A stretch of DNA of 64,000 bases from an uncultured Lachnospiraceae bacterium (GTDB taxonomy: Bacteria; Bacillota; Clostridia; Lachnospirales; Lachnospiraceae), in NCBI GenBank assembly GCA_944384125.1, contig CALWSF010000014.1, positions 1 through 64,000 on the forward strand. The letters run 5' to 3'. Within the stretch, counting starts at the first letter, position 1. Each line of letters starts with the position of its first letter. The notes under the pieces are model-generated. The model ran no database searches, had not been told where the DNA came from, and saw nothing but the letters and a program-made list of their open reading frames with translations. Positions 1-64,000 of the stretch are shown here, piece after piece. The translations under genes were made by a program, and so were the position numbers.

Positions 1-1
1 G

Positions 2-31
2 CGAGAGATTATCCGAGGAAGGGTTTCATAA
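2..31 (+). CDS. Possible C-terminal end of an upstream gene (partial)
   Basis: One frame entering from the left edge ends in TAA at 29-31 (nine codons, ending RVS). It fits the tail of an upstream gene in the same polysaccharide operon, but nine codons cannot identify it, and another frame also stays open through this stretch. Confidence 0.25.
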   Translation, partial: REIIRGRVS

Positions 32-69
32 CCCCATCGGTGCCTTTCGCAGAAAGGCGGTTTATAGAT

Positions 70-1026
70 ATGAAAAAAGTGGATGTAATTATTCCGACCT
101 ATCATCCGGGAATTAAGTTTGAAAAGCTGATTTCGCGGCTGCTGGAACAGAGTGTTCCCGTGAATCGGGTTATCATAATGAACACAGAGCAGAAATACTG
201 GGATGCTTCCCGGTATGAATCCCTGTTTGAAGGAAGCTCTGCTCAGCTGACTGTCCGTCATCTGAAACATGTGGATTTTGACCATGGGCGCACGCGCCAT
301 GAGGCGATGCTTCTGTCAGATGCGGATATCTGTATCTGTATGACTCAGGACTGCATTCCCTATGACAGAGATCTGATAAAAGAGCTTACAAAAGCCCTCT
401 GCGAGTCTGAGGATGTGGCAGTTGCCTATGCCAGGCAGCTTCCGGAGGCAGACTGCAGGATAATTGAGAGATATACAAGGGGATTTAACTATCCTGAGAC
501 AGGGCAGATAAAGGGGATAGCGGATCTGGAAAGACTGGGGATCAAGACATTCTTCTGTTCCAATGTCTGTGCGGCGTACAAAAGAGAGATTTACCTGAAG
601 CTGGGAGGTTTTATTCGCAGGACTGTTTTCAATGAGGATATGATTTTTGCCGGTCATGCAGTCAGAGAGGGATACAGGATTGCCTATGCGGCGGGGGCTC
701 AGGTAATCCATTCACATAACTATACACTCATGGAACAGCTGCGCCGGAACTTTGATCTGGCGGTGTCTCAGGCGGATCATCCGGAAGTTTTTTCGGGAGT
801 TCCCTCGGAGGGAGAAGGGATACGTCTGGTAAGCCAGACTGCAAGGTGGCTCTGGAGAACAGGCCGCTGGATGTTTCTCCCGCAGCTGATAATGCAGAGC
901 GGATTTAAATATCTGGGATACCGGCTGGGACGCAATTATCGGAGACTTCCGCGCCCTGCGGTGCTGTGGCTTACCATGAATCCGGCCTACTGGGCAGGAG
1001 AGAACAGGGAGGAAAAAAGTGAGTAG
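70..1026 (+). CDS. Family 2 glycosyltransferase, rhamnosyltransferase-like
   Basis: Likely transfers a nucleotide-activated sugar, plausibly dTDP-rhamnose, to a growing cell-surface glycan on the cytoplasmic side. The 318-residue protein opens with the GT-A sheet VDVIIPTYHPG, followed by VDFDHGRTR near residues 68-76, a signature I associate with RfbF/Rgp-type rhamnosyltransferases, and an acidic metal-site region (TQDC) near 92. The start at 70 is chosen because AAAGGCGG lies 10 bases upstream; a GTG at 40 is in frame but lacks a ribosome binding site. It sits 9 bases before the next glycosyltransferase, and rfbC follows, which supports a rhamnose-glycan role. The exact linkage cannot be read from sequence. 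Confidence 0.8.
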   Translation: MKKVDVIIPTYHPGIKFEKLISRLLEQSVPVNRVIIMNTEQKYWDASRYESLFEGSSAQLTVRHLKHVDFDHGRTRHEAMLLSDADICICMTQDCIPYDRDLIKELTKALCESEDVAVAYARQLPEADCRIIERYTRGFNYPETGQIKGIADLERLGIKTFFCSNVCAAYKREIYLKLGGFIRRTVFNEDMIFAGHAVREGYRIAYAAGAQVIHSHNYTLMEQLRRNFDLAVSQADHPEVFSGVPSEGEGIRLVSQTARWLWRTGRWMFLPQLIMQSGFKYLGYRLGRNYRRLPRPAVLWLTMNPAYWAGENREEKSE

Positions 1027-1035
1027 GAGGAAAGT

Positions 1036-1725
1036 ATGGCGGATCTTCTGATTGTAATACCGGCCTATAATGAGGCGGATAATATCGAGAGGGTGGTTGA
1101 CCGTCTGATTCTGGAGTTTCCACAGTATGATTATGTGGTAGTCAACGATGGCTCCCGGGACAGAACCGCCGAGATATGCAGAAAAAACGGGTATAATTTT
1201 CTGGATCTGCCCGTAAATCTGGGACTTGCCGGGGGATTCCAGACGGGTCTCAAATACGCTGCCCGGAACGGATACCGGTATGCGGTTCAGATTGACGGAG
1301 ACGGGCAGCACAGGCCGGAATATATTGAGGCGATGCGGAAAAAAATTGATGAAGGTTATGATATAGTAATTGGTTCCCGTTTTGTGGGAGAAAAAAAGCC
1401 GTTTAATATGCGCATGCTGGGAAGTAATCTGATTGAATCAGCCATCAGACTGACTACCGGAGCTGATATCAAGGATCCCACGTCGGGAATGAGGATGTTC
1501 AGCCGCCGTCTCATAGAGGAGTTTGCATCGGGGCTTAATTATGGTCCGGAGCCGGATACCATGTCTTATCTGATTAAACAGGGAGCCCGCATATCTGAGG
1601 TTCCTGTCGTGATGGATGAACGTATAATGGGAGTCAGTTATCTGACACCGATTAATGCGGCAAAATATATGCTTAAAATGCTCATATCTATTTTGCTGAT
1701 TCAGAATTTCAGAAAGAGAGGATAA
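1036..1725 (+). CDS. Family 2 glycosyltransferase, dolichol-phosphate-mannosyltransferase-like
   Basis: A 229-residue GT-A enzyme of the DPM1/polyprenyl-phosphate glycosyltransferase type, expected to move a sugar onto a lipid carrier. VIPAYNEADNI opens the fold, VVNDGS lies near 35-40, the DxD metal motif is in QIDGDGQH near 85-92, and GSRF follows. It lacks the long C-terminal membrane domain of GtrB-like members; only one hydrophobic helix near the end may touch the membrane. AGGAGG lies just before the ATG. The next gene (DUF2304) begins 4 bases after its stop, a pairing I recall from many Firmicutes polysaccharide loci. Confidence 0.85.
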   Translation: MADLLIVIPAYNEADNIERVVDRLILEFPQYDYVVVNDGSRDRTAEICRKNGYNFLDLPVNLGLAGGFQTGLKYAARNGYRYAVQIDGDGQHRPEYIEAMRKKIDEGYDIVIGSRFVGEKKPFNMRMLGSNLIESAIRLTTGADIKDPTSGMRMFSRRLIEEFASGLNYGPEPDTMSYLIKQGARISEVPVVMDERIMGVSYLTPINAAKYMLKMLISILLIQNFRKRG

Positions 1726-1729
1726 AAGT

Positions 1730-2128
1730 ATGACAGTGACGCTGCGTATTCTTCTGATAGTGGCTTCTGTTCTGACGACAATTCTGCTGATGCGGAAGAT
1801 ACGTCACTCTAAGCTTCAGATAGAGGACTCTATTTTCTGGATTGGTTTTGCATGTATTTTAATTGTATTCAGTTTATTTCCGGCGGTGCCGGATTTCCTT
1901 TCGGGTCTGGCGGGTACGTATACAACGGCGAATTTTATTTATCTTTTTATTATATTTCTGCTGATTGTGAAAATGTTTTACATGTCTGTCAAGATGTCTC
2001 AGATGGAGACCAAGATCAAAGATCTGGTTCAGGAGATTGCTTTGGATGAAAATGCGCGCAGGGCGCATAAAAAAGAGGATATGCCTGCGGCATACCGGGA
2101 CGAAAAAGAAGAAAAGGAGCCTGTCTGA
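1730..2128 (+). CDS. DUF2304 small membrane protein
   Basis: A 132-residue protein with three hydrophobic segments (about residues 4-20, 35-52 and 65-86) and then a charged, probably coiled-coil tail (about 87-130, rich in K, E, D and Q). This matches DUF2304, a family usually encoded beside DPM-like glycosyltransferases. Its role is unknown; it may anchor or assist the soluble glycosyltransferase encoded 4 bases upstream, which lacks a membrane domain of its own. That partner idea is inference from gene order. Confidence 0.75.
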   Translation: MTVTLRILLIVASVLTTILLMRKIRHSKLQIEDSIFWIGFACILIVFSLFPAVPDFLSGLAGTYTTANFIYLFIIFLLIVKMFYMSVKMSQMETKIKDLVQEIALDENARRAHKKEDMPAAYRDEKEEKEPV

Positions 2129-2172
2129 AGCGAAGAAGCGGGAAAAATGGAGATTAATTTTGGCATGTCCTA

Positions 2173-2201
2173 TTGTCAGTATATGTCGGAAATGCTATAG
2201 T
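2173..2201 (+). promoter_or_regulatory. Sigma-A promoter for rfbC and following genes
   Basis: TTGTCA at 2173-2178 and TATAGT at 2196-2201 are separated by exactly 17 bases, in the 142-base gap before rfbC. This suggests rfbC and the export/acylation genes can be transcribed apart from the glycosyltransferases. Confidence 0.65.
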
Positions 2202-2270
2202 ATTGCAGGATTGTTTTTTATGTCTGTCAAAAAAGCAGATAATTTTAATAATAGAAGAGAGGTTTAAAGA

Positions 2271-2831
2271 ATGGGAAAAATAAAAGTAACGCCCTGCGGC
2301 ATAAAGGGCCTTTATGTAATTGAACCGACCGTATTCCGGGATGAAAGAGGGTACTTTGTAGAGACTTATAATCAGAATGATTTTCGCGAAGCTGGTCTCG
2401 ACATGGTGTTTGTACAGGATAATCAGTCCATGTCAGTAAAAGGGGTTCTCCGCGGTCTTCATTATCAGAAGCAGTATCCCCAGGGCAAGCTGGTCCGTGC
2501 AGTGCGGGGAACGGTGTTTGATGTAGCGGTGGATCTCCGTGCAGGCTCTGAGACCTATGGAAAATGGTATGGGGTTGAGCTTTCTGCTGAGAATAAAAAG
2601 CAGTTTTATATTCCGGAGGGATTTGCCCATGGATTTCTGGTGCTGTCCGATGAAGCGGAATTTGCATACAAATGTACGGATTTTTATCATCCGGGCGATG
2701 AGGGCGGTCTTGCGTGGAATGATCCGGAGATCGGTGTGGACTGGCCTATTGAGGATGGAATGGAGCTTATCATTTCTGAGAAGGATCAGAAATGGGGCGG
2801 ATTTAAGGACACCTTTAAATTTAACCTGTGA
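2271..2831 (+). CDS. rfbC: dTDP-4-dehydrorhamnose 3,5-epimerase
   Basis: Third step of dTDP-L-rhamnose synthesis: epimerises C3 and C5 of dTDP-4-keto-6-deoxyglucose in the cytoplasm. At 186 residues it has the usual RmlC length. The cupin signatures are intact: RGLHYQ near 61-66 (catalytic His64) and IPEGFAHGF near 114-122. It has its own promoter. The other three pathway genes (rfbA, rfbB, rfbD) are about 12 kb away, so the pathway is split over two places. The next gene is a polysaccharide-export permease, which ties rhamnose to an exported surface glycan. Confidence 0.95.
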   Translation: MGKIKVTPCGIKGLYVIEPTVFRDERGYFVETYNQNDFREAGLDMVFVQDNQSMSVKGVLRGLHYQKQYPQGKLVRAVRGTVFDVAVDLRAGSETYGKWYGVELSAENKKQFYIPEGFAHGFLVLSDEAEFAYKCTDFYHPGDEGGLAWNDPEIGVDWPIEDGMELIISEKDQKWGGFKDTFKFNL

Positions 2832-2860
2832 TACAGGGACAGCCCCGGAGGAGTTGCTGA

Positions 2861-3676
2861 ATGAGAGAACTGTTTATTCTTTTCAAGGAAATTGTGAAGA
2901 AGCGCAAGCTGGTGCTTGAGCTTTCCAGGGCGGATTTTAAGAAGCGTTTTGTCGGATCTTATTTTGGAGTGCTGTGGATGTTTATTCAGCCCATGGTAAC
3001 CATTGCCATCTATGCTTTTATATTCGGCGAGTATGGAATGAAGAATGCGCCGCCTGTTCCGGGGGCATCCTATGTGATCTGGCTGACGCCGGGAATTATT
3101 CCCTGGTTTTTTTTCAGTGAGGTTTTAAACAGCGGGACGAATTGTCTTCAGGAGTACCACTATCTTGTAAAAAAAGTGGTGTTTGAGGTAGAACTGCTGC
3201 CGGTTATCAAACTTCTGTCCTGCTTTATGGTCCATGCCTGTTTTCTTGTAATTATGCTTGGTCTGTATTTTCTTGACGGACGTATTCCCATGGCAACATG
3301 GATTCAGATTCTTTATTATTCATTTGCTGTATCCATGCTTGGTCTGGCTCTTACTTATTTTACCAGTGCAGTTCAGGTCTTTTTTAAAGATATGGCTCAG
3401 ATTGTGGGAATCTGTCTTCAGTTTGGCATGTGGCTGACTCCCATTATGTATGATGAGGCGATTTTTACCAGTCGGGCGGCCTGGCTTGATATCTTTTTCA
3501 AGCTGAATCCATTTTATTATATTGCGGCCGGCTATCGCGACAGTATGCTGACAGGACACTGGTTTTTCGAGCGTCCTACCATGTCGGTTTACTTCTGGGC
3601 GGTCACGTTTATTCTTTTAATTTTCGGTCTCAAAATGTTTGGTAAAATGCGGCCGCATTTTTCGGATGTTCTGTAA
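2861..3676 (+). CDS. ABC-2 type polysaccharide export permease (Wzm/TagG-like)
   Basis: A 271-residue integral membrane protein with about six membrane segments and an amphipathic N-terminus (ELSRADFKKRFVGSYFG) typical of the O-antigen/teichoic-acid export permeases Wzm, RfbD and TagG. It would move a lipid-linked glycan across the cytoplasmic membrane with a dedicated ATPase (Wzt/TagH). No ATPase gene follows; the next gene is an MBOAT enzyme. The partner may lie upstream of this window or elsewhere. A GGAGGAG site precedes the ATG. Confidence 0.88.
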   Translation: MRELFILFKEIVKKRKLVLELSRADFKKRFVGSYFGVLWMFIQPMVTIAIYAFIFGEYGMKNAPPVPGASYVIWLTPGIIPWFFFSEVLNSGTNCLQEYHYLVKKVVFEVELLPVIKLLSCFMVHACFLVIMLGLYFLDGRIPMATWIQILYYSFAVSMLGLALTYFTSAVQVFFKDMAQIVGICLQFGMWLTPIMYDEAIFTSRAAWLDIFFKLNPFYYIAAGYRDSMLTGHWFFERPTMSVYFWAVTFILLIFGLKMFGKMRPHFSDVL

Positions 3677-3690
3677 AGTAGGAGAGTATA

Positions 3691-5097
3691 ATGGTTTTCA
3701 GCTCTATCGTTTTTTTATGGGTTCTCTTGCCCCTGATTCTGGTCACATATTTTATCAGTCCGAAGCGTATGCGCAACGGGCTTCTGACAGTATTCAGCCT
3801 CTTTTTCTATGCATGGGGCGAGCCTAAGTATATTGTTCTTATGGTTCTGTCAGTGCTCCTGAACTACAGCTTCGGTCTTTTAATTGAATACTTCGGCAGG
3901 AAAAAAATGCTGCTTGCGCTCTGCGTGGCACTTAATCTTCTGCTTCTTGGATACTTTAAATACTACAATTTTGCGGCAGAGACAGTAAATTCGCTGTTTG
4001 GCGGGGTAAGTGAGCTTATTCCGGCAATTCATGTGGCTCTTCCCATCGGTATTTCTTTTTATACTTTCCAGGCGCTGTCTTATGTGGTGGATGTGTACAG
4101 GGGAGAGAACAGAGCACAGAAAAATCCTGTGAACATGATGCTGTACATTTCTTTCTTTCCCCAGCTTATTGCCGGCCCCATTGTAAAATACCATGATATT
4201 GAGAAACAGATCGAAAGCCGTACTGTCACGGCAGAAGGTTTTTCTTACGGCATCAAACGTTTTATATTCGGACTTGGCAAAAAAGTTATCCTGGCCAACT
4301 CCTTTGCGGAGGTGGTGGATTCTGTTTACGGATATCAGGCCGGCGATGTCAGTTCATCTCTTCTGTGGCTGACGGCTGTATTTTATATGATGCAGATTTA
4401 CTTTGATTTTTCCGGTTATTCGGACATGGCAATCGGACTGGGAAAGATGTTCGGTTTTACGTTTAACGAGAACTTTAATCTTCCCTACACGGCCACATCG
4501 ATCCGGGATTTCTGGAGAAAGTGGCATATATCACTGTCCAGCTGGTTCCGGGAATACGTGTATATTCCTCTGGGCGGAAACAGGAAAGGGAACGTGCGGA
4601 CATACGTAAATCTCTGGATTGTGTTCCTCTTAACAGGATTCTGGCACGGTGCCGGGTGGACATTCATATTCTGGGGGATCTATCACGGCTTTTTTAATGT
4701 CCTGGAGAGAGCTTTTATCGGCAGATGGATGGGAAAGGGAAGATGGCAGATCTGGGAACATATTTACACCGTTTTTGTAGTTCTTATCGGCTGGATTTTT
4801 TTCCGGGCGGAGACGATTGGCCAGGCATGGGATTTTATAAGGTATATGTTTACGCCTCATGAGGCGGTTATCATGGCAGAGAGATATATGGATCGGAAAA
4901 TGTGGATCCTTCTGGCAGCGGCAATCATTGCCTGCGGCCCTGTTCAGTGGTTCCTGAACCGTGTCCGCGGCTGCGGATTTGCCCGTGACGGAAAGATTTC
5001 GGCTGCCGCAGGCATTGGATACATGGCTGTTTTGTGGCTTTCCATACTGCTGCTGATCAATAATACGTATAACCCGTTTATTTACTTCCGTTTCTGA
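3691..5097 (+). CDS. MBOAT family O-acyltransferase (AlgI/PatA-like)
   Basis: A polytopic enzyme of 468 residues with about 11 hydrophobic segments. It carries the MBOAT core RDFWRKWHISLSSW (272-285) and TGFWHGAGW (315-323) with the presumed catalytic His319. Family members pass acyl groups, usually acetyl, across the membrane for modification of polysaccharides or teichoic acids. The next gene, 12 bases on, encodes a DHHW/AlgX-type extracytoplasmic partner, the classic two-component O-acylation arrangement. The substrate here is probably the glycan built and exported by the preceding genes. Confidence 0.92.
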   Translation: MVFSSIVFLWVLLPLILVTYFISPKRMRNGLLTVFSLFFYAWGEPKYIVLMVLSVLLNYSFGLLIEYFGRKKMLLALCVALNLLLLGYFKYYNFAAETVNSLFGGVSELIPAIHVALPIGISFYTFQALSYVVDVYRGENRAQKNPVNMMLYISFFPQLIAGPIVKYHDIEKQIESRTVTAEGFSYGIKRFIFGLGKKVILANSFAEVVDSVYGYQAGDVSSSLLWLTAVFYMMQIYFDFSGYSDMAIGLGKMFGFTFNENFNLPYTATSIRDFWRKWHISLSSWFREYVYIPLGGNRKGNVRTYVNLWIVFLLTGFWHGAGWTFIFWGIYHGFFNVLERAFIGRWMGKGRWQIWEHIYTVFVVLIGWIFFRAETIGQAWDFIRYMFTPHEAVIMAERYMDRKMWILLAAAIIACGPVQWFLNRVRGCGFARDGKISAAAGIGYMAVLWLSILLLINNTYNPFIYFRF

Positions 5098-5109
5098 GAG
5101 GACAGACTA

Positions 5110-6231
5110 ATGAGAAAAGAATGGTTTATTGCTGCATTTTTTATAAGCCTGATTGGGCCGACAGCGGTATATCCTCTTGTAAAAAATCATCTGGATCAGA
5201 CAAATTATGAAAACAGAGAGCTGGCGTCCTTTCCGGAGCTGTCTCTCAGGAATTTTGAGAACATTCCGGCGGAGTTTGAAAATTATTATAATGATCATGT
5301 GCCATTTAAGAATTTTTTCGTCAGGGCAAAAACAAAGATGGATTTGAAGCTTCTGGGGGACACGTCTATTTCTGCGGTAACAGTGGGAAAGGATAACTGG
5401 CTGTTCTATACGGTGTCGGAACCGGGAGAGGATGCACTGGCTGATTATCAGAAAACAAATCTCTATACAGGCGAACAGGAGGAAGCAATTGGAGAAGCTG
5501 TCGCCTCGATTCAGAGTGATATGCAAAAGCGAGGGATTCGGTTTTTTGTGTTCGAGGCGCCCAACAAGGAGTCTGTTTATGGGGAATATATGCCGGACAG
5601 CATAAAAACCTACGGAGATGTATCGCGTCTTGATGTACTGATTCCGGATCTCTCAAAACGGGGCCTTCCTGTTTTTTATCTTAAAGATGCTCTTATGGAA
5701 TATGCGGATGAGTATCAGCTGTATTACAAGTATGACACACACTGGAATCAGCCTGGATCTTTTATTGGCGCTCAGCAGATCGCAAAGATTCTGACAGGGG
5801 AAAGCATGAGTCTCCAGGATGTGACAATTCAGGAAAATGGGAAGTGTTCCGGAGATCTGGCGCGGATGCTCAATATGGCGGCCGAATACAGCAATGATAC
5901 AGAGTATGTTGTGGAAAATTATCTTCCGGAAATCACAGTCACACAGACTGAGGCGGATGATAAAGGGTACTTTGCGGTCTATGAGTCTGATTCTCCCAAT
6001 GACAGGACGCTGCTTCTGGTGGGGGATTCCTTCAGCCAGGGACTTAAATATTTTCTGCCTTCGCTTTTCAGAAAGACAGTTTTTGCAACCTTTGATACGT
6101 ATGACAGCAGCCTGATTGAAAAGTACAGACCGGATGATTTTATTTATATGACGGTAGAACGAAATCAGGATCTCTTTGAAAATATGGAAGAGATTGTCTG
6201 GAGAGAAGAAGTGCCGACTGAAGAAGAGTAA
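5110..6231 (+). CDS. DHHW/AlgX-like extracytoplasmic acyltransferase partner
   Basis: A 373-residue protein with an N-terminal membrane anchor (about residues 5-22) and an SGNH-like outer domain. YDTHWNQPGSF near 208-218 holds the conserved D-x-H-W, and LLLVGDSFSQ (301-310) holds the nucleophile motif GDSFS with Ser307. This fits the AlgX/AlgJ/DHHW group, which completes acetyl transfer onto polysaccharides outside the membrane together with an MBOAT protein. Early text (YENRELASFPEL, about 33-44) is also typical of the group. Last gene of the operon; a bidirectional terminator follows. Confidence 0.85.
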   Translation: MRKEWFIAAFFISLIGPTAVYPLVKNHLDQTNYENRELASFPELSLRNFENIPAEFENYYNDHVPFKNFFVRAKTKMDLKLLGDTSISAVTVGKDNWLFYTVSEPGEDALADYQKTNLYTGEQEEAIGEAVASIQSDMQKRGIRFFVFEAPNKESVYGEYMPDSIKTYGDVSRLDVLIPDLSKRGLPVFYLKDALMEYADEYQLYYKYDTHWNQPGSFIGAQQIAKILTGESMSLQDVTIQENGKCSGDLARMLNMAAEYSNDTEYVVENYLPEITVTQTEADDKGYFAVYESDSPNDRTLLLVGDSFSQGLKYFLPSLFRKTVFATFDTYDSSLIEKYRPDDFIYMTVERNQDLFENMEEIVWREEVPTEEE

Positions 6232-6277
6232 GGGGGATGGCTGACTCTTAACTGTAAAAGATGACTGTTCTGAAATT

Positions 6278-6331
6278 AAAGGGGCGCTGCTCCCATGGAT
6301 GACTAATTCATCTGTGGAGCAACGCCCCTTT
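6278..6331. terminator. Bidirectional terminator between the polysaccharide operon and trpA
   Basis: AAAGGGGCGcTGCTCC pairs with GGAGCAaCGCCCCTTT, with a 22-base loop that can itself pair. It lies between the convergent ends of the DHHW gene (6231) and trpA (6338), with T-rich tails on both strands. Confidence 0.85.
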
Positions 6332-6337
6332 CCTGAC

Positions 6338-7114
6338 TCACAAGTCAAGGCAGGCTTTTTTCATTGAACGGACATATTCGGTTACCGGAGGGATGCATTC
6401 GCTGCCATACTGGGCACACAGCTTCACAATTGCGCTTCCGACAATAACACCATCTGCCTTTCCGGCCATATGGGCAGCCTGGTCCGGCGTGGATATGCCA
6501 AAGCCGATGGCACACGGAACAGAGGTTGATTCCCGTACAAGTCCGATCATGGAATCAATATCTGATGTGATCTGGGAGCGGACTCCTGTGACGCCGAGAG
6601 ATGAGACACAGTAGACGAATCCTGAGGCTTCACGTGCAATGGTTCGGATTCTGTCATGGGAGGTAGGAGCGATGAGAGGAATAAAATCAAGCCCGTATCT
6701 GCGGCAGACAGAGTCAAATTCTTCTTTTTCCTCGTAGGGAACGTCAGGCAGGATGAGACCGTCCATGCCGAGGGACGCCGATCGGCTGATAAAGCGTTCC
6801 GTGCCGTAGGAAAAGACAACATTTGCATACGTCATAAAGACCATGGGCACATCGGTTTTTTGGCGGATGCGTGCGACCATGTCAAAAATGCGATCCGTTG
6901 TGACACCGCCTGCCAGGGCACGCGCGTTGGCTTCCTGAATGACAGGACCCTCAGCCGTGGGATCGGAAAAGGGGATGCCAAGTTCTATCAGATCGGCACC
7001 GGCATCTGCCATGGCGGGAACAAGGCGTTCTGTGATCTCAAGTGACGGGTCTCCGCAGGTTAAAAAGGCGATAAAAGCTTTGCCGTTTTCAAATGATTTC
7101 CTGATATTACTCAT
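6338..7114 (-). CDS. trpA: Tryptophan synthase alpha chain
   Basis: Cleaves indole-3-glycerol phosphate to indole and glyceraldehyde 3-phosphate and channels indole to TrpB. At 258 residues it has normal length. Catalytic Glu44 sits in [10 protein letters not shown]; the second catalytic acid, Asp60 of the enteric enzyme, aligns with Glu55 here (PTAEGP), a substitution I recall in other Clostridia. The phosphate-binding loops SSLGVTG and GFGIST are present. Its start overlaps trpB by 8 bases, so the two are translationally coupled. No trpE, D, C or F gene is nearby. Confidence 0.96.
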
Positions 7115-8291
7115 AGATATCCTCCCCTCTGTAGCGCGCGATGGCGGCGCAGTCCTTGTCTCCGCGGCCTGAAAGTGTTACAACAATAATCTGATCAGGG
7201 CTCATCGTGGGAGCCAGTTTTCCTGCATAGGCGACAGCGTGGGCGCTCTCAATGGCAGGGATGATCCCTTCGGTTCTGGAAAGGTATTCAAATGCTGCCA
7301 CAGCTTCAGCATCAGTAACAGCGACGTATTCGGCGCGCCCGATGTCGTGCAGATAAGCATGCTCCGGACCGACTCCGGGGTAGTCAAGGCCGGCGGAGAT
7401 TGAGTAAACAGGGGCAATCTGTCCGTATTCATCCTGGCAGAAGTAGGATTTCATTCCATGAAAGATTCCGGGTTTTCCCGTGGCAATAGTTGCCGCAGTT
7501 TCAGCGGTGTCGATACCCCGGCCGGCTGCTTCACAGCCGATGAGCCGGACCTGACTGTCTTCAATGAAATGATAGAAACTTCCGATGGCGTTGGACCCGC
7601 CGCCTACACAGGCCAGCACGGCATCAGGGAGCCTGCCTTCTTTTTCTATGATCTGTTCTTTTGTCTCCCTGGATATGACAGACTGAAAATCCCGGACGAT
7701 GGTGGGAAAAGGATGGGGCCCCATGCAGGAGCCAAGGACATAGTGGGTATCATTGATTCGCCTGGTCCACTCACGCATAGTTTCGGATACAGCATCCTTC
7801 AGAGTGGCTGTTTTGGTTGTTACAGCGTGAACCTTTGCACCGAGAAGACGCATTCGGTAAACATTGAGTGCCTGCCGTCTGGTGTCTTCCTCCCCCATAA
7901 AGATTTCGCACTCCATGTTCATCAGCGCTGCTGCGGTGGCAGTGGCAACTCCATGCTGACCGGCGCCGGTTTCCGCAATAACCCGGGTTTTTCCCATCTT
8001 TTTAGCCAGAAGAATCTGGCCTAAAACATTGTTGATTTTATGGGCACCGGTGTGGTTCAGATCCTCACGTTTCAGATAAATTTTGGCTCCGCCCAGATCC
8101 TCTGTCATACGTTTTGCGTAGTAGAGGCGGGACGGACGTCCCGCATATTCATTCAGGAGCATTGTAAGTTCCTGATTAAATTCGGGATCGCTTTTGTAAT
8201 AGTTGTACGCATCTTCCAGTTCCAGGATTGCATTCATCAGCGTTTCCGGAATGTACTGTCCGCCGTGAATGCCGAATCTTCCCTTTGACAT
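7107..8291 (-). CDS. trpB: Tryptophan synthase beta chain
   Basis: PLP enzyme that condenses indole with L-serine to give L-tryptophan. The 394-residue protein has HTGAHKINN (80-88) with PLP-binding Lys85, ETGAGQHG with catalytic Glu107, and the phosphate loop GGGSNAIG. This is the TrpB1 type, which works with TrpA. A GGAGAG site precedes the ATG. It is the first gene of a two-gene operon controlled by a tryptophan-type T-box leader. Without the rest of the trp pathway alongside, it could also serve to salvage external indole. Confidence 0.97.
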
Positions 8292-8376
8292 AGTGTTCTC
8301 TCCTTTTTGAAATAGACTGCTGTGTTTGATTATCTTCTGTCAGTATCGGAGAGACTGTCTGAAGCGGAAAAAGAGT

Positions 8377-8424
8377 AAAAAGAAACCCGCCCATGACAGA
8401 AACCCGAAATCTGTCAAGGACGGG
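8377..8424 (-). terminator. T-box-controlled terminator of the trpBA leader
   Basis: On the minus strand CCCGTCCTTGACAGA pairs with TCTGTCATGGGCGGG and is followed by TTTCTTTTT. Its 5' arm lies just after the T-box, so antiterminator and terminator exclude each other. Confidence 0.9.
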
Positions 8425-8679
8425 AAATAGACCCGCGGTGCCACCTTGATTCATGGTCTGACCCATGCACTTAGCGAGATACCTTCATATCTCCGGCAAC
8501 TGACGCATGCCCGGCGTCGCAGAATACTCGGCAACTCAGCATAAGAGTAAAACCTTTGACTGCGCCCTCAGCGGTCCATTTGGCAACCTGCATCTCGATC
8601 CGGTTTCCAGCCCCCCGGACTCTCTGTGCGCGCATTGATTGCTTTGATCTCCGCTTCAACGGTTTGAATAATATTATTT
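8377..8679 (-). promoter_or_regulatory. T-box riboswitch, tryptophan (UGG) specifier, in front of trpBA
   Basis: The conserved T-box AAGGTGGCACCGCG lies at 8434-8447 (minus strand). The Stem I base AGCGG/CCGCT encloses a specifier loop reading AAATGGA, giving the codon UGG at 8576-8578, followed by the expected purine. The Stem I terminal region with AGAGAG and GCTGGAA is also visible. Uncharged tRNA-Trp would stabilise the antiterminator and permit transcription of trpBA. The terminator form is annotated separately. Confidence 0.95.
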
Positions 8680-8685
8680 TTGTAC

Positions 8686-8714
8686 AATATACTACCGAAA
8701 ATTTTAAATGTCAA
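8686..8714 (-). promoter_or_regulatory. Sigma-A promoter of the trpBA leader
   Basis: Minus-strand TTGACA (8709-8714) and TATATT (8686-8691) with a 17-base spacer, directly before the T-box leader. Confidence 0.85.
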
Positions 8715-8769
8715 TAAGTTTTTGAAAAAGAAGTGATTTTACAAAGCTATTGTATATATATCTGCATTT

Positions 8770-8790
8770 TTTTACATATATAGTGTAAAA
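8770..8790. repeat. Perfect 7-base inverted repeat in the trpBA / DUF2971 intergenic region
   Basis: TTTTACA (8770-8776) and TGTAAAA (8784-8790) are separated by TATATAG. It could be an operator or part of the promoter of the following small ORF and DUF2971 gene. No clear -35/-10 pair was found next to it. Confidence 0.4.
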
Positions 8791-8808
8791 TGAAGTGGGA
8801 GTACAGGT

Positions 8809-8859
8809 ATGGCACGCCGTTTTGAATGTATTGAGGAATTTTTTAAGTCATTGATTTAA
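8809..8859 (+). CDS. Small ORF (16 residues) before the DUF2971 gene
   Basis: ATG at 8809 has GGGAG 7 bases upstream, encodes MARRFECIEEFFKSLI and stops 12 bases before the next ATG. The second half is hydrophobic with acidic residues and could form an amphipathic helix. It may be a leader peptide, a small protein partner of the DUF2971 product, or chance. It shares no family I recognise. Confidence 0.4.
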   Translation: MARRFECIEEFFKSLI

Positions 8860-8871
8860 GAGGGAGGTTTT

Positions 8872-9732
8872 ATGCTGCGTAAGCTTGTGTCACTGAAAAA
8901 AATATCTGACGGACAGGAACTGTATCATTATACAAAATGCAGCGGAATTCAGGGCATTCTGGCCGGTCGGGCATTCCGGGCTACACGGAGTGATTTCCTG
9001 AATGATACGAATGAGATGAATTATATTCTTTCAGTTGTGAGGGATGTCATACAGGAAACGGAAAATCCTGAATGGCGCAGAGCATTGTTTGAGCAGGCGG
9101 TGGATACGGTTCGTGAGAATCGCCGCAGATATTACATAACAGCGTTTTCCACAGAGGCAGACAGCATCACTCTGTGGGCTGAGTTCGGAGAACAGACAGG
9201 ATATAATGCAGGGTTTGACAGCCGGGAGCTTCTTGCAAGAATTGAAAAAGCGCGGCCGGTGTCTTACCATGGGTATGTGGTATATTCAGCCGGGGAACAG
9301 AGAAGAATTTTAAGTGATCTTCTGTTTCGGGCTATTCCGGAAGCGTTGGGGAAAAATTTTGAAGAGATAATGGAACGGCGCATGAGAAATGAAGGGGATG
9401 TTCTGTTTATCAGACTTTGTACAAGCTTCAGAAAGGCGCTTTCTGTGTATGCTCTGTTTTTTAAACAGGAAGAATTTTCTGCGGAAAAAGAGTACAGACT
9501 TGCGTTCAGGGAACAGGAGGAAACGGAGGTTTTATTTCGCGAAAAAGATGGGTTCCTACTGCCGTACATATGGGTGGACGTGACGGGAGGAAAGAAAAAA
9601 TTTCCCATACGCAGTATTACGGTTGCACCCAAAAATCATGTGGATCTGGCCCGGGAGGGAATGAAACTTTATGTGGAAAAGATGGGGTATGACGTAGATG
9701 TCCAGCTGTCAAACATCAAGCTCCGATACTGA
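8872..9732 (+). CDS. DUF2971 domain protein
   Basis: A 286-residue soluble protein with the DUF2971 layout: LYHYTKCSGIQGIL near the N-terminus (about residues 22-35), FRATRSDFLNDTNEMNYI (about 41-58), a central YYITAFSTEADSITLWAEFG and a late EFSAEKEYRLAF. Family function is not established; members are often seen in variable, defence-like neighbourhoods. GGGAGG lies 7 bases before ATG 8872. A possible 16-residue ORF precedes it and a long inverted repeat follows its stop. It is a single-gene unit between two minus-strand operons. Confidence 0.85.
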   Translation: MLRKLVSLKKISDGQELYHYTKCSGIQGILAGRAFRATRSDFLNDTNEMNYILSVVRDVIQETENPEWRRALFEQAVDTVRENRRRYYITAFSTEADSITLWAEFGEQTGYNAGFDSRELLARIEKARPVSYHGYVVYSAGEQRRILSDLLFRAIPEALGKNFEEIMERRMRNEGDVLFIRLCTSFRKALSVYALFFKQEEFSAEKEYRLAFREQEETEVLFREKDGFLLPYIWVDVTGGKKKFPIRSITVAPKNHVDLAREGMKLYVEKMGYDVDVQLSNIKLRY

Positions 9733-9736
9733 AAAA

Positions 9737-9783
9737 GAGTATTTCTCACAGAAATTCCGAAAAAATTTCTGAGAGAAATACTC
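9737..9783. terminator. Long inverted repeat after the DUF2971 gene
   Basis: 20-base arms at 9737-9756 and 9764-9783 pair at 19 of 20 positions around a 7-base loop, starting 4 bases after the DUF2971 stop. There is no T run after it on the plus strand, so it may stop transcription inefficiently or protect the 3' end of the mRNA. Confidence 0.6.
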
Positions 9784-9787
9784 CCGG

Positions 9788-9823
9788 AAAAGACAGGGCT
9801 ACAGAGTTTTTGCCCTGTCTTTT
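9788..9823 (-). terminator. Terminator overlapping the mgsA stop codon
   Basis: A perfect 12-base stem, AAAAGACAGGGC with GCCCTGTCTTTT, flanks a 12-base loop. The mgsA stop codon (9799-9801) falls at the edge of the 9788-9799 arm. The T stretch is inside the stem, with none beyond. Confidence 0.65.
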
Positions 9824-10263
9824 ATAGACTGCTGAAAATTCACAACCTCATGTTCGTACTCTTCGTCCATCAGGCGGGATGTGATCATGAAATCGGCCGT
9901 TGCTTTATTGTTGGCAATGGGGATGTCGTATACCTGAGCGATTCTCAGAAGTGCCTTGACATCCGGATCGTGGGGCTGGGCTGTAAGCGGATCGGAAAAG
10001 AAGATAATAAAGTCAATCTGCCCCTCCACTACCTTGGCTCCGATCTGCTGATCGCCGCCGAGTGGGCCGCTGTTGTAACCCTTTACGGGAAGCCCGGTGT
10101 AATCGGTAATCATCCTTGCGGTTGTTCCTGTTCCGCAAAGAAAATGTTTCTTCAGAGTATCTTTATTTGTTTCACACCAGTCTATCAGCTCACGTTTTTT
10201 ATTATCGTGGGCAATCAGTGCAATGTTTTTCTGTTTTCCAATAGTCATTGATAAATAATCCAT
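9799..10263 (-). CDS. mgsA: Methylglyoxal synthase
   Basis: Converts dihydroxyacetone phosphate to methylglyoxal and phosphate, a bypass of lower glycolysis when phosphate is short. The 154-residue protein keeps the family residues: AHD (His19, Asp20), GTGTT (44-48), SGPLGGDQQ (65-73), Asp91 in FFSDP and His98 in QPHDPD. The start at 10263 is preferred over one 11 codons earlier because AAGGAG lies 8 bases upstream of it. A small palindrome, ATTGTC-AA-GACAAT (10308-10321), lies in its promoter region and may be an operator. Confidence 0.95.
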   Translation of the reverse strand: MDYLSMTIGKQKNIALIAHDNKKRELIDWCETNKDTLKKHFLCGTGTTARMITDYTGLPVKGYNSGPLGGDQQIGAKVVEGQIDFIIFFSDPLTAQPHDPDVKALLRIAQVYDIPIANNKATADFMITSRLMDEEYEHEVVNFQQSIKDRAKTL

Positions 10264-10442
10264 TGTTATCACTCTCCTTTGCCCTGATTTTTGCATAAGG
10301 AAAACAAATTGTCAAGACAATCCGGGAGTTTCACAAAGATTTTACAAAATTATGAGGTGTATTTTATCCCGTAGGGCCGTATTCCGGAATATAAGAACTA
10401 TTCGGGAACTGATCCGGACACGCTGAAAATACTTAAAAATAC

Positions 10443-10471
10443 TTGCTAAAAGAAAAACTTCATGGTATAAT
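10443..10471 (+). promoter_or_regulatory. Sigma-A promoter of rpmE
   Basis: TTGCTA (10443-10448) and TATAAT (10466-10471), 17-base spacer. Transcription would start about 185 bases before rpmE, leaving a long 5' leader. Confidence 0.8.
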
Positions 10472-10477
10472 ATCAAG

Positions 10478-10656
10478 GCTGTATTATTAGGAAATAGTTT
10501 TGACATCTGCGTGAGTCGTCCTTACGGGAACGGGATGCTTAAATGATGGAAGAGCATGCCAGGATGTGCGGAGCTTTTAATATAGCTGTCGTGCGATGAC
10601 ACGGCAGAAAAAAGAAACAAAAAAGCGGTCGGAAATCGCGAGAAAAAAACAGAGAG
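10478..10656 (+). ncRNA. Long structured 5' leader of rpmE, possible ribosomal-protein leader
   Basis: About 180 untranslated bases separate the promoter from rpmE. Several short complementary pairs are visible, such as GTCGTCC/ACGGG around 10517-10535 and GCTGTCGTG/CACGGCA around 10585-10606. L31 genes in Firmicutes can carry autoregulatory leaders; whether this belongs to such a family is not decided here. Confidence 0.4.
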
Positions 10657-10665
10657 GTGAAAATC

Positions 10666-10875
10666 ATGAAAGAAGGAATCCATCCCGCCTATTATCAGGC
10701 AAAGGTTGTTTGCAACTGTGGCAATGAGTTTGTAACCGGTTCTACAAAGAAGGATATTCACGTAGAGGTGTGCTCCAAGTGCCATTCATTCTACACCGGT
10801 CAGCAGAAGGCTGCTGCGGCCCGCGGACGTATCGATAAGTTCAATCGTAAGTACGGTATCAACGCAGACAAATAA
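10666..10875 (+). CDS. rpmE: 50S ribosomal protein L31 (zinc-binding type)
   Basis: Large-subunit ribosomal protein of 69 residues. It keeps the zinc ligands Cys16, Cys18, Cys36 and Cys39 (CNCG and CSKC), so it is the C+ form, which can serve as a zinc store exchanged for a C- paralogue when zinc is low. That is notable since a Zur/Znu operon lies 45 kb away. The start at 10666 is chosen by GAGAGGTG upstream; a GTG at 10657 is part of that site. A terminator follows 14 bases on. Confidence 0.97.
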
Positions 10876-10888
10876 GCTGGAACAATGT

Positions 10889-10929
10889 AAGGGTTGGGTT
10901 TTAGTGGCGACATTAAACTCAACCTTTTT
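10889..10929 (+). terminator. rpmE terminator
   Basis: AAGGGTTGGGTTT pairs with AAACTCAACCTTT (two G-T pairs) across a 13-base loop and runs into TTTTTG. Confidence 0.85.
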
Positions 10930-11028
10930 GTTATTACGGGAAATATTACGGAAATTTTTCGCCGCCTGAACAAGCAGATCGGATATTAGGCGGCTTTGTC
11001 TGGTTAAGCAAAAGTGAGAAAGGAAAGC

Positions 11029-11973
11029 ATGAAATATTCGGGAATCGGAGGTCAGGCTGTCATCGAGGGTATTATGATGATGAATAAGGATGATTACGCG
11101 GTAGCGGTCCGGAAACCTGACGGAGAGATTGAGATAAAAAAAGATAAATACGAGAGTATCACAAAGAAGGCTAAAATTCTCCGCCTGCCTTTTGTGAGAG
11201 GTGTGTTCCGCTTTGCGGATTCTATGATTGTGGGGATGAAGACACTGACCTATTCTGCCAGCTTTTTTGAGGATGATGAAGACTCGGAGCCGGGAAGGTT
11301 TGAAAAATTCCTGGACAGAGTATTCGGGGAAAAACTGGAGAGCGTTATTATGACGGCTGTCATGATTCTGTCATTTGTTCTGGCCATTGCCATATTTATG
11401 ATACTTCCACTGGTTATCGCAAATCTTTTCCGGCGTTTTATTACATCGGAGAATGTGATGGCAGTACTCGAAGGGCTTATAAGAATTGGTATTTTTATTG
11501 CATATATCAAACTGGTGTCCCGTATGGAGGATATCCGGCGGACTTTCATGTATCATGGTGCTGAGCACAAGTGCATCAACTGCGTGGAGCACGGACTGCC
11601 TCTGACAGTGGATAATGTGCGGATAAGCTCCAAGGAGCATAAGCGCTGCGGCACGAGTTTTATCCTGATTGTAATGGTCATCAGTATTTTTTTCTTTATG
11701 ATTATCAGAATAGACGGAATTGCCCTCAGGATGGCAAGCCGTATTATTCTCATTCCCGTTATAGCCGGTGTGTCTTATGAGATTCTTCAGCTGGCGGGAC
11801 GTAGCAATTCAAAATTTATGGATCTGGTAAGCAGGCCCGGTATGTGGATGCAGGGGCTTACGACCAAGGAGCCTGATGATTCAATGATAGAGGTGGCAAT
11901 TGCCGCCACAGAAGCAGTGTTTGACTGGAAGACATATCTCAGGGAAAATTTTCCTGAAGGAAAGGAAGCCTGA
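11029..11973 (+). CDS. DUF1385 membrane protein (YqhQ family)
   Basis: A 314-residue membrane protein of the YqhQ/DUF1385 family, commonly encoded between rpmE and prmC-prfA in Clostridia, as here. Visible marks are GGQAVIEGIMM at the N-terminus, membrane segments near residues 106-135, 143-165, 208-228 and 235-256, and the family motif YHGAEHKCINCVE (about 178-190). The biochemical role is unknown. AAAGGA just before ATG 11029 decides the start; a GTG 15 bases earlier is in frame. Confidence 0.88.
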   Translation: MKYSGIGGQAVIEGIMMMNKDDYAVAVRKPDGEIEIKKDKYESITKKAKILRLPFVRGVFRFADSMIVGMKTLTYSASFFEDDEDSEPGRFEKFLDRVFGEKLESVIMTAVMILSFVLAIAIFMILPLVIANLFRRFITSENVMAVLEGLIRIGIFIAYIKLVSRMEDIRRTFMYHGAEHKCINCVEHGLPLTVDNVRISSKEHKRCGTSFILIVMVISIFFFMIIRIDGIALRMASRIILIPVIAGVSYEILQLAGRSNSKFMDLVSRPGMWMQGLTTKEPDDSMIEVAIAATEAVFDWKTYLRENFPEGKEA

Positions 11974-12008
11974 GATAGCTTCTGAAAGACGACTGAGAGG
12001 GATGGAAA

Positions 12009-13001
12009 ATGAGAGAACAGGGGCAGGAACGTCCCACCTGGCAGCAACTTCTGGAGGAGGGCACGCGGATGCTTAGTGCAGCCGGTGTCCCCGATGCGGG
12101 AACAGATGCCTGGTATCTTTTATCAGAGGTTTTTAAGATAGATCGCGTACATTATTATATGGAGCAGAACCGTCCTGTTCATCAGGAAAGATTTGAGGAA
12201 GGGTATGAGCGCTATAGAGAGCTTCTGAAGCTGCGCGCGTCCAGAATTCCTTTGCAGCAGATATTGGGGAATCAGGACTTTATGGGGATGACATTCTGCG
12301 TTGATGAAAATGTTCTGATTCCGCGGCAGGATACGGAGACGCTGGTGGAGGCGGTGCTTGAGGCGTATCCTGAACGTGACCTTTCGATTCTTGATATGTG
12401 CACGGGGACAGGATGTATTGCCATCAGCCTGGCAGTACTGGGAAAATACCGTTCAGTGACAGCGGCAGATATCTCCCGGGAAGCGCTTCGTGTTGCCAGA
12501 AAAAATGCAAGGCGGCTTTTTCTTGTTCAGAGAGGGACAGTGCGATCGGCATCCTTTCAGGTGTCAGAGGAACCCTGGCGGCTTGAACTGAAAAACTGGA
12601 CAATATCAGACGGACATCCGGGAGAGATAGATGAGAGGTGTCTGACGCTTCTTGCGGGCAATCTTTTTGAAAATATAGCATCAGAAGAAATGTTTGATGT
12701 GATTGTATCTAACCCGCCGTATATCCCGTCGGCTGTCATTGACGGCCTGGAGCCGGAAGTGCGTGATCATGAACCGCGCCTTGCGCTGGATGGACGGGAG
12801 GATGGCCTTTATTTTTACCGTGTTCTGGCACTGGAGTGCAGCAGGCATCTGCGGACGGGAGGTCAGGTTTTTTTTGAGATTGGCTGTGATCAGGCGGAGG
12901 AGGTCAGACGGATTCTGACAATTGCAGGGTACAGAGAGATAGAGATTATAAAGGACGAACCGGGGCTTGATCGGGTGGTCAGAGCCCGGTGGAATCGGTA
13001 G
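12009..13001 (+). CDS. prmC: Release factor glutamine N5-methyltransferase, with internal insertion
   Basis: Methylates the GGQ glutamine of peptide release factors, using S-adenosylmethionine. The SAM-binding motif DMCTGTGCIA lies at 129-138 and the substrate-glutamine motif NPPYIP at 235-240. At 330 residues it is roughly 45 longer than typical PrmC. The extra stretch (about 170-212) falls between the strand after the SAM loop and the GNLFE segment, a position where other members have a short loop. It lies directly before its substrate gene prfA, 12 bases apart. Confidence 0.94.
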   Translation: MREQGQERPTWQQLLEEGTRMLSAAGVPDAGTDAWYLLSEVFKIDRVHYYMEQNRPVHQERFEEGYERYRELLKLRASRIPLQQILGNQDFMGMTFCVDENVLIPRQDTETLVEAVLEAYPERDLSILDMCTGTGCIAISLAVLGKYRSVTAADISREALRVARKNARRLFLVQRGTVRSASFQVSEEPWRLELKNWTISDGHPGEIDERCLTLLAGNLFENIASEEMFDVIVSNPPYIPSAVIDGLEPEVRDHEPRLALDGREDGLYFYRVLALECSRHLRTGGQVFFEIGCDQAEEVRRILTIAGYREIEIIKDEPGLDRVVRARWNR

Positions 13002-13013
13002 AGGAGGAATTCC

Positions 13014-14087
13014 ATGTTTGACAGATTGGATGATTTGCTGATCCGCTATGAGGAGCTTATGGAGGAGCTGAACAGCCCGGATGTGGCGGGAGATCAGACA
13101 CGCTTCCGCAAGCTGATGAAGGAGCAGGCGGATCTGGCTCCGATTGTGGAGGCATACAGGGAGTATAAAAAAGCTAAGCAGGATGTGGAGGACAGTCTGG
13201 CTCTTCTGGAGGAGGAATCGGATGAGGAGCTGCGTGAGATGGCCAAGGAGGAGTTAAGTGCTGCCAAAAAGCGCATTGAAGAACTGGAGCAGGAGCTGAA
13301 AGTTCTTCTACTTCCCAAGGACCCCAATGATGACAAAAATGTTATTGTGGAGATCCGTGCCGGAGCCGGCGGGGATGAAGCGGCGCTGTTTGCATCAGAG
13401 CTGTATCGCATGTATGTCCGTTTTGCTGAGCGCAACCGCTGGAAAACGGAGCTGGTAAGCGTCAGTGAGAACGGAATCGGCGGTTTTAAAGAAGTTGTAT
13501 TTATGATAAATGGTCAGGGCGCCTACTCAAAAATGAAATATGAGAGCGGTGTACACCGGGTGCAGCGCGTGCCGGAGACAGAATCGGGCGGCCGTATTCA
13601 CACATCCACGGCAACAGTGGCAGTTATGCCGGAAGCGGAGGATGTGGATGTCGTGATAGATGACAAGGATATCCGGATTGATGTAATGCGTGCTTCCGGA
13701 AACGGCGGCCAGTGTGTCAATACGACAGACTCGGCTGTGCGTCTGACCCATATTCCCACAGGAATTGTGATTTACAGTCAGACGGAAAAATCACAGCTTC
13801 AGAATAAGGAAAAGGCATTCCGCCTGCTTCGTTCCAAGCTGTATGACATGGAGCTGGAGAAGAGACAGAATGAGGAGGCGGAAGCGCGTCGCAGTCAGAT
13901 CGGCACGGGGGATCGTTCTGAGAAAATCCGTACCTATAATTTCCCCCAGGGGCGTGTGACAGAGCACAGAATTAAACTGACACTCTATAAGATTGATTCG
14001 ATTATGGACGGAGAGCTGTATGAAATCATAGACAGTCTGATCGCGGCAGATCAGGCAGCCCGCCTTGCAAAAATGAACGAAGCCTGA
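13014..14087 (+). CDS. prfA: Peptide chain release factor 1
   Basis: Terminates translation at UAA and UAG. The 357-residue protein has the PxT codon-reading tripeptide as PET (187-189, in RVPETE) and the catalytic GGQ at 231-233, the target of PrmC. Length and domain order are standard. GAGGAGG lies before the ATG, 12 bases after prmC. Confidence 0.98.
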
Positions 14088-14123
14088 CGGCGGGGATATT
14101 TATTTTGGAGAGGGGATGTGAAA

Positions 14124-14612
14124 ATGGGGAGAAGGGACAAGGCCAATTACTATCTGGATCTGGCGGAGATGGTAGCCCAGCGCAGCACCTGCCTTCGGAA
14201 ACATTACGGCGCTGTAATTGTGAATAATGACGAGGTCATTTCCACAGGCTATGTGGGAGCGCCGCGGGGGCGAAAAAACTGTACGGATATCGGAAGATGT
14301 ATCCGTGAGGAACTGCATGTGCCCAGAGGCGAAAGGTATGAGCTGTGCCGCAGTGTGCATGCGGAGATGAATGCAATCATAAGTGCGGCACGGGAGCGCA
14401 TGATAGGAGGTTCGCTTTATCTGGCAGGGGTGGATGCCAGAACGGGAGAATACATTGAAAATTCCAACAGCTGTTCCATGTGCAAGCGTGCGATTATCAA
14501 TGCGGGACTCAGCCGTGTCTACATCCGTGACACGAAAAATGAGTACCGGATTGTGGAGGTAGAGGACTGGATCCGGGATGACGAATCTCTGGAGGGAAAA
14601 TTCGGGTATTAG
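14124..14612 (+). CDS. dCMP/cytidine deaminase family protein (ComEB-like)
   Basis: Probable deoxycytidylate deaminase, turning dCMP into dUMP for dTMP synthesis. The zinc site is complete: His79 and Glu81 in VHAEMN, with Cys117 and Cys120 in CSMCKR. The 162-residue protein has the usual ComEB/dCMP deaminase length. ATG 14124 is preferred (GGAGAGGGG 8 bases upstream); a GTG at 14118 is two codons earlier. It ends the prmC-prfA run; rfbA then has its own promoter. Confidence 0.88.
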   Translation: MGRRDKANYYLDLAEMVAQRSTCLRKHYGAVIVNNDEVISTGYVGAPRGRKNCTDIGRCIREELHVPRGERYELCRSVHAEMNAIISAARERMIGGSLYLAGVDARTGEYIENSNSCSMCKRAIINAGLSRVYIRDTKNEYRIVEVEDWIRDDESLEGKFGY

Positions 14613-14637
14613 TGCACCTGGCAGGTGTGAATAATAT

Positions 14638-14666
14638 TTGCAAGGATATTTTGTTTGTGCTATAGT
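14638..14666 (+). promoter_or_regulatory. Sigma-A promoter of rfbA-rfbB-rfbD
   Basis: TTGCAA (14638-14643) and TATAGT (14661-14666) with a 17-base spacer, 37 bases before rfbA. Confidence 0.8.
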
Positions 14667-14703
14667 ACGTGTAGTACAGTAAGAAAAATACGAGGAGAAG
14701 AAA

Positions 14704-15597
14704 ATGAAAGGTATTGTTTTGGCCGGCGGTTCAGGCACACGTCTGTATCCGCTGACGAGGGTTACATCCAAGCAGCTGCTTCCTATTTATGACAAGCCGA
14801 TGATATATTATCCGCTTTCTGTTCTGATGGATGCAGGAATCAGGGACATTCTTATTATATCAACGCCCGAGGATACGCCGCGGTTCGAGGCGCTTTTTGG
14901 GGATGGAGGACAGTTTGGAATTCATCTGAGCTATGCCGTTCAGCCGAGTCCTGACGGGCTGGCACAGGCATTTATTATCGGTGCGGATTTTATAGGCGAT
15001 GATGCCGTGGCCATGATTCTGGGAGACAATATTTTCCAGGGACAGGGACTGCGCAAAAGACTTCGCGCTGCTTCCTCAAAGAAAACGGGAGCTACGGTAT
15101 TCGGGTATTATGTGGATGATCCGGAGCGGTTTGGCATCGTTGAATTTGATGCGCAGGGGAAAGCGGTTTCCATCGAGGAAAAGCCGGAAAATCCAAAATC
15201 CAATTACTGTGTGACGGGGCTTTATTTTTATGACAACAGGGTGGTGGAATATGCCAGAAAGCTGAAGCCGTCAGCCAGAGGCGAGCTGGAGATAACAGAT
15301 CTCAACAGAATCTATCTGGAAAACGGTGAACTGGACGTCATCCTGCTGGGGCAGGGCTTTACGTGGCTTGATACAGGAACTCATGAGTCTCTGGTTGAGG
15401 CAACTAATTTTGTCAAAACAGTGGAGACGCATCAGCACAGAAAGATTGCCTGCCTGGAAGAAATTGCATATCAGAATGGCTGGATCAGCCGTGAGGACGT
15501 GATGGCAGCCTATGAAGTATATAAGAAAAATCAGTATGGGAAATATCTCAAGGATGTCCTGGACGGAAAGTATGTGGATCGGCTTCATCAGGATTAG
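14704..15597 (+). CDS. rfbA: Glucose-1-phosphate thymidylyltransferase
   Basis: First step of dTDP-L-rhamnose synthesis: glucose 1-phosphate plus dTTP gives dTDP-glucose. The nucleotide-binding loop [11 protein letters not shown] is at residues 8-18, and ILGDNIFQG and [17 protein letters not shown] are typical of RmlA. At 297 residues it is the standard length. GAGGAG precedes the ATG. First gene of a three-gene rhamnose operon that supplies the surface glycan locus at 1-6 kb. Confidence 0.97.
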
Positions 15598-15623
15598 CGA
15601 TTTGAGAAAAAGGAGACGGGAAA

Positions 15624-16646
15624 ATGAAGATACTTGTTACAGGCGGAGCCGGTTTTATCGGCGGAAACTTTGTACATCACATGGTCAATAAATATCCGGA
15701 GGATCAGATTATCAATCTGGATCTTCTTACCTATGCGGGGAATCTTGAGACATTAAAGCCCGTAGAGGACAAGCCCAATTATAAATTTGTCAGAGGCGAT
15801 ATTGCGGATCGCCAGTTTATTTTCAGGTTATTTGAGGAGGAGAAGCCTGATATTGTAGTGAATTTTGCTGCAGAGAGCCATGTGGATCGCTCCATTACTG
15901 ATCCGGAGGTGTTTGTCCGTACCAATGTAATCGGCACCACGACTCTTCTGGATGCCTGCCGCGAGTATGGCATCAAACGCTATCACCAGGTGTCCACGGA
16001 TGAGGTTTACGGAGATCTTCCGCTGGACCGCCCGGATCTGTTTTTCACGGAGGAGACGCCGCTTCACACTTCAAGTCCCTACTCATCCTCCAAAGCCAGC
16101 GCGGATCTGTTTGTGCTGGCATATCATCGCACCTACGGTCTGCCCGTTACGGTGTCCAGATGTTCCAATAACTACGGCCCTTATCACTTCCCGGAGAAGC
16201 TGATTCCTCTTATGATAAGCCGTGCTCTGGCTGATGAGGAGCTTCCGGTTTACGGGGACGGCGCAAATGTAAGAGACTGGCTTCATGTTTCTGATCACTG
16301 CGAGGCCATAGACCTCATTATCCATAAAGGCCGTGTGGGCGAGGTGTACAATATCGGCGGACATAATGAGAGAACAAATCTGCAGGTGGTTAAAACGATC
16401 CTGGCAGCTCTTGATAAGCCGGAGAGTCTCATCCGCTATGTCAAGGATCGCCCCGGACATGATCGCCGGTACGCAATCGATCCCACCAAGATAGAGACAG
16501 AACTGGGCTGGAAACCCAAATACAATTTTGACACGGGTATCCGTCAGACAATTGACTGGTATCTGAACAATCAGGACTGGTGGAAACACATCATAAGCGG
16601 CGAGTACAGTCAGTACTTTGAGAAAATGTATGGAGATCGATTATAA
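15624..16646 (+). CDS. rfbB: dTDP-glucose 4,6-dehydratase
   Basis: Second step of dTDP-rhamnose synthesis, an NAD-dependent short-chain dehydrogenase-type dehydratase. GGAGFIGG (7-14) binds NAD, TDE at 125-127 holds the active-site acids, and Tyr153/Lys157 form YSSSK. The 340-residue length is normal. AAAGGAG lies 10 bases before the ATG. Its TAA overlaps the rfbD ATG by one base. Confidence 0.97.
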   Translation: MKILVTGGAGFIGGNFVHHMVNKYPEDQIINLDLLTYAGNLETLKPVEDKPNYKFVRGDIADRQFIFRLFEEEKPDIVVNFAAESHVDRSITDPEVFVRTNVIGTTTLLDACREYGIKRYHQVSTDEVYGDLPLDRPDLFFTEETPLHTSSPYSSSKASADLFVLAYHRTYGLPVTVSRCSNNYGPYHFPEKLIPLMISRALADEELPVYGDGANVRDWLHVSDHCEAIDLIIHKGRVGEVYNIGGHNERTNLQVVKTILAALDKPESLIRYVKDRPGHDRRYAIDPTKIETELGWKPKYNFDTGIRQTIDWYLNNQDWWKHIISGEYSQYFEKMYGDRL

Positions 16647-17503
16647 TGAAGGTTTTAGTTACAGGAGTAAAGGGACAGCTGGGCTTTGATGTGATGCAGG
16701 AGCTTGCAAAGCGCGGCCTGGAGGGTATCGGCGTCGATGTGGATGAGATGGATATAACGGATGCGGAGGCGTGCCGCAGAGTAATTACTGCATCACAGCC
16801 GGATGCCGTTATACACTGTGCTGCATATACTGCAGTAGATGCAGCGGAAACGAATATGGATCTCTGCCGGAAAGTAAATGCAGGGGGAACACGCAATATT
16901 GCAGAGGTATGCCGTGATCTGGATATCCGGATGATGTATATCAGTACGGATTATGTTTTTAACGGTCAGGGAACACGCTACTGGGAGCCCGATGATGAGA
17001 GAGAGCCTCTTAATGCATACGGACAGTCAAAATATGAGGGCGAGCTGGCGATAGAAGAACTTCTTGAAAAATATTTTATTGTGCGTATTGCATGGGTATT
17101 CGGGGTAAACGGAAAGAATTTTATCCGGACCATGCTTCGTCTCGGCAAAGAGCGGGGGGCTGTCAGTGTGGTGGATGATCAGATCGGATCGCCGACGTAT
17201 ACGTATGATCTGGCCAGACTCCTGGTTGATATGATTCAGACGGAGAAATACGGCCGTTACCATGCAACCAATGAGGGGCTATGCAGCTGGTATGATTTTG
17301 CGGTGGAGATTTTCCGACAGGCCGGCATGGATGAGGTTCGTGTAACTCCGGTCAGCACAAAAGAGTATACGGCCATGTATCCCGGTCAGGCAAAACGTCC
17401 TATGAACAGTCGAATCAGCAAGGAAAAACTTACCCTGAACGGATTTGAACGCCTTCCGGCCTGGCAGGATGCGCTGCACCGGTATCTGGAAGAAATTTTA
17501 TAA
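16646..17503 (+). CDS. rfbD: dTDP-4-dehydrorhamnose reductase
   Basis: Final NAD(P)H-dependent step, giving dTDP-L-rhamnose. The 285-residue protein has GVKGQLG (7-13) as cofactor loop, STDYVFNG (100-107), and the catalytic pair Tyr125/Lys129 in AYGQSK. It is translationally coupled to rfbB through a one-base TAATG overlap. glmM follows after 26 bases, probably in the same transcript. Confidence 0.96.
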   Translation: MKVLVTGVKGQLGFDVMQELAKRGLEGIGVDVDEMDITDAEACRRVITASQPDAVIHCAAYTAVDAAETNMDLCRKVNAGGTRNIAEVCRDLDIRMMYISTDYVFNGQGTRYWEPDDEREPLNAYGQSKYEGELAIEELLEKYFIVRIAWVFGVNGKNFIRTMLRLGKERGAVSVVDDQIGSPTYTYDLARLLVDMIQTEKYGRYHATNEGLCSWYDFAVEIFRQAGMDEVRVTPVSTKEYTAMYPGQAKRPMNSRISKEKLTLNGFERLPAWQDALHRYLEEIL

Positions 17504-17529
17504 AGCGGAGTGACAGGAGGCATCTTGTA

Positions 17530-18882
17530 ATGGGAAAATATTTCGGCACTGACGGCTTTCGCGGGGAAGCCAATGTGAGCCTGACGGTGGAGGACGCCTA
17601 CCGGGTAGGTCGTTTTCTCGGATGGTATTACGGACAGAAAAAAGGGGACGGCCGATGCCGGGTTGTGATTGGAAAGGATACAAGAAGAAGCAGTTATATG
17701 TTTGAGTATTCGCTGGTAGCAGGACTTACTGCTTCCGGAGCTGATGCCTATCTGCTTCATGTAACCACGACGCCCAGCGTGTCTTATGTAGTGCGCACAG
17801 AGGAATTTGACTGCGGAATCATGATTTCAGCCAGCCATAATCCCTATTATGACAACGGAATTAAAGTGATCAATGAACGGGGAGAAAAGCTGGAGGAGGA
17901 AGTAATCGGGAAAATCGAGAGCTATCTGGATGGAAAAATGGGCGAGATTCCCTTTGCCCGGCGCGATGCGATTGGCCGTACAGTTGATTTTTCTGCCGGA
18001 CGCAACCGCTATGTGGGCTATCTGATTTCTATCGCTACCAGATCCTTTAAAAATATGAGGGTCGGACTGGACTGTGCCAATGGAAGTGCGTTCTCCATTG
18101 CAAAAAATGTGTTTGATGCGCTGGGAGCCGAAACACATGTGATCAGCAATAGTCCTGATGGACTCAATATCAACACGAACTGTGGTTCCACACATCTTCA
18201 CAAACTGGTTCAGTTTGTGAAGGAAAAACATCTGGATGTGGGATTTGCCTATGACGGAGATGCGGATCGCTGTCTGGCAGTTGACGAGAACGGCGAGATA
18301 ATCGATGGCGATAAAATTATGTTTATCTGCGGAAAATATATGAAGGAGCAGGGGACACTGGTAAATAATACGATAGTTACCACTGTCATGTCTAATTTCG
18401 GGCTCTATAAGGCGCTTGACCGGGAAGGAATCTCTTATGAGAAAACGGCTGTCGGCGACAAATACGTTTATGAGAATATGGCGCAGAACGGTCACTGTCT
18501 GGGCGGGGAGCAGTCGGGACACATTATATTCAGCAAACATGCTACGACCGGAGACGGAATCCTGACATCTCTTAAACTGATGGAAGTCATTCTGGAGAAA
18601 AAGCAGACGCTTGGGAAGCTGGCGTCCGAGGTGGATATTTATCCGCAGGTGCTGAAAAATGTGAAGGTAAAGAGCAAACTGGAGGCTCAGGATGATCCGG
18701 ATGTGCAGGCTGAGGTGGCGCGGGTGGCTGTGGAGCTTGGCGACACGGGCCGTATTCTTCTTCGCCAGAGCGGCACGGAACCCTTGATCCGTGTGATGGT
18801 AGAGGCACAGACAGACGAACTGTGTGAGCGTTTTGTGGATCGGGTTATTGCTGTAATGGAGAGAAAAGGTCACTGTATCTGA
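17530..18882 (+). CDS. glmM: Phosphoglucosamine mutase
   Basis: Interconverts glucosamine 6-phosphate and glucosamine 1-phosphate for UDP-GlcNAc and peptidoglycan. The phosphoserine is Ser102 in ISASHNP, the metal loop is DGDADRC, and the C-terminal phosphate loop reads RQSGTEPLIRVMVE, which favours GlmM over phosphomannomutase. The 450-residue length fits. AGGAGG lies 9 bases before the ATG. Confidence 0.92.
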   Translation: MGKYFGTDGFRGEANVSLTVEDAYRVGRFLGWYYGQKKGDGRCRVVIGKDTRRSSYMFEYSLVAGLTASGADAYLLHVTTTPSVSYVVRTEEFDCGIMISASHNPYYDNGIKVINERGEKLEEEVIGKIESYLDGKMGEIPFARRDAIGRTVDFSAGRNRYVGYLISIATRSFKNMRVGLDCANGSAFSIAKNVFDALGAETHVISNSPDGLNINTNCGSTHLHKLVQFVKEKHLDVGFAYDGDADRCLAVDENGEIIDGDKIMFICGKYMKEQGTLVNNTIVTTVMSNFGLYKALDREGISYEKTAVGDKYVYENMAQNGHCLGGEQSGHIIFSKHATTGDGILTSLKLMEVILEKKQTLGKLASEVDIYPQVLKNVKVKSKLEAQDDPDVQAEVARVAVELGDTGRILLRQSGTEPLIRVMVEAQTDELCERFVDRVIAVMERKGHCI

Positions 18883-18930
18883 CAGGATTGATGGCTGTGA
18901 GTCTGTGATTCAGTTGAAAGGGATGAGGCG

Positions 18931-19434
18931 ATGAGAGAACAGCTGACGGAGAGCGACGTAAAAAAAATTGAAGAGGAAATAGAATACCGGAAGCTTGTGG
19001 TTCGCCGGGAAGCTATCGAGGCGGTAAAGGAGGCCAGAGCTCAGGGTGATCTGAGCGAAAACTTTGAGTATTATGCGGCCAAGAAAGATAAAAACCGGAA
19101 TGAAAGCCGAATCCGTTATCTGGAAAACATGCTGAAAAATGCCCGCATTGTTTCCGATGTTTCCAGACCGGATGAAGTGGGTATGAATGATACAGTAACA
19201 CTTTATTTTGAAGATGATGACGAGGAGGAGACATACCGTCTTGTGACGAGTATCCGCGGAAATTCGCTGAAAGGTCTCATAAGCATTGAATCGCCGTTAG
19301 GAAAGGCAATTCGGGGCCGGCATGTCGGGGAACGGGCGGAAGTTCGTGTAAATGACAGGAGCAGCTACACAGTAGTCATCAGAAAAATTGAAAAAACCGG
19401 CGAGGAGGACTCGGATCGGATAAGAAGTTACTGA
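18931..19434 (+). CDS. greA: GreA/GreB family transcription elongation factor
   Basis: Rescues backtracked RNA polymerase by stimulating transcript cleavage. The N-terminal coiled coil carries the tip motif QGDLSENFEYY with Asp40 and Glu43, the acids that enter the polymerase secondary channel. The C-terminal FKBP-like part contains SPLGKAIRGRHVG. At 167 residues it is slightly longer than typical GreA because of a charged tail. GGGATGAGG precedes the ATG. Paralogues are common in Clostridia, so this may not be the main GreA. Confidence 0.88.
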   Translation: MREQLTESDVKKIEEEIEYRKLVVRREAIEAVKEARAQGDLSENFEYYAAKKDKNRNESRIRYLENMLKNARIVSDVSRPDEVGMNDTVTLYFEDDDEEETYRLVTSIRGNSLKGLISIESPLGKAIRGRHVGERAEVRVNDRSSYTVVIRKIEKTGEEDSDRIRSY

Positions 19435-19458
19435 TTATAGCAGAAAGGCGGGGATAAA

Positions 19459-19986
19459 ATGTCAGATGATGTAATTAAAGCGATGCTTGAGAGAAGAAGT
19501 GTCAGGAGTTTCCGGCCGGATGCCGTTCCGGAAGAACTGATATCTGCCATTGCTGAGGCGGGGACGTATGCGCCTACCGGAATGGGAAAGCAGTCCCCTG
19601 TTATTATTGCAGTAACAGATCGAAAGGTAAGAGATCAGCTGTCTGCACTCAATGCGGAGATTGTGGGGAGACCCGGTACGGATCCATTTTACGGGGCGCC
19701 TGCCGTTTTTGTGGTTCTGGCCGATAAATCGGTTCCGACTCATGTATATGACGGAAGCCTTGTAATGGGAAATATGCTTCTCGCAGCGTCTGCTCTTGGT
19801 CTGGGAGCATGCTGGATTCACAGGGCAAAGGAGACCTTTGAGCGTGAAGAGGGCAGAGAGATTCTTAATCGTCTGGGAATCAGCGGCGATTATGAGGGAA
19901 TCGGAAACTGTGTTGTGGGCTATCCTGCTGAGCCTCCCAAACCGGCGGCGCCCCGCAAGGAAAATTATGTCTATTATCTGAAATAA
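19459..19986 (+). CDS. Nitroreductase family protein
   Basis: FMN-dependent oxidoreductase of the nitroreductase fold, 175 residues. RRSVRSF (12-18) and APTGMGKQ form the N-terminal FMN site; LLAASALGLGACWI (about 110-123) and the late GYPAE are typical. The substrate cannot be told from sequence. AAAGGCGGGG precedes the ATG, 24 bases after greA. A terminator follows. Confidence 0.88.
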   Translation: MSDDVIKAMLERRSVRSFRPDAVPEELISAIAEAGTYAPTGMGKQSPVIIAVTDRKVRDQLSALNAEIVGRPGTDPFYGAPAVFVVLADKSVPTHVYDGSLVMGNMLLAASALGLGACWIHRAKETFEREEGREILNRLGISGDYEGIGNCVVGYPAEPPKPAAPRKENYVYYLK

Positions 19987-20015
19987 TGCGGGCAGTGAGA
20001 CAACACTGTACCTGT

Positions 20016-20058
20016 AAGCGGCAGATTTTTTCTGGAAGTCAGAAATTTGCCGCTTTTA
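20016..20058 (+). terminator. Terminator after the nitroreductase gene
   Basis: AAGCGGCA and TGCCGCTT pair, extended by a nearly complete ATTTTTTCTG/CAGAAATT stem, followed by TTATT. Confidence 0.8.
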
Positions 20059-20200
20059 TTGTGCCGGCATATCCGGGAAATAATGGTAAAAATCAGGGGA
20101 TATGCTGTCTGGCCGGTAGAAAAGTACAGGTAGCTGTGTTATGATAACGTTAAGAATAAAATTATAATATAGAGATGGAAAGGATAATTGATGCATAATT

Positions 20201-21547
20201 ATGGAAAACGGAAAGCAGGCTGAAACTGAAAGGAAAAAGCAGAAAGACGGGAGTTGCCGGAAGATGCATAAGAGCCCGGAAGGCAGGATGGGGATAGAGG
20301 TTGCCGGATTTCCTCTTCCTCTCTATCTGGGGATTCTGGCACTGGTAATAATCTGCATGTATACGGGCTGTATTCCGGAGGGGCTGGTCGGAGGCCTGAT
20401 AGTTCTGATGGTAATCGGAGAGGGGTTAAATACACTGGGGAACAGTATTCCGATAGTCCGGACTTACCTGGGAGGCTCTGTTATCTGCATACTGGGAGCT
20501 GCCGTTATACAGTCCTTTGAGTTTATACCGGAAGATACACATATTATTCTGGACAATTTTGTAAATAAAGAAGGTTTTCTTGTCTTTTATATTTCTGCCC
20601 TGATTACAGGGAGCCTTTTTAATATTGACAGGAATCTGCTTCTTAAAGGAACAGTAAAGCTGCTGCCGACTGCTTTTATGGCTCTGGCGGTGGGGGTATC
20701 ACTGTCAGGGCTTCTCGGCATGGTTATGGGAGATACATTTCTGGAAGGGGTTCTTTATATAGGAATTCCCATGACCAGCGGGGGCATGACAGCCGGCTCT
20801 GTTCCGCTCTCCGCTATGTATGCGTCAGTTCTGGGCAGAGATGCGGGAGACATTCTGACACAGATCGCTCCGGCCACAGTTCTGGGGAACTGTGTGGCCA
20901 TAGTGCTAGGCGGGCTTGCCAATAACCTTGGAGACAGGCGGCCGAAGCTTACAGGAAACGGCAGACTGGTAAATGACGGGCACGAGGTGCCGGCACAGCC
21001 GCCTATGAAACCGACGTTTGCGCTTCTCTGTACAGGACTTGTTATTTCAATTGCCTTTTATCAGCTGGGAGCGCTCTGCCACCATTTTATTGAGATTGTA
21101 CCGGCTTATGCATGGATGATTATTGCGGTCGTTCTGGTAAAAGGAACGGGAATTCTTTCGCCGCGGCTTGAAGACGCCGCGCGGGAGTGGGGGCAGTTTG
21201 CAATTCATAGCTGGACGGCAGCAGCGCTCACGGGAATAGGGGCGACACTGATTGATCTGAAAACGATTCTCCATACAATTACACCGTTTTATCTCCTCAC
21301 AGTCGTTTTAGTGGTGGCAGCGATAACAGTGACAGCGGCAGTAGTGGGAAAATGGATGGGCTTTTATCCGCTGGAATCTTCTATCGCAGCGGGTATGTGT
21401 ACGACAAATATGGGCGGATCGGGGAATGTGGCGGTTCTCAGCAGTGCGAAGAGAATGGAGTTGTTGCCTTTCGCGCAGATTGTGACCAGATCCTGCGGGG
21501 CCGTTATGCTGACTCTTGGGGGAATTCTGGTTCAGCTTCTGTCATGA
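20201..21547 (+). CDS. 2-hydroxycarboxylate transporter family protein (CitS/CimH-like)
   Basis: Secondary carrier for citrate, malate or lactate-type hydroxyacids, normally coupled to sodium or protons. About 11 hydrophobic segments are visible after a 25-residue polar lead. The two family re-entrant-loop motifs are present as TSGGMTAGSVPLS (mid-protein) and NMGGSGNVAVLS (near the C-terminus). The start is uncertain: ATG 20201 has no good ribosome binding site, while AAAGGA upstream fits a ten-codon ORF at 20191-20223 overlapping it, and ATG 20264 (GGGAG 10 bases upstream) is a credible alternative. It is followed after 21 bases by a EutH-like permease. Confidence 0.87.
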   Translation: MENGKQAETERKKQKDGSCRKMHKSPEGRMGIEVAGFPLPLYLGILALVIICMYTGCIPEGLVGGLIVLMVIGEGLNTLGNSIPIVRTYLGGSVICILGAAVIQSFEFIPEDTHIILDNFVNKEGFLVFYISALITGSLFNIDRNLLLKGTVKLLPTAFMALAVGVSLSGLLGMVMGDTFLEGVLYIGIPMTSGGMTAGSVPLSAMYASVLGRDAGDILTQIAPATVLGNCVAIVLGGLANNLGDRRPKLTGNGRLVNDGHEVPAQPPMKPTFALLCTGLVISIAFYQLGALCHHFIEIVPAYAWMIIAVVLVKGTGILSPRLEDAAREWGQFAIHSWTAAALTGIGATLIDLKTILHTITPFYLLTVVLVVAAITVTAAVVGKWMGFYPLESSIAAGMCTTNMGGSGNVAVLSSAKRMELLPFAQIVTRSCGAVMLTLGGILVQLLS

Positions 21548-21568
21548 TAAAATTAGGAGACTGAGGAA

Positions 21569-22660
21569 ATGAATATATTTGTGGCACTGATGCTGATTTT
21601 TGCGGCAATTGGACTTTTGGATAAGATTTTGGGCGGTAAATTGGGGTTTGCGCCGGATTTTGATAAGGGACTGACAACTATGGGGGGACTGGCACTGTCC
21701 ACTGTGGGATTCTATTCCATAGGGGTCAGCTATGTTCAGAATCATGCGGAGGAAATTGCAGGTGCGGCGGAAAATATGCCGTTTGATCCGTCGCTTGTTC
21801 TGGGGTGTCTGCTGGCTCCGGATATGGGAGCGCTGGGAGTGGCGCAGAGACTGGCTGCTACTCCCCAGATTGCTGTTTTTACAGGCGCGATGGTAGCGGG
21901 AGGTCTGGGCGCTACAATCGGATATCAGCTTCCTGTTTTTCTTGCAGCTGTGGAAAAAGGGGAAATTCCGGAGCTGATGAGAGGATTTATTTTCGGCCTG
22001 ATCACACTTCCGGCCGGACTTGCGGTTGGGGGATGTATGCTGGGCCTTCCTCCGGCAGACATGTTTTTTAATATGATTCCGGTTCTTGCAGTTTGTATTG
22101 TCCTGATTGCCGCATTTTCCATTTATCCGGGATGTACCATGAAGATTTTGATTTTACTCGGCAACCTGATTCGGATAGCGAGCTTTATTCTGTTCGGAAT
22201 AGCGGTTTTCAGTGTTTTTATGCCGGAATATGCGTTTGTGGAGTCTGAGCTGGTGTCAGAAATGCTGTATATGGTTCTGAGAATGGTCATTGTGGCCTGC
22301 GGAGGACTTGTACTGTCACATATAGCGCTGGACAGGCTGCGGGGCCCCATTGAAAAAGCGGGCAGGATGTTGGGAGTTAACAATGAATCGGTAATCGGGC
22401 TGGTTCTCAGCTGCACGCAGAGCCTTGCCATGCTTCCTCTGTTCTCCAGGATGGATCGAAGGGGGAAAATTATAAATGCCGCGTTTTCTGTTGCGGGCGC
22501 CTATGTAGTTGGGGGACAGATGGCCTTTGTTGCTTCTTTGGTGCCGTCTTCATTTCTGACAGCCTACATAGCAAATAAACTGATTGCGGGATGTCTGGCA
22601 GTGCTTGTTGCGCTTGTGTTTGATCGGCGGGCAGTGTCGAAACAGCAGGTATCTGATTAG
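21569..22660 (+). CDS. eutH: EutH-like ethanolamine permease
   Basis: A 363-residue polytopic protein matching EutH: the opening ALMLIFAAIGLLDKILGGKLG, then DKGLTTMGGLALSTVGFYSIG, then LAPDMGALGVAQRLA (about 82-96), and a C-terminal YVVGGQMAF. EutH imports ethanolamine in its protonated form. No other eut gene (ammonia lyase, shell proteins) is nearby; instead it pairs with a hydroxycarboxylate carrier, so its substrate may differ from ethanolamine. A strong UUCG-loop terminator follows directly. Confidence 0.85.
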   Translation: MNIFVALMLIFAAIGLLDKILGGKLGFAPDFDKGLTTMGGLALSTVGFYSIGVSYVQNHAEEIAGAAENMPFDPSLVLGCLLAPDMGALGVAQRLAATPQIAVFTGAMVAGGLGATIGYQLPVFLAAVEKGEIPELMRGFIFGLITLPAGLAVGGCMLGLPPADMFFNMIPVLAVCIVLIAAFSIYPGCTMKILILLGNLIRIASFILFGIAVFSVFMPEYAFVESELVSEMLYMVLRMVIVACGGLVLSHIALDRLRGPIEKAGRMLGVNNESVIGLVLSCTQSLAMLPLFSRMDRRGKIINAAFSVAGAYVVGGQMAFVASLVPSSFLTAYIANKLIAGCLAVLVALVFDRRAVSKQQVSD

Positions 22661-22663
22661 CAT

Positions 22664-22690
22664 GGACTCTTCGGAGTCCTTTTTTATTTT
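22664..22690 (+). terminator. Terminator of the 2-HCT/eutH operon
   Basis: GGACTC-ttcg-GAGTCC with a UUCG tetraloop followed by TTTTTTATTTT. Confidence 0.92.
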
Positions 22691-22736
22691 AACAGTTTTC
22701 CGGAAAGGAAAAAGGAAATAGAGAATAGATAATATA

Positions 22737-22783
22737 AAACCGCTGCCCTGCAGATATTTTTACCTGCAAGGCAGCGGTTTTAT
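22737..22783 (-). terminator. Terminator of the hypD operon
   Basis: AAACCGCTGCCcTGCAG pairs with CTGCAaGGCAGCGGTTT; on the minus strand a T-rich stretch follows. It lies 30 bases after the hypD stop. Confidence 0.85.
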
Positions 22784-22815
22784 TTATGTGAGCTAATAAT
22801 GTTTTAATTATCTAA

Positions 22816-25269
22816 TCAACCAAAGTTCTGCTCTGTTCTGTCGATGATCTCATCCTGCAGCGGTTTGTCAAGGTTGCGGAAGTGATCGCTGTAACCAGCA
22901 ACACGAACAATCAGATCCTTGTAGTCCTCCGGATGTTTCTGAGCTTCCTGAAGAAGTTCACGATGAACAACGTTGAACTGAACATGGTGTCCGTCCATGT
23001 TGAAGTAGGTGCGGATGAAGTTAGCCAGGTTGTCAAGGCCTTCCTCGCCTGCAAGAACCTCAGGTGTAAACTTCTGATTCAGAAGAGTACCGCCGGTCTT
23101 TAAGTGATCCATCTTAGCACAGGACTTGATAACAGCTGTCGGGCCGTTTACATCTGCGCCCTTCTCAGGAGAGATACCCTCGGATACCGGTTTGTGAGCC
23201 AGACGTCCGTTGGGGCTTGCGATCATAACATCACCAAAGTACATATGGCAGGTGGTCGGAAGCATATCAACACGGTAGGAACCGCCTCTCATGTTGGGAC
23301 GTGCAGATACATTGTCAACGAAGTAGTTGAAGATATCTTTCATCAGATCGTCAGCGTAATCGTCGTCGTTACCATACTTCGGAGTCTTATTGCAAACCAG
23401 GTTGTGGATATCCTCGTAGCCGACGAAGTCAGCTTTAAGAGCATCCAGAAGCTCAGCCATGGTAAATTTCTTGTTGTCGTATACGTTGTATTTAACAGCG
23501 GACAGACAGTCAGTAATTGTACCGGTACCTACACCCTGGATAACGCTTGTATTGTAGCGGGCGCCGCCTGCGTTGTAGTCCATACCCTTTTCGATACAGT
23601 CATTCGTCAGAATGGAAAGGAACGGAACGGGCATGTACTCGGCAAAGATCTGCTCGATTACGTTGGAGCCGTGAACCTTGATATCAAGGAAGTAGTTAAC
23701 CTGTTTCTTGTATGCTTCCCAGAGTTCCTCATATGTCTTGAAGTCTCTTGCATCGCCTGTCTGAAGACCAAGCTGTTTGCCTGTCATCTGATCAACGCCG
23801 TTGAAAAGTGTCAGCTCAAAGATCTTCGGAAGGTTGAAGTAACCCTGAAGAATGTATGCCTCGGTACCGAAAGCACCTGTCTCAACGCATCCTGAAGAAC
23901 CGCCCTTACGAGCATCCTCAAGAGATTTGCCGGCATTCATAAGCTCCTGGATAATAGCCTCTGTGTTGTAGAATGCAGGCTGTCCCCATCCCTCACGGGC
24001 AATCTCGCAGGCTCTCTTTAAGAATTTCTGCGGGTTCTTGCGGCTGATCTGAACGTTGGAGTTGGGCTGTACCAGTCTCATCTCGTCCATGCAGTCAAGA
24101 ATAATGTAGGAAACTTCGTTTACGCCATCCTCGCCGTTGGGTTTGATACCGCCGGTATTGATGTTGCAGAAGTCTGTATATGTGGAGCTCTCTTTCAGTG
24201 TGATACCTACCTTCGGCGGAGCCGGCTGATTGTAGAATTTAACCCACAGGCACTCCATCAGCTCAAGAGCCTGATCTCTTGTCAGGATGCCGTCCTCAAC
24301 GTCTTTCTCATAGTACGGACCAAGGTGCTGATCGAAATGTCCCGGTGAGTAAGCATCCCAGGGATTCAGCTCCGTGGTAACTGCCAGATGGGTAAACCAG
24401 TAATGCTGGATTGCCTGATAGTAGGTCTGCGGTTTGTGAGCCGGAACAACATCGCAGTTAGCAGCGATCTGAAGCAGCTCAGCTTTTCTCTTTTCGTCTG
24501 TGCACTCAGCAGCCATCTTTCTTGCAAGGTCAGCGTAGCGCTTGCCAAGAATCATAATAGCATCGCAGCAGATGCTCATGGCATTCAGCTGATTCTTCTT
24601 GTCAAGAGCTTTGGGATCATGCATATAGTCAAGGTTTGCAATTGCTTCCTTGATATCATTCTGATAATCCAGATAGCCTTTCTTGAAGATGTTCTCGGAA
24701 CCAACCGTATGTCCCGGTCCACGCTGCTCCATGAACTCTGTGAAAATACCGGCTGCATAAGCTTCTTTCCACTCGTCTGTCATAGCATTCAGGATTTTGT
24801 GACGTGTGGAACGGTTCTCCCAGTAGGGGATGATCATCTCTTCCTGTGTCTTGAGATCCTGCTCGGTAACAGTGAAGTTTACGATCTTACGATCGTTCAT
24901 GTTGCGCATGTCTTCAAGGGTGTGGCAGCAAAGCTCCGGGAATGTGGGAGCAGCCTGCGGGCCATCGCCCTTCTCGCCTACGATAAGCTCATCGTCAGCG
25001 ATTGTGATAGTTTTGTTTGTGAAGAAGTGCTTTAATACGAGTGCTCGCAGCTCCGGAATGGATACGGTTCCCTCATATTTTTTGTAAGCCTCTGTCTCCA
25101 GTACGGCACGCTCCATGTAGATGTGGGGCTGTGTCTCAACGCTGATTTTTCTCAGTCTCTTGATTCGGTCATTCATACCGCGCTCTTTCATGCCTACTGC
25201 AGCCTGATTGATGCCAGCACCGCCGCAGCAGCAGGAATCGCTTGTTTCTAATACTTTTTCGTCAGCCAT
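22816..25269 (-). CDS. hypD: Glycyl radical enzyme, trans-4-hydroxy-L-proline dehydratase (HypD)
   Basis: Oxygen-sensitive enzyme that removes water from trans-4-hydroxyproline to give pyrroline-5-carboxylate. Glycyl radical loop: RVAGYSDHF with Gly792. Catalytic Cys461 and Glu463 are in GSSGCVETG. From the Clostridioides difficile HypD numbering I recall, the substrate residues F152, H160, D278, S334, C434, E436 and Y450 match Phe179, His187, Asp305, Ser361, Cys461, Glu463 and Tyr477 here, all with a constant offset of 27. So 27 residues are added at the N-terminus, including DSCCCGG (11-17). The start is well supported: AGGAGGTT lies 10 bases upstream, overlapping the end of the activase gene. 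No proC is adjacent. Confidence 0.9.
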   Translation of the reverse strand: MADEKVLETSDSCCCGGAGINQAAVGMKERGMNDRIKRLRKISVETQPHIYMERAVLETEAYKKYEGTVSIPELRALVLKHFFTNKTITIADDELIVGEKGDGPQAAPTFPELCCHTLEDMRNMNDRKIVNFTVTEQDLKTQEEMIIPYWENRSTRHKILNAMTDEWKEAYAAGIFTEFMEQRGPGHTVGSENIFKKGYLDYQNDIKEAIANLDYMHDPKALDKKNQLNAMSICCDAIMILGKRYADLARKMAAECTDEKRKAELLQIAANCDVVPAHKPQTYYQAIQHYWFTHLAVTTELNPWDAYSPGHFDQHLGPYYEKDVEDGILTRDQALELMECLWVKFYNQPAPPKVGITLKESSTYTDFCNINTGGIKPNGEDGVNEVSYIILDCMDEMRLVQPNSNVQISRKNPQKFLKRACEIAREGWGQPAFYNTEAIIQELMNAGKSLEDARKGGSSGCVETGAFGTEAYILQGYFNLPKIFELTLFNGVDQMTGKQLGLQTGDARDFKTYEELWEAYKKQVNYFLDIKVHGSNVIEQIFAEYMPVPFLSILTNDCIEKGMDYNAGGARYNTSVIQGVGTGTITDCLSAVKYNVYDNKKFTMAELLDALKADFVGYEDIHNLVCNKTPKYGNDDDYADDLMKDIFNYFVDNVSARPNMRGGSYRVDMLPTTCHMYFGDVMIASPNGRLAHKPVSEGISPEKGADVNGPTAVIKSCAKMDHLKTGGTLLNQKFTPEVLAGEEGLDNLANFIRTYFNMDGHHVQFNVVHRELLQEAQKHPEDYKDLIVRVAGYSDHFRNLDKPLQDEIIDRTEQNFG

Positions 25270-25275
25270 GTTCTC

Positions 25276-26190
25276 TTAACCTCCTATTTTTGTGTTGCTA
25301 AACCCATGTTTCATAAATATATCTTTGAACAGTTCCATACGAGCTTTATCGGGGACTTTCAGGATGTCCTCCTCATATGGTCTGTCAAGCTTTCTGTATT
25401 TGTGCATTCCCGTATTGTGATAGGGAAGCAGATTTACCTGTTTTACACTGATTTGATTGGTCTGCAGGAAATCAATAACCCCGTTCATAAATTCTTCGGT
25501 GGCGTTAACGCCTTCGATGGTTGGAATACGGATATTAATTGTTGCACCGTCTGCGCTCAGCTTTTTCAGGTTTTCCAGAATCAGCTCATTGTCTACGCCG
25601 ATAAAATGTTTATGTACTTCCGGATCCAGTGCCTTGATGTCATACAGGAATGTATCTACATAAGGAAGAATCCTTTTGAAGTTTTCATAAGGTGCATAGC
25701 CGCAGGTATCAATGTTTACACTGTAGCCTTTGTTGTAAAGAACGCGGCAGAGCTTTTCAATGTAATCCATATTCTGGCACATAACTTCGCCGCCTGAAAG
25801 GGTAATTCCTCCGCCGGAATCTTCATAGAACATCCGGTCCTTGTCGGCTTCCTTGACCAGTTCCTGAATTGTGTACTCTTTTCCTGCAATCTCTCTTGCA
25901 TTCTGAAGACACCAGTCGGTACAGACGCCGCATGCTGTACATTTTTCGCGATCCATCACAAGTTTTCCATCCGTAATGGCATTGGCTCCGGTGGGACATC
26001 GCTTAACGCAGGCACCGCATGCTGTACAGCGGTCATGGAAAAGCATCAGTTCCTTCTGATAGCGCTGGCTTTCCGGATTGTGACACCAGATGCAGGAAAG
26101 GGGACATCCTTTAAAGAAAATACTGGTCCTGATTCCGTCTCCGTCATGTACGGAAAACTTCTGGATATTAAATACATATGGAGTGTCCAT
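25276..26190 (-). CDS. Glycyl radical enzyme activase for HypD (radical SAM)
   Basis: Uses S-adenosylmethionine and a [4Fe-4S] cluster to install the glycyl radical in HypD. The 304-residue protein has the radical SAM triad Cys29/Cys33/Cys36 in GCPLSCIWC, then a ferredoxin-like insert with two sets of four Cys (55, 58, 61, 65 and 84, 87, 90, 94), and GITLSGGE. Start 26190 is chosen because GGGAGGTT lies 9 bases upstream; the open frame reaches 56 codons farther without support. It is the first gene of the operon, and its stop codon overlaps the hypD ribosome binding site. Confidence 0.95.
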   Translation of the reverse strand: MDTPYVFNIQKFSVHDGDGIRTSIFFKGCPLSCIWCHNPESQRYQKELMLFHDRCTACGACVKRCPTGANAITDGKLVMDREKCTACGVCTDWCLQNAREIAGKEYTIQELVKEADKDRMFYEDSGGGITLSGGEVMCQNMDYIEKLCRVLYNKGYSVNIDTCGYAPYENFKRILPYVDTFLYDIKALDPEVHKHFIGVDNELILENLKKLSADGATINIRIPTIEGVNATEEFMNGVIDFLQTNQISVKQVNLLPYHNTGMHKYRKLDRPYEEDILKVPDKARMELFKDIFMKHGFSNTKIGG

Positions 26191-26219
26191 GATGCTTATA
26201 ACCTCCCTTTTTAGGAAAA

Positions 26220-26235
26220 CTAGACTACGTTCTAG
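26220..26235. promoter_or_regulatory. Palindrome after the activase promoter, probable operator
   Basis: CTAGA-ctacgt-TCTAG, extended by A/T-rich flanks, lies just downstream of the minus-strand -10 box of the activase-hypD promoter, where a repressor would block initiation. The binding protein is unknown. Confidence 0.5.
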
Positions 26236-26245
26236 CTTTAAGTCT

Positions 26246-26274
26246 ATAATACTACAAACTCTGTAGAAATACAA
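26246..26274 (-). promoter_or_regulatory. Promoter of the activase-hypD operon
   Basis: Minus-strand TTGTAT (26269-26274) and TATTAT (26246-26251), 17-base spacer. Confidence 0.65.
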
Positions 26275-26424
26275 TAGTAATTTGAAAAAAATCAAAATAA
26301 ATTCTTCTTTAACAGACGAATTGTGTAGGAAAACGAAAGTAATCTCTCTCTGAGACAAAATTATTGAGGTGACATTAAAAAAATTAATATGATATATAAA
26401 TAAAAATGAAATTAATGAAATAAA

Positions 26425-26441
26425 TTTTAGTACAACTAAAA
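26425..26441. repeat. Inverted repeat TTTTAGT-aca-ACTAAAA upstream of the tup promoter
   Basis: A perfect 7-3-7 palindrome about 42 bases before the tupA -35 box, in an A/T-rich 200-base stretch (26275-26480) that otherwise shows nothing I recognise. It may be a regulator site for tup or for hypD. Confidence 0.4.
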
Positions 26442-26482
26442 TATCAATTTGTCATGATTTTCACGAAAGACAATTATCCCGG

Positions 26483-26512
26483 TTGACAGCAAGGTTTTTT
26501 GCGTGCTATACT
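26483..26512 (+). promoter_or_regulatory. Promoter of tupABC
   Basis: TTGACA (26483-26488) and TATACT (26507-26512), 18-base spacer. The moeA promoter has the same boxes and spacing. Confidence 0.85.
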
Positions 26513-26543
26513 ATTCGCCGTACATAAAATCTGAAAAAACAAA

Positions 26544-26666
26544 TAATTTCGAGCTGTCTGGCCTAATGCTTAGTGCAGATGTACGGCGATGGCGGACAGC
26601 CAATGGGTGTCAGGGGAAACCTAGGTGCCTCCCGCATTTGGAAAGAAATGCATTGGAAAGAGATTA
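26544..26666 (+). promoter_or_regulatory. Moco/Tuco-type riboswitch upstream of tupA
   Basis: About 123 bases with P1 TAATTTC/GAGATTA closing the structure, an inner stem GCTGTC/GACAGC, the conserved core GGGTGTCAGGGGAAACC followed by GGTGCCTCCCG, and a 3' stem GCATT/AATGC. It closely matches the leader of moeA (29367-29487). The core is what I recall from the molybdenum/tungsten cofactor riboswitch candidate (MOCO_RNA_motif). Its presence before a tungstate transporter suggests cofactor feedback. No clear terminator follows before tupA; A/T-rich hairpins near 26690-26740 are weak. Confidence 0.88.
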
Positions 26667-26764
26667 ACAATAATGAAGAAGTAAATCAGACCAGCAGACT
26701 CTCTTTTCTGTGCCATTGTTTTTTTGGGAAAACAATTTAATAACTGAAGGGAGAGTACACTGAC

Positions 26765-27703
26765 ATGAAAAAATCAAGCAGAGTGATTGCACTGGCTGCA
26801 GCAGCCATGATGGCATTCTCCATGACTGCATGCTCAGGCGCAGCAGAGGAGACAACAGCAGCTGAGACGACAGCAGCAGCGGAGGAGACGACAGCGGCTG
26901 AAACAGAAGCAGCAGAGACAGAGGTGGCTGAGTCCGAGGCAGCAGCAGACGGAGAAGTTCTTCTGATGGCTACGACTACCAGCACGGATGACACAGGACT
27001 TCTGGATTACCTTAAACCTCTGTTCCTTGAGGATACGGGTATTGATCTGCAGTGGACGGCAGTTGGAACCGGAGATGCCATTCAGAAGGCAGAAGACGGC
27101 GAGGTTGATGTGATCCTCGTTCACTCCAAAGCCAAGGAAGAGGAGTTCGTTGAGAGCGGTTACGGTGTTGAGCGTTTCCAGGTTATGTATAATGACTTCA
27201 TTATTATAGGACCGAAGGATGGCCCCATTGCCAAGACAGATGATGTTGAGTCTGTATTTAAGCAGATCAGAGATGAGGAGCTGACCTTTGTATCCCGTGG
27301 AGATAATTCCGGTACACATAATAAGGAAACGGGAATCTGGGACAAGCTGGGAATTGAAGATTATGAGAGCAATCCCAACTATGTTTCCGCAGGTGCAGGA
27401 ATGGGCGATACCATCAACATGGCTGACGAGATGGGCGGATACTGCCTGTCTGATCGTGGAACATGGCTTTCCAGAAAGGCTGATTACCCGGATATGGACA
27501 TCGTATGTGAGGGAAGCGCCGATCTGCTGAACCAGTATGGTGTTATCGCTGTAAACCCGGAGAAGTATCCGGATGTGAACAACGAAGCAGCTAACAAGTT
27601 TATCGAGTGGATCTGCTCTCCGGAGGTGCAGACACTGATCGGAGAATACGGCGTAGAGGAATATGGCGAGCCGTTATTCTTCCCGAATGCAGAGCAGGAA
27701 TAA
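26765..27703 (+). CDS. tupA: Tungstate ABC transporter, substrate-binding lipoprotein
   Basis: Binds tungstate outside the membrane with high affinity. The signal peptide ends in a lipobox with Cys23 (SMTACSG). A low-complexity linker of A, E and T (about 24-62) tethers the binding domain, which begins with the TupA signature ATTTSTDDTGLLDYL (about 69-83); NSGTHNKE and GAGMGDT further on are also typical of TupA. 312 residues. The family separates tungstate (Tup) from molybdate (Mod) binders, but specificity is inferred. A terminator-like hairpin between tupA and tupB would leave tupA in excess. Confidence 0.93.
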   Translation: MKKSSRVIALAAAAMMAFSMTACSGAAEETTAAETTAAAEETTAAETEAAETEVAESEAAADGEVLLMATTTSTDDTGLLDYLKPLFLEDTGIDLQWTAVGTGDAIQKAEDGEVDVILVHSKAKEEEFVESGYGVERFQVMYNDFIIIGPKDGPIAKTDDVESVFKQIRDEELTFVSRGDNSGTHNKETGIWDKLGIEDYESNPNYVSAGAGMGDTINMADEMGGYCLSDRGTWLSRKADYPDMDIVCEGSADLLNQYGVIAVNPEKYPDVNNEAANKFIEWICSPEVQTLIGEYGVEEYGEPLFFPNAEQE

Positions 27704-27728
27704 AACACAGGGAAAGAATTTAAGACGG

Positions 27729-27770
27729 AGCCGGAGAGGTTAGACACACACTTCTCCGGCTTTCTTTTTT
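27729..27770 (+). terminator. Attenuator hairpin between tupA and tupB
   Basis: AGCCGGAGAg and TTCTCCGGCT pair and are followed by TTCTTTTTT. It lies inside the transporter operon and probably lowers tupBC transcription relative to tupA. Confidence 0.8.
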
Positions 27771-27851
27771 CTGGCAGTTTTTAGCGGGCGCTGAATGTCG
27801 GGGCATACCTTTTACAAAATGCGGCGGGATAAAGCGCAGGAAGGAATAATT

Positions 27852-28544
27852 ATGGAAGGAATGCAGCAGATATTTTCGGATTTTTTCAGCACGGTTGGTG
27901 TGGTTGACTCGATTCGCGTAACACTTATCATGTCGTTCTGGTCTACGCTGATAGCATCTCTGCTGGGGATTACACTGGGATTTGCGCTGGAAAGAAAGCA
28001 GTTTCCGGGGAAGCGGGCAGTTATACGTCTGAATCGGACACTTATGGGGGCACCGCCGGTTGTTATAGGTCTTCTGACTTATATGCTTCTGCGTAAGAAA
28101 GGCCCTCTCGGTTCTCTCAGATGGGTGTTTACCATCCAGGGTATGGTAATGGCACAGGTTCTGATTATTACGCCAATTATCTGCGGAATGGTGTATTCGT
28201 ATGCTGTTCAGAAGGCGCCGGCCATCCGGGCATTTGCAAAGACAATGGGGGCGGACAGAAAACAGACAGGTCGTCTTCTTCTGAGAGAAATGAAAAATGA
28301 ATTATATTTTGCGGTGGTTTCGGGATACGGACGCTCAATAAGTGAGGTCGGGGCCGTGTTCCTTGTGGGCGGCAATATTAAAAATAATACAAGAACGATG
28401 ACAACGGCTATTTCAACCCTTAAAGGGGCCGGAGACTACTATGAAGGTGTTTTTCTGGGGGTTATACTGATGCTGATGGCATTTGCCGTTCAGACCCTTG
28501 CAGATCATTTCAGAAAGGAGGAAACAGGGGATGAAAATTTCTAG
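27852..28544 (+). CDS. tupB: Tungstate ABC transporter, permease
   Basis: A 230-residue membrane permease with about five to six membrane segments and the EAA-type loop FAKTMGADRKQTGRLLLRE, which contacts the ATPase. GAPPVVIGLLTYMLL is typical of TupB/WtpB-type permeases. ATG 27852 has AGGAAGGA 6 bases upstream; an in-frame start 19 codons earlier has no such site. It overlaps tupC by 14 bases. Confidence 0.92.
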   Translation: MEGMQQIFSDFFSTVGVVDSIRVTLIMSFWSTLIASLLGITLGFALERKQFPGKRAVIRLNRTLMGAPPVVIGLLTYMLLRKKGPLGSLRWVFTIQGMVMAQVLIITPIICGMVYSYAVQKAPAIRAFAKTMGADRKQTGRLLLREMKNELYFAVVSGYGRSISEVGAVFLVGGNIKNNTRTMTTAISTLKGAGDYYEGVFLGVILMLMAFAVQTLADHFRKEETGDENF

Positions 28545-29235
28545 GCTTCAGAAAAAAATGGGCGATTTTTTCCTTAATATAGACAGTATGAAGCTGGAGC
28601 CGGGAAAGGTTCACGGACTCATCGGTTCCAACGGCTGCGGAAAAACAACATTATCAAAACTTATCATGGGGATTCTGACTCCTGACAGCGGAGAAATTGA
28701 TTATGAGGGACTCACTCCCCGTGATATTACGATGACCAGTCAGAAGCCCTATATGCTCCATGATACCGTGTATCAGAATCTGATATATCCTCTTACTGTC
28801 CGCGGTATCCGACCGGATGAAAAAGAAGCAGAGCAGTGGCTTTCAAGATGCGGCCTGCTGGACAAGAAAAATCAGTATGCCCGATCTCTGAGCAGCGGCG
28901 AACAGCAGAAGCTCTCATTTATCAGAGCAATGATATTTCATCCGAAGCTGATTATTGTGGATGAGACTCTTTCCAATCTGGATCCTGACAGCACGGAGCT
29001 GTTTGAAAAACTTATTCTGGAGCAGCAGGAGCAGGAACCGGTAACATGGATTGTAATAAGTCATCAGCTGGTGCATATCAGGAAGATCTGCGACAGAGTG
29101 AATTTTCTGGAAAAGGGAAGACTGCTTGCGGAGGGAACGCCGGAGGAAATTCTTATGCATCCCAGCCATCCGTCTGTGCGGGAATTTTTGTCCAAGACGG
29201 AAATCTTTTATCAGAACGACGGGGACACACAATAA
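28531..29235 (+). CDS. tupC: Tungstate ABC transporter, ATPase
   Basis: ATP-hydrolysing subunit, 234 residues. Walker A GSNGCGKTT (32-40), signature LSSGEQQ (120-126, a variant of LSGGQ), Walker B LIIVDE (140-145) and switch His in ISHQ. GAAAGGAGG lies before ATG 28531. The gene begins within the end of tupB, so the two are translationally coupled. Confidence 0.93.
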   Translation: MKISRLQKKMGDFFLNIDSMKLEPGKVHGLIGSNGCGKTTLSKLIMGILTPDSGEIDYEGLTPRDITMTSQKPYMLHDTVYQNLIYPLTVRGIRPDEKEAEQWLSRCGLLDKKNQYARSLSSGEQQKLSFIRAMIFHPKLIIVDETLSNLDPDSTELFEKLILEQQEQEPVTWIVISHQLVHIRKICDRVNFLEKGRLLAEGTPEEILMHPSHPSVREFLSKTEIFYQNDGDTQ

Positions 29236-29301
29236 AATTTCAATCAATGTGAAAAAATAAACATATATTTTTATAATTATGAAATGAACTCGGATCAGCC
29301 G

Positions 29302-29331
29302 TTGACATTTTTTGTATGGTTGTGATATACT
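29302..29331 (+). promoter_or_regulatory. Promoter of the moeA operon
   Basis: TTGACA (29302-29307) and TATACT (29326-29331), 18-base spacer, same boxes and spacing as the tupA promoter. Confidence 0.85.
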
Positions 29332-29366
29332 TTTATCCGTAAGAAACAGTAAGAAATAAATACAGG

Positions 29367-29487
29367 TAATTTCGAGCTGTACTGTCCTAAGATGCAGAGA
29401 TGTGCATGACGGAGGGACGGCCATAGGGTGTCAGGGGAAACCCGGATGCCTCCCGCATTTTGTTGGTAATGCATTGGAAAGAAATTA
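29367..29487 (+). promoter_or_regulatory. Moco/Tuco-type riboswitch upstream of moeA
   Basis: Second copy of the leader seen before tupA: P1 TAATTTC/GAAATTA (a G-T pair in the first copy is A-T here, so pairing is kept), core GGGTGTCAGGGGAAACC with GATGCCTCCCG, and GCATT/AATGC. An extra stem, ATGCA/TGCAT, lies in the variable arm near 29392-29407. A strong terminator 134 bases on could act as the expression platform. Confidence 0.9.
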
Positions 29488-29620
29488 CTCTTTGTCTTCC
29501 CTGAAAGTGAAAAAAATTTCAGGTCACAAGAGAATTTGTTTTCCGCGGATGCCGCAGCCGGGTAAAAGGTTGCCTGTGAAACAGAATAGCTGTCTGTCTG
29601 GTTTGAGATAATAAAGAACC

Positions 29621-29681
29621 GGAGGCTGAACACGGAGAATATATGTCCTGTGCGGACATTTTCCGTGCAGCCTCCTTTTTT
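29621..29681 (+). terminator. Terminator in the moeA leader
   Basis: GGAGGCTGaaCACGGA pairs with TCCGTGCAGCCTCC, with an inner TGTCC/GGACA stem, followed by TTTTTTG. It lies between the riboswitch and moeA, so read-through is probably controlled. Confidence 0.9.
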
Positions 29682-29728
29682 GTTCGGTAAAGGGATGGCA
29701 GCTTAAAGGCGCGGAAAGGAATGGTAGT

Positions 29729-30961
29729 ATGAAGTTATTGCAGGTAGATACGCTGGAAGGTGTGAGAAAAAAGCTGCTTGCTGCTGACGGGATGCCGGAA
29801 CCGGAGACGGAGACAGTCTCTCTTTCGGATGCTTTCGGAAGAATCCTGGCGGAAGATATAAAAACAAAGGAGGCGATTCCTTCTTTTCGGCGATCCAGCG
29901 TGGACGGCTATGCCGTCTGTTCCAAAGATACGGCAGCTGCCACAGACAGCATTCCGGTATTTCTGGAAGTCGTTGAGGAGATTCATATCGGACATCCCGC
30001 TGTGAAAAAGATTGTGCCGGGAACATGTGCCTATGTGCCTACGGGAGGAATGATTCCTGAAGGGGCAGATGCCATGGTAATGGTAGAATACTGCGAGATG
30101 TTCGATGAAAAACATGTGGCTGTCTGCAGCGCGGCTCCGTTTGGGAGCTATGTGGTGGATATGGGAGAGGATGCCGGAGAGGGAGAGCTTCTCTTAAAAC
30201 GCGGAACAAGGATCGGACCGGCTGAGGCCGGGGTTCTGGCAGCAGCCGGAGCAGAGAGAGTTCCTGTATTTGTTCCGTGGCGGGTTACAATTCTTTCTAC
30301 AGGCGATGAGCTTGTCCCTGTGGGGCGGAACCCTTTGCCGGGGCAGGTCAGAGATATCAATACCTGGGCGCTTCAGGCATATGTACGGGACAGCGGCATG
30401 AAGACAGTAAAGGCAGCTGCTCTGGTGGACGATGAGGAGCTTTTGGAAGCGGAAGTGCGCAGTGCACTTGCAGACAGCGATCTGGTTCTGATTTCGGGCG
30501 GCAGTTCTCAGGGAAAAAAAGACAAGACCAATGATATATTAGATAAAGTTTCCCATGGAGGTGTATTTACTCACGGACTGGCGCTAAAGCCGGGAAAACC
30601 GACCATTCTGGGATGTGAAAGTGAAAGTCGCACTCTTCTGGCAGGGCTTCCGGGGCATCCTGTGGCGGCCCTGACAGTTTTTCAGCTTTTAATTGTGTGG
30701 CTCTGGCGGGAGAAAACGGGACAGACTGAGCCTGTGCGGACAGTTGCCCGCATGAAGACCAATCTGGCCAGCGCACCTGGAAAAACCACATGCCTTCTGG
30801 TACGGCTTGACTGGGATGGAAACGGGTATGTAGCGGAGCCTATTCTGGGAAAATCGGGACTTATTACGACCATGGCACAGGCAGACGGCTATGTGATGGT
30901 GGATATGAACCGGGAAGGGCTCAAAAAGGATGAGATTGTTCCGGTTTACCGGTTTTCTTAA
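29729..30961 (+). CDS. moeA: Molybdopterin molybdenumtransferase (metal insertion), MoeA
   Basis: Inserts molybdate or tungstate into adenylylated molybdopterin. The 410-residue protein has the full MoeA layout: N-terminal domains with RRSSVDGYAV (about 54-63) and PTGGMIPEGAD (about 97-107), the MogA-like domain with ILSTGDELV, ISGGSSQGKKD and LKPGKPT, and the small C-terminal domain. First gene after the riboswitch and terminator. A second, larger MoeA follows 17 bases on; one of the pair may be tuned to tungsten. Confidence 0.93.
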   Translation: MKLLQVDTLEGVRKKLLAADGMPEPETETVSLSDAFGRILAEDIKTKEAIPSFRRSSVDGYAVCSKDTAAATDSIPVFLEVVEEIHIGHPAVKKIVPGTCAYVPTGGMIPEGADAMVMVEYCEMFDEKHVAVCSAAPFGSYVVDMGEDAGEGELLLKRGTRIGPAEAGVLAAAGAERVPVFVPWRVTILSTGDELVPVGRNPLPGQVRDINTWALQAYVRDSGMKTVKAAALVDDEELLEAEVRSALADSDLVLISGGSSQGKKDKTNDILDKVSHGGVFTHGLALKPGKPTILGCESESRTLLAGLPGHPVAALTVFQLLIVWLWREKTGQTEPVRTVARMKTNLASAPGKTTCLLVRLDWDGNGYVAEPILGKSGLITTMAQADGYVMVDMNREGLKKDEIVPVYRFS

Positions 30962-30978
30962 AGGCAGGGGAGACAACT

Positions 30979-32883
30979 ATGGGAAAAAGAAATTTATATT
31001 TGAAAAATACGCCGGTGGATGAAGCACTGGCTGTCTATACAGAGGCTCTGAGTCGGATTCTGGAACCGCAGATGGAGGAGATTCCGGTAACGGAGAGCCT
31101 TAACAGAGTTACCTGGGAGGCTGTATATGCAAAGTACTGCTCTCCCCTCTATAATGCCGCTGCAATGGATGGAATTGCGGTGGAAGCAGAACGGACAAAA
31201 GGGGCCAGTGAACGGGAGCCCATGGTTCTTTATCCGGAAAATGATTTTACGGTAGTAGATACAGGGGATCCGATCCGGACTCCCATGGACGCTGTGATTA
31301 TGGCGGAGGATCTGATTGAAAACGGGGATGGTTCTGTCAGCATTACTGCTGCTGCGGCTCCATGGCAGCATGTCCGTCCCATCGGGGAAGATATTGTGGC
31401 GGGAGAGATGCTTCTTCCCAGCCGCCATTCGATCCGTCCCATTGATATAGGAGTGCTTCTGTCCGGAGGAATTACCCGGATAAAAGTATACAGACAGCCG
31501 GCGGTGGCGATTTTTCCGACAGGAACAGAGATTATTGAGCCGGGTACAGAACCGAAAGACGGAGATATCATAGAATCCAATTCAAGGATGTTTGAAGCCA
31601 TGGTTCGGGAGCACGGGGGAGTTCCATGCAGGTTTGCTCCTACTGCAGATGATTATGAATTGCTGAAATCCCGTGTTTCGGAGGCAGTGGAAAAATTTGA
31701 TATGGTTATTGTCAATGCGGGCTCCAGTGCAGGAACGGAGGATTTCACAGTGCATGTGCTCCGCGAACTGGGGGAGGTTCTGATTCACGGTGTGGCTGTC
31801 AAGCCGGGAAAACCTGTTATTCTGGCGATTGTCCGCGGAAAGCCTGTGATTGGTCTTCCGGGATATCCCGTATCAGCATATATAAATTTTGAGAACTTTG
31901 TTATTCCCGTTCTGTCAATGCTTAATGGACAGACACAGGGAAATTCCCGGAAGGTGGAGGCCGTTGTTTCAAAAAGGCTGGTGTCCTCACTCAAATACCG
32001 GGAGTATGTCCGCGTGAAGGTAGGGCGTGTTGATAATAAACTGGTTGCTTCGCCCCTGGCCCGCGGGGCAGGGGCGGCGATGAGCCTGGTACGGGCTGAC
32101 GGCTTCTGTGTGATTCCCCAGAACAGCGAGGGAGTAGAGGCGGGAGAGCCGGTTGAAGTGGAGCTTTACCGCAGTATGGATGAGATTGATCACACGGTGG
32201 TAGCCATCGGAAGTCATGATCTGATTCTTGATGTGATGGCGGATCTGATGCCGTCCTGCTTTCCGAACAATTATCTGTCCAGTACGCATGTGGGCAGTAT
32301 GGGCGGTCTGATGGCGCTGCGCAGAGGGGAAGCGCACATTGCCCCGACTCATCTGCTGGATGAAGAGACGGGAAGTTATAACATACCGGTTTTAAAGAAG
32401 CTTTTTTCTGAACCCATGGCTTTGATAAAAGGTGTGGATCGTATCCAGGGTATTCTGGTTGCAAAGGGAAATCCCCTTGGAATCCGGGGGATTGAGGACC
32501 TTCCGGGTGTGCGCTACGTTAACAGACAGCGGGGCGCCGGAACGAGGGTTCTTCTTGACTATAAACTGAAGCAGGCGGGAATAGCACCTGAGGATATCCG
32601 GGGCTATGAGAGGGAGGCGGCTACTCACATGGCAGTGGCTGCGGCCATTGCAGGCGGAAGTGCTGATGCCGGTATGGGAATTGAGTCAGCGGCCCGGGCT
32701 ATGGATCTGGATTTTGTTGAAGTAGGTCCGGAGGAATATGATTTTGCTGTTCCGGTAAGATTTCTGGAACTTCCCCATGTCAGATGTTTTCTGGAGGTTC
32801 TTAAAAGCCGGGAGTTTGCAGAACGCGTTCAGCAGCTGGGCGGCTACTCACTGAGGCAGACAGGAGAAATTATTTATCTGTAA
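30979..32883 (+). CDS. MoeA fused to a C-terminal periplasmic-binding-like domain
   Basis: Of 634 residues, about 1-405 form a MoeA domain (NAAAMDGIAV, IFPTGTEI, NAGSSAGTEDF, VKPGKPV) and about 410-630 form a PBP-like module (VAIGSHDLILDVMADLM, STHVGSMGGLMALRRGEAH, NRQRGAGTRVLLDYKL, AVAAAIAGGSADAGMGI) resembling molybdate/tungstate-binding or ModE-associated proteins. There is no signal peptide, so the binding module is cytoplasmic. It may hold the oxyanion or sense its supply for insertion. This fusion is known in Clostridia; its exact job is not settled. It lies between moeA and a MOSC gene. Confidence 0.9.
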   Translation: MGKRNLYLKNTPVDEALAVYTEALSRILEPQMEEIPVTESLNRVTWEAVYAKYCSPLYNAAAMDGIAVEAERTKGASEREPMVLYPENDFTVVDTGDPIRTPMDAVIMAEDLIENGDGSVSITAAAAPWQHVRPIGEDIVAGEMLLPSRHSIRPIDIGVLLSGGITRIKVYRQPAVAIFPTGTEIIEPGTEPKDGDIIESNSRMFEAMVREHGGVPCRFAPTADDYELLKSRVSEAVEKFDMVIVNAGSSAGTEDFTVHVLRELGEVLIHGVAVKPGKPVILAIVRGKPVIGLPGYPVSAYINFENFVIPVLSMLNGQTQGNSRKVEAVVSKRLVSSLKYREYVRVKVGRVDNKLVASPLARGAGAAMSLVRADGFCVIPQNSEGVEAGEPVEVELYRSMDEIDHTVVAIGSHDLILDVMADLMPSCFPNNYLSSTHVGSMGGLMALRRGEAHIAPTHLLDEETGSYNIPVLKKLFSEPMALIKGVDRIQGILVAKGNPLGIRGIEDLPGVRYVNRQRGAGTRVLLDYKLKQAGIAPEDIRGYEREAATHMAVAAAIAGGSADAGMGIESAARAMDLDFVEVGPEEYDFAVPVRFLELPHVRCFLEVLKSREFAERVQQLGGYSLRQTGEIIYL

Positions 32884-32919
32884 AAATATATTACATTTAT
32901 CGCGGAGGGAGGACGAAAA

Positions 32920-33384
32920 ATGGAGGGAACCGTAAGGGCACTTCATGTATTCCGGGAACGGGGACACCCGGGAGAAAGTGTAGACAGTGCGCTCTTTCAG
33001 GCGGAGGCAGGTATGGAGGGGGATTGCCATGCTTCCGGGGGAGAGCAGCAGGTAACACTGCTTGCCGGAGAGGCGCGTGACTGGATGAAAGCCCAGACAG
33101 AGCCGGGTCTTTGTTTTCGCAGATACAGGGCCAATATTGAAACGGAAAATTTTGATACAGGAGCACTGGCTCCAGGCACTGTTCTGAAAATTGGAACGGC
33201 GGTTTTAAGGGTATCCGGTGCAAAGAAGCACTGTTTTCCCGAATGCCGCCTGTTTCAGAATGGCCGGGAATGCTTTCTTTCTCAGGGAGCGCTTTTTCTG
33301 CAGGTTATTCAGACGGGAGAAATTTCTAAAAATGATAAAATAATGATAGGAGGAGTCGAAAGTGAAGCGATTAGAAAAGGATGA
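32920..33384 (+). CDS. MOSC domain protein (first of two)
   Basis: A stand-alone MOSC (Mo-cofactor sulfurase C-terminal) domain of 154 residues. Markers are GMEGDCHASGGEQQVTLL (about 31-48), RANIET (about 70-75) and KKHCFPECRLFQ (about 97-108) with the conserved cysteine. MOSC proteins handle sulfur or the cofactor itself. GGAGGGAGG lies before the ATG. Its end overlaps the ferredoxin gene by 23 bases. Its partner could be the neighbouring oxidoreductase. Confidence 0.85.
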   Translation: MEGTVRALHVFRERGHPGESVDSALFQAEAGMEGDCHASGGEQQVTLLAGEARDWMKAQTEPGLCFRRYRANIETENFDTGALAPGTVLKIGTAVLRVSGAKKHCFPECRLFQNGRECFLSQGALFLQVIQTGEISKNDKIMIGGVESEAIRKG

Positions 33385-33748
33385 ATCCCTGTGCATTGGC
33401 TGCCGTCAGTGCGAGGAGGCATGTTCAAAAGCATTTTACAAAGTTGCGGATTCTGCAAAATCCTGTATCCGCATTACGGATCGGGAGGACGGAACTCATG
33501 GGATTGCTGTGTGCACACAGTGCGGAAAATGTGCTGAGGTGTGCAATACAGGTGTGATTACGGCAGATGCCAAAGGCGTTTACCGCCTCAATAAAAAAGA
33601 GTGTGCCGGATGCCTGATGTGTGTAGGCTTCTGTCCGGAGAATGTAATGGTTCAGTGCGATGATTATCTGGAGCCGTCTAAATGTACCGCGTGCGGTCTG
33701 TGCGTGAAGGCATGTCCCACAGGTGCAATTCGGATTGTTGAAGAATAG
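33362..33748 (+). CDS. Four-cluster ferredoxin, probable small subunit of the oxidoreductase
   Basis: A 128-residue protein with sixteen cysteines in four CxxCxxCxxxC sets: 11/14/17/21, 51/54/57/61, 81/84/87/91 and 108/111/114/118. It should carry four [4Fe-4S] clusters and pass electrons from the oxidoreductase encoded 11 bases downstream. The pairing resembles the YdhY-YdhV and tungsten oxidoreductase small/large subunit arrangements I recall. The start is GTG 33362, set by AGGAGG 8 bases upstream. Confidence 0.92.
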   Translation: MKRLEKDESLCIGCRQCEEACSKAFYKVADSAKSCIRITDREDGTHGIAVCTQCGKCAEVCNTGVITADAKGVYRLNKKECAGCLMCVGFCPENVMVQCDDYLEPSKCTACGLCVKACPTGAIRIVEE

Positions 33749-33759
33749 GAGGACATGAG

Positions 33760-35982
33760 ATGATAAGAATGTGTGATTTGCCGCGTTATGCTGATGCGGA
33801 TATGGAAGAAATCAAAAAAATGAAAGAGGCCCATGAGGTCTTAAATCAGGTTACATACGATCCTACGCCTCTGCATCGCGGCTATACCGACAAACGCCTG
33901 AAAATTGATGTGACGGACAATTCTGTAAGCATTATTGATATTCCGCAGGAGGTAAAGGAGAAATTTACAGGCGGAAAGGGATACTGCCTGCGCTATCTGT
34001 GGGATGCCACAAATCCGGATACAAAATGGAATTCTCCTGAAAATGCCATTACCATGTCCGCAGGCCCCATCGCGGGAATTACTCAGTACGGCGGAACGGG
34101 AAAATGCCTTGTCTGCACGATCTCTCCCATGACAGATATTCCGATTGACTCCAACGTAGGAGGATATTTCGGACCCTTCTTAAAGTTCTCCGGTTTTGAT
34201 GTAATTGAGCTTACCGGAAAAGCAAAAGAGGACGTTATTATTGTCATTGACGGAAATAAGGGAACTATCTCCATCGAGAAGGCGCCGCTGGAGCACAAGG
34301 ATGCTCATATTCTGGGCGAGGAACTGACCGCTATGTATGCGGAGGATGAAAATGACAGAAAGAATGTCGCAGTTGTCTGCTCCGGTTCAGCTGCAGAGCA
34401 CTGCAATCTGTCCATGCTCAACTTTACATTCTACGATCCCAAGAGAAATGTTGTTCGTCTGAAACAGGCCGGAAGAGGCGGAATCGGACGTGTGTTTGCT
34501 GACAAGCACATTAAGGCTCTGGTGTGCCATTTCCGCGGGGTTAAGGCAAACCTGAATGATGTATACGATATCAAGATCATTAACAAAGACGGTCTGAAAT
34601 TCCACCGTGAAGTGGCTACACAGGATGACAAACAGAACTCCATGAGAAAGTCCGGTACGGCTTATTCCATCAGAACCCTCAGTGATTATGATATTCTTCC
34701 GACTCACAACTATAAGTACGGCGGAACTGATAAGGTAGATGAAATGGCTCCTGAGGTCTGGAGAGAGAAATGGCTGACACAGGGCGGTGCAGACGGCTGC
34801 TGGTATGGCTGTTCCATGGCCTGTGCTAAAACAGCAGATCATTTCCTTTTGAAGACAGGTCCTTACAAAGGACACCGCGTCTGTGTAGATGGTCCGGAGT
34901 ATGAGAGTGCAGCAGGTCTCGGACCCAACTGCGGCATCACAGATCCGCAGGTTATCCTGGAGCTTAACTTCTACTGCGATACTTATGGAATTGATACGAT
35001 TTCCTATGGTACCATGACAGCATTTCTGATGGAGTGCTATGAGAACGGTATTCTTAATAAAGAGAGAACAGGCGGCCTTGAGCTTGTATGGGGCAATGCG
35101 GAGGCAGATCTTGAGATGCTTCACCAGATGGCGAGAAATGAAGGATTCGGAAAGATTGCAGCTCTGGGCGCTCATAAACAGAAATTATATTTTGCAGAGC
35201 AGGGCTGGGGCGATCCGGCATTCTTAAATGATATTGCCATGGAGCAGAAAGGTCTTGAGTATTCCGAGTATGGCTGTAAGGAATCCCTTGCACAGCAGGG
35301 TGGATATGGTCTGACCAACAAGGGACCGCAGCATGATGAGGCATGGCTGATCTTCATGGATCAGGTAAACAACCAGATCCCGACCTTTGAAGACAAGGCT
35401 GAGGCACTTTACTATTATCCGATGTTCCGTACCTGGTTCGGTCTTCTGGGTCTGTGCAAACTTCCGTGGAACGATATCGTTCCGGCAGATAACAGTCTGA
35501 CAGATGAGCCTGCAAAGGTGCCGGAGCATGTTGACAATTACCTGGATCTGTATTACGGTGTAACGGGAACTAAGATTGACAGAGATGATATGATCCGTAT
35601 GTCAGAGAGAGTTTACAATTTCCAGAGAATTTTCAATATCCGTCTTGGAAAGGGACTCAGAAAGAATGATGCGATTCCGTACCGTTCTCAGGGACCGGTA
35701 ACGGAGGAGGAGTATCTCTCCAGACAGGAGCGCTATGACAGACAGCTGGTGGATCTGGTAGGTTATACGCGTGAAGAAGTGGAGAAGATGACTCTGAAGG
35801 AAAAGATGGCTGCTACGAGAAGGCACAGAGAGTCTGAGTATGAGAAGCTGATCGACGCTGTTTATCCGAAGCGCGGATGGACTCTGAACGGCGTTCCTAC
35901 CGTTGCTCATCTGAAAGAGCTGGGAATGGATCTTCCGGAGCTTCTTGAGATCGTGGAGCCTCTGCAGGATGTGCAGCCGTGA
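33760..35982 (+). CDS. aor: Tungsten-containing aldehyde ferredoxin oxidoreductase family protein
   Basis: Large subunit (740 residues) of the AOR family, which binds a W- or Mo-bispyranopterin and one [4Fe-4S] cluster and usually oxidises aldehydes to acids. N-terminal part: FTGGKGYCLRYLW (69-81) and AGPIAGITQYGGTGK (101-115). Cluster ligands: Cys347, Cys351 and Cys355 (CWYGCSMAC) plus late Cys566 (LLGLCKLPW). The C-x3-C-x3-C spacing differs from the C-x2-C-x3-C of Pyrococcus AOR as I recall it. The first 40 residues are an extension. Codon use differs slightly from its neighbours, as in a highly expressed gene. It is encoded with its ferredoxin and MoaD-like carrier. Confidence 0.92.
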   Translation: MIRMCDLPRYADADMEEIKKMKEAHEVLNQVTYDPTPLHRGYTDKRLKIDVTDNSVSIIDIPQEVKEKFTGGKGYCLRYLWDATNPDTKWNSPENAITMSAGPIAGITQYGGTGKCLVCTISPMTDIPIDSNVGGYFGPFLKFSGFDVIELTGKAKEDVIIVIDGNKGTISIEKAPLEHKDAHILGEELTAMYAEDENDRKNVAVVCSGSAAEHCNLSMLNFTFYDPKRNVVRLKQAGRGGIGRVFADKHIKALVCHFRGVKANLNDVYDIKIINKDGLKFHREVATQDDKQNSMRKSGTAYSIRTLSDYDILPTHNYKYGGTDKVDEMAPEVWREKWLTQGGADGCWYGCSMACAKTADHFLLKTGPYKGHRVCVDGPEYESAAGLGPNCGITDPQVILELNFYCDTYGIDTISYGTMTAFLMECYENGILNKERTGGLELVWGNAEADLEMLHQMARNEGFGKIAALGAHKQKLYFAEQGWGDPAFLNDIAMEQKGLEYSEYGCKESLAQQGGYGLTNKGPQHDEAWLIFMDQVNNQIPTFEDKAEALYYYPMFRTWFGLLGLCKLPWNDIVPADNSLTDEPAKVPEHVDNYLDLYYGVTGTKIDRDDMIRMSERVYNFQRIFNIRLGKGLRKNDAIPYRSQGPVTEEEYLSRQERYDRQLVDLVGYTREEVEKMTLKEKMAATRRHRESEYEKLIDAVYPKRGWTLNGVPTVAHLKELGMDLPELLEIVEPLQDVQP

Positions 35983-36176
35983 AGCTGAACAACCGTCCCT
36001 ATGCGGACTGGCATGAGGGACTTACAATCCGGGGCGTCATGGAACACATGAATTTTACCTGGCCGAAACTGGTGGTAAAGGTAAACGGTCAGCTTATCTG
36101 GCCGGAGGACTATGACAAGGTAGTTCTGAATGAGGATGACGACCTGAAAATCCACCATTTACTGGGGGGCGGCTGA
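35979..36176 (+). CDS. MoaD/ThiS-family sulfur carrier
   Basis: A 65-residue ubiquitin-like protein (MKLNNRPYADWHEGLT...) ending LLGGG, with the C-terminal Gly-Gly needed for activation as thiocarboxylate. It would provide sulfur for the dithiolene of molybdopterin, or be a dedicated carrier for the oxidoreductase. The GTG start overlaps the aor stop (GTGA), so translation is coupled. The E1 activator is encoded next. No MoaE partner is found in this window. Confidence 0.85.
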   Translation: MKLNNRPYADWHEGLTIRGVMEHMNFTWPKLVVKVNGQLIWPEDYDKVVLNEDDDLKIHHLLGGG

Positions 36177-36205
36177 TAAACCGAATAGAGTGGCCGGCAA
36201 AAAGA

Positions 36206-36240
36206 GAGGGAGAACTGCAGGGCGGGACTCCCTCCCTTTT
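36206..36240 (+). terminator. Weak attenuator hairpin between the MoaD-like and E1 genes
   Basis: GAGGGAG and CTCCCTC pair around a 15-base loop, followed by CCTTTTC. Probably partial termination inside the operon. Confidence 0.5.
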
Positions 36241-36273
36241 CATATATGTACTGAAAAATGGAAGGAGAGAAAA

Positions 36274-37029
36274 ATGGAAGGACGCAGTCTGGAGAGAGAG
36301 CGGTATAAACGCCATCTGATTCTTCCTGATGTGGGGGAAGAAGGACAGGAAAAACTGAAAAATGGACGTGTTCTGGTTGTGGGAGCAGGAGGACTTGGCT
36401 CTCCGGTGTGCCTTTATCTGGCAGCGGCGGGGGTCGGAACAATCGGAATTGCCGATTTTGACAGGGTGGACATAAGTAATCTGCAAAGGCAGGTTCTTTA
36501 CTGTGAAAAAGATGTGGGAAAAAGAAAGGCGGAGGCGGCGGCAGAGCGCCTGCGCCAGATGAACAGCACTCTGAAGGTTCTCACATATGGGGATGGAGTC
36601 ACGAAAGAGAATATATCACAGATTATAGAAGGTTATGATGTGATAGTGGATGCGTCAGATAACTTCCGTACCAGGTACCTTCTGAGTGATGCCTGCGTCA
36701 GAATGGGAAAGCCGGATGTGTACGGGGCGATCTGTGAGTTTTCCGGACAGGTAACCGTATTTACAAAGGATGGTCCCTGTCTGCGCTGTCTGAGCCCGGA
36801 TGAGCCGGAAACAGAGGTACCGGAGGCATCCGGTTTTGGTGTTCTGGGGGCTATTCCGGGAGTGATTGGCTGCATTCAGGCTGCGGAGGTGCTGAAACTT
36901 CTTTTGGGAACAGGAGACAGTCTTGTGGGGCGGATGCTGTTTGTGGATTTAAAGTCAATGAGTTTTGACGAGATGGAAATAGGGGCAAATCCCAGATGCA
37001 CCTGCGCATCGTTTCACCGTCTGATTTGA
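36274..37029 (+). CDS. MoeB/ThiF-family E1-like adenylyltransferase
   Basis: Adenylates the C-terminus of the MoaD/ThiS carrier encoded just before it, priming it for sulfur transfer. 251 residues. The nucleotide loop is VVGAGGLGSP (35-44), the acidic site is DFDRVDISNLQRQ (61-73), and a zinc site is formed by CLRC (about 172-175) and a late CTC. It lacks a rhodanese domain. ATG 36274 is supported by AAGGAGAG; the frame is open 28 codons farther upstream, across the attenuator. Confidence 0.9.
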   Translation: MEGRSLERERYKRHLILPDVGEEGQEKLKNGRVLVVGAGGLGSPVCLYLAAAGVGTIGIADFDRVDISNLQRQVLYCEKDVGKRKAEAAAERLRQMNSTLKVLTYGDGVTKENISQIIEGYDVIVDASDNFRTRYLLSDACVRMGKPDVYGAICEFSGQVTVFTKDGPCLRCLSPDEPETEVPEASGFGVLGAIPGVIGCIQAAEVLKLLLGTGDSLVGRMLFVDLKSMSFDEMEIGANPRCTCASFHRLI

Positions 37030-37120
37030 TAAAATATATCTGTTCTGAAATGCTTTCTGCTTCATGCAGGGCTGTGCTGTCGATTTTATCTGCAAGAACA
37101 AAGAAGTTCATCAAAAAAGG

Positions 37121-37149
37121 ATGACATTCGGGAAAAAAAACGATATAAT
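37121..37149 (+). promoter_or_regulatory. Promoter of moaC-moaA-MOSC-mogA
   Basis: ATGACA (37121-37126) and TATAAT (37144-37149), 17-base spacer. No riboswitch copy is seen in this 180-base gap, so this sub-operon is controlled differently from tup and moeA. Confidence 0.65.
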
Positions 37150-37210
37150 ATGAAAAACATAGTGTTGTTTTTCACATACAGGAAAAAGTGTCAGAGAAGA
37201 GGGAGTATAC

Positions 37211-37687
37211 ATGGAACAGAAACTGACCCATTTTGACGCGGAGGGAAATGCTGTGATGGTGGACGTGTCCCAGAAGGACATAACAAGCCGTACGGCAGTG
37301 GCATCAGGGAAAATATGGGTAAATGAGGCAGTTATGGAAGCTGTGCTGGCGGGAACCGTTGCGAAGGGCGATGTGCTCGGCGTGGCACGGGTGGCCGGCA
37401 TTATGGCTGTAAAACAGACATCCGGTCTTATTCCCATGTGTCACACACTGCTGATTACAAAATGCAGTGTGGATTTTGAGATTGACCGGGAGAATCTTGC
37501 GATTAAAGCGATCTGTACGGCAAAGACAGACGGAAAAACAGGTGTGGAGATGGAGGCCCTTACAGGAGTCAGTGTGGCGCTTCTTACCATATATGACATG
37601 TGCAAGGCGATTGACAAGCGGATGGAGATGGGGGAGATCCATCTTGAGACGAAATCCGGAGGAAAGAGCGGAGATTTTGTGCGATGA
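37211..37687 (+). CDS. moaC: Cyclic pyranopterin monophosphate synthase
   Basis: Acts after MoaA to form cyclic pyranopterin monophosphate from GTP. 158 residues, with the active-site strings MCHTL (76-80), [12 protein letters not shown] (108-119) and YDMCKAIDK with Asp129. Its end overlaps moaA by four bases (ATGA). Confidence 0.97.
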
Positions 37688-38664
37688 TTGACGGAGTGGG
37701 AAGAAATATTGATTATATTCGGATATCTGTGACGGATCGCTGCAATCTTCGCTGTGTCTACTGTATGCCGGAGGAAGGAATTGAGAGCATTCCCCATGAG
37801 AGAATTCTCCGTTTTCAGGAAATTCTGCGTATCTGCAGAATTCTGGCCGATAACGGCATACGCAAGGTCAAGCTGACGGGAGGAGAACCTCTTGTGCGGC
37901 GCGGAATAGCTGATCTGGCTGCTCAGATTAAGGCTATAAATGGGATTGACAGCGTGACGATCACAACGAACGGCGTGCTGCTGGAGGAGATGTACGATCA
38001 GCTGGCAGATGCCGGGATTGATGCCATAACTGTAAGTCTGGATACACTGGATACAGAGGTGTTCCGCACTCTTACAAGGCGGAACGAGGCTGAACGGGTA
38101 AAGCGGGGACTTGCAATGGCTATAAAAAAAGGACGGGTGCCGCTGAAAATTAATTGTGTGCCGGTAATGGGGCTTGAAAAGCAGCAGCTTTCTGATATCG
38201 CTCTTCTGGCAAAGGATAATCCCGTTCATGTGAGATTTATAGAAATGATGCCTATCGGCATGGGGAGTCAGTTCCCCTTTGTCAGAGAGGACGAGCTGCG
38301 GGCTGCTCTGGAAAAGAATTTCGGGCTGTTTACGCCGTGTGATGATGTGGCGGGCAATGGGCCCTGTCATTATTTTGCGGTGGAGGGATTTAAAGGGCGC
38401 ATAGGATTTATCAGCGCTGTCAGTCATAAATTCTGTACGGAATGTAACCGTGTCCGTCTGACTGCGGAAGGATTTTTAAAAACCTGTCTTCAGTATGACT
38501 GCGGTGTAGAGTTAAAGCCGCTGCTGCGGTCGGGAGCTTCAGATGAAGAGCTGGAGCGTGCGATTTCACACGCACTGCAGAATAAACCTCTGGGCCATAG
38601 TTTTGGAGGCGGAGAGAAATTTGCAGGACGTGAACTGCGGGGAATGTCTCAGATTGGAGGATGA
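37684..38664 (+). CDS. moaA: GTP 3',8-cyclase (radical SAM)
   Basis: First step of molybdopterin synthesis. 326 residues with two clusters: the N-terminal radical SAM cluster Cys20/Cys24/Cys27 (CNLRCVYC) and the C-terminal GTP-binding cluster Cys251/Cys254/Cys268. TGGEPLVR (65-72) is typical. The C-terminus ends in Gly-Gly, which is needed for activity in known MoaA. Translationally coupled to moaC. Confidence 0.97.
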
Positions 38665-38669
38665 TAAAA

Positions 38670-39110
38670 ATGGGAAGAGTAGTAGCTACATGTACCAGTG
38701 ATATAAAAGGTGTTCAGAAGAAAAATGTGCATCAGGTAAATCTGATTGAAGATTTCGGGATTGAGGGCGACGCCCATGCGGGCAAATGGCACCGTCAGGT
38801 AAGCCTTCTGTCTTATGAGAAGATAGAAGAGTTTCGGGCCAGAGGTGCGGTTGTTGAGGATGGCGCATTCGGAGAAAATCTGGTTGTGGAGGGAATTGAC
38901 TTTAAAACCCTGCCCATCGGAACAAAATTCCACTGCAATGATGTGGTGCTGGAGCTGACACAGATTGGAAAAGAATGTCATCACGGATGTGCGATCTTTC
39001 AGGCTATGGGAGACTGCATCATGCCCCGTGAGGGTGTATTCACAAAGGTTCTTCATGGCGGTGTAATCCGCGAGGGAGACAACCTGGAAATTATGGAGGA
39101 AGAGGCATGA
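38670..39110 (+). CDS. MOSC domain protein (second of two)
   Basis: A stand-alone MOSC domain of 146 residues: EDFGIEGDAHAGKWHRQVSLL (early, about residues 25-45), AFGENLVVEGID (about 67-78) and IGKECHHGCAIF (about 100-111) with the conserved cysteine. It is closer to the common MoaC/MogA-associated MOSC proteins than the copy at 32920. GGAGG lies 9 bases before ATG 38670; a second in-frame ATG at 38661 overlaps moaA. Its stop overlaps the mogA start by four bases. Confidence 0.88.
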   Translation: MGRVVATCTSDIKGVQKKNVHQVNLIEDFGIEGDAHAGKWHRQVSLLSYEKIEEFRARGAVVEDGAFGENLVVEGIDFKTLPIGTKFHCNDVVLELTQIGKECHHGCAIFQAMGDCIMPREGVFTKVLHGGVIREGDNLEIMEEEA

Positions 39111-39592
39111 GAGTGGCAGTTATTACATCCAGCGATTCAGGTTATGCGGGAAAGCGCGAGGATGTCAGCGGGCCGGTAATAGAGGAACTGGTACAGGCCG
39201 CAGGGTATGAGGTGGTTTCAAAAACCATCCTGCCGGATGATTATGAAGCGCTCAAAAATGCACTTGCGGGAATCTGTGACAACAAAGAAGCTGATTTGAT
39301 TCTCACGACGGGCGGGACCGGTTTTTCGCCCAGAGATGTAATGCCCGAGGCGACGGCAGCCGTGGCGGAGCGCATGGTTCCGGGAATTCCTGAGGCGATG
39401 AGAGCCTACAGTATGCAGTTTACAAAGCGGGCGATGCTTAGCCGCGCAGCCAGCTGCATCCGCAAACAGACACTGATCGTCAATCTGCCGGGAAGTCCCA
39501 AGGCGGTAAGAGAATGTCTGGAATATATTCTGCCGGAATTAAATCATGGCCTTGAGATTCTTCTGGGAAAGACAGGAGAGTGTGCCAGATAA
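39107..39592 (+). CDS. mogA: Molybdopterin adenylyltransferase (MogA/MoaB family)
   Basis: Adenylylates molybdopterin before metal insertion by MoeA. The 161-residue protein has ILTTGGTGFSPRDVMPEAT (about 65-83) and a late NLPGSPKAVRE (about 125-135), both standard. It could be called MoaB; the two are not separable by eye. The start overlaps the MOSC gene (ATGA). Last gene of the cofactor locus. Confidence 0.93.
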   Translation: MRVAVITSSDSGYAGKREDVSGPVIEELVQAAGYEVVSKTILPDDYEALKNALAGICDNKEADLILTTGGTGFSPRDVMPEATAAVAERMVPGIPEAMRAYSMQFTKRAMLSRAASCIRKQTLIVNLPGSPKAVRECLEYILPELNHGLEILLGKTGECAR

Positions 39593-39658
39593 AAAATACT
39601 GCTTACAATACAGTTTTTTAATAACGTTCCCTTAATTGAGAAATAACGCTTTGCTGTC

Positions 39659-39687
39659 TTTACTTCTCATAAAAATAATGCTAAAAT
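39659..39687 (+). promoter_or_regulatory. Promoter of the tetR-uvrA-like operon
   Basis: TTTACT (39659-39664) and TAAAAT (39682-39687), 17-base spacer. Confidence 0.55.
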
Positions 39688-39733
39688 AGAGCGATACGAG
39701 ATTATATCATGTCAGACGAGGAGTATGAAGACA

Positions 39734-40327
39734 ATGGCTAGGGGAAACAACACAAAGGCAAAAATTGCTCGTGTTGCGTGGAAGTTATTCCATGAAAAAG
39801 GTTATGATGAGACTACGATAGATGAGATTATCCTGCAGTCCGGGACATCTAAAGGGAGCTTTTATCATTATTACAGTGGAAAAGACGAGCTTCTGGCGGC
39901 ACTGCCGGAGATATTCGATGCAAAGTACGAGGAAGTTATCCAGACACTGGATCCGGAGATGGACAGCTTCGAGAAACTGATGATCCTGTGTTACAGTGTG
40001 CACGATCTGATTGGCGACGAGATTCCTATGGGACTTTTGGCATCTCTCTACTCGTCACAGGTGGTTACAAAGGGCGATAAGCACCTTCTGAATCAGAACC
40101 GTTTTTACTATAAGCTGGTCAACCAGCTTGTGGATGAAGGACAGAGAAGAGGCCAGATTACGCGGAGTCTGCCATATTATGAGATTGCTCATCTTTATGC
40201 ACTCTGCGAGAGAGCTATTATTTACGATTACTGTATATCGAACGGAGACTATCCTCTGGGAGAGTATACACGGAGGACAATGCCTCTTATTTTCGGCGGA
40301 GTCCGGACAAAGAGAGAAACGGAATAG
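39734..40327 (+). CDS. TetR family transcriptional regulator
   Basis: A 197-residue repressor. The N-terminal helix-turn-helix is complete: AKIARVAWKLFHEKGYDETTI leads into EIILQSGTSKGSFYHYYSGKDEL (about 34-56). The ligand domain gives no hint of the effector. Start 39734 is taken because GAGGAG is 10 bases before it and only 1 base before the alternative ATG 39725. It probably controls the ATPase gene downstream. Confidence 0.92.
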   Translation: MARGNNTKAKIARVAWKLFHEKGYDETTIDEIILQSGTSKGSFYHYYSGKDELLAALPEIFDAKYEEVIQTLDPEMDSFEKLMILCYSVHDLIGDEIPMGLLASLYSSQVVTKGDKHLLNQNRFYYKLVNQLVDEGQRRGQITRSLPYYEIAHLYALCERAIIYDYCISNGDYPLGEYTRRTMPLIFGGVRTKRETE

Positions 40328-40355
40328 TATATGCATCGCCAGTGAGCATGCAGGT

Positions 40356-40398
40356 CAAGCATGTGCCGCAGAGTATAACTGCAGTGCATGCTTGTTTT
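40356..40398 (+). promoter_or_regulatory. Hairpin between tetR and the UvrA-like gene, possible attenuator
   Basis: Perfect 8-base arms CAAGCATG (40356-40363) and CATGCTTG (40387-40394), then TTTT. A third GCATGC lies just upstream and can compete for pairing, so two alternative structures are possible before the ATPase ribosome binding site. Confidence 0.5.
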
Positions 40399-40417
40399 GA
40401 CGTATGGAGGAGAAACC

Positions 40418-42685
40418 ATGGAGAGAGAGACTTATGGCTATATCAATATTGTGAATGCCAGTGAGAATAATCTGAAGCACGTATCGCTGAAAATACCCAA
40501 AAAGAAGATTACTGTGTTTACGGGAGTGTCCGGTTCGGGAAAATCTTCACTCTGTCTGGACACCATCGCGGCTGAATCACGGAGAGAGCTGAATGTGACA
40601 TTCCCCAGCTTTGTGCAGCAGTTCCTGCCAAAATATGGAAGGCCTGATGTGGAGCGCATGGAAAATCTGCCGGTAACAATTGTGATTGATCAGAAGAAAC
40701 CGGTTGCCAACTCCCGCTCAACGGTGGGAACGTATACAGATATATATGCCCTTCTGCGTCTTCTTTTTTCACGAGTGGGAAAGCCATTTGTGGGCTATTC
40801 CGACAGTTTTTCCTTCAACCATCCCAGCGGAAAGTGTGAGCGGTGTGAAGGCCTGGGAGTTGTGACAGAGCTGGATATTCACAAGCTGGTTGATTTTGAC
40901 AAGTGTCTCAATGATGAGGGAGTTATCAAATGGCCTGCTTTTACCACTGGTGCATGGAGATGGAAGCGCTATGCTTACAGCGGCCTGTTTGATCTGGATA
41001 AAAAGATAAAAGATTACTCAAAGGAAGAGATGGATCTCTTCCTGTATTCTCCCCAGATCCGCCTTAAGAACCCGCCGGCCAACTGGCCGAAATCCGCAAA
41101 ATACGAGGGAATTTACCCCCGTATGTACAGAAGCATTATCACTTCAAAAGAGGGGCAGCTTCACAAGAAAGAGCTGGATCGCATCGTCAGCACATTTACG
41201 TGTCCCGAGTGCCATGGTGCGCGTCTCAATGAAAAGATAAGAAGCTGTCTTATCAATGGGAAAAATATATGTGAAGTGTCAGATATGCCTATTCCTGATG
41301 CTGCAAAATTTATCCGGGAGATCGATGACCCCCTTGCAAGGGATATAAAGGTGGAAATTCTGAAAAGGATGAATGCACTTATTGAGATTGGGCTGGGGTA
41401 TTTGTCTCTGAGCCGTGGAACAGACACGCTTTCCGGCGGAGAGGCGCAGAGAATTAAAATTGCGAGATATATTAATTCGCCTCTTACCGATATGATGTAT
41501 GTTCTTGATGAGCCCAGTGTGGGCCTTCATTCCCGTGATATTCAGAATCTGAAGAATTCTCTTATCAAACTGAAGGAGCATGGCAATACGGTTCTGATTG
41601 TGGAACATCACCGGGAAGTAATAAGTCTTGCGGATCATATTGTGGATATGGGGCCGGAGGCCGGTATAAACGGCGGACAGATCATGTATGAGGGGCCTTA
41701 TGAAGGACTTCTTAAATCTGATACGGTTACAGGCCGTATGCTGCGGACCAGAATACCGCTCAAGAAAGACTACAGAAAACCTGCGGGCTGGTACCATCTG
41801 GAGCATGCAACGCTCCATAATCTGAAAGATATTACAGTGGATCTTCCCCTGGGTGTTATGACGGTAATAGCCGGAGTGGCCGGTTCGGGAAAGAGTTCTC
41901 TCATGGAGTTTTTCAGAGACAGTTATCCCGGCGAGGTAATTTCGATTCGCCAGAAGGATATCGGAATTAATCTCCGCTCTACTCCCGCCACATATCTGGA
42001 CATTGCGGATGCGATCCGGGGGCTGTTCGCAAAGGCCAACCACATGAATCAGGCATATTTCAGCTTCAATTCAAAGGGAGCCTGCCCTGCCTGCCAGGGA
42101 AAAGGAGTCATTATTTCCGATATGGCATATATGGATTCTATTGAAACTGTGTGTGAGGAATGCCACGGCACCCGTTATTCAAAAGAGGTTCTGGGTTATC
42201 TCTATAAAGGGAAAAATATTGCTGAGGTCATGGATCTGACGGTGCGTCAGGCAATAAAATTTTTTGAGGGCGAAGATTTTGTGAAGAAGCTGGATACGCT
42301 TATGCAGGTGGGACTTGGATATCTTCATCTGAACCAGTCCATGACCACTCTCTCGGGGGGAGAACTGCAGCGTGTCAAGCTGGCAAGCCGACTTGATGAG
42401 AGGGGACAGATCTTTATTCTTGATGAGCCCACGGACGGACTTCATCTGGATGACATCAGGAGACTGATGAAGCTGTTTAACCGTATGACGGATCAGGGAA
42501 ATACGCTCTTTATAATTGAGCACAGTCTGGATGTGATGAAGGATGCGGATTATATAATCGAGCTCGGCCCGGGGGGCGGTATGGCAGGCGGAAACCTTCT
42601 TTATGCCGGAACGCCGGAGGGAATGCTGAAATCGGACAGGAGTGTTACCAGAGAATATCTGGAACAGAGCCTGGGAGAAGTGTGA
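40418..42685 (+). CDS. UvrA-like ABC ATPase (class II, without UvrB-binding region)
   Basis: A 755-residue twin-ATPase protein with two Walker A motifs (GVSGSGKS at 36-43; GVAGSGKS mid-protein), two LSGGE signatures, and UvrA-type zinc pairs CERC, CPECHG, CPAC and CEECHG. It is about 190 residues shorter than housekeeping UvrA, as in UvrA2/DrrC-type proteins linked to resistance to DNA-binding drugs. The TetR gene upstream supports a drug-response role, which is inference. ATG 40418 has GGAGGAG 5 bases upstream. Confidence 0.9.
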   Translation: MERETYGYINIVNASENNLKHVSLKIPKKKITVFTGVSGSGKSSLCLDTIAAESRRELNVTFPSFVQQFLPKYGRPDVERMENLPVTIVIDQKKPVANSRSTVGTYTDIYALLRLLFSRVGKPFVGYSDSFSFNHPSGKCERCEGLGVVTELDIHKLVDFDKCLNDEGVIKWPAFTTGAWRWKRYAYSGLFDLDKKIKDYSKEEMDLFLYSPQIRLKNPPANWPKSAKYEGIYPRMYRSIITSKEGQLHKKELDRIVSTFTCPECHGARLNEKIRSCLINGKNICEVSDMPIPDAAKFIREIDDPLARDIKVEILKRMNALIEIGLGYLSLSRGTDTLSGGEAQRIKIARYINSPLTDMMYVLDEPSVGLHSRDIQNLKNSLIKLKEHGNTVLIVEHHREVISLADHIVDMGPEAGINGGQIMYEGPYEGLLKSDTVTGRMLRTRIPLKKDYRKPAGWYHLEHATLHNLKDITVDLPLGVMTVIAGVAGSGKSSLMEFFRDSYPGEVISIRQKDIGINLRSTPATYLDIADAIRGLFAKANHMNQAYFSFNSKGACPACQGKGVIISDMAYMDSIETVCEECHGTRYSKEVLGYLYKGKNIAEVMDLTVRQAIKFFEGEDFVKKLDTLMQVGLGYLHLNQSMTTLSGGELQRVKLASRLDERGQIFILDEPTDGLHLDDIRRLMKLFNRMTDQGNTLFIIEHSLDVMKDADYIIELGPGGGMAGGNLLYAGTPEGMLKSDRSVTREYLEQSLGEV

Positions 42686-42704
42686 TGTGAGAAAACAAAA
42701 TCAA

Positions 42705-42748
42705 CGGCCGCTTTGCAGAAATTTAAGTCTGCAGAGCGGCCGTTTTAA
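42705..42748. terminator. Bidirectional terminator between the UvrA-like and BCCT genes
   Basis: CGGCCGCTtTGCAGA pairs with TCTGCAgAGCGGCCG and is followed by TTTTAAA; it serves two convergent genes. Confidence 0.88.
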
Positions 42749-42752
42749 ACTT

Positions 42753-44270
42753 CTAAAGATATTTTTTGGCATCTTTAAAAAAGGAAGCAATAATCAGGAT
42801 GATTATAAAGGCAATGGGAAAAGCTGCAATAATGGATACAGTCTGCAGATTCGCCATAGAGCTGTCACTGAATACAAGCGCGATGGGGAGAAGAATCAGC
42901 ATAAGAGACCAGAAGATTTTTACTCCCATATGGGGCTCTTCCTCATTCGTCAGTTCCCGGTAGGAATAGGCTGATGCGACGAGAGCAATGGCGTCAAAGC
43001 TTGTTGCGTAAAATGCGATCATAGTAACTGCCAGAAGAATGAGCACAAGCGGTGCCAGAGGGAGCATTCTTACGATGGCGGTAATAGTTGTATAAAGATC
43101 GCCGCTCTGAGTGTACATGTTCAGAATATCCAGTTTTCCCGAAACCTGAAGTCCCAGGCTGTAATTTCCCAGAATAATAAAGCTTGTAAAGGTTCCTCCC
43201 AGCCCGAATACATAGCCTCCCAGAATTGTCTGGCGAACTGTGCGTCCGCGCGATATGTTTCCGATAAAGAAAGGTGCCGCAACACACCAGACCATCCAGT
43301 AAGCCCAGTAAAAGATAGTCCAGTTCTGAGGGAAGGAAGTTGTGCGCTGAGGATCGGTATATGTGGCCATACCTATGAAATTCTGGATCAGATTTCCGAC
43401 TGAAGAAAAGCCGGTCTCGATGATATAGCGGGTTTCTCCTCCCATAAGAAGTACATAAACCAGAAGAGCCAGGAAGAGATATACACAGGATGCAGCCAGA
43501 CGTATGATGCCGTGCATTCCGCCCAGAACAGAAATCGTGTAGACCAGGCAGGTTACGGCCAGAATCAGGATGGTAATCCATTTTGAGTTCTCAATTCCCA
43601 GCAGATCAGCGACAATCTGTCCCATAAGGGGGGTTGCAAGACTGAAAGTGGTGGCTGTCCCTGCAAGCAATGCAAAAACAGCTGTCAGATCAATCAGTTT
43701 TCCTGCGAGGCCGTCGGTCCTGTTGCCCAGAACCGGACGGCAGGCTTCGGAATACTTCTGCTTGCGGCAGCCCCTCACATGAAGCATGAAGCCGAAAGCG
43801 ACGGCGAGAACCACATAAAAACTCCACGGAACAGGACCCCAGTGAAATAAAGGGAAAGTGCTGGACCAGTCCTGAATAGAGCCCAGTTCCGCAATGTGCG
43901 GATCCTGTGCATACAGAATCCACTCGCAGAGTGAATAAAATAAAATATCGGCAGCCAGGCCGGAGGTAAACATCATGGATCCCCAGGCAAAGTTGGAGTA
44001 TCGGGGTTTTTCATTAGCTGCGCCCAGACGAAGAGAACCGTACCGGGAAAAAGCCAGATACAGCGAAATCAGAAAAACGCCGAGTCCCACAGCAAGATAC
44101 CAGGTTCCAAAGGCTTCCTGAAGAAAGAAGCGGATGGACTCCAGAATGTTTTTTGAGGTATCCGGAAGAGCCATAAAGCTGAGGCACAGAAGAAGGATGA
44201 CAAGGAACGGAATTGCCGTAGTTGTCCAGTCAATCTTTTTTTTCAGTGATTTGTCGGATGGGGAGTTCAT
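42753..44270 (-). CDS. BCCT family transporter (betaine/carnitine/choline)
   Basis: Secondary importer of quaternary ammonium compounds. About 12 membrane segments over 505 residues. The family signature is visible as NWTIFYWAYWMVWCVAAPF, leading to FIGNISRGRTVRQ (about 325-360). The start is ATG 44270 (AGGAGG 5 bases upstream); a GTG two codons earlier overlaps that site. It has its own promoter with an inverted repeat in the leader. A lone glycyl-radical activase lies upstream on the same strand. Confidence 0.93.
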   Translation of the reverse strand: MNSPSDKSLKKKIDWTTTAIPFLVILLLCLSFMALPDTSKNILESIRFFLQEAFGTWYLAVGLGVFLISLYLAFSRYGSLRLGAANEKPRYSNFAWGSMMFTSGLAADILFYSLCEWILYAQDPHIAELGSIQDWSSTFPLFHWGPVPWSFYVVLAVAFGFMLHVRGCRKQKYSEACRPVLGNRTDGLAGKLIDLTAVFALLAGTATTFSLATPLMGQIVADLLGIENSKWITILILAVTCLVYTISVLGGMHGIIRLAASCVYLFLALLVYVLLMGGETRYIIETGFSSVGNLIQNFIGMATYTDPQRTTSFPQNWTIFYWAYWMVWCVAAPFFIGNISRGRTVRQTILGGYVFGLGGTFTSFIILGNYSLGLQVSGKLDILNMYTQSGDLYTTITAIVRMLPLAPLVLILLAVTMIAFYATSFDAIALVASAYSYRELTNEEEPHMGVKIFWSLMLILLPIALVFSDSSMANLQTVSIIAAFPIAFIIILIIASFFKDAKKYL

Positions 44271-44281
44271 GTACACCTCCT

Positions 44282-44319
44282 GTGTTCAAAAATATTTTTA
44301 TATTTAAATTATTGAACAC
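44282..44319. repeat. Inverted repeat in the BCCT leader
   Basis: GTGTTCAA (44282-44289) and TTGAACAC (44312-44319), perfect arms with a 22-base A/T-rich centre, between promoter and ribosome binding site. Candidate operator. Confidence 0.55.
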
Positions 44320-44348
44320 ATTATAGCATCAATAAAATGGAATTACAA
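44320..44348 (-). promoter_or_regulatory. Promoter of the BCCT gene
   Basis: Minus-strand TTGTAA (44343-44348) and TATAAT (44320-44325), 17-base spacer. Confidence 0.75.
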
Positions 44349-44410
44349 GGTTTTCTGTTAACTTTGGAACAAATTTTGTTTCGGAGGCAGCATTTTTCTG
44401 CAAAAAAGGT

Positions 44411-44457
44411 AAAGAAAAGCCCGAAAACGGAGCGATCGTCAATTTCCGTTTTCGGGT
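44411..44457 (-). terminator. Terminator after the lone activase gene
   Basis: CCCGAAAACGGA (44420-44431) pairs with TCCGTTTTCGGG (44445-44456); on the minus strand it is followed by CTTTTCTTT. Confidence 0.88.
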
Positions 44458-44510
44458 TTTATTATGAATATATTTATATGTTGCTGAAAAGATACGGAAT
44501 CTTCAGGCAT

Positions 44511-45407
44511 TTACTGGAAAATGCGTACTTCCAGTCCGTGCTCCTGCAAAACCTTGGCGTAGCGCATCATGTTCTCTTCGGTAAATGACGCTGAGCTGGC
44601 GGTTATGGCAGGCATATGAAATTCTTCATATTTTTTTGCCCCCAGACTGTCATATCGAACAAGGTATACGCTTTTAATGTGATGTTCAGAAAAGAGCCGG
44701 GCAAACTCCCGGGCATCACAGAGGGTGTCATTAATACCGGGGGTAATGGTAATGCGGGCAGTAACCGGGATGCCTGAAGCTACTGCAAAATCCATATTTT
44801 CCAGAATGGTCTGGTTGGAAACACCGGTAAACTGAACGTGTTTTTTTTCTGAATAGTGTTTGATATCCAGAATCAGCTTGTCGGTATGCGCAATCAGGCG
44901 GGCAAAGGCAAGAGGCTGAGCGAAGCCGGTTGTTTCCAGCGTTGTGTGAATGGAGTTTCGGTGGCACTGTCTGAGAAGATTTGCGGCAAAGTTTGGCTGA
45001 AGCAGCGCATCGCCTCCGGAAAGCGTGATTCCTCCTGTGGCTCCGTAATGCTGCTTATCCTCCAGAACAATATCCATAACCTCGTCAAGTTCCATCATTT
45101 TTCCCACAAAGTGAAGCATTCTTGGAGGACAGTTCTGGATACATGTCCGGCAGGCACTGCAGGTATCCGGCGAGAAAACGAGTCGGTTTCCCTCAAAACG
45201 AAGACTGTGGGTCGGACAGCTTGCCTCACATAGTCCGCAGAAAAGGCAGCGTTTACTGTCCCATAGAATCTGTGTGGGACGGTTCTGCGACTTAGGTGTA
45301 GAGCACCATGAGCAGCGAAGAGGGCATCCCTTAAAATAAACAGTTGTCTGGAGAGCGGAGCAGTCAGGCTCCATGGTTTTTTGTATTTTAAAAATATTGG
45401 CTTGCAT
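44511..45407 (-). CDS. Glycyl radical enzyme activase without adjacent glycyl radical enzyme
   Basis: Radical SAM activase, 298 residues. The SAM cluster motif GCPLRCSWC lies near residues 27-35 (CxxxCxxC), followed by two ferredoxin-type sets (CLFCGLCEASCP and CSACRTCIQNCP) and TGGITLSGGD. It differs from the HypD activase after the third cysteine (STPKSQ instead of HNPESQ). No glycyl radical enzyme gene is next to it; the neighbours are a BCCT transporter and a transcript running the other way. Start 45407 is chosen with CAGGAG 10 bases upstream; an ATG three codons earlier is too close to it. Confidence 0.9.
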   Translation of the reverse strand: MQANIFKIQKTMEPDCSALQTTVYFKGCPLRCSWCSTPKSQNRPTQILWDSKRCLFCGLCEASCPTHSLRFEGNRLVFSPDTCSACRTCIQNCPPRMLHFVGKMMELDEVMDIVLEDKQHYGATGGITLSGGDALLQPNFAANLLRQCHRNSIHTTLETTGFAQPLAFARLIAHTDKLILDIKHYSEKKHVQFTGVSNQTILENMDFAVASGIPVTARITITPGINDTLCDAREFARLFSEHHIKSVYLVRYDSLGAKKYEEFHMPAITASSASFTEENMMRYAKVLQEHGLEVRIFQ

Positions 45408-45442
45408 GAAATACATACTCCTGATTCAGAAGGCACAAAACA

Positions 45443-45486
45443 GGCTGCGTTCATTCCGGATCCGTATTCGGATGAATTATGCAGCC
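45443..45486 (-). repeat. Hairpin in the activase leader
   Basis: GGCTGC-gTTCAT-CCG pairs with CGGATGAA-tta-TGCAGCC between the promoter and the ribosome binding site. It could be an operator or a leader RNA structure. Confidence 0.5.
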
Positions 45487-45503
45487 AAAAGAAATACAAG
45501 CAT

Positions 45504-45532
45504 ACTATAGCACAATCATATTTAAAAGTAAA
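45504..45532 (-). promoter_or_regulatory. Promoter of the lone activase gene
   Basis: Minus-strand TTTACT (45527-45532) and TATAGT (45504-45509), 17-base spacer. Between it and the divergent plus-strand promoter lies the palindrome TGTGT-caattt-ACACA (45586-45601). Confidence 0.65.
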
Positions 45533-45637
45533 TGAAACAGGGGCGGGGGCAAATGGAAAAAGAAAAGACAGTTTTCGGCTGTTTATGTGTCAATTTACAC
45601 AAGAAAATGGGAATAAAAGGAAAGACATGGCTTTTTC

Positions 45638-45666
45638 TTGACAGGATACCCCTTAATATATTATAG
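45638..45666 (+). promoter_or_regulatory. First promoter upstream of the antiporter gene
   Basis: TTGACA (45638-45643) and TTATAG (45661-45666), 17-base spacer. It reads into a leader ending at a strong terminator. Confidence 0.7.
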
Positions 45667-45672
45667 TAAAGA

Positions 45673-45840
45673 AGGAAAACGGACAGAGTTTTCCCGAGTA
45701 AAAGCATATACATAAGATTTCAGAATGTGCATAAGATAATGGCGGACAGACATAGAGATGTTTGTACGGAAGATACACAGGATAAAAGATGGAGAAATCC
45801 CGGCAGATGCAGAAAATATGTGTCTGCCGGGAATTTTTTC
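45673..45840 (+). ncRNA. Leader or small RNA ending at a strong terminator, before the antiporter gene
   Basis: About 168 bases from the first promoter to a terminator. A 5' hairpin GGAAAAC/GTTTTCC (about 45674-45697) and two near copies of CATAAGAT are visible. There is no convincing ORF. Because a second promoter lies after the terminator, this may be a free small RNA or a regulated leader such as an ion-sensing riboswitch; I could not match it to a family. Confidence 0.5.
45798..45840 (+). terminator. Terminator of the antiporter leader RNA
   Basis: TCCCGGCAGA (45798-45807) pairs with TCTGCCGGGA (45823-45832), followed by ATTTTTTC. Confidence 0.92.
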
Positions 45841-45895
45841 TGTCAGATTGCCGGTTTTTTTTTGAAAATGAAACGTTTCTTTAGCGGGTGTGCTG

Positions 45896-45924
45896 TTGTA
45901 ATTGCAGGATAAAGTTGCTATAAT
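45896..45924 (+). promoter_or_regulatory. Second promoter of the antiporter gene
   Basis: TTGTAA (45896-45901) and TATAAT (45919-45924), 17-base spacer, 50 bases before the start codon and after the leader terminator. Confidence 0.75.
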
Positions 45925-45973
45925 GAGTGGCTGTAATAAAAAATATTAAAAGGGATATGGGAGGTTGTCTGAG

Positions 45974-47416
45974 GTGAAACGTTTAATTGGTTTTTGCGGG
46001 AGTCTGGGGCTGATGCTTCTCTCCAACCCGATTACAGCTTTAGCAGCAGAACAGGAAAGCGAAGCGGCGGCGACTGTTCCGCTGTGGATGTGCATTCCTT
46101 TTGCAGGACTTCTGCTCTGCATTGCGATTTTGCCGCTTGTAAAGGCAGAATGGTGGGAAGCTCATCAGCCGCTGGCGGTAGTGTTCTGGTCGCTTTTGTT
46201 TATTATTCCTTTTGCGGCGGTGTTCGGTGCAGGGAAAGCGACAGAAACTGTTCTGGAATGCATGATTAATGATTATCTTACATTCATTATTTTGCTGTTT
46301 GGTCTGTTCTGTGTTTCGGGCAACATTACAATGTCGGGAGATCTGGCCGGTTCCCCGCGGGTTAATGTGGGTCTTCTGGCACTGGGAACAATTCTTTCCA
46401 GCTGGATCGGAACGACAGGAGCAAGTATGCTTATGGTTCGTCCCGTTATAAAAATGAATGCCTGGAGAAAGAAAAAGCGTCATATTATAATCTTTTTTAT
46501 TTTTCTGGTTTCCAACATCGGCGGGTGCCTGACTCCTATCGGAGATCCGCCCCTTCTTATGGGATTTATGAGAGGAATTCCATTTTTCTGGAGCCTGAAC
46601 CTCGCGCCGGTTCTTTTATTTAATATGGTAGTTTTGCTGACAATATTTTATTTCATCGATCTGCGGGCTTACCGTCAGGATATTGCAGTGGGATTAAAGC
46701 CTGATATCAGCAAGCCAGGTACGGAGGTTAAGCTGCGCGGTGCTCATAATCTGCTCTTTCTTATTATGATTGTGGCAGCGGTTATTTTGAGCGGAACTCT
46801 TCCGTCACTGCCGGCTTTTCAGGATGCTGCCGGCGATGTGCTGGGAATCAGAATTTTCGGAGAGGTAAAGCTTACTTATCCGGCAATTATTGAAATTATG
46901 ATTATTCTTCTGGCTGCATTTCTGTCTTTCAAAACGACCAAGGCAGAAATTCGCAGGGAGAATCACTTTACCTGGGGAGCAATTCAGGAGGTAGCGGTGC
47001 TCTTTGTTGGTATTTTCATTACCATGCAGCCTGCCCTCATGATTCTGAAAGCAAATGGTGCCAACCTTGGTATTACAGAGCCATTTGAGATGTTCTGGGC
47101 AGCAGGTTTTCTTTCCAGCTTCCTGGACAATACGCCAACGTATCTGGTATTTCTGACAACGGCGGGCTCTCTGGGATTTACGGAAGGAATGACTACCGTA
47201 CTGGGAACCGTTCCGATGCAGATGCTTATGGCTATTTCCTGCGGTGCGGTATTTATGGGCGCCAATACATATATTGGAAATGCCCCGAACTTTATGGTAA
47301 AATCAATTGCTGATGAGAACGGTGTTAACATGCCGTCCTTCTTCGGATATCTGCTCTGGTCACTGTCCATCCTCGTTCCGGTATTTGTACTGGATACGCT
47401 TTTGTTCTTCTTATAG
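45974..47416 (+). CDS. NhaD/CitMHS-type sodium:proton antiporter or carboxylate transporter
   Basis: Ion transporter superfamily member of 480 residues with about 11-12 membrane segments. It starts with a signal-like hydrophobic run (about 3-24), then CIPFAGLLLCIAILPL. The core motif TGASMLMVRPVIKMN and the glycine-rich IGGCLTPIGDPPLLMGF fit the group annotated either as NhaD-like sodium:proton antiporters or as putative citrate transporters; sequence alone does not decide. The start is GTG 45974, with GGGAGG 9 bases upstream. A cytidylate kinase-like gene follows 13 bases on. Confidence 0.85.
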   Translation: MKRLIGFCGSLGLMLLSNPITALAAEQESEAAATVPLWMCIPFAGLLLCIAILPLVKAEWWEAHQPLAVVFWSLLFIIPFAAVFGAGKATETVLECMINDYLTFIILLFGLFCVSGNITMSGDLAGSPRVNVGLLALGTILSSWIGTTGASMLMVRPVIKMNAWRKKKRHIIIFFIFLVSNIGGCLTPIGDPPLLMGFMRGIPFFWSLNLAPVLLFNMVVLLTIFYFIDLRAYRQDIAVGLKPDISKPGTEVKLRGAHNLLFLIMIVAAVILSGTLPSLPAFQDAAGDVLGIRIFGEVKLTYPAIIEIMIILLAAFLSFKTTKAEIRRENHFTWGAIQEVAVLFVGIFITMQPALMILKANGANLGITEPFEMFWAAGFLSSFLDNTPTYLVFLTTAGSLGFTEGMTTVLGTVPMQMLMAISCGAVFMGANTYIGNAPNFMVKSIADENGVNMPSFFGYLLWSLSILVPVFVLDTLLFFL

Positions 47417-47429
47417 GGAGGTAATCGAT

Positions 47430-48473
47430 ATGGGTATGAGTAATGAAGAAAAGATCAGGGAACTGGCTGAAAGAATTTATGATCTCGATGCTGAAGTATA
47501 TTCTCAGATCGGCTCCTCTCTGGGACGTGTTTTTAACAGAGACAGAGAGCGGTGTGTAAATGAGATGGTTCATCTTATGCTGACGCGTCCCCAGGCAAAT
47601 CTGGTGCGCAGTGAGATTGCCCTTATTGGAAATATGGCCCGTACTATTCAGGATAAGGATGAACGGAAGCTGGTAATGACAGAGTACAATAAAATACTGC
47701 AGGAAGTAATGAGCCTGCCTACCAGCTTTGCCAGCGGAGATGTTATCAATGCAGAGCTGGCAAGGCTTAACACGTTCAATCTGCGCAACCGTTTTTCCAG
47801 TACCGATCATCTGATTGTGTGCATCAGCTGGACGTATGGGAGCGGCGGTGTAAATATTGGTTTCAAGCTGGCTGATAAACTGAAAATCAATTTCTATGAT
47901 GCAGAAATTTTTGAAGCGGTTATGAAACGTCTGGAAGCAGAGAAGGATTCGGTACAGGATAAAGCGGGATATGGGGTTCGGCCGGGAGAACCTATTACGG
48001 CTAACCCGAGTGATGCTTTTAAGCCGGAGCGCCATCTGACATTGCGTCAGCATATAAGAGAATTCAGCCGTTTCCACGGCCTTCCCAAACAGGATGCTGT
48101 ATTTTTTAATGAGAGTGATCTTCTGTGTGACATGGCTAAAAAGGAAGATTTTGTTGTCCTGGGGCGATGCAGTGATGTTATCATGACAAATAACCGTATT
48201 CCCCATATCAGTATTTACATTACAGCTCCTATGGAAGAGCGCATTAAGCGGACAATGGAGATCGACAACAAGCTGACGGTAAAGCAGGCACGTCATTATC
48301 TGAAGCATCTGGACAGACAGAGAGCTCATCATTATTATTATTATACAGGCCGGCGCTGGGGTAATGCCAATAACTATGATTTATGTATTAACAGCGCATG
48401 TTACGGAATTGACGGTGCAGTGGATTTTATATACCGCATGCTGAATCTTCGTGATGAAGATGATAAAAAATAA
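47430..48473 (+). CDS. Cytidylate kinase-like family protein
   Basis: A 347-residue protein. An N-terminal helical part (about 1-120, with VRSEIALIGNMARTIQD) precedes a nucleotide-kinase-like domain that begins ICISWTYGSGGVNIGFKLAD, recalling the CISxxYGSGGxxIG loop of the cytidylate kinase-like family, and later has FVVLGRCSDVIM. The lysine-less loop makes true CMP kinase activity doubtful. ATG 47430 has GGGAGG upstream; the frame runs 41 codons farther into the antiporter gene. It is likely cotranscribed with the antiporter; a perfect terminator follows. Confidence 0.85.
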   Translation: MGMSNEEKIRELAERIYDLDAEVYSQIGSSLGRVFNRDRERCVNEMVHLMLTRPQANLVRSEIALIGNMARTIQDKDERKLVMTEYNKILQEVMSLPTSFASGDVINAELARLNTFNLRNRFSSTDHLIVCISWTYGSGGVNIGFKLADKLKINFYDAEIFEAVMKRLEAEKDSVQDKAGYGVRPGEPITANPSDAFKPERHLTLRQHIREFSRFHGLPKQDAVFFNESDLLCDMAKKEDFVVLGRCSDVIMTNNRIPHISIYITAPMEERIKRTMEIDNKLTVKQARHYLKHLDRQRAHHYYYYTGRRWGNANNYDLCINSACYGIDGAVDFIYRMLNLRDEDDKK

Positions 48474-48492
48474 CTGGACAGAGAATGCCGGG

Positions 48493-48536
48493 GCAGCCCG
48501 GACAGCCGCAGATGCCGGCTGTCCGGGCTGCTTTTT
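48493..48536 (+). terminator. Terminator after the cytidylate kinase-like gene
   Basis: Perfect 16-base arms (48493-48508 and 48516-48531) around a 7-base loop, then TTTTT. Confidence 0.95.
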
Positions 48537-48550
48537 CAATAAATGAATAC

Positions 48551-48579
48551 TTGAAAAGATAAGAAGGGGGCATTATACT
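48551..48579 (+). promoter_or_regulatory. Promoter of the thioesterase gene
   Basis: TTGAAA (48551-48556) and TATACT (48574-48579), 17-base spacer. A leader hairpin ACACCTGA/TCAGGTGT (48590-48624) follows at the expected transcript start. Confidence 0.65.
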
Positions 48580-48729
48580 GGAAAATATTACACCTGAAAA
48601 TACGGTACTGGCAGTATCAGGTGTGATGAAGCTGGTTTCTTTTGCGCCGGCATAAGTGGAGCTTTCTGTTTATGCTCCGATAAAACAGGCAGATTGGATT
48701 TTTCTGGATCAGGAAAGGAGAGGTTTGTT

Positions 48730-49209
48730 ATGGAACAGAGAGAAATGCGCCATGTGGCGGATTCAGCAGTAACGCAGACACAGATTGTACTCAGCAGCCA
48801 TATTAATGGGGCGGGGCGCCTTTTTGGCGGTCAGCTGATGGAATGGATTGACATTGTGGCGGGGGTTGTAGCCCGCAGGCATTCGCGCTGTAATCAGACA
48901 ACAGCGTCGGTTGATAATCTGCAGTTTAAAGAAGCGGTTCATTTAAATGACACGCTGATTCTTCTGGGAAAACTGACCTATGTGGGAAATACCTCTATGG
49001 AAGTACAGGTAGACAGTTACGTGGAAGCTCTGGACGGTACCCGCAAACTGGTAAACACAGCGTTTTTTGTCATGGTAGCGCTTGATGAAAATGATCAGCC
49101 CACGGCAGTACCCGGCCTGATTGTGGAAACGGAAGAGGAAAAGGCAGCCTGGGAGGCGGGAAAGCGCCGCAATGAGCTGCGCAAACAGAGAAGAATTGAA
49201 AAATTCTGA
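48730..49209 (+). CDS. Acyl-CoA thioesterase (hotdog fold)
   Basis: Hydrolyses acyl-CoA to free acid and CoA. The 159-residue protein fits YciA/BFIT-type single hotdog domains: GAGRLFGGQLMEWIDIVAG (about 27-45) carries the conserved helix with the catalytic acid region, followed by ASVDNLQFKEAVHLND. The C-terminal tail is charged. Substrate length is unknown. ATG 48730 is preceded by AAAGGAGAGG; the open frame extends 12 codons upstream without support. Confidence 0.92.
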   Translation: MEQREMRHVADSAVTQTQIVLSSHINGAGRLFGGQLMEWIDIVAGVVARRHSRCNQTTASVDNLQFKEAVHLNDTLILLGKLTYVGNTSMEVQVDSYVEALDGTRKLVNTAFFVMVALDENDQPTAVPGLIVETEEEKAAWEAGKRRNELRKQRRIEKF

Positions 49210-49291
49210 TAATAAAGACAGAAAAACGTGTTCCAAATAAAGCCAGGTCAGAATACGGTTAAAATGTGAGCAATGTAAAAAGAAAAAAAGA

Positions 49292-49322
49292 TTGACTCTC
49301 CTCTAACGTCATAGTTTATACT
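49292..49322 (+). promoter_or_regulatory. MerR-type promoter with 19-base spacer
   Basis: TTGACT (49292-49297) and TATACT (49317-49322) are separated by 19 bases; the spacer holds CTCTCCTCTAACGTCATAG, like known MerR-family operators. It is the type of promoter that needs MerR-induced DNA untwisting, so autoregulation by the next gene is likely. Confidence 0.85.
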
Positions 49323-49365
49323 GACAGCAGATTCGAATCGGAGAACACAGACAGGAGGGGTAAAT

Positions 49366-50178
49366 ATGCTGACAACAGGACAGTTTTCAAAGATATGCCA
49401 GGTCAGCGTAAAAACGCTGCATTATTATGACAAAATCGGTCTTCTCACACCTTTGCGGGTGGACTCGCTGACGGGATACCGGTATTACAGCCGGGAGCAG
49501 ATGGACAGAATGCTTCTGATTGGAAGACTGAAGAGATATGGATTTTCTCTGGAAGAAATTGCAGATATTCTTGTCTGTGGGGATGAACGGGTACTCTTTT
49601 CAAAGCTTAAGCATCAAAAGGAAAAATTAACTTTGCAGAGGCAGGAGACAGAGCTGATTATCAGTGAGCTGTCAGATCATCTGCAGAACTTTGAAAGGAC
49701 GGGAAATATCATGGGTTATCAGAAACGATATGAAATCTGCACAGTTTATACACCGGACAGGGCTGTAATAGCCAGCCGGCAGATGATGGGAGTCAAAGAT
49801 TTCGGCACATATTTCAGTTCCCTGTATGAGCGTATGGCAAAAGAGGAGCTGACGCCTGACGGAATTCGCGGTGCGGTTTATTACGATGAGGAGTTTAACC
49901 GAGAATGCTCTGATATTGAGCTGATTGCCGGAGTAAAGCAAACAGGGCGGGCAGATAAAATTATAAAGGGCCGTCTCTGTGCATCAACAATTCACAAAGG
50001 TGCCTATTCTTCTCTGTCTGATGCATACGGGGCTCTTGTAGCGTGGATTGAAGAAAATGGCTATGCGTGGGATGGTGCTCCGTATGAGATTTATACAAAA
50101 ACGCAGTTTGACGGGCTCGCGCCGAAAGACTGGGAGACAGAAATATATTTTCCGGTAAAAGAAAAAGATGACAAATAA
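49366..50178 (+). CDS. MerR family regulator with GyrI-like effector domain
   Basis: A 270-residue drug-sensing activator. The N-terminal winged helix is MLTTGQFSKICQVSVKTLHY..., with LLTPLRVDSLTGYRYYS and a coiled-coil linker (about 80-115). A C-terminal GyrI/BmrR-type binding domain follows (about 120-270, with YEIYTKTQFDG). The architecture matches BmrR/TipAL-type multidrug regulators. AGGAGGGG precedes the ATG. The MATE efflux gene downstream is the obvious target. Confidence 0.92.
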   Translation: MLTTGQFSKICQVSVKTLHYYDKIGLLTPLRVDSLTGYRYYSREQMDRMLLIGRLKRYGFSLEEIADILVCGDERVLFSKLKHQKEKLTLQRQETELIISELSDHLQNFERTGNIMGYQKRYEICTVYTPDRAVIASRQMMGVKDFGTYFSSLYERMAKEELTPDGIRGAVYYDEEFNRECSDIELIAGVKQTGRADKIIKGRLCASTIHKGAYSSLSDAYGALVAWIEENGYAWDGAPYEIYTKTQFDGLAPKDWETEIYFPVKEKDDK

Positions 50179-50229
50179 ACATGCAGATTCCGTGATGAGA
50201 TCGGAATCCAAGTAGGGGTATATGCTGTA

Positions 50230-50263
50230 TTGAGCCGCAGAAACTGAGTTTTCTGCGGCTCAA
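50230..50263 (+). terminator. Hairpin after the merR gene
   Basis: TTGAGCCGCAGAAA (50230-50243) pairs with TTTCTGCGGCTCAA (50250-50263), perfect 14-base arms with a 6-base loop. The T run is short, so read-through into the MATE gene is likely. Confidence 0.75.
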
Positions 50264-50372
50264 ATTATTTGCAGGGTGCATCTATCTGTTGCTTGCTGTA
50301 TGTGGGGGATGGTGGTATGATTCATTTATTATACATAACGGAATGAGAGACGGGAATAAAGGAGAGGGGAAA

Positions 50373-51776
50373 ATGGGTAAAACGGAATCCAATAAAGAAA
50401 TATTTGAAAAAATGCCGATTTCGGCAGCCCTCAGAGCCATGGTTGTGCCGACTGTTTTCAGTCAGATAATTGTTCTGATTTATAATATGGCGGATACATT
50501 TTATGTGGGAAGAACGAATAATCCCTATATGGTGGCGGGAACATCCCTGATTCTTCCTATATTTAATATTACTCTGTGTCTGGCAGGCATTGCGGGTATC
50601 GGCGGGGGTGCGTTGATTTCGCGGCTTCTTGGAAAAAACATGGAGAGTGAGGCCAGGAAAGCCAGTGTATTCTCCCTGTATCTTGCCATATTTGTGGCGG
50701 CTGTGTTTTCTGTGGCCACGGCTGTATTTATGAGACCTCTGCTGGAATTCCTCGGTGCAGGAGAAAATACATATACGTACGCCCGACAGTATGCATTCTG
50801 CGTGATTGTACTGGGCGCGGTTCCGACTGTTCTGTCAAATGTTATGGCCAACCTGCTTCGGAGTACGGGATGTTCCAGAGAGGCAGGGATTGGAATTACC
50901 CTTGGCGGAGCACTGAACATACTGCTTGATCCGCTGTTTATGTTCATTCTTCTTCCTGATGGCTATGAAGTGCTGGGAGTGGGAATTGCCACGTTTTTAT
51001 CCAACTGTACAGCGTGCTGTTATTTTATGATTGTACTCTTCAGAATGAGAAGAGGAACTGTCATTACATTCAGACTGAGTGAGGGAATGCCGAGGAGAGA
51101 AAATATTGTAGCGGTGTTTGCGGTAGGCATTCCATCTGCCATTGCAACCCTGCTTTTTGATCTTGACTATGTTATTGTGGACAGGCTGATGGTTTCCTAT
51201 AGCGATCTGGCTCTGGCGGCCATTGGGATTGTTCTGAAGGTAGAGAGACTTCCGCTGAATGTGGGAATTGGCATATGTCAGGGAATGCTGCCTCTTGTGG
51301 CATACAATTTTTCTGCCAGAAATCAGAAGCGGATGGAGGAGGCAATCCGGCTTTCCAGACGGCTGGGAATTATAGTGGCGATGGTAAGTATTGTCCTCTA
51401 TGAAATATTTGCAGTTTATCTGATTCGCTTTTTCATATCAGATGCTCAGACAATCGGGATGGCTACGCAGTTTCTGCGGATACGGGTTCTGGCTACACCG
51501 CTCATGTTTCTGAGCTTTTTTACGGTTTATCTGTTTCAGGCATTCGGACGGGGGGAAAAGGCATTGTTTCTTGGACTTACCCGCTGGCTGGTATTTAATA
51601 TTCCCATGCTGTTTTTACTGAATTATGTGGTGGGAATGTATGGGATTGTGTGGTCCCAGGTAACAGCAGATACACTTACGGTAATATTGTCTTTCTATGT
51701 GTATAATCGGTATCGTCCCCGAAATCCGGATAAAGAAAAGCAGTTGAAGATAAGTGAGGGAAAAGGAAATGGATGA
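50373..51776 (+). CDS. MATE family efflux transporter
   Basis: Multidrug or cation antiporter of the MATE family, 467 residues with about 12 membrane segments in two similar halves. MPISAALRAMVVPTVFSQIIV at the start, YNMADTFYVGRTNNP (about 36-50) and IAGIGGGALISRLLGK (about 69-84) are typical. ATG 50373 has AAGGAGAGGGG upstream; the longer open frame lacks a site. Probably induced by the MerR protein just upstream. Its end overlaps the YjbR gene by 8 bases. Confidence 0.93.
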   Translation: MGKTESNKEIFEKMPISAALRAMVVPTVFSQIIVLIYNMADTFYVGRTNNPYMVAGTSLILPIFNITLCLAGIAGIGGGALISRLLGKNMESEARKASVFSLYLAIFVAAVFSVATAVFMRPLLEFLGAGENTYTYARQYAFCVIVLGAVPTVLSNVMANLLRSTGCSREAGIGITLGGALNILLDPLFMFILLPDGYEVLGVGIATFLSNCTACCYFMIVLFRMRRGTVITFRLSEGMPRRENIVAVFAVGIPSAIATLLFDLDYVIVDRLMVSYSDLALAAIGIVLKVERLPLNVGIGICQGMLPLVAYNFSARNQKRMEEAIRLSRRLGIIVAMVSIVLYEIFAVYLIRFFISDAQTIGMATQFLRIRVLATPLMFLSFFTVYLFQAFGRGEKALFLGLTRWLVFNIPMLFLLNYVVGMYGIVWSQVTADTLTVILSFYVYNRYRPRNPDKEKQLKISEGKGNG

Positions 51777-52173
51777 GCAGATAAAAGTATCTGATTACAG
51801 AGAAGACAGTATTCCTGAGTGGAACAGAAGTGAACTTCTTGAGGCAAGGAGAAAGGAGATTCTTAATTACGGACTCACATTTCCCGGCGCTTATACCGAC
51901 ACCCCTTTTCATGACGAAAACTGGGTGCTTCTCCGTTTCAGAAAAAATCGCCGCACATTTGCGGCCACATATGAAAGAAACGGAAATATCTGGATAAATG
52001 TGAAAGTGGATCCGCAGTGGCGGGATGTATGGCGGAGCGTTTATAAATCTGTTCTCCCCGCCTATCATCAGAATAAAATACACTGGAATTCTATTATACT
52101 GGACGGAACGGTTCCGGAAAAAGAGGTGCGGCGGATGATCGCGGAGAGCTATGATCTTATAAAAGATAAGTAA
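51769..52173 (+). CDS. MmcQ/YjbR family protein
   Basis: A 134-residue protein of the YjbR fold. RRKEILNYGLTFPGAYTDTPFHDENWVLLRF (early, through about residue 55) and a late VPEKEVRRMIAESYDLI are the family's usual ends. Family members are called DNA-binding on structural grounds only; function is unknown. ATG 51769 lies inside the end of the MATE gene, so translation is coupled. GAGGG is 8 bases upstream. Confidence 0.88.
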   Translation: MDEQIKVSDYREDSIPEWNRSELLEARRKEILNYGLTFPGAYTDTPFHDENWVLLRFRKNRRTFAATYERNGNIWINVKVDPQWRDVWRSVYKSVLPAYHQNKIHWNSIILDGTVPEKEVRRMIAESYDLIKDK

Positions 52174-52177
52174 TGAT

Positions 52178-52229
52178 ATGCGGCGAAAAAGAGGCGGTAC
52201 AGGGAAGTGCCCCGGTTTCGCCGCATTTG
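52178..52229. terminator. Terminator between convergent YjbR and GNAT genes
   Basis: ATGCGGCGAAA (52178-52188) pairs with TTTCGCCGCAT (52216-52226) and is followed by TTGT; the loop is long (27 bases). Confidence 0.7.
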
Positions 52230-52607
52230 TCATATTTTCTCTATAATATAGGACTGCAGACTTTTTTTGCATCCGTTTTTTTCATAAAAGGCTTCCATTC
52301 CCGGCTGTGCACCAAAATACAGCATGGTCGGTGTATTCTCCTTTGCAAGCTGTAAAAGCCGGCTTCCGATTCCCCGATGCTGATAATCCGGAAGGACCAG
52401 AAGTTCTGTGATTGTTCCGAAATAACAGCCGTCTGAGAGAATGCGCAGACAGCCGACAAGCTTCTTTCTGTCATAAGCAGTTATATTCAGCGTCCTTGAC
52501 AGCGCCTCCTGTGTTCTGTCACAATCGTAATCTCCTGGCCATATTTTATTGACGAATGGGATGAACAGAGATGCATTAAGTGTGCTGTCGTTGATTTTGT
52601 ACTCCAT
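52230..52607 (-). CDS. GNAT family N-acetyltransferase
   Basis: Transfers an acetyl group from acetyl-CoA to an unknown amine. The 125-residue protein has the GNAT core: VGCLRILSDGCYFGTITELLVLPDYQHRGIGSRLL, where QHRGIG (about 73-78) is the acetyl-CoA loop, and FYEKNGCKK near the end. Start 52607 has GGAGG 7 bases upstream. A small start-less reading frame ends 19 bases before it on the same strand, probably in the same transcript. Confidence 0.9.
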   Translation of the reverse strand: MEYKINDSTLNASLFIPFVNKIWPGDYDCDRTQEALSRTLNITAYDRKKLVGCLRILSDGCYFGTITELLVLPDYQHRGIGSRLLQLAKENTPTMLYFGAQPGMEAFYEKNGCKKSLQSYIIEKI

Positions 52608-52626
52608 ATTATTATCCTCCATAAAA

Positions 52627-52862
52627 TCAGTTGTTTTTGGACGAGCGGAAAAGACAGTACAGTTCGGAGTCATCGATTACTGTCAGTTCATCAATTTTGC
52701 TGTTATTGTCGAATTTTGCGCGGCACTGTACCGCTGCGTTCTTTTCTTCCTGCTCAGGCAATTGCACTTTAAGGGAGAGTGTGTATACAGAAAAATCGTT
52801 TTCTTCCTCAATGTCGGTTTTTTCTAAATCGATCGAAGCTTTTGCGATATATGCGAGAACAT
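52627..52862 (-). pseudogene. Small gene of unknown family with disrupted start (frameshift or non-standard initiation)
   Basis: A minus-strand frame of 77 codons from 52860 to the TGA at 52627-52629 has protein-like composition (VLAYIAKASIDLEKTDIEEE..., VYTLSLKVQLP, FDNNSKIDELTVIDDSE) but no ATG, GTG or TTG before mid-gene. GGGAGG with an ATG (52860-52862) sits exactly at its front, shifted by one base: that ATG reads only 12 codons. So either a one-base loss broke the gene or initiation/frameshifting is unusual. It ends just before the GNAT gene. I do not recognise the family. Confidence 0.5.
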
Positions 52863-52995
52863 GATATTCCTCCCTGTCCGGATTAAATCAAAATAATATA
52901 AATTGTTTATGGGATGTCCTTCCCTGTTATATGATTATTTATATTTTAACTTAACAAAAACCGGCTGTACAGGGTGTATTTCTGTTTCAAAGATT

Positions 52996-53031
52996 GCATC
53001 TCGAATTACAAAATCGCATCTCGTCTTACAA
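52996..53031. repeat. Tandem direct repeat, 20-base period, in the divergent promoter region
   Basis: GCATCTCGAATTACAA (52996-53011) and GCATCTCGTCTTACAA (53016-53031) differ at two positions and are two helical turns apart, as for a dimeric activator binding one face of DNA. The spacing recalls LytTR-type sites. The rest of 52863-53249 is A/T-rich with only a promoter visible. Confidence 0.6.
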
Positions 53032-53096
53032 CTCAGCTGCTATTAAGATGGTTCAAGAAAAAATAATAAAAATTAATGTTTATCATTAAAAAATAA

Positions 53097-53125
53097 TTGA
53101 AATATGATAAAAAACAGAGTATTAT
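53097..53125 (+). promoter_or_regulatory. Promoter of the DUF2975 operon
   Basis: TTGAAA (53097-53102) and TATTAT (53120-53125), 17-base spacer; the direct repeats end 65 bases upstream of the -35 box. Confidence 0.6.
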
Positions 53126-53249
53126 ATGGATATAAAGATAAATTGGAAAACAAACTTTCGGTGTGCAGAACTTTATTTTGATGAAATTTTATAATTTTAG
53201 CCGGAAACGAATTTAACTGGGATTGCGTTTTAAGTCAGGAGGGTAGATT

Positions 53250-53777
53250 ATGAACGAACTGGAGAAGAAAATTCACGAGGAATCTTCGACATGTCTGGAA
53301 TATGCGAAGTTTATCCGTATTTTGTGCTGGATAAGTCTTGTATCGGTTATGATTTTTGTGGGGATTTTTCTTATTGCACCTCAGACGGTTGAAAAGACGA
53401 AGGATATCGTACAGGGAAAAATGTTGATTTTAAAGTGGTTTCTTTCCTTTTACGTCGGAGATGAAATGTATGTGAACGGTGTTCTGCAGAGGCGGGAGGT
53501 TATTATCCACGCACTGGGCATACTGATTTTTGCATTGATACTTCTGTGGATGCTGCAGCATTTCATCTGCATATTCCGTATTATCAGTGAAAAAGGGCGT
53601 CCGTTTGAAGCTGAGGTGGCGAAAAGAATAAAGAAAATTTCCGAAGGACTGACAGTACTTTTAATTCTCCAGATGGGATTTCTTTTTGGAGTACTTCTTG
53701 GGACGGCCGTATACTGTGTGGCCCTGATATTTGAATATGGCTGCAGGCTGCAGACGCTGGAGGATGAAACTGTTTAA
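53250..53777 (+). CDS. DUF2975 membrane protein
   Basis: A 175-residue protein with hydrophobic segments near residues 24-43, 86-108 and 132-158 and the DUF2975 signature IFRIISEKGRPFEAEVAKRIKKISEG (about 109-134), between two of them. The family is regularly paired with a small YozG-type Cro/C1 regulator, as here, and may modulate it at the membrane. GGAGGG precedes the ATG. The function is unknown. Confidence 0.82.
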   Translation: MNELEKKIHEESSTCLEYAKFIRILCWISLVSVMIFVGIFLIAPQTVEKTKDIVQGKMLILKWFLSFYVGDEMYVNGVLQRREVIIHALGILIFALILLWMLQHFICIFRIISEKGRPFEAEVAKRIKKISEGLTVLLILQMGFLFGVLLGTAVYCVALIFEYGCRLQTLEDETV

Positions 53778-53834
53778 ACGGGATGTTTTCAGATGGGGAA
53801 TCTTTGACTACTTTATTAATTGAAAGGGACAGGA

Positions 53835-54068
53835 ATGGCAATTATTTCAAGACTGGATCGGGTTATGGCGGACAGGAAGATATCGCTCAATGAGCTTGCG
53901 GAACGTGTGGGAATATCGAACGTGAATCTTTCCAAGCTGAAAACGGGAAAGGTAAGTGCCGTTCGGTTTTCCACACTGAACGCAGTCTGCCGGGAGCTTC
54001 ACTGTCAGCCGGGAGATATTCTTGAGTACCGGGAGGAAGACGAGGTTGAAGAAGATAAAGATGAATGA
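53835..54068 (+). CDS. YozG-like Cro/C1 helix-turn-helix regulator
   Basis: A 77-residue DNA-binding protein made of one HTH domain: DRVMADRKISLNELAERVGISNVNLSKLKTGK (about 7-38), then FSTLNAVCRELHCQPGDILEY, and an acidic tail. This is the YozG/HTH_26 type often encoded after DUF2975. ATG 53835 is preceded by AAAGGGACAGG. Its end overlaps the next gene by 8 bases. Confidence 0.9.
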   Translation: MAIISRLDRVMADRKISLNELAERVGISNVNLSKLKTGKVSAVRFSTLNAVCRELHCQPGDILEYREEDEVEEDKDE

Positions 54069-55074
54069 GAGAGACTGCGCCAGCGGGCGGGAGTGGAATG
54101 TATTTTTTGATGGAAATTTTTGGGGATATACCGGAAAGGAAAGCGCAGGAGAGGAGATTAAAGTTAATAAAAATTTTCAATGGGCGGGGAAAATGTGTCT
54201 GATTCCTGCAGTCTATCTGTGTGGGAAAGGGATTGTGGCAGATATCTGTATCCGGACAGAACCGGAGGAAATCCAATCTTTCATGGAACGATGGAATCTC
54301 AGTCCGGAAAATGAGAGAGAAAGACATTTTACCCGGGAAGAGCAGATGCTTCTTGAGGCAGAAAATCCTCTGACGTTTGATTTTTCTTTGCGGCTTTCTG
54401 TAAATGGTCAGGTTTTGACCCGTTCTCATGGATGTTCGGTTTGCGTTTTGCCATGGCTTAAGGAGAATAATAACAGAGAGGAAGAGCAGATATTAGCTTA
54501 CTATGGCCTGGATACATATTTTGCATGGACGATCTGGCGTTTTTCATTTCCCTGGAAGACAAAATCATGTGCGGCAATTCAAACGCTTTCTGCCCAATTG
54601 CGGCAGAACCCGGTGCTTATTCCGGTTTCGCGGCTGTGTGTTTCGGAAGCGGGAGAAAAATTTTCTTTTCACAGTCCGGAAAATGGAAAAGCCTGCACAC
54701 TGACTGTGAAGGAATACAAAAAAGAAGAGGTACCGGAAAACAGTCTTAAGATGATGAGAGATACGATATTTCCGACACATTTTTATCGGATGAGCTATTT
54801 ACTTGAACCGGATATCCCTGATGACAGGATTCGGATTCTGGACTGCTCCGATGGAGATAAGCCGGGAAAAAGGGGAGGCAGCTGTTCGGCCGCGGCGGCC
54901 ATTGGGATTATCGGAGGAGCAGACGGAGCGCTCCCGGCAATAGCCGGGGATGGTCCTTCGGGAAATGTCAGAATGGCCTGCTCTTCTCTGTATTTTGAGC
55001 TGCCGGATAAGACGGACTGGATTGTGGCAGTTATGAAAGAAAAGTCTGAAGATATGTGCCTGGAATTGCTGTGA
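54061..55074 (+). CDS. Unknown protein with an IGIIGGADG motif
   Basis: I do not recognise the family. The 337-residue product has no signal peptide and no long hydrophobic segment apart from AAAAIGIIGGADGALPAIAG near 277-296. That motif matches the sequence I recall from the beta subunit of sodium-translocating decarboxylases (GIIGGADGPT), yet the rest is soluble, with several cysteines and Trp-rich parts (WNVFFDGNFWGY at the N-terminus). ATG 54061 lies inside the stop of the regulator gene (ATGAATGA); TTG 54046 with GGGAGG 9 bases upstream is an alternative start. It probably belongs to the DUF2975-YozG operon. Confidence 0.7.
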   Translation: MNERDCASGREWNVFFDGNFWGYTGKESAGEEIKVNKNFQWAGKMCLIPAVYLCGKGIVADICIRTEPEEIQSFMERWNLSPENERERHFTREEQMLLEAENPLTFDFSLRLSVNGQVLTRSHGCSVCVLPWLKENNNREEEQILAYYGLDTYFAWTIWRFSFPWKTKSCAAIQTLSAQLRQNPVLIPVSRLCVSEAGEKFSFHSPENGKACTLTVKEYKKEEVPENSLKMMRDTIFPTHFYRMSYLLEPDIPDDRIRILDCSDGDKPGKRGGSCSAAAAIGIIGGADGALPAIAGDGPSGNVRMACSSLYFELPDKTDWIVAVMKEKSEDMCLELL

Positions 55075-55151
55075 ACTTTATAAAGATTTTTATTTGTGTT
55101 AATTATGAATAGTGTTCAGCTTTCTTCTTGAATTTTAGCGGAGTGTCGGTT

Positions 55152-56006
55152 ATGATGTTGGCAAAAAGAAAAAATAAAACCATCAAAATAACAATTTTAA
55201 TTTTTCTGATTATATTTTGTATTTTTGCTGTATGGCGGGGAAATGTGACAGCAGGTGTTACATATTTTAAAATTGATTCTGAAAGTATCCCGGCTGCATT
55301 TTCGGGATACAGAATTGCGCAGGTTTCTGATCTGCATAATGCAGAGCTGGGAAAGAATAATTCACGGGTTATCCGTCTGCTGAGACAGGAGGAGCCGGAT
55401 ATTATAGTGATTACCGGAGATCTGGTGGATTCAAACCATCCTGACATCGATATTGCAGCGGAGTTTGCCGCCAGAGCAATAAAAATAGCTCCGTGTTATT
55501 ATGTGACGGGAAATCATGAAGCATGGCTGGGAAAACAGTATGAGGAACTTGAAGAGAGACTTAAAGATATGGGGGTTACTGTGCTGCATGATGAGTCTGT
55601 GGAACTTACGGAAAACGGGGCAGTGATTCGTCTGGCTGGTCTGGATGATTCGGATTTTGTACCGGCGGATGTACTGACGGGGGAGAGACTGGATAAGATA
55701 AAAACAGAAGAATTAAATCCGGAAGGCGAATTTACCATTCTGCTGTCCCACAGACCTGAGTTGTTTGAAGAGTATGTGTCAGCTGATATGGATCTGGTTT
55801 TTTGCGGTCATGCTCACGGCGGTCAGTTCAGAATCCCTTTCGTGGGGGGGCTGATTGCTCCGAATCAGGGATTGTTTCCTGAATACGATGCGGGAATGTA
55901 CAGAAAAGAAAAAACAGTAATGCTGGTAAGCCGGGGAATAGGAAACAGTATAATTCCCGTTCGGATTAATAACAGGCCGGAAGTGATTATTGCTGAGCTG
56001 GAATGA
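55152..56006 (+). CDS. Membrane-anchored metallophosphoesterase (YkuE/YaeI-like)
   Basis: Calcineurin-like phosphoesterase, 284 residues. One membrane anchor near residues 12-30 puts the catalytic domain outside. All metal motifs are seen: VSDLHN (about 58-63), ITGDLVD (about 86-92), VTGNHEA (about 118-124) and FCGHAHGGQF (about 218-227). YkuE/YaeI relatives act on lipid or cell-wall phosphoesters; the substrate here is unknown. ATG 55152 has GGAG 8 bases upstream. Confidence 0.9.
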   Translation: MMLAKRKNKTIKITILIFLIIFCIFAVWRGNVTAGVTYFKIDSESIPAAFSGYRIAQVSDLHNAELGKNNSRVIRLLRQEEPDIIVITGDLVDSNHPDIDIAAEFAARAIKIAPCYYVTGNHEAWLGKQYEELEERLKDMGVTVLHDESVELTENGAVIRLAGLDDSDFVPADVLTGERLDKIKTEELNPEGEFTILLSHRPELFEEYVSADMDLVFCGHAHGGQFRIPFVGGLIAPNQGLFPEYDAGMYRKEKTVMLVSRGIGNSIIPVRINNRPEVIIAELE

Positions 56007-56062
56007 GATGGAAGGTCTCAGATTTATGGAATGAAATTAAGTAAATGAGAAAAAAAATAAAT

Positions 56063-56077
56063 TGAAAACGATTTTCA
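56063..56077. promoter_or_regulatory. Fur/Zur-type box, upstream copy
   Basis: TGAAAACGATTTTCA, a 7-1-7 inverted repeat with one mismatch, ends 2 bases before the zur -35 box. Confidence 0.75.
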
Positions 56078-56079
56078 TA

Positions 56080-56107
56080 TTGACAGCGAAGGGGAATATT
56101 GTATAAT
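56080..56107 (+). promoter_or_regulatory. Promoter of the zur-znu operon
   Basis: TTGACA (56080-56085) and TATAAT (56102-56107), 16-base spacer, bracketed by two Fur/Zur-type boxes. Confidence 0.88.
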
Positions 56108-56108
56108 A

Positions 56109-56123
56109 TGAGAATGGTTCTCA
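56109..56123. promoter_or_regulatory. Fur/Zur-type box, downstream copy
   Basis: TGAGAATGGTTCTCA, a 7-1-7 inverted repeat, begins 1 base after the -10 box, covering the transcription start. Confidence 0.75.
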
Positions 56124-56141
56124 AATTTGGGAGGCGGAAAA

Positions 56142-56567
56142 ATGTCAGAAAAGACACATTACCGGACGCGGCAGATGACAATGCTGCTCTCTTATTTGGA
56201 ATCTGTCAGAGGCCATCACATAACGGTAAACGATGTGAAGGATTATTTTAAAAATCAGGGGGTTGCCATAGGGACGGCGACAATTTACCGTCATCTGGAA
56301 AAAATGGTGGAGCAGGGGACTGTTTTAAAATATGTTGTGGATAATACCAGCAGTGCCTGTTTTGAATATGTCGGCAGCCATGAAATTGCCGATCAGCCTT
56401 CCTGTTTTCACTGCAAATGTGAAAAGTGTGGCAGACTGATTCATCTTCACTGTACGGAAGCGGAGAATCTGAGACTGCATTTATTTGAAAAACACGGATT
56501 TAAAATGGATTCCATCCGTACCGTTTTTTACGGGATCTGTGACGAATGCGGGGAAAACAGCCGATAA
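56142..56567 (+). CDS. zur: Fur family regulator, probably Zur
   Basis: Metal-dependent repressor of 141 residues. The DNA-binding domain holds the family pattern HITVNDVKDYFKNQGVAIGTATIYRHLEKM (about 27-56). Metal ligands include CKCEKCGRLIHLHC (about 93-106) and a late CDEC, the structural zinc pair sets. Zur rather than Fur or PerR is inferred from the zinc-uptake genes that follow. ATG 56142 has GGGAGG 7 bases upstream. Two operator boxes flank the promoter, so it is autoregulated. Confidence 0.88.
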   Translation: MSEKTHYRTRQMTMLLSYLESVRGHHITVNDVKDYFKNQGVAIGTATIYRHLEKMVEQGTVLKYVVDNTSSACFEYVGSHEIADQPSCFHCKCEKCGRLIHLHCTEAENLRLHLFEKHGFKMDSIRTVFYGICDECGENSR

Positions 56568-56595
56568 AAGACAGGAATAAAAAGGAGGAAAGGGC

Positions 56596-56895
56596 ATGTA
56601 TACAAGAAGACAGCGGAGAAATGCGGCTATTGTATGTGTTCTTTTTGCCGCAATTACCTTTTTTACCTTTTTTTTGATTGTCAGAGAGGCGGATCATGAC
56701 TGCCGGGGCAAAGACTGTCCTGTGTGCCTGTGCATGTGCCAGGCCGAACGGACATTAAAGCAGCTGGGAGACGGCGCAGTGTCCGGAGTTCAGGCATATT
56801 CTGTTTCTGTCCAGGCGGTTTTTCTGATTCTCTTTGTATCTTCGGTCTTTATCAGCGCATCTCCTGTCAGCCGGAAGGTGCGGCTTAACAATTGA
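56596..56895 (+). CDS. Small membrane protein with a cysteine-rich loop, zinc-operon associated
   Basis: A 99-residue protein: basic start, membrane segment (about 10-28), an outer loop DHDCRGKDCPVCLCMCQAER with five cysteines and a histidine, then a second segment (about 70-90). I recall similar small proteins beside zinc or manganese transporters in Lachnospiraceae but no assigned function. The cysteine cluster could bind zinc and hand it to ZnuA or sense its level. AAAGGAGG precedes the ATG; it follows zur by 28 bases. Confidence 0.7.
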   Translation: MYTRRQRRNAAIVCVLFAAITFFTFFLIVREADHDCRGKDCPVCLCMCQAERTLKQLGDGAVSGVQAYSVSVQAVFLILFVSSVFISASPVSRKVRLNN

Positions 56896-57037
56896 ACAGA
56901 ACCTCTTTGACAGGGAGGCCCCCCGCCTGTTTTTCGGAACGAGAACAGTTCCGGAAAAATGGCGGCATCAGCCGCTTCCCTGTATTTTTGCGCCCTTTTT
57001 TACCGAAATAACGTGAGAATACGGAGGTTTTATCTGA

Positions 57038-58069
57038 ATGAAAAAATATATTTTGCTTATATTGTCGCTGGCAGTTCTGTGTCTTTCTGCCTGCGGTGCC
57101 GCTGCGGAAGGAAAAAAAGCGAATTCGGCTGTTTCATCTGCCGGGGAGGAAAATGAAGAGTTAAAAAGACTTCATATTGTGACAACTGTTTTTCCGGAGT
57201 ACGACTGGACAAGGGAGATTTTGGGGGATGCCCGTGACGATGCGGAGCTGACCCTGCTGCTCGACAGCAGCGTGGATCTTCACAGTTATCAGCCTTCGGC
57301 AGAAGATATTGCCAGAATCAATTCCTGCGATTTGTTCATTTACGTGGGGGGAGAATCGGACGGATGGGTAAAAGATGTTCTGAGAGACTCAGGCAGCAAA
57401 GACAGAAGAACGATTAATCTGATGGAAGTACTGGGAAGCGCCGTGAAGGAAGAAGAACTTATAGAGGGAATGGAAGCCGATCATGGGGAAGAAGAACATG
57501 AACACAACACGGATGAGCACGACGGAGAGCCGGAATATGATGAGCACGTATGGCTGTCGCTCAGAAACGCTAAGGTAATTTGTCGTGCACTGGCAGATAC
57601 GCTTTCGGAAATAGATCCGGAAAATGCGGATATCTATGAGAATAACGCAGCTGAATATGTGGAAAAACTGGAAAATCTGGACAGTGAGTATGAGAACGCG
57701 GTAAAATCAGCCGCAAAAAAGACGCTTCTGTTTGGAGATAGATTTCCGTTCCGTTATCTGACAGACGATTACGGTTTATCTTATTATGCTGCGTTTGCAG
57801 GATGCTCTGCAGAAACGGAGGCCAGTTTTGAGACAATTGTCTTTTTGGCGGGAAAGGTTGATGAACTGGGACTTGGAAATGTTCTGACACTGGAAAAATC
57901 AGATAAGAAAATCGCGGAAACGATTATCAGAAACACAAGAGATAAAGCGGGACAGATTCTGACCATGGATTCTCTTCAGTCCGTATCCCGCGAGGATATT
58001 GATGGAGGGATTACATATCTTTCTGTAATGGAAAAAAATCTTGATGTCCTGAAGGATGCATTAAAATAG
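57038..58069 (+). CDS. znuA: Zinc ABC transporter, substrate-binding lipoprotein
   Basis: Cluster A-1 metal-binding protein, 343 residues. Signal peptide with lipobox LSACG (Cys19). The metal site pattern is DLHSYQPSAEDIARI (about 79-93) with a first His, and the acidic, His-rich loop HGEEEHEHNTDEHDGEP (about 149-165) followed by YDEHVWLSLRN is the mark of zinc-binding members. The third region GDRFPFRYLTDDYG and GCSAETEASFETI fit. GGAGG precedes the ATG. Confidence 0.92.
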   Translation: MKKYILLILSLAVLCLSACGAAAEGKKANSAVSSAGEENEELKRLHIVTTVFPEYDWTREILGDARDDAELTLLLDSSVDLHSYQPSAEDIARINSCDLFIYVGGESDGWVKDVLRDSGSKDRRTINLMEVLGSAVKEEELIEGMEADHGEEEHEHNTDEHDGEPEYDEHVWLSLRNAKVICRALADTLSEIDPENADIYENNAAEYVEKLENLDSEYENAVKSAAKKTLLFGDRFPFRYLTDDYGLSYYAAFAGCSAETEASFETIVFLAGKVDELGLGNVLTLEKSDKKIAETIIRNTRDKAGQILTMDSLQSVSREDIDGGITYLSVMEKNLDVLKDALK

Positions 58070-58078
58070 GAGGGCGGT

Positions 58079-58795
58079 ATGATTCAGATCAGATGCCGGG
58101 ACCTCTCGGTCGGATATGACGGAAAAACGGTGGCTTCAGGACTTAATTTTGAGATTTGCTCCGGAGATTATTTTTGTATTGCAGGCCAAAACGGTTCCGG
58201 AAAGACTACTCTGATGAAAACGCTGCTTCGGCTTTTGCCTCCGGTAAAAGGAAATATTCTAACAGAAAAAAGTCTGAATGACGGAGGAATCGGATATCTT
58301 CCGCAGCAGACGCCTGTGCAGAAGGATTTCCCGGCATCTGTGAGAGAAATAGTTCTCTCCGGATGCCAGGGGATGCGGGGGCTGAGGCCGTTTTACAGCA
58401 GAATAGAGAAAGCGCTTGCAGAGGTAAATATGGAGAAAATGGGAGTGCACGGGCTTTCTGAAAGGTGTTACCGGGAGTTGTCCGGGGGGCAGCAGCAGAG
58501 GGTTCTTCTTGCGAGAGCCCTCTGTGCGGCAAAAAAAATACTTCTTTTAGATGAACCCGTGTCCGGACTGGATCCGGGGGCGACGGAGGAAATGTACGGT
58601 CTGCTTGCGGAGCTCAACAAAAAAGATGATATCACAATAGTCATGATTTCTCACGACAGAAGAGCTGTTCTGGATTATGCTGACCGCGTCCTTCATATCG
58701 GTTCGGTATGTTTCTTCGGCACAAAAGAAAAATATCTGCAGAGCGGACCGGGAAGAGAGTTTCTGTATTCGCAGGGAGGAAAGGCCTATGAATGA
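58079..58795 (+). CDS. znuC: Zinc ABC transporter, ATPase
   Basis: A 238-residue ATPase: Walker A GQNGSGKT (about 38-45), signature LSGGQQQRV (about 137-145), Walker B ILLLDEP and switch His in ISHD. The order SBP-ATPase-permease is standard for Znu/Adc systems. AGGAGG lies just before the ATG, 9 bases after znuA. It overlaps znuB by 8 bases (ATGAATGA). Confidence 0.94.
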   Translation: MIQIRCRDLSVGYDGKTVASGLNFEICSGDYFCIAGQNGSGKTTLMKTLLRLLPPVKGNILTEKSLNDGGIGYLPQQTPVQKDFPASVREIVLSGCQGMRGLRPFYSRIEKALAEVNMEKMGVHGLSERCYRELSGGQQQRVLLARALCAAKKILLLDEPVSGLDPGATEEMYGLLAELNKKDDITIVMISHDRRAVLDYADRVLHIGSVCFFGTKEKYLQSGPGREFLYSQGGKAYE

Positions 58796-59639
58796 AATCA
58801 TTGAAAAGCTGCTCTTTTATATGGAATATCCGTTTGTCAGGCATGCATTGGCGGTTGGGGTTATGATTGCTCTGTGTTCATCGCTTCTGGGGGTAACTTT
58901 GGTTTTAAAGAGGTTTTCTTTTATCGGTGACGGTCTCTCCCATGTTGCATTCGGTACGACGGCTATTGCAGCTGCAGCGAATATGACCAGCAGCCTGACG
59001 GTTGTTCTGCCTGTAACGGTTGTCAGCGCTGTTTTACTGCTCCGGACGGGGCGGAGAGCAGGGATAAACGGAGATGCCGCTCTTGCAATGGTTTCGGTGG
59101 GAGCTCTTGCGGGAGGGTATCTGCTTATGAATCTGCTTTCTGCGGGACCGAATCTGTCGGGCGATGTGTGCAGCACATTGTTCGGATCCGTATCGATTCT
59201 TACTCTCACGGAAAGGGATATGTACCTTTGTATGGCTTTATCTGTTGCGGCAATTGCCATGTTTCTTCTGTTCTATAATAAAATTTTTGCTGTCACATTT
59301 GATGAAAATTTTGCGAGGGCTCTGGGGGAAAAAACGGATTTTTACAATTTTATGATTGCGGTAATGACTGCTGTTATAATCGTGCTTGCAATGAATCTGG
59401 CCGGTTCTCTGCTTGTTTCTGCTCTGGTGGTTTTCCCTGCAATATCTGCCATGAGAGTTTTTGGAAGCTTCAGAGCGGTCACTGTCTGCTCGGCTGTAAT
59501 TTCTGTATTTGGCGTCCTCTGCGGAATTCTTGTTTCCATTCTTGCCGGAACGCCGGTCGGCTCCACCATTGCCGTTCTTTATATTGGTATTTTTTTTGTT
59601 TTCTGCGGGCTGGGAAAGCTGAAAGGGAGGCGGGAGTAA
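58788..59639 (+). CDS. znuB: Zinc ABC transporter, permease
   Basis: An ABC-3 family permease, 283 residues with about 8 membrane segments. KRFSFIGDGLSHVAFGTTAIA (early) is the family signature, and TFDENFARALG with LAGSLLVSALVVFPA follows. Start 58788 is inside the end of znuC and has GGGAGG upstream; longer open frame upstream is unsupported. Confidence 0.94.
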   Translation: MNEIIEKLLFYMEYPFVRHALAVGVMIALCSSLLGVTLVLKRFSFIGDGLSHVAFGTTAIAAAANMTSSLTVVLPVTVVSAVLLLRTGRRAGINGDAALAMVSVGALAGGYLLMNLLSAGPNLSGDVCSTLFGSVSILTLTERDMYLCMALSVAAIAMFLLFYNKIFAVTFDENFARALGEKTDFYNFMIAVMTAVIIVLAMNLAGSLLVSALVVFPAISAMRVFGSFRAVTVCSAVISVFGVLCGILVSILAGTPVGSTIAVLYIGIFFVFCGLGKLKGRRE

Positions 59640-59645
59640 GCTGTG

Positions 59646-60191
59646 ATGAGACAAATTAAAAAGATCCTGGTTCTTTTGCTGCTGACGGCAGCTGCATCGG
59701 GCTGTGCGGAAGGCAAGACGGGAATGGAAAGTTTAAAGGAGACGGAGAAAAGCGCGGTCTCAGAGCTTTTGGCGGAGAATGAGGGCGGCGAAGAACGGGA
59801 CGAAGAGAAAAATGGCGGTGTGGATTTCGATCTTACATCCATGAGTGGGGATATGGTATACGCAACAGTGTACAGCATGATGGCAGAGCCGGAAAATTAT
59901 GTCGGAAAAGTGATACGGATGAAAGGGCTTTATTATGCGGGAAATGGAAGAAAGACGGGAAAATACCGCCACTACTGCCTGATTCAGGATGCGCTGGCCT
60001 GCTGTACACAGGGACTGGAATTTGTGTGGGGAGATGGAAGCCGTCTGTATCCGGATGAATATCCGGAGGAAAACAGTGAAATTATTGTATGCGGTATTTA
60101 TGAGAGCTATCAGAATGAAGGGGATTCCGGAACTTTTTATCGCCTGAAAAATGCAGAGGTGGAACTGGAAAGTACAGAACCGGTTCGATAA
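59646..60191 (+). CDS. Lipoprotein of the zinc operon with DUF1980/TIGR03943-like domain
   Basis: A 181-residue lipoprotein (lipobox AASGC, Cys20). After a Glu-rich linker comes a domain with SMSGDMVYATVYSMMAEPENYVGKVIRMKG and CLIQDALACCTQGLEFVW, which resembles the C-terminal part of the YcgQ/DUF1980 proteins that accompany zinc-regulated permeases. The CC pair and acidic residues could bind metal. Its position 6 bases after znuB suggests a role in zinc capture. ATG 59646 is preceded by GGGAG; a GTG lies one codon earlier. Confidence 0.72.
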   Translation: MRQIKKILVLLLLTAAASGCAEGKTGMESLKETEKSAVSELLAENEGGEERDEEKNGGVDFDLTSMSGDMVYATVYSMMAEPENYVGKVIRMKGLYYAGNGRKTGKYRHYCLIQDALACCTQGLEFVWGDGSRLYPDEYPEENSEIIVCGIYESYQNEGDSGTFYRLKNAEVELESTEPVR

Positions 60192-60320
60192 GCGGTATGA
60201 CCGGAAGCGTGAAAATATCGAAAAGCAGATGAATTTCAGACTGATTTGGAGTGACAAGCCGGTTTTTTGTTATAAAATTAATTAAGTAACTCTGATAATG
60301 CGAAAAGTCTGGAGAAAAAA

Positions 60321-62243
60321 GTGAACAAATGGTTTTTGTCTGCAGAGATATTTTCTCTGATTATTATTGTTATTTTAATCCTCAATTATTATGAGCGCAG
60401 ATGGAGAGAGTTTCCGCAGCGGAAAATCTATAATCTGTGTATTGTTTCCTCGACAGGAGCAATTTTGCTCAATATTCTGTGCGTTTATATGATTAACCGC
60501 GTCTGGGATATTCCCATCTGGGCTAATATCCTGTGCAACAGCGCCTATTTTCTGCTGATTGTTACAGTGTCGTCCATTATTGCGTATTATCTGATGTATT
60601 TGCTGTTTGAGCATATTTACCAGCGCGCCGGACTGAAAAAATTTAAAAATATTCTTATTTTGTTATATACGTGTTATACGCTGCTTGTTATATGGAATGT
60701 TCGCAGCGGTATTATATTTTATTTTGACGAAAACAGAATTTATCATCGGGGTCCTCTTGTCAATCTCGGATACGGGATTATGGTAATTCAGCTTTTTCTG
60801 CTGGTTATATTTACGCTGCGCAACAGAAAGTGTATCAGTGAGGCGATGCGGCATGTCATGCGGATCCTTCCTCCGGTAATTTTGCTTCTGACAGCCTATC
60901 AGATCGTTTATCCGGATGTGCTGTTCAACGGCGGAATTATTGTGGCGGCAAATATTATTCTGTTTGTCAATTTCCAAAGCCGGAGAGTTGAAGAGGATGC
61001 TCTGACATCCATCGGGACACGCAATAGCTTTCATCAGGAACTGACGCTTCGCCTTGGCGGTCATCAGCACTTTCAGATTGTTGTTGTAGCGATTCATCAG
61101 TTTGGGAGCATCAATTATCGTTATGGTCACAAAAAGGGCGATGATCTGCTGTATGAGATTGCCAGGTGGCTGGAAAATATTCATGCCATGGGGCGGTGTT
61201 TCCGGATTGGAAATGTGGAGTTTGCGCTGCTGGTTCCTTATCGCGGGATCGTATCGTCCGGAAATATGCTGAATACACTCTCCCGGCGATTTCACCAGCC
61301 CTGGATTTTGGATGACATGAAAGTGGTTCTCGATGTGTCCCTGGCAGAACTTGTCTGTACGGATCAGGACTGGGACGCCACCGATATTCTGGAATTTCTG
61401 AAATTCAGCCTGTCGATGGCAAAAGAACAGAAAGATCATGTGATGCGTTTTGACGAGTCTGTTTACAGAAAGATGGAACAGCGCAACCAGATTATCAAAC
61501 AGATGGAACGCTGTGCCAGAGAAAATCTGTTTGAGGTGTGGTATCAGCCTATTTATAACTGCAGGACGGAGAAATATTCAGCGGCAGAGGCGCTGATTCG
61601 GATGAAGGATAGCAGCGGGAGCCCCGTCTCTCCGGGAATCTTTGTACCTCTGGCTGAACAGCATGGTCTGATTGATGAGATCAGCAGAGTGGTATTCAGA
61701 GGGGTGGGACGGCTTTTATCTGAAATACCGGAAGAAAAGCTGGGATCTTTATCAGTAAACCTTTCCATGCAGCAGTTTATGTCATCGGATCTGCTGACAG
61801 ATATTCGGTGTCTGGTAGAGCAGTATCATTTTGAACCTAACTGCCTTAAATTGGAGCTGACAGAGCGTGTGCTCGCAGAGGATATTCCTTATATGAATCA
61901 GATTATTTCTGAACTGAGGAAAATGGGGGTTGGCGTTGCACTGGACGATTTTGGCACGGGATATTCTAATTTGTCGGTAGTGCTGGATTGTCTGTTTTCC
62001 TGTATTAAGCTGGATCGGAGTCTGATACAGGAGTACACGGATAATGAACGATGTTCTACTATCGTGAATGCGGCGCTGGATCTTTTCCACCATATGGGGT
62101 GTCAGGTGGTGGCGGAAGGTGTCGAGACGGAAGAGCAGGCAGAAGCACTGGTTGCCCGCGGAGCAGATTGGATTCAGGGGTTTTATTTCGCACGCCCCAT
62201 GCCGGAAAAAGAGTTTCTTGAATTTGTTTTTCAGAAGAACTGA
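60321..62243 (+). CDS. Membrane EAL phosphodiesterase with degenerate GGDEF domain
   Basis: A 640-residue protein: six to seven membrane segments (about 5-220), a GGDEF-like domain (about 225-375) whose active site reads RIGNVEF instead of GGDEF, and a complete EAL domain (about 390-635). The EAL residues are intact: AEALIRM, SVNLS, LELTER, LDDFGTGYSNL, IKLDRS, VAEGVET and WIQGFYFARPM. It should hydrolyse c-di-GMP, with the GGDEF part perhaps only binding GTP. The start is GTG 60321 with GGAG upstream. No c-di-GMP riboswitch was seen nearby. Confidence 0.92.
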   Translation: MNKWFLSAEIFSLIIIVILILNYYERRWREFPQRKIYNLCIVSSTGAILLNILCVYMINRVWDIPIWANILCNSAYFLLIVTVSSIIAYYLMYLLFEHIYQRAGLKKFKNILILLYTCYTLLVIWNVRSGIIFYFDENRIYHRGPLVNLGYGIMVIQLFLLVIFTLRNRKCISEAMRHVMRILPPVILLLTAYQIVYPDVLFNGGIIVAANIILFVNFQSRRVEEDALTSIGTRNSFHQELTLRLGGHQHFQIVVVAIHQFGSINYRYGHKKGDDLLYEIARWLENIHAMGRCFRIGNVEFALLVPYRGIVSSGNMLNTLSRRFHQPWILDDMKVVLDVSLAELVCTDQDWDATDILEFLKFSLSMAKEQKDHVMRFDESVYRKMEQRNQIIKQMERCARENLFEVWYQPIYNCRTEKYSAAEALIRMKDSSGSPVSPGIFVPLAEQHGLIDEISRVVFRGVGRLLSEIPEEKLGSLSVNLSMQQFMSSDLLTDIRCLVEQYHFEPNCLKLELTERVLAEDIPYMNQIISELRKMGVGVALDDFGTGYSNLSVVLDCLFSCIKLDRSLIQEYTDNERCSTIVNAALDLFHHMGCQVVAEGVETEEQAEALVARGADWIQGFYFARPMPEKEFLEFVFQKN

Positions 62244-62263
62244 AAATTGGAGGCTGTATGTAT

Positions 62264-62302
62264 AAAACGGAGATTTCCTGGTGGGAAGATCTCCGTTTTT
62301 CC
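62264..62302. terminator. Terminator between the EAL gene and the LacI gene
   Basis: AAAACGGAGAT (62264-62274) pairs with ATCTCCGTTTT (62289-62299), followed by TCC on plus and T-rich on minus; shared by convergent genes. Confidence 0.82.
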
Positions 62303-62333
62303 ATAGTGAAGTGATTGCGGCGGGAAAGGGAAC

Positions 62334-63338
62334 CTACAGTTTCATGGTTGATTCCCGGACGATAAGTTCCGCATCCAGCAGGAGAGAACGGGGGGTTATG
62401 GAGGGATTTTCAATCATTTCCATCAGCAGTTCACATGCCGAATATCCCTGCTGAAAACTGGGCTGGCTGACTGTGGTTAAAGACGGCGAAGTCATTGCGG
62501 AGAAATCAATATTATCAAAGCCCACCACCATGATATCCTGGGGGACGTTGAGACCGAAACGTTTTGCGGCGCGGATAACCGCAGCTCCGAAAATGTCTGA
62601 GATTGCAAAAAAGGCATTTGGGCGGGTTTCTGAATTCAGGACGCGGCAGATAGCTGCGTAAGCCATTTCATAATTTATTTCCGGGAGCTGGATAATCCAG
62701 TTTTGCGGTACAAACACTTCTGCCCGGTTCAGGGCATATAAAAATCCCTCATATCTTTTTCTGGCATATTTGAAATTGGCCGGGCCGTTTATCAGGGCGA
62801 TTTTTCTGCATCCGCAGGATAGCAGATAGTTTGTGGCATTTTCTGCGGCCTGAAAATCGTCGATGCTGACATAGGGGTAATCAGCGTTTTCATTGTACTC
62901 ACAGCATTGAACAAGGGGGGCCACAGAGTGAATCTGCTCCAGAAGTTCCTGTGATACATAGTTCAGAATAATCGTTCCGGCTGCCTCAACACGTTTTAAC
63001 AGACCGCAGAAATTGTGGACGGAACTTCTGTCGAGAGGGGATTCGTGAATGAGAAGATGGCAGCCGTGGGCTTTTGCTGAAACGCGGGCACCCTTTAAAA
63101 CATTCTGATAAAAGGCATTTTCAATGCCTGGAATATTGATGACAATCAGGGGCTGCCTGGAAACATTGTAAGAAGGTTCCCTGGAAACGGGGCAGCCCAG
63201 CAGCATCATGGCGTCTTCCACCTGCTTAATGGTCTCCGGTTTGACGATGGAACGGTGATTTAAAACCCTGGAGACTGTGGCGGGAGAGACACCTGCCGTT
63301 TCTGCAATTTTTGAAACAGTTATTTTTTCTTTCTTCAT
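62334..63338 (-). CDS. LacI family transcriptional regulator
   Basis: Sugar-responsive repressor of 334 residues. The N-terminal HTH is textbook: ITVSKIAETAGVSPATVSRVLNH (about 6-28). The hinge and a periplasmic-binding-type effector domain follow (VGFDNIDFSAMTSPSLTTV near the C-terminus). It is divergent from a Gfo/Idh/MocA oxidoreductase gene, its likely target. The effector is not evident. Confidence 0.95.
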   Translation of the reverse strand: MKKEKITVSKIAETAGVSPATVSRVLNHRSIVKPETIKQVEDAMMLLGCPVSREPSYNVSRQPLIVINIPGIENAFYQNVLKGARVSAKAHGCHLLIHESPLDRSSVHNFCGLLKRVEAAGTIILNYVSQELLEQIHSVAPLVQCCEYNENADYPYVSIDDFQAAENATNYLLSCGCRKIALINGPANFKYARKRYEGFLYALNRAEVFVPQNWIIQLPEINYEMAYAAICRVLNSETRPNAFFAISDIFGAAVIRAAKRFGLNVPQDIMVVGFDNIDFSAMTSPSLTTVSQPSFQQGYSACELLMEMIENPSITPRSLLLDAELIVRESTMKL

Positions 63339-63591
63339 GTCTTTGGAACCCTTTCCCCGATTAAAATCAGAATTCTATCTCTTTTACAATTATAAGGGAT
63401 TGTCTCTGTAATGTAAACTGCAATTTATGAAACAAATGAAAACTTTTCTGAAATGAAATAATTTATTTGTGCAGAATGTGCATATATAAGAAGAATGAAT
63501 GAGCAAAATAATGAAAATAACATAATAACTTGAAAAAGAATTACATGGATGATACCATTATTTCAGAAAATATGAAAGGGATGGATGAAAA

Positions 63592-64000
63592 GTGAAGGTT
63601 GGAATTATTGGATGCGGTAAGATTGCGCAGACAAGACACATTCCGGAATATGCAGATCGTGCGGATGTTCAGATTGGCGGATATTATGATTTTAATTATG
63701 AAAGAGCAAAGGATCTGGCCGCCCGGTATGGCGGAACTGCGTACAAATCAGTAGAGGATCTTCTGGCAGACAGCGAAATAGAGGCAGTCAGTGTCTGTGT
63801 TGCCAACAGTGATCATGCAAAGCTTTCCATTCAGGCACTGGAGGCCGGAAAGCATGTGCTCTGTGAAAAGCCCATGGCTACAAATCTGGAAGACTGTATT
63901 GCCATGACAGAAGCAGCAGAAAGATCAGGGCGCTTTCTTATGATAGGCCAGAACCAGCGGTTCGCCAAAGCCCATGTGAGAGCCAAGGAGCTGATTGCGC
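63592..64000 (+). CDS. Gfo/Idh/MocA family oxidoreductase (5' part, cut by window edge)
   Basis: The frame is open from GTG 63592 to the right edge (136 codons). It begins KVGIIGCGKIAQTRHIPEY, an NAD(P)-binding Rossmann loop (GxGxxA), and contains AGKHVLCEKPMATN (about 86-99) with the EKP motif of the family. These enzymes oxidise sugars, inositols or amino sugars. A weak AAAGGG site lies upstream. The 253-base gap to the LacI gene is A/T-rich; I saw no clear operator in it. Confidence 0.88.
   Translation, partial: MKVGIIGCGKIAQTRHIPEYADRADVQIGGYYDFNYERAKDLAARYGGTAYKSVEDLLADSEIEAVSVCVANSDHAKLSIQALEAGKHVLCEKPMATNLEDCIAMTEAAERSGRFLMIGQNQRFAKAHVRAKELIA

Follow-up and report, generated by a model that had tools for sequence, protein, structure and literature searches.

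Neighborhoods of a predicted tungsten-enzyme gene block link an AOR-family oxidoreductase to pyrroline-5-carboxylate and glutamate semialdehyde

The 64,000-nucleotide stretch of DNA analyzed here (the window), from an uncultured Lachnospiraceae bacterium, carries a 14-gene block in which an AOR-family catalytic subunit, WorL, is paired with a ferredoxin subunit, WorS. Judged from sequence and gene context, WorLS is probably a tungsten glutamate-semialdehyde:ferredoxin oxidoreductase dedicated to Δ1-pyrroline-5-carboxylate (P5C) and glutamate-γ-semialdehyde (GSA). The proline genes found near WorL and its relatives converge on P5C/GSA, and the genomic link to enzymes of P5C/GSA exceeds that of other AORs. 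Because these neighbors often make or use P5C, WorL probably converts P5C/GSA to glutamate rather than acting on aldehydes generally. For the clade as a whole, the chances seem about even that its members are an anaerobic, ferredoxin-linked counterpart of P5C dehydrogenase, oxidizing the glutamate semialdehyde that arises from hydroxyproline (through HypD) or from proline (through proline dehydrogenase), with glutamate and low-potential electrons as products; in gut bacteria, they might then provide a tungsten-dependent oxidative branch for collagen-derived hydroxyproline. A literature search found no report tying such WORs to P5C/GSA.

Gene block and cofactor supply

Pfam and NCBIfam profile matches place the block at window positions 26765–39592, all on the forward strand, from TupABC to a MogA-type gene. 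It opens with the tungstate-binding protein TupA (26765–27703; Pfam PBP_like_2, 163.3 bits), called Tup by family resemblance and gene order, the permease TupB (27795–28544; BPD_transp_1), and the ATPase TupC (28531–29235; ABC_tran), whose ATG at 28531 is preceded by a purine-rich stretch. Two MoeA proteins follow, both with MoeA_N, MoCF_biosynth, and MoeA_C domains (29729–30961 and 30979–32883), the second extended by a C-terminal PBP-like domain (PBP_like, 243.1 bits). A first MOSC protein (32920–33384; Pfam MOSC 30.9 bits, cutoff 22.7) precedes WorS (33362–33748; Fer4 families) and the 740-residue WorL (33760–35982; AFOR_N 155.4 and AFOR_C 328.4 bits, both over cutoff). The worX gene (35979–36176) overlaps worL by 4 bases and encodes a 65-residue ThiS/MoaD-like protein ending in GGG; it is followed by a MoeB/ThiF-like adenylyltransferase (36190–37029; Pfam ThiF, 272 bits), MoaC (37211–37687; TIGR00581 185.3 bits, cutoff 141.5), MoaA (37684–38664; TIGR02666 352.3 bits, cutoff 284.05), a second MOSC protein (38661–39110; Pfam MOSC, 50.3 bits), and a MogA/MoaB-type molybdopterin adenylyltransferase (39107–39592; MoCF_biosynth, 132.6 bits). 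A TetR-type regulator (39725–40327, forward strand; TetR_N) adjoins the block, and gene clustering detected a relative of it in 10 of 80 clade loci. The whole block, or most of it, is repeated in relatives, and this recurrence is beyond chance.

Every gene named in the original prediction (Tup, Moe, MOSC, ferredoxin, AOR, ThiS-like, MoeB-like, MoaC, MoaA, and MogA) is present, but the locus had been started at 26483, upstream of its first gene. The proposed 16-Cys ferredoxin was borne out, with 16 Cys in four CxxCxxCxxxC motifs (18 Cys in total), as was the placing of a single AOR at the center of the block: in a profile search of the genome, WorL was the only AFOR_N match. The predicted MoaD-like and MoeB-like pair exists as genes, the first scoring under the ThiS cutoffs and the second under the MoeB equivalog cutoff. 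WorX scored 34.0 bits against NCBIfam thiS (cutoff 37.45) and 20.9 against Pfam ThiS (cutoff 22.5), so that, even with its GGG end, it is a weakly assigned sulfur carrier; the MoeB-like protein reached 207.4 of the 376.55 bits set for the MoeB equivalog.

TupABC, MoeA, WorX, and MoeB would supply the metal cofactor, and tungsten is the metal predicted for WorL from the Tup context. The same genome encodes, elsewhere, three XDH-family (MoCoBD_1) proteins detected by profile search; this family is of the molybdenum type, so molybdenum is probably handled too, and a tungsten-only pterin pathway was set aside. The XDH-family proteins also lend something to the idea that WorL itself uses molybdenum in vivo, as has been suggested for Escherichia coli YdhV, with Tup serving other needs. 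We give this little credence, given the Tup genes and second MoeA in the same block and the occurrence of Tup in virtually all hosts of Class I–IV WORs, as described in PMC13328260. MoaE, which the original prediction did not list, was found neither in the block nor in the genome (94% complete) with PF02391 and a divergent-MoaE profile, 41 of 51 genomes with a clade WOR lack a recognizable MoaE, and no candidate replacement was found. The claim that the block forms one system for a tungsten enzyme therefore stands in part: Tup, the pterin genes, and the AOR with its ferredoxin recur as a block that matches the Class II layout given in PMC13328260, but the XDH-family proteins leave exclusive tungsten use unsupported, and the failure to find MoaE weakens the prediction in a second respect.

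Class and active site of WorL

From their sequences, WorL and WorS are a Class II WOR by the published classification, with a subunit carrying four [4Fe-4S] motifs adjoining the catalytic subunit and no WorN, WorABC, or Tat/membrane subunit among the annotated genes of the block (the Tat-like start being judged by eye). PMC13328260 counts just two characterized Class II WORs, PfASOR and CbGOR, and a defined physiological role for an enzyme in only 5 of 92 WOR clades. Like WorLS, both have a catalytic and a four-[4Fe-4S] ferredoxin subunit and no adjoining NAD or bifurcating subunits; their substrates are given there as sulfonates/aldehydes and glyceraldehyde-3-phosphate, respectively, whereas the window's clade has its own active-site shell, cluster motif, and proline-pathway neighbors. 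E. coli YdhV/YdhY, a Class V WOR, also combines an AOR-family subunit with a four-cluster partner, but WorS has no Tat-like start by eye, and the NCBIfam profile PRK09849 matches only WorL residues 40–256, at 76.6 bits, far below its 868-bit cutoff. The AOR-MoaD-MoeB clusters described in 2006 by Iyer et al. (PMC1779556) share the AOR, MoaD/ThiS-like, MoeB-like, and 4Fe-S ferredoxin genes; unlike the proposal made here, the passages describing them assign no substrate.

Alignment with PfAOR equated WorL T300, E382, Y504, and H525 with Thr243, Glu313, Tyr427, and His448 and identified C347, C351, C355, and C566 as the cluster ligands. The catalytic residues and these cysteines are conserved in 98–99 of 99 clade sequences, in an alignment without rows under 480 aa (L092, L171, L190, and L113). 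Six further residues, K507, K521, D526, W529, R557, and W570, form a clade shell that is intact in 99/99 clade sequences; three or more of them occur in just 3 of 72 other AORs. The cluster spacing is CxxxCxxxC throughout the clade (99/99), compared with CxxCxxxC in 70 of 72 other AORs, 13 of which 72 also contain CxxxCxxxC in the stretch searched. The shell is almost constant from Clostridia to a Lokiarchaeon, and such near-invariance across phyla fits one specific substrate.

The structure best matching the predicted WorL model was P. furiosus FOR (1b25; 25% identity, TM 0.71 by query), by a narrow lead (E 3.9e-33 versus 6.2e-33 for the next). The two proteins share the motif HxEAW, which follows the catalytic His, and a second motif, C(K/R)LPW, around the final cluster Cys; HMMER left the second unaligned. 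The glutarate-binding arginines of FOR may correspond to WorL R557/K567, a mapping given no weight in the argument here. According to PMC12096430, FOR binds glutarate, and glutaric semialdehyde (C5) has been proposed as its substrate; it differs from WorLS in being a homotetramer of one subunit.

Proline-pathway genes near the clade

Upstream of the block, on the reverse strand, lie genes for HypD (22816–25269; NF043068 1484.8 bits, cutoff 1100), the glycyl radical enzyme trans-4-hydroxy-L-proline dehydratase, which makes P5C, and its activating radical SAM enzyme (25276–26196; NF043069 446.9 bits, cutoff 425; Pfam Radical_SAM). The activase ORF is open from 26358; the NF043069 match covers residues 60–360 of this longer ORF and starts near 26181. 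HypD, the sole match in its genome at E 1e-200, is 8 kb upstream of worS. An isethionate/acetaldehyde link was dropped because the profile score marks the glycyl radical enzyme as HypD, and a chance neighborhood because HypD recurs in several arrangements: in L024, L025, L030, and L031, the genes for HypD and its activase immediately precede worS in the same orientation (confirmed by HMM in L024), and in L037, WorL, P5C dehydrogenase, P5C reductase, and HypD all lie within 17 kb.

The clade, for which a tree was built by a fast method, spans Clostridia, Bacteroidota, Chloroflexota, Caldisericota, and archaea; of 118 relatives, 80 were kept for the comparison of loci. The Thermoplasmata locus (L095) lies on a 3.9-kb contig from a metagenome bin, where misbinning is a possibility. 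A proline/P5C gene was present within ~10 kb in 28 of the 80 clade loci but in none of 40 loci that encode other AORs in these genomes, the genes counted having been picked after inspection of those 80 loci and the controls hand-picked for long contigs among the non-clade matches listed. By gene, the tally was 13 loci for HypD, 10 for a proline dehydrogenase-type operon, 7 for P5C dehydrogenase, and 1 each for PutP and a proline racemase-like gene. In the other 52 loci, nothing from this gene set was seen in the available DNA, some contigs being short.

A held-out set was drawn from 20 genomes with 23 clade matches at ≥47% identity, 20 of which were used; the window's own match and both G226 matches, whose positions coincide with those in G186, the source of L061, were left out. 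Exclusion of L162 as a copy of L063 left 19 loci, among them L171, a 3.8-kb contig. The dehydrogenase operon was present in 13 of these 19 loci and in none of 20 controls that we chose from non-clade AOR matches (p 3e-6, a Fisher value that ignores kinship between these interrelated genomes). PutP accompanies the operon in 2 of the 13, and in two more held-out loci (L167 and L168), P5C reductase adjoins worS. At the same thresholds, proline genes were absent from all 60 other AOR loci examined; two non-clade AORs do lie near HypD, one in G195 at 2 kb, which was not among the 40 controls, and one in G201 at 11 kb, just beyond control stretch L122.

The original prediction pointed to aldehyde detoxification as a role linked to gut AOR-type enzymes, and gut WORs characterized in PMC13328260 and PMC9424855 do take many aldehydes. 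General oxidation of dietary or metabolic aldehydes with ferredoxin would also suit the conserved general catalytic residues, the proline neighbors then being incidental. It is improbable, however, as proline genes recur across arrangements and phyla (28/80 and 13/19 loci) but not in the 60 other AOR loci examined, and the shell is nearly invariant; generic detoxification is probably the wrong role.

The flavoprotein of the proline dehydrogenase-type (DAO-type) operon in L045 matched 1y56_B, named sarcosine oxidase by its depositors, best in the PDB (298.1 bits versus 145.8 for the next). The DAO subunits fall below all NCBIfam cutoffs shown, so their substrate is uncertain. In the window's own genome, such an operon is followed by a BCCT-like transporter, identified by eye. 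Were the operon a sarcosine/dimethylglycine dehydrogenase, it could release formaldehyde for WorLS; this would accord with the transporter, with FOR as the fold nearest the WorL model, and with a match to the sarcosine oxidase beta subfamily, albeit at 220.1 of 529.45 bits. Formaldehyde oxidation is nevertheless very improbable: 1y56_B, cited in PMC1949818 as part of an L-proline dehydrogenase complex, scores twice the bits of sarcosine oxidase, and the PutP, HypD, P5C dehydrogenase, and P5C reductase neighbors do not fit.

Co-occurrence with HypD extends beyond the neighborhood. At E 1e-200, HypD was matched in 17 of 20 Clostridia with a clade WOR, compared with 2 of 31 whose AORs all fall outside the clade and 30 of 340 without an AOR match; over the curated cutoff, the counts were 15/20 versus 28/371 for all others. 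Across the clade, 37 of 51 genomes had a match at E 1e-200; among the 14 unmatched, a fragment of HypD does lie at the edge of L026, which belongs to G164.

Proposed reaction

In the favored scheme, HypD dehydrates trans-4-hydroxyproline to P5C, its published family function, and hydrolysis opens the P5C ring to give GSA, as in published chemistry. At a bis-pterin tungsten site, WorL would then oxidize the aldehyde of GSA, yielding L-glutamate, while the clade's charged shell grips the distal carboxylate and the amino group, and electrons would pass from the WorL [4Fe-4S] cluster through the four WorS clusters to ferredoxin, as expected from Class II enzymes. P5C can also go to proline through P5C reductase, which would let a bacterium fermenting hydroxyproline divide P5C between an acceptor (proline) and a donor (glutamate and reduced ferredoxin).

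WorLS could instead serve the same pathway by another reaction: oxidation of P5C hydrate to 5-oxoproline, oxidation of 4-hydroxyglutamate semialdehyde, or reduction of glutamate to GSA to feed proline. Such readings draw on L152, where the 5-oxoprolinase genes pxpABC are directly upstream of worS and proline genes were not seen, on P5C reductase in L167 and L168, and on the seven loci with P5C dehydrogenase near WorL. We regard them as unlikely. 5-Oxoprolinase occurs in 1 of 100 clade loci scanned, known WORs oxidize free aldehydes, and HypD strips the 4-hydroxyl, so that no hydroxy-semialdehyde would come from it.

If GSA oxidation is indeed the role of WorLS, a clade for which no substrate was found in print would gain a specific and readily tested one, and a ferredoxin-reducing oxidative branch would join hydroxyproline and proline fermentation. 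Tungsten supply in the gut would be tied to collagen-derived amino acids, and glutarate binding by FOR would make physiological sense.

P5C dehydrogenase (TIGR01236 type) carries out the same net conversion of GSA to glutamate as proposed for WorLS; it belongs to the unrelated, NAD-dependent, and metal-free ALDH family. It occurs together with the clade WOR in some genomes, and an unlinked NAD-type gene is present in the window's own genome, one of 3 of 20 clade-WOR Clostridia with the enzyme (13/371 in others). The WOR as a strict replacement for P5C dehydrogenase was dropped on this coexistence, which, together with the seven loci, indicates that the WOR is not simply its substitute.

A fourteen-gene block encoding a putative tungsten oxidoreductase

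The original prediction that cofactor genes and an AOR gene stand together was upheld: fourteen genes, mostly overlapping or separated by few bases, occupy 26765-39592 in the order tupABC, moeA, moeA-PBP, MOSC, worS, worL, worX, moeB-like, moaC, moaA, MOSC and mogA. Intergenic gaps of 493 bases after tupC and 181 bases before moaC occur, so the block is possibly more than one transcript. In the available text of PMC13328260, Class II tungsten oxidoreductases (WORs) are those in which the only partner of WorL is a four-cluster WorS encoded next to it, and the ThiS-like neighbour of WorL is named WorX. The block (WorS, 33362-33748; WorL, 33760-35982) fits this definition, and the layout of the window WOR is therefore already known. 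The window genome (3.44 Mb, 94% complete) belongs to the same genus as Clostridium fessum, as does G150, which carries the contig of locus L020 from C. fessum strain SNUG30386. No AFOR_N match other than WorL was found in the window genome. WorL is also far from the other AORs of its family: of 150 genomes sampled there, just 10, counting that of the window, gave a match, and the remaining ones showed 24-39% identity over the matched parts.

Several genes flank this region. A short UvrA-like ABC protein (40388-42685, assigned by eye) follows a TetR gene, and similar genes occur in loci L020, L023, L037 and L097. A second glycyl-radical-activase-like radical SAM protein (44511-45416) adjoins a BCCT transporter (42753-44276), a pair kept in L020 and L097; no glycyl radical enzyme was seen adjoining the radical SAM protein.

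WorL belongs to a separate clade with a conserved residue shell

WorL is distant from all solved relatives, the nearest by sequence being 1aor (167.8 bits). One genome per species was scanned for relatives, and the best 80 of 118 were kept (52-92% identity). These best 80 came from Clostridia (Lachnospiraceae, Oscillospiraceae and others), Bacteroidota, Ignavibacteriota, Chloroflexota, Atribacterota, Caldisericota/Cryosericota and Cloacimonadota, and from two archaea, a Lokiarchaeon and a Thermoplasmata bin. A fast tree that also included 17 other AORs placed them, along with clade AORs from a separate, held-out Clostridia sample, in a single, strongly separated clade comprising 98 rows. Residues were compared between 99 clade rows and 72 other AORs. 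The general catalytic residues T300, E380, Y381, E382 and H525 were each present in 99/99 clade rows and Y504 in 98/99. Around them, a second group of residues distinguished the clade from other AORs: W348 (98/99 vs. 0/72), K507 (99/99 vs. 3/72), Q513, K521 and D526 (each 99/99 vs. 0/72), E527 (98/99 vs. 0/72), W529 (99/99 vs. 6/72), R557 (99/99 vs. 12/72) and W570 (99/99 vs. 4/72). The first three cluster cysteines were spaced CxxxCxxxC in all 99 clade rows and CxxCxxxC in 70/72 other AORs, with CxxxCxxxC additionally present in 13/72 within the stretch searched. Conservation of this kind in several phyla would suit a single substrate for the clade.

P5C and GSA genes recur beside the clade WOR

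In the loci read, the recurrent neighbours of the clade WOR, cofactor genes aside, were genes for Δ1-pyrroline-5-carboxylate (P5C) and glutamate-γ-semialdehyde (GSA) metabolism. They include trans-4-hydroxy-L-proline dehydratase (HypD) accompanied by its activase; HypD scored 1484.8 bits in the window (22816-25269, minus strand, 8 kb upstream of worS), 1484.5 in L024 and 1260.5 in L094 from Cryosericota, with a cut-off of 1100. A multi-subunit DAO-type dehydrogenase also recurs, its flavoprotein nearest to 1y56_B (298.1 bits; next, 145.8), which was named sarcosine oxidase by its depositors and is cited in the available text of PMC1949818 as part of the Pyrococcus horikoshii L-proline dehydrogenase complex. 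Other neighbours are P5C dehydrogenase (four proteins tested, with 744-778 bits to TIGR01236 against a cut-off of 613.6), P5C reductase (TIGR00112, 293.6 and 243.4 bits; cut-off, 196.75), PutP (at its cut-off of 515.5) and a proline racemase-like protein (512.9 bits, below the cut-off of 556). In L037, WorL, P5C dehydrogenase, P5C reductase and HypD all lie inside 17 kb.

Using fixed thresholds, a locus was counted when it carried one or more of the following: HypD, the dehydrogenase operon, P5C dehydrogenase, PutP and the racemase. Such a gene was present in 28/80 clade loci vs. 0/40 other-AOR loci from the same genomes. As the counted genes had been picked on those same loci, the count was repeated on held-out clade AORs from a sample of 391 Clostridia genomes. 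The dehydrogenase operon stood directly upstream in 13/19 held-out clade loci, two of them also with PutP, vs. 0/20 other AORs from that sample. Among the six held-out loci lacking the operon, read afterwards, two have P5C reductase adjoining worS and one has 5-oxoprolinase genes. HypD was found in 17/20 clade-WOR genomes of the Clostridia sample, 2/31 with other AORs only and 30/340 without an AOR match. Across clade genomes it was present in 37/51 (34 above cut-off), and among the matches listed it lay within 25 kb of the clade WOR in 10 of the 51. Weighing against the link, at least two AORs outside the clade are also near HypD (2 kb in G195, 11 kb in G201), neither pair falling within the control stretches. 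The G195 pair (G195:C90, 8946-13330) comes from a Thermoflexia bin, the genome of L076.

PxpABC 5-oxoprolinase genes and a possible D-glutamate cyclase gene (the latter assigned by eye) lie directly upstream of worS in L152 (4675-8168), and an EutH-like ethanolamine transporter (21569-22660, assigned by eye) adjoins HypD in the window. NuoF-like genes (also assigned by eye) near the WOR in L163, L164 and L165 are a possible electron outlet; similar genes lie near other AORs (L114, L115, L117 and L190), so they are not clade-specific.

Proposed oxidation of GSA to glutamate

WorL would oxidize the aldehyde of GSA to glutamate, with ferredoxin as the acceptor. The predicted WorL structure (pLDDT 83.0, with low-confidence stretches at 345-354, 496-517 and 519-528 surrounding the cofactor site) resembles P. 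furiosus FOR in fold, narrowly its best match. According to the available text of PMC12096430, FOR was crystallized with glutarate and glutaric semialdehyde is its proposed substrate; the modeled likeness thus lends some help to the GSA proposal. No link between AOR, FOR, HypD or tungsten and proline, hydroxyproline, P5C or GSA was found in the open-access literature searched, where the hits were a plant and an Aspergillus paper, judged by title, and one paper in which the terms occur separately. Proline and glutamate are unmentioned in the available main text of PMC13328260.

Elsewhere in the window genome are a P5C dehydrogenase unlinked to the WOR (G000:C5, 7508-9139; 762.8 bits), a PutP-like transporter (406 bits, below the cut-off of 515.5) and, on G000:C34, a full dehydrogenase operon with, behind it, a BCCT-like transporter identified by eye; the flavoprotein of this operon is 1y56-like (231.6 bits, compared with 113.9 for the next). 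Judged from gene content, these genes and HypD make proline and hydroxyproline catabolism plausible in this organism, and the tungsten enzyme need not be its sole route to glutamate.

Molybdenum enzymes and MPT synthase

A pterin pathway serving the tungsten enzyme alone was not borne out: the three XDH-family matches in the window genome mean that the pathway need not be restricted to tungsten. With PF02391 and a divergent clostridial MoaE profile, no MoaE was detected in the window genome or in 40/50 other clade-WOR genomes, one of these being G182, the genome of the 4.36-Mb Lokiarchaeon contig, and MoaE-less WOR genomes may use a different MPT synthase partner. MoaE of one kind or the other occurs in 10/51 clade-WOR genomes. 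Seven clade genomes (L105-L111) encode MoaE-like proteins, about 130 residues long, of a divergent family that scores 28-37 bits to Pfam MoaE but is well conserved among the five aligned.
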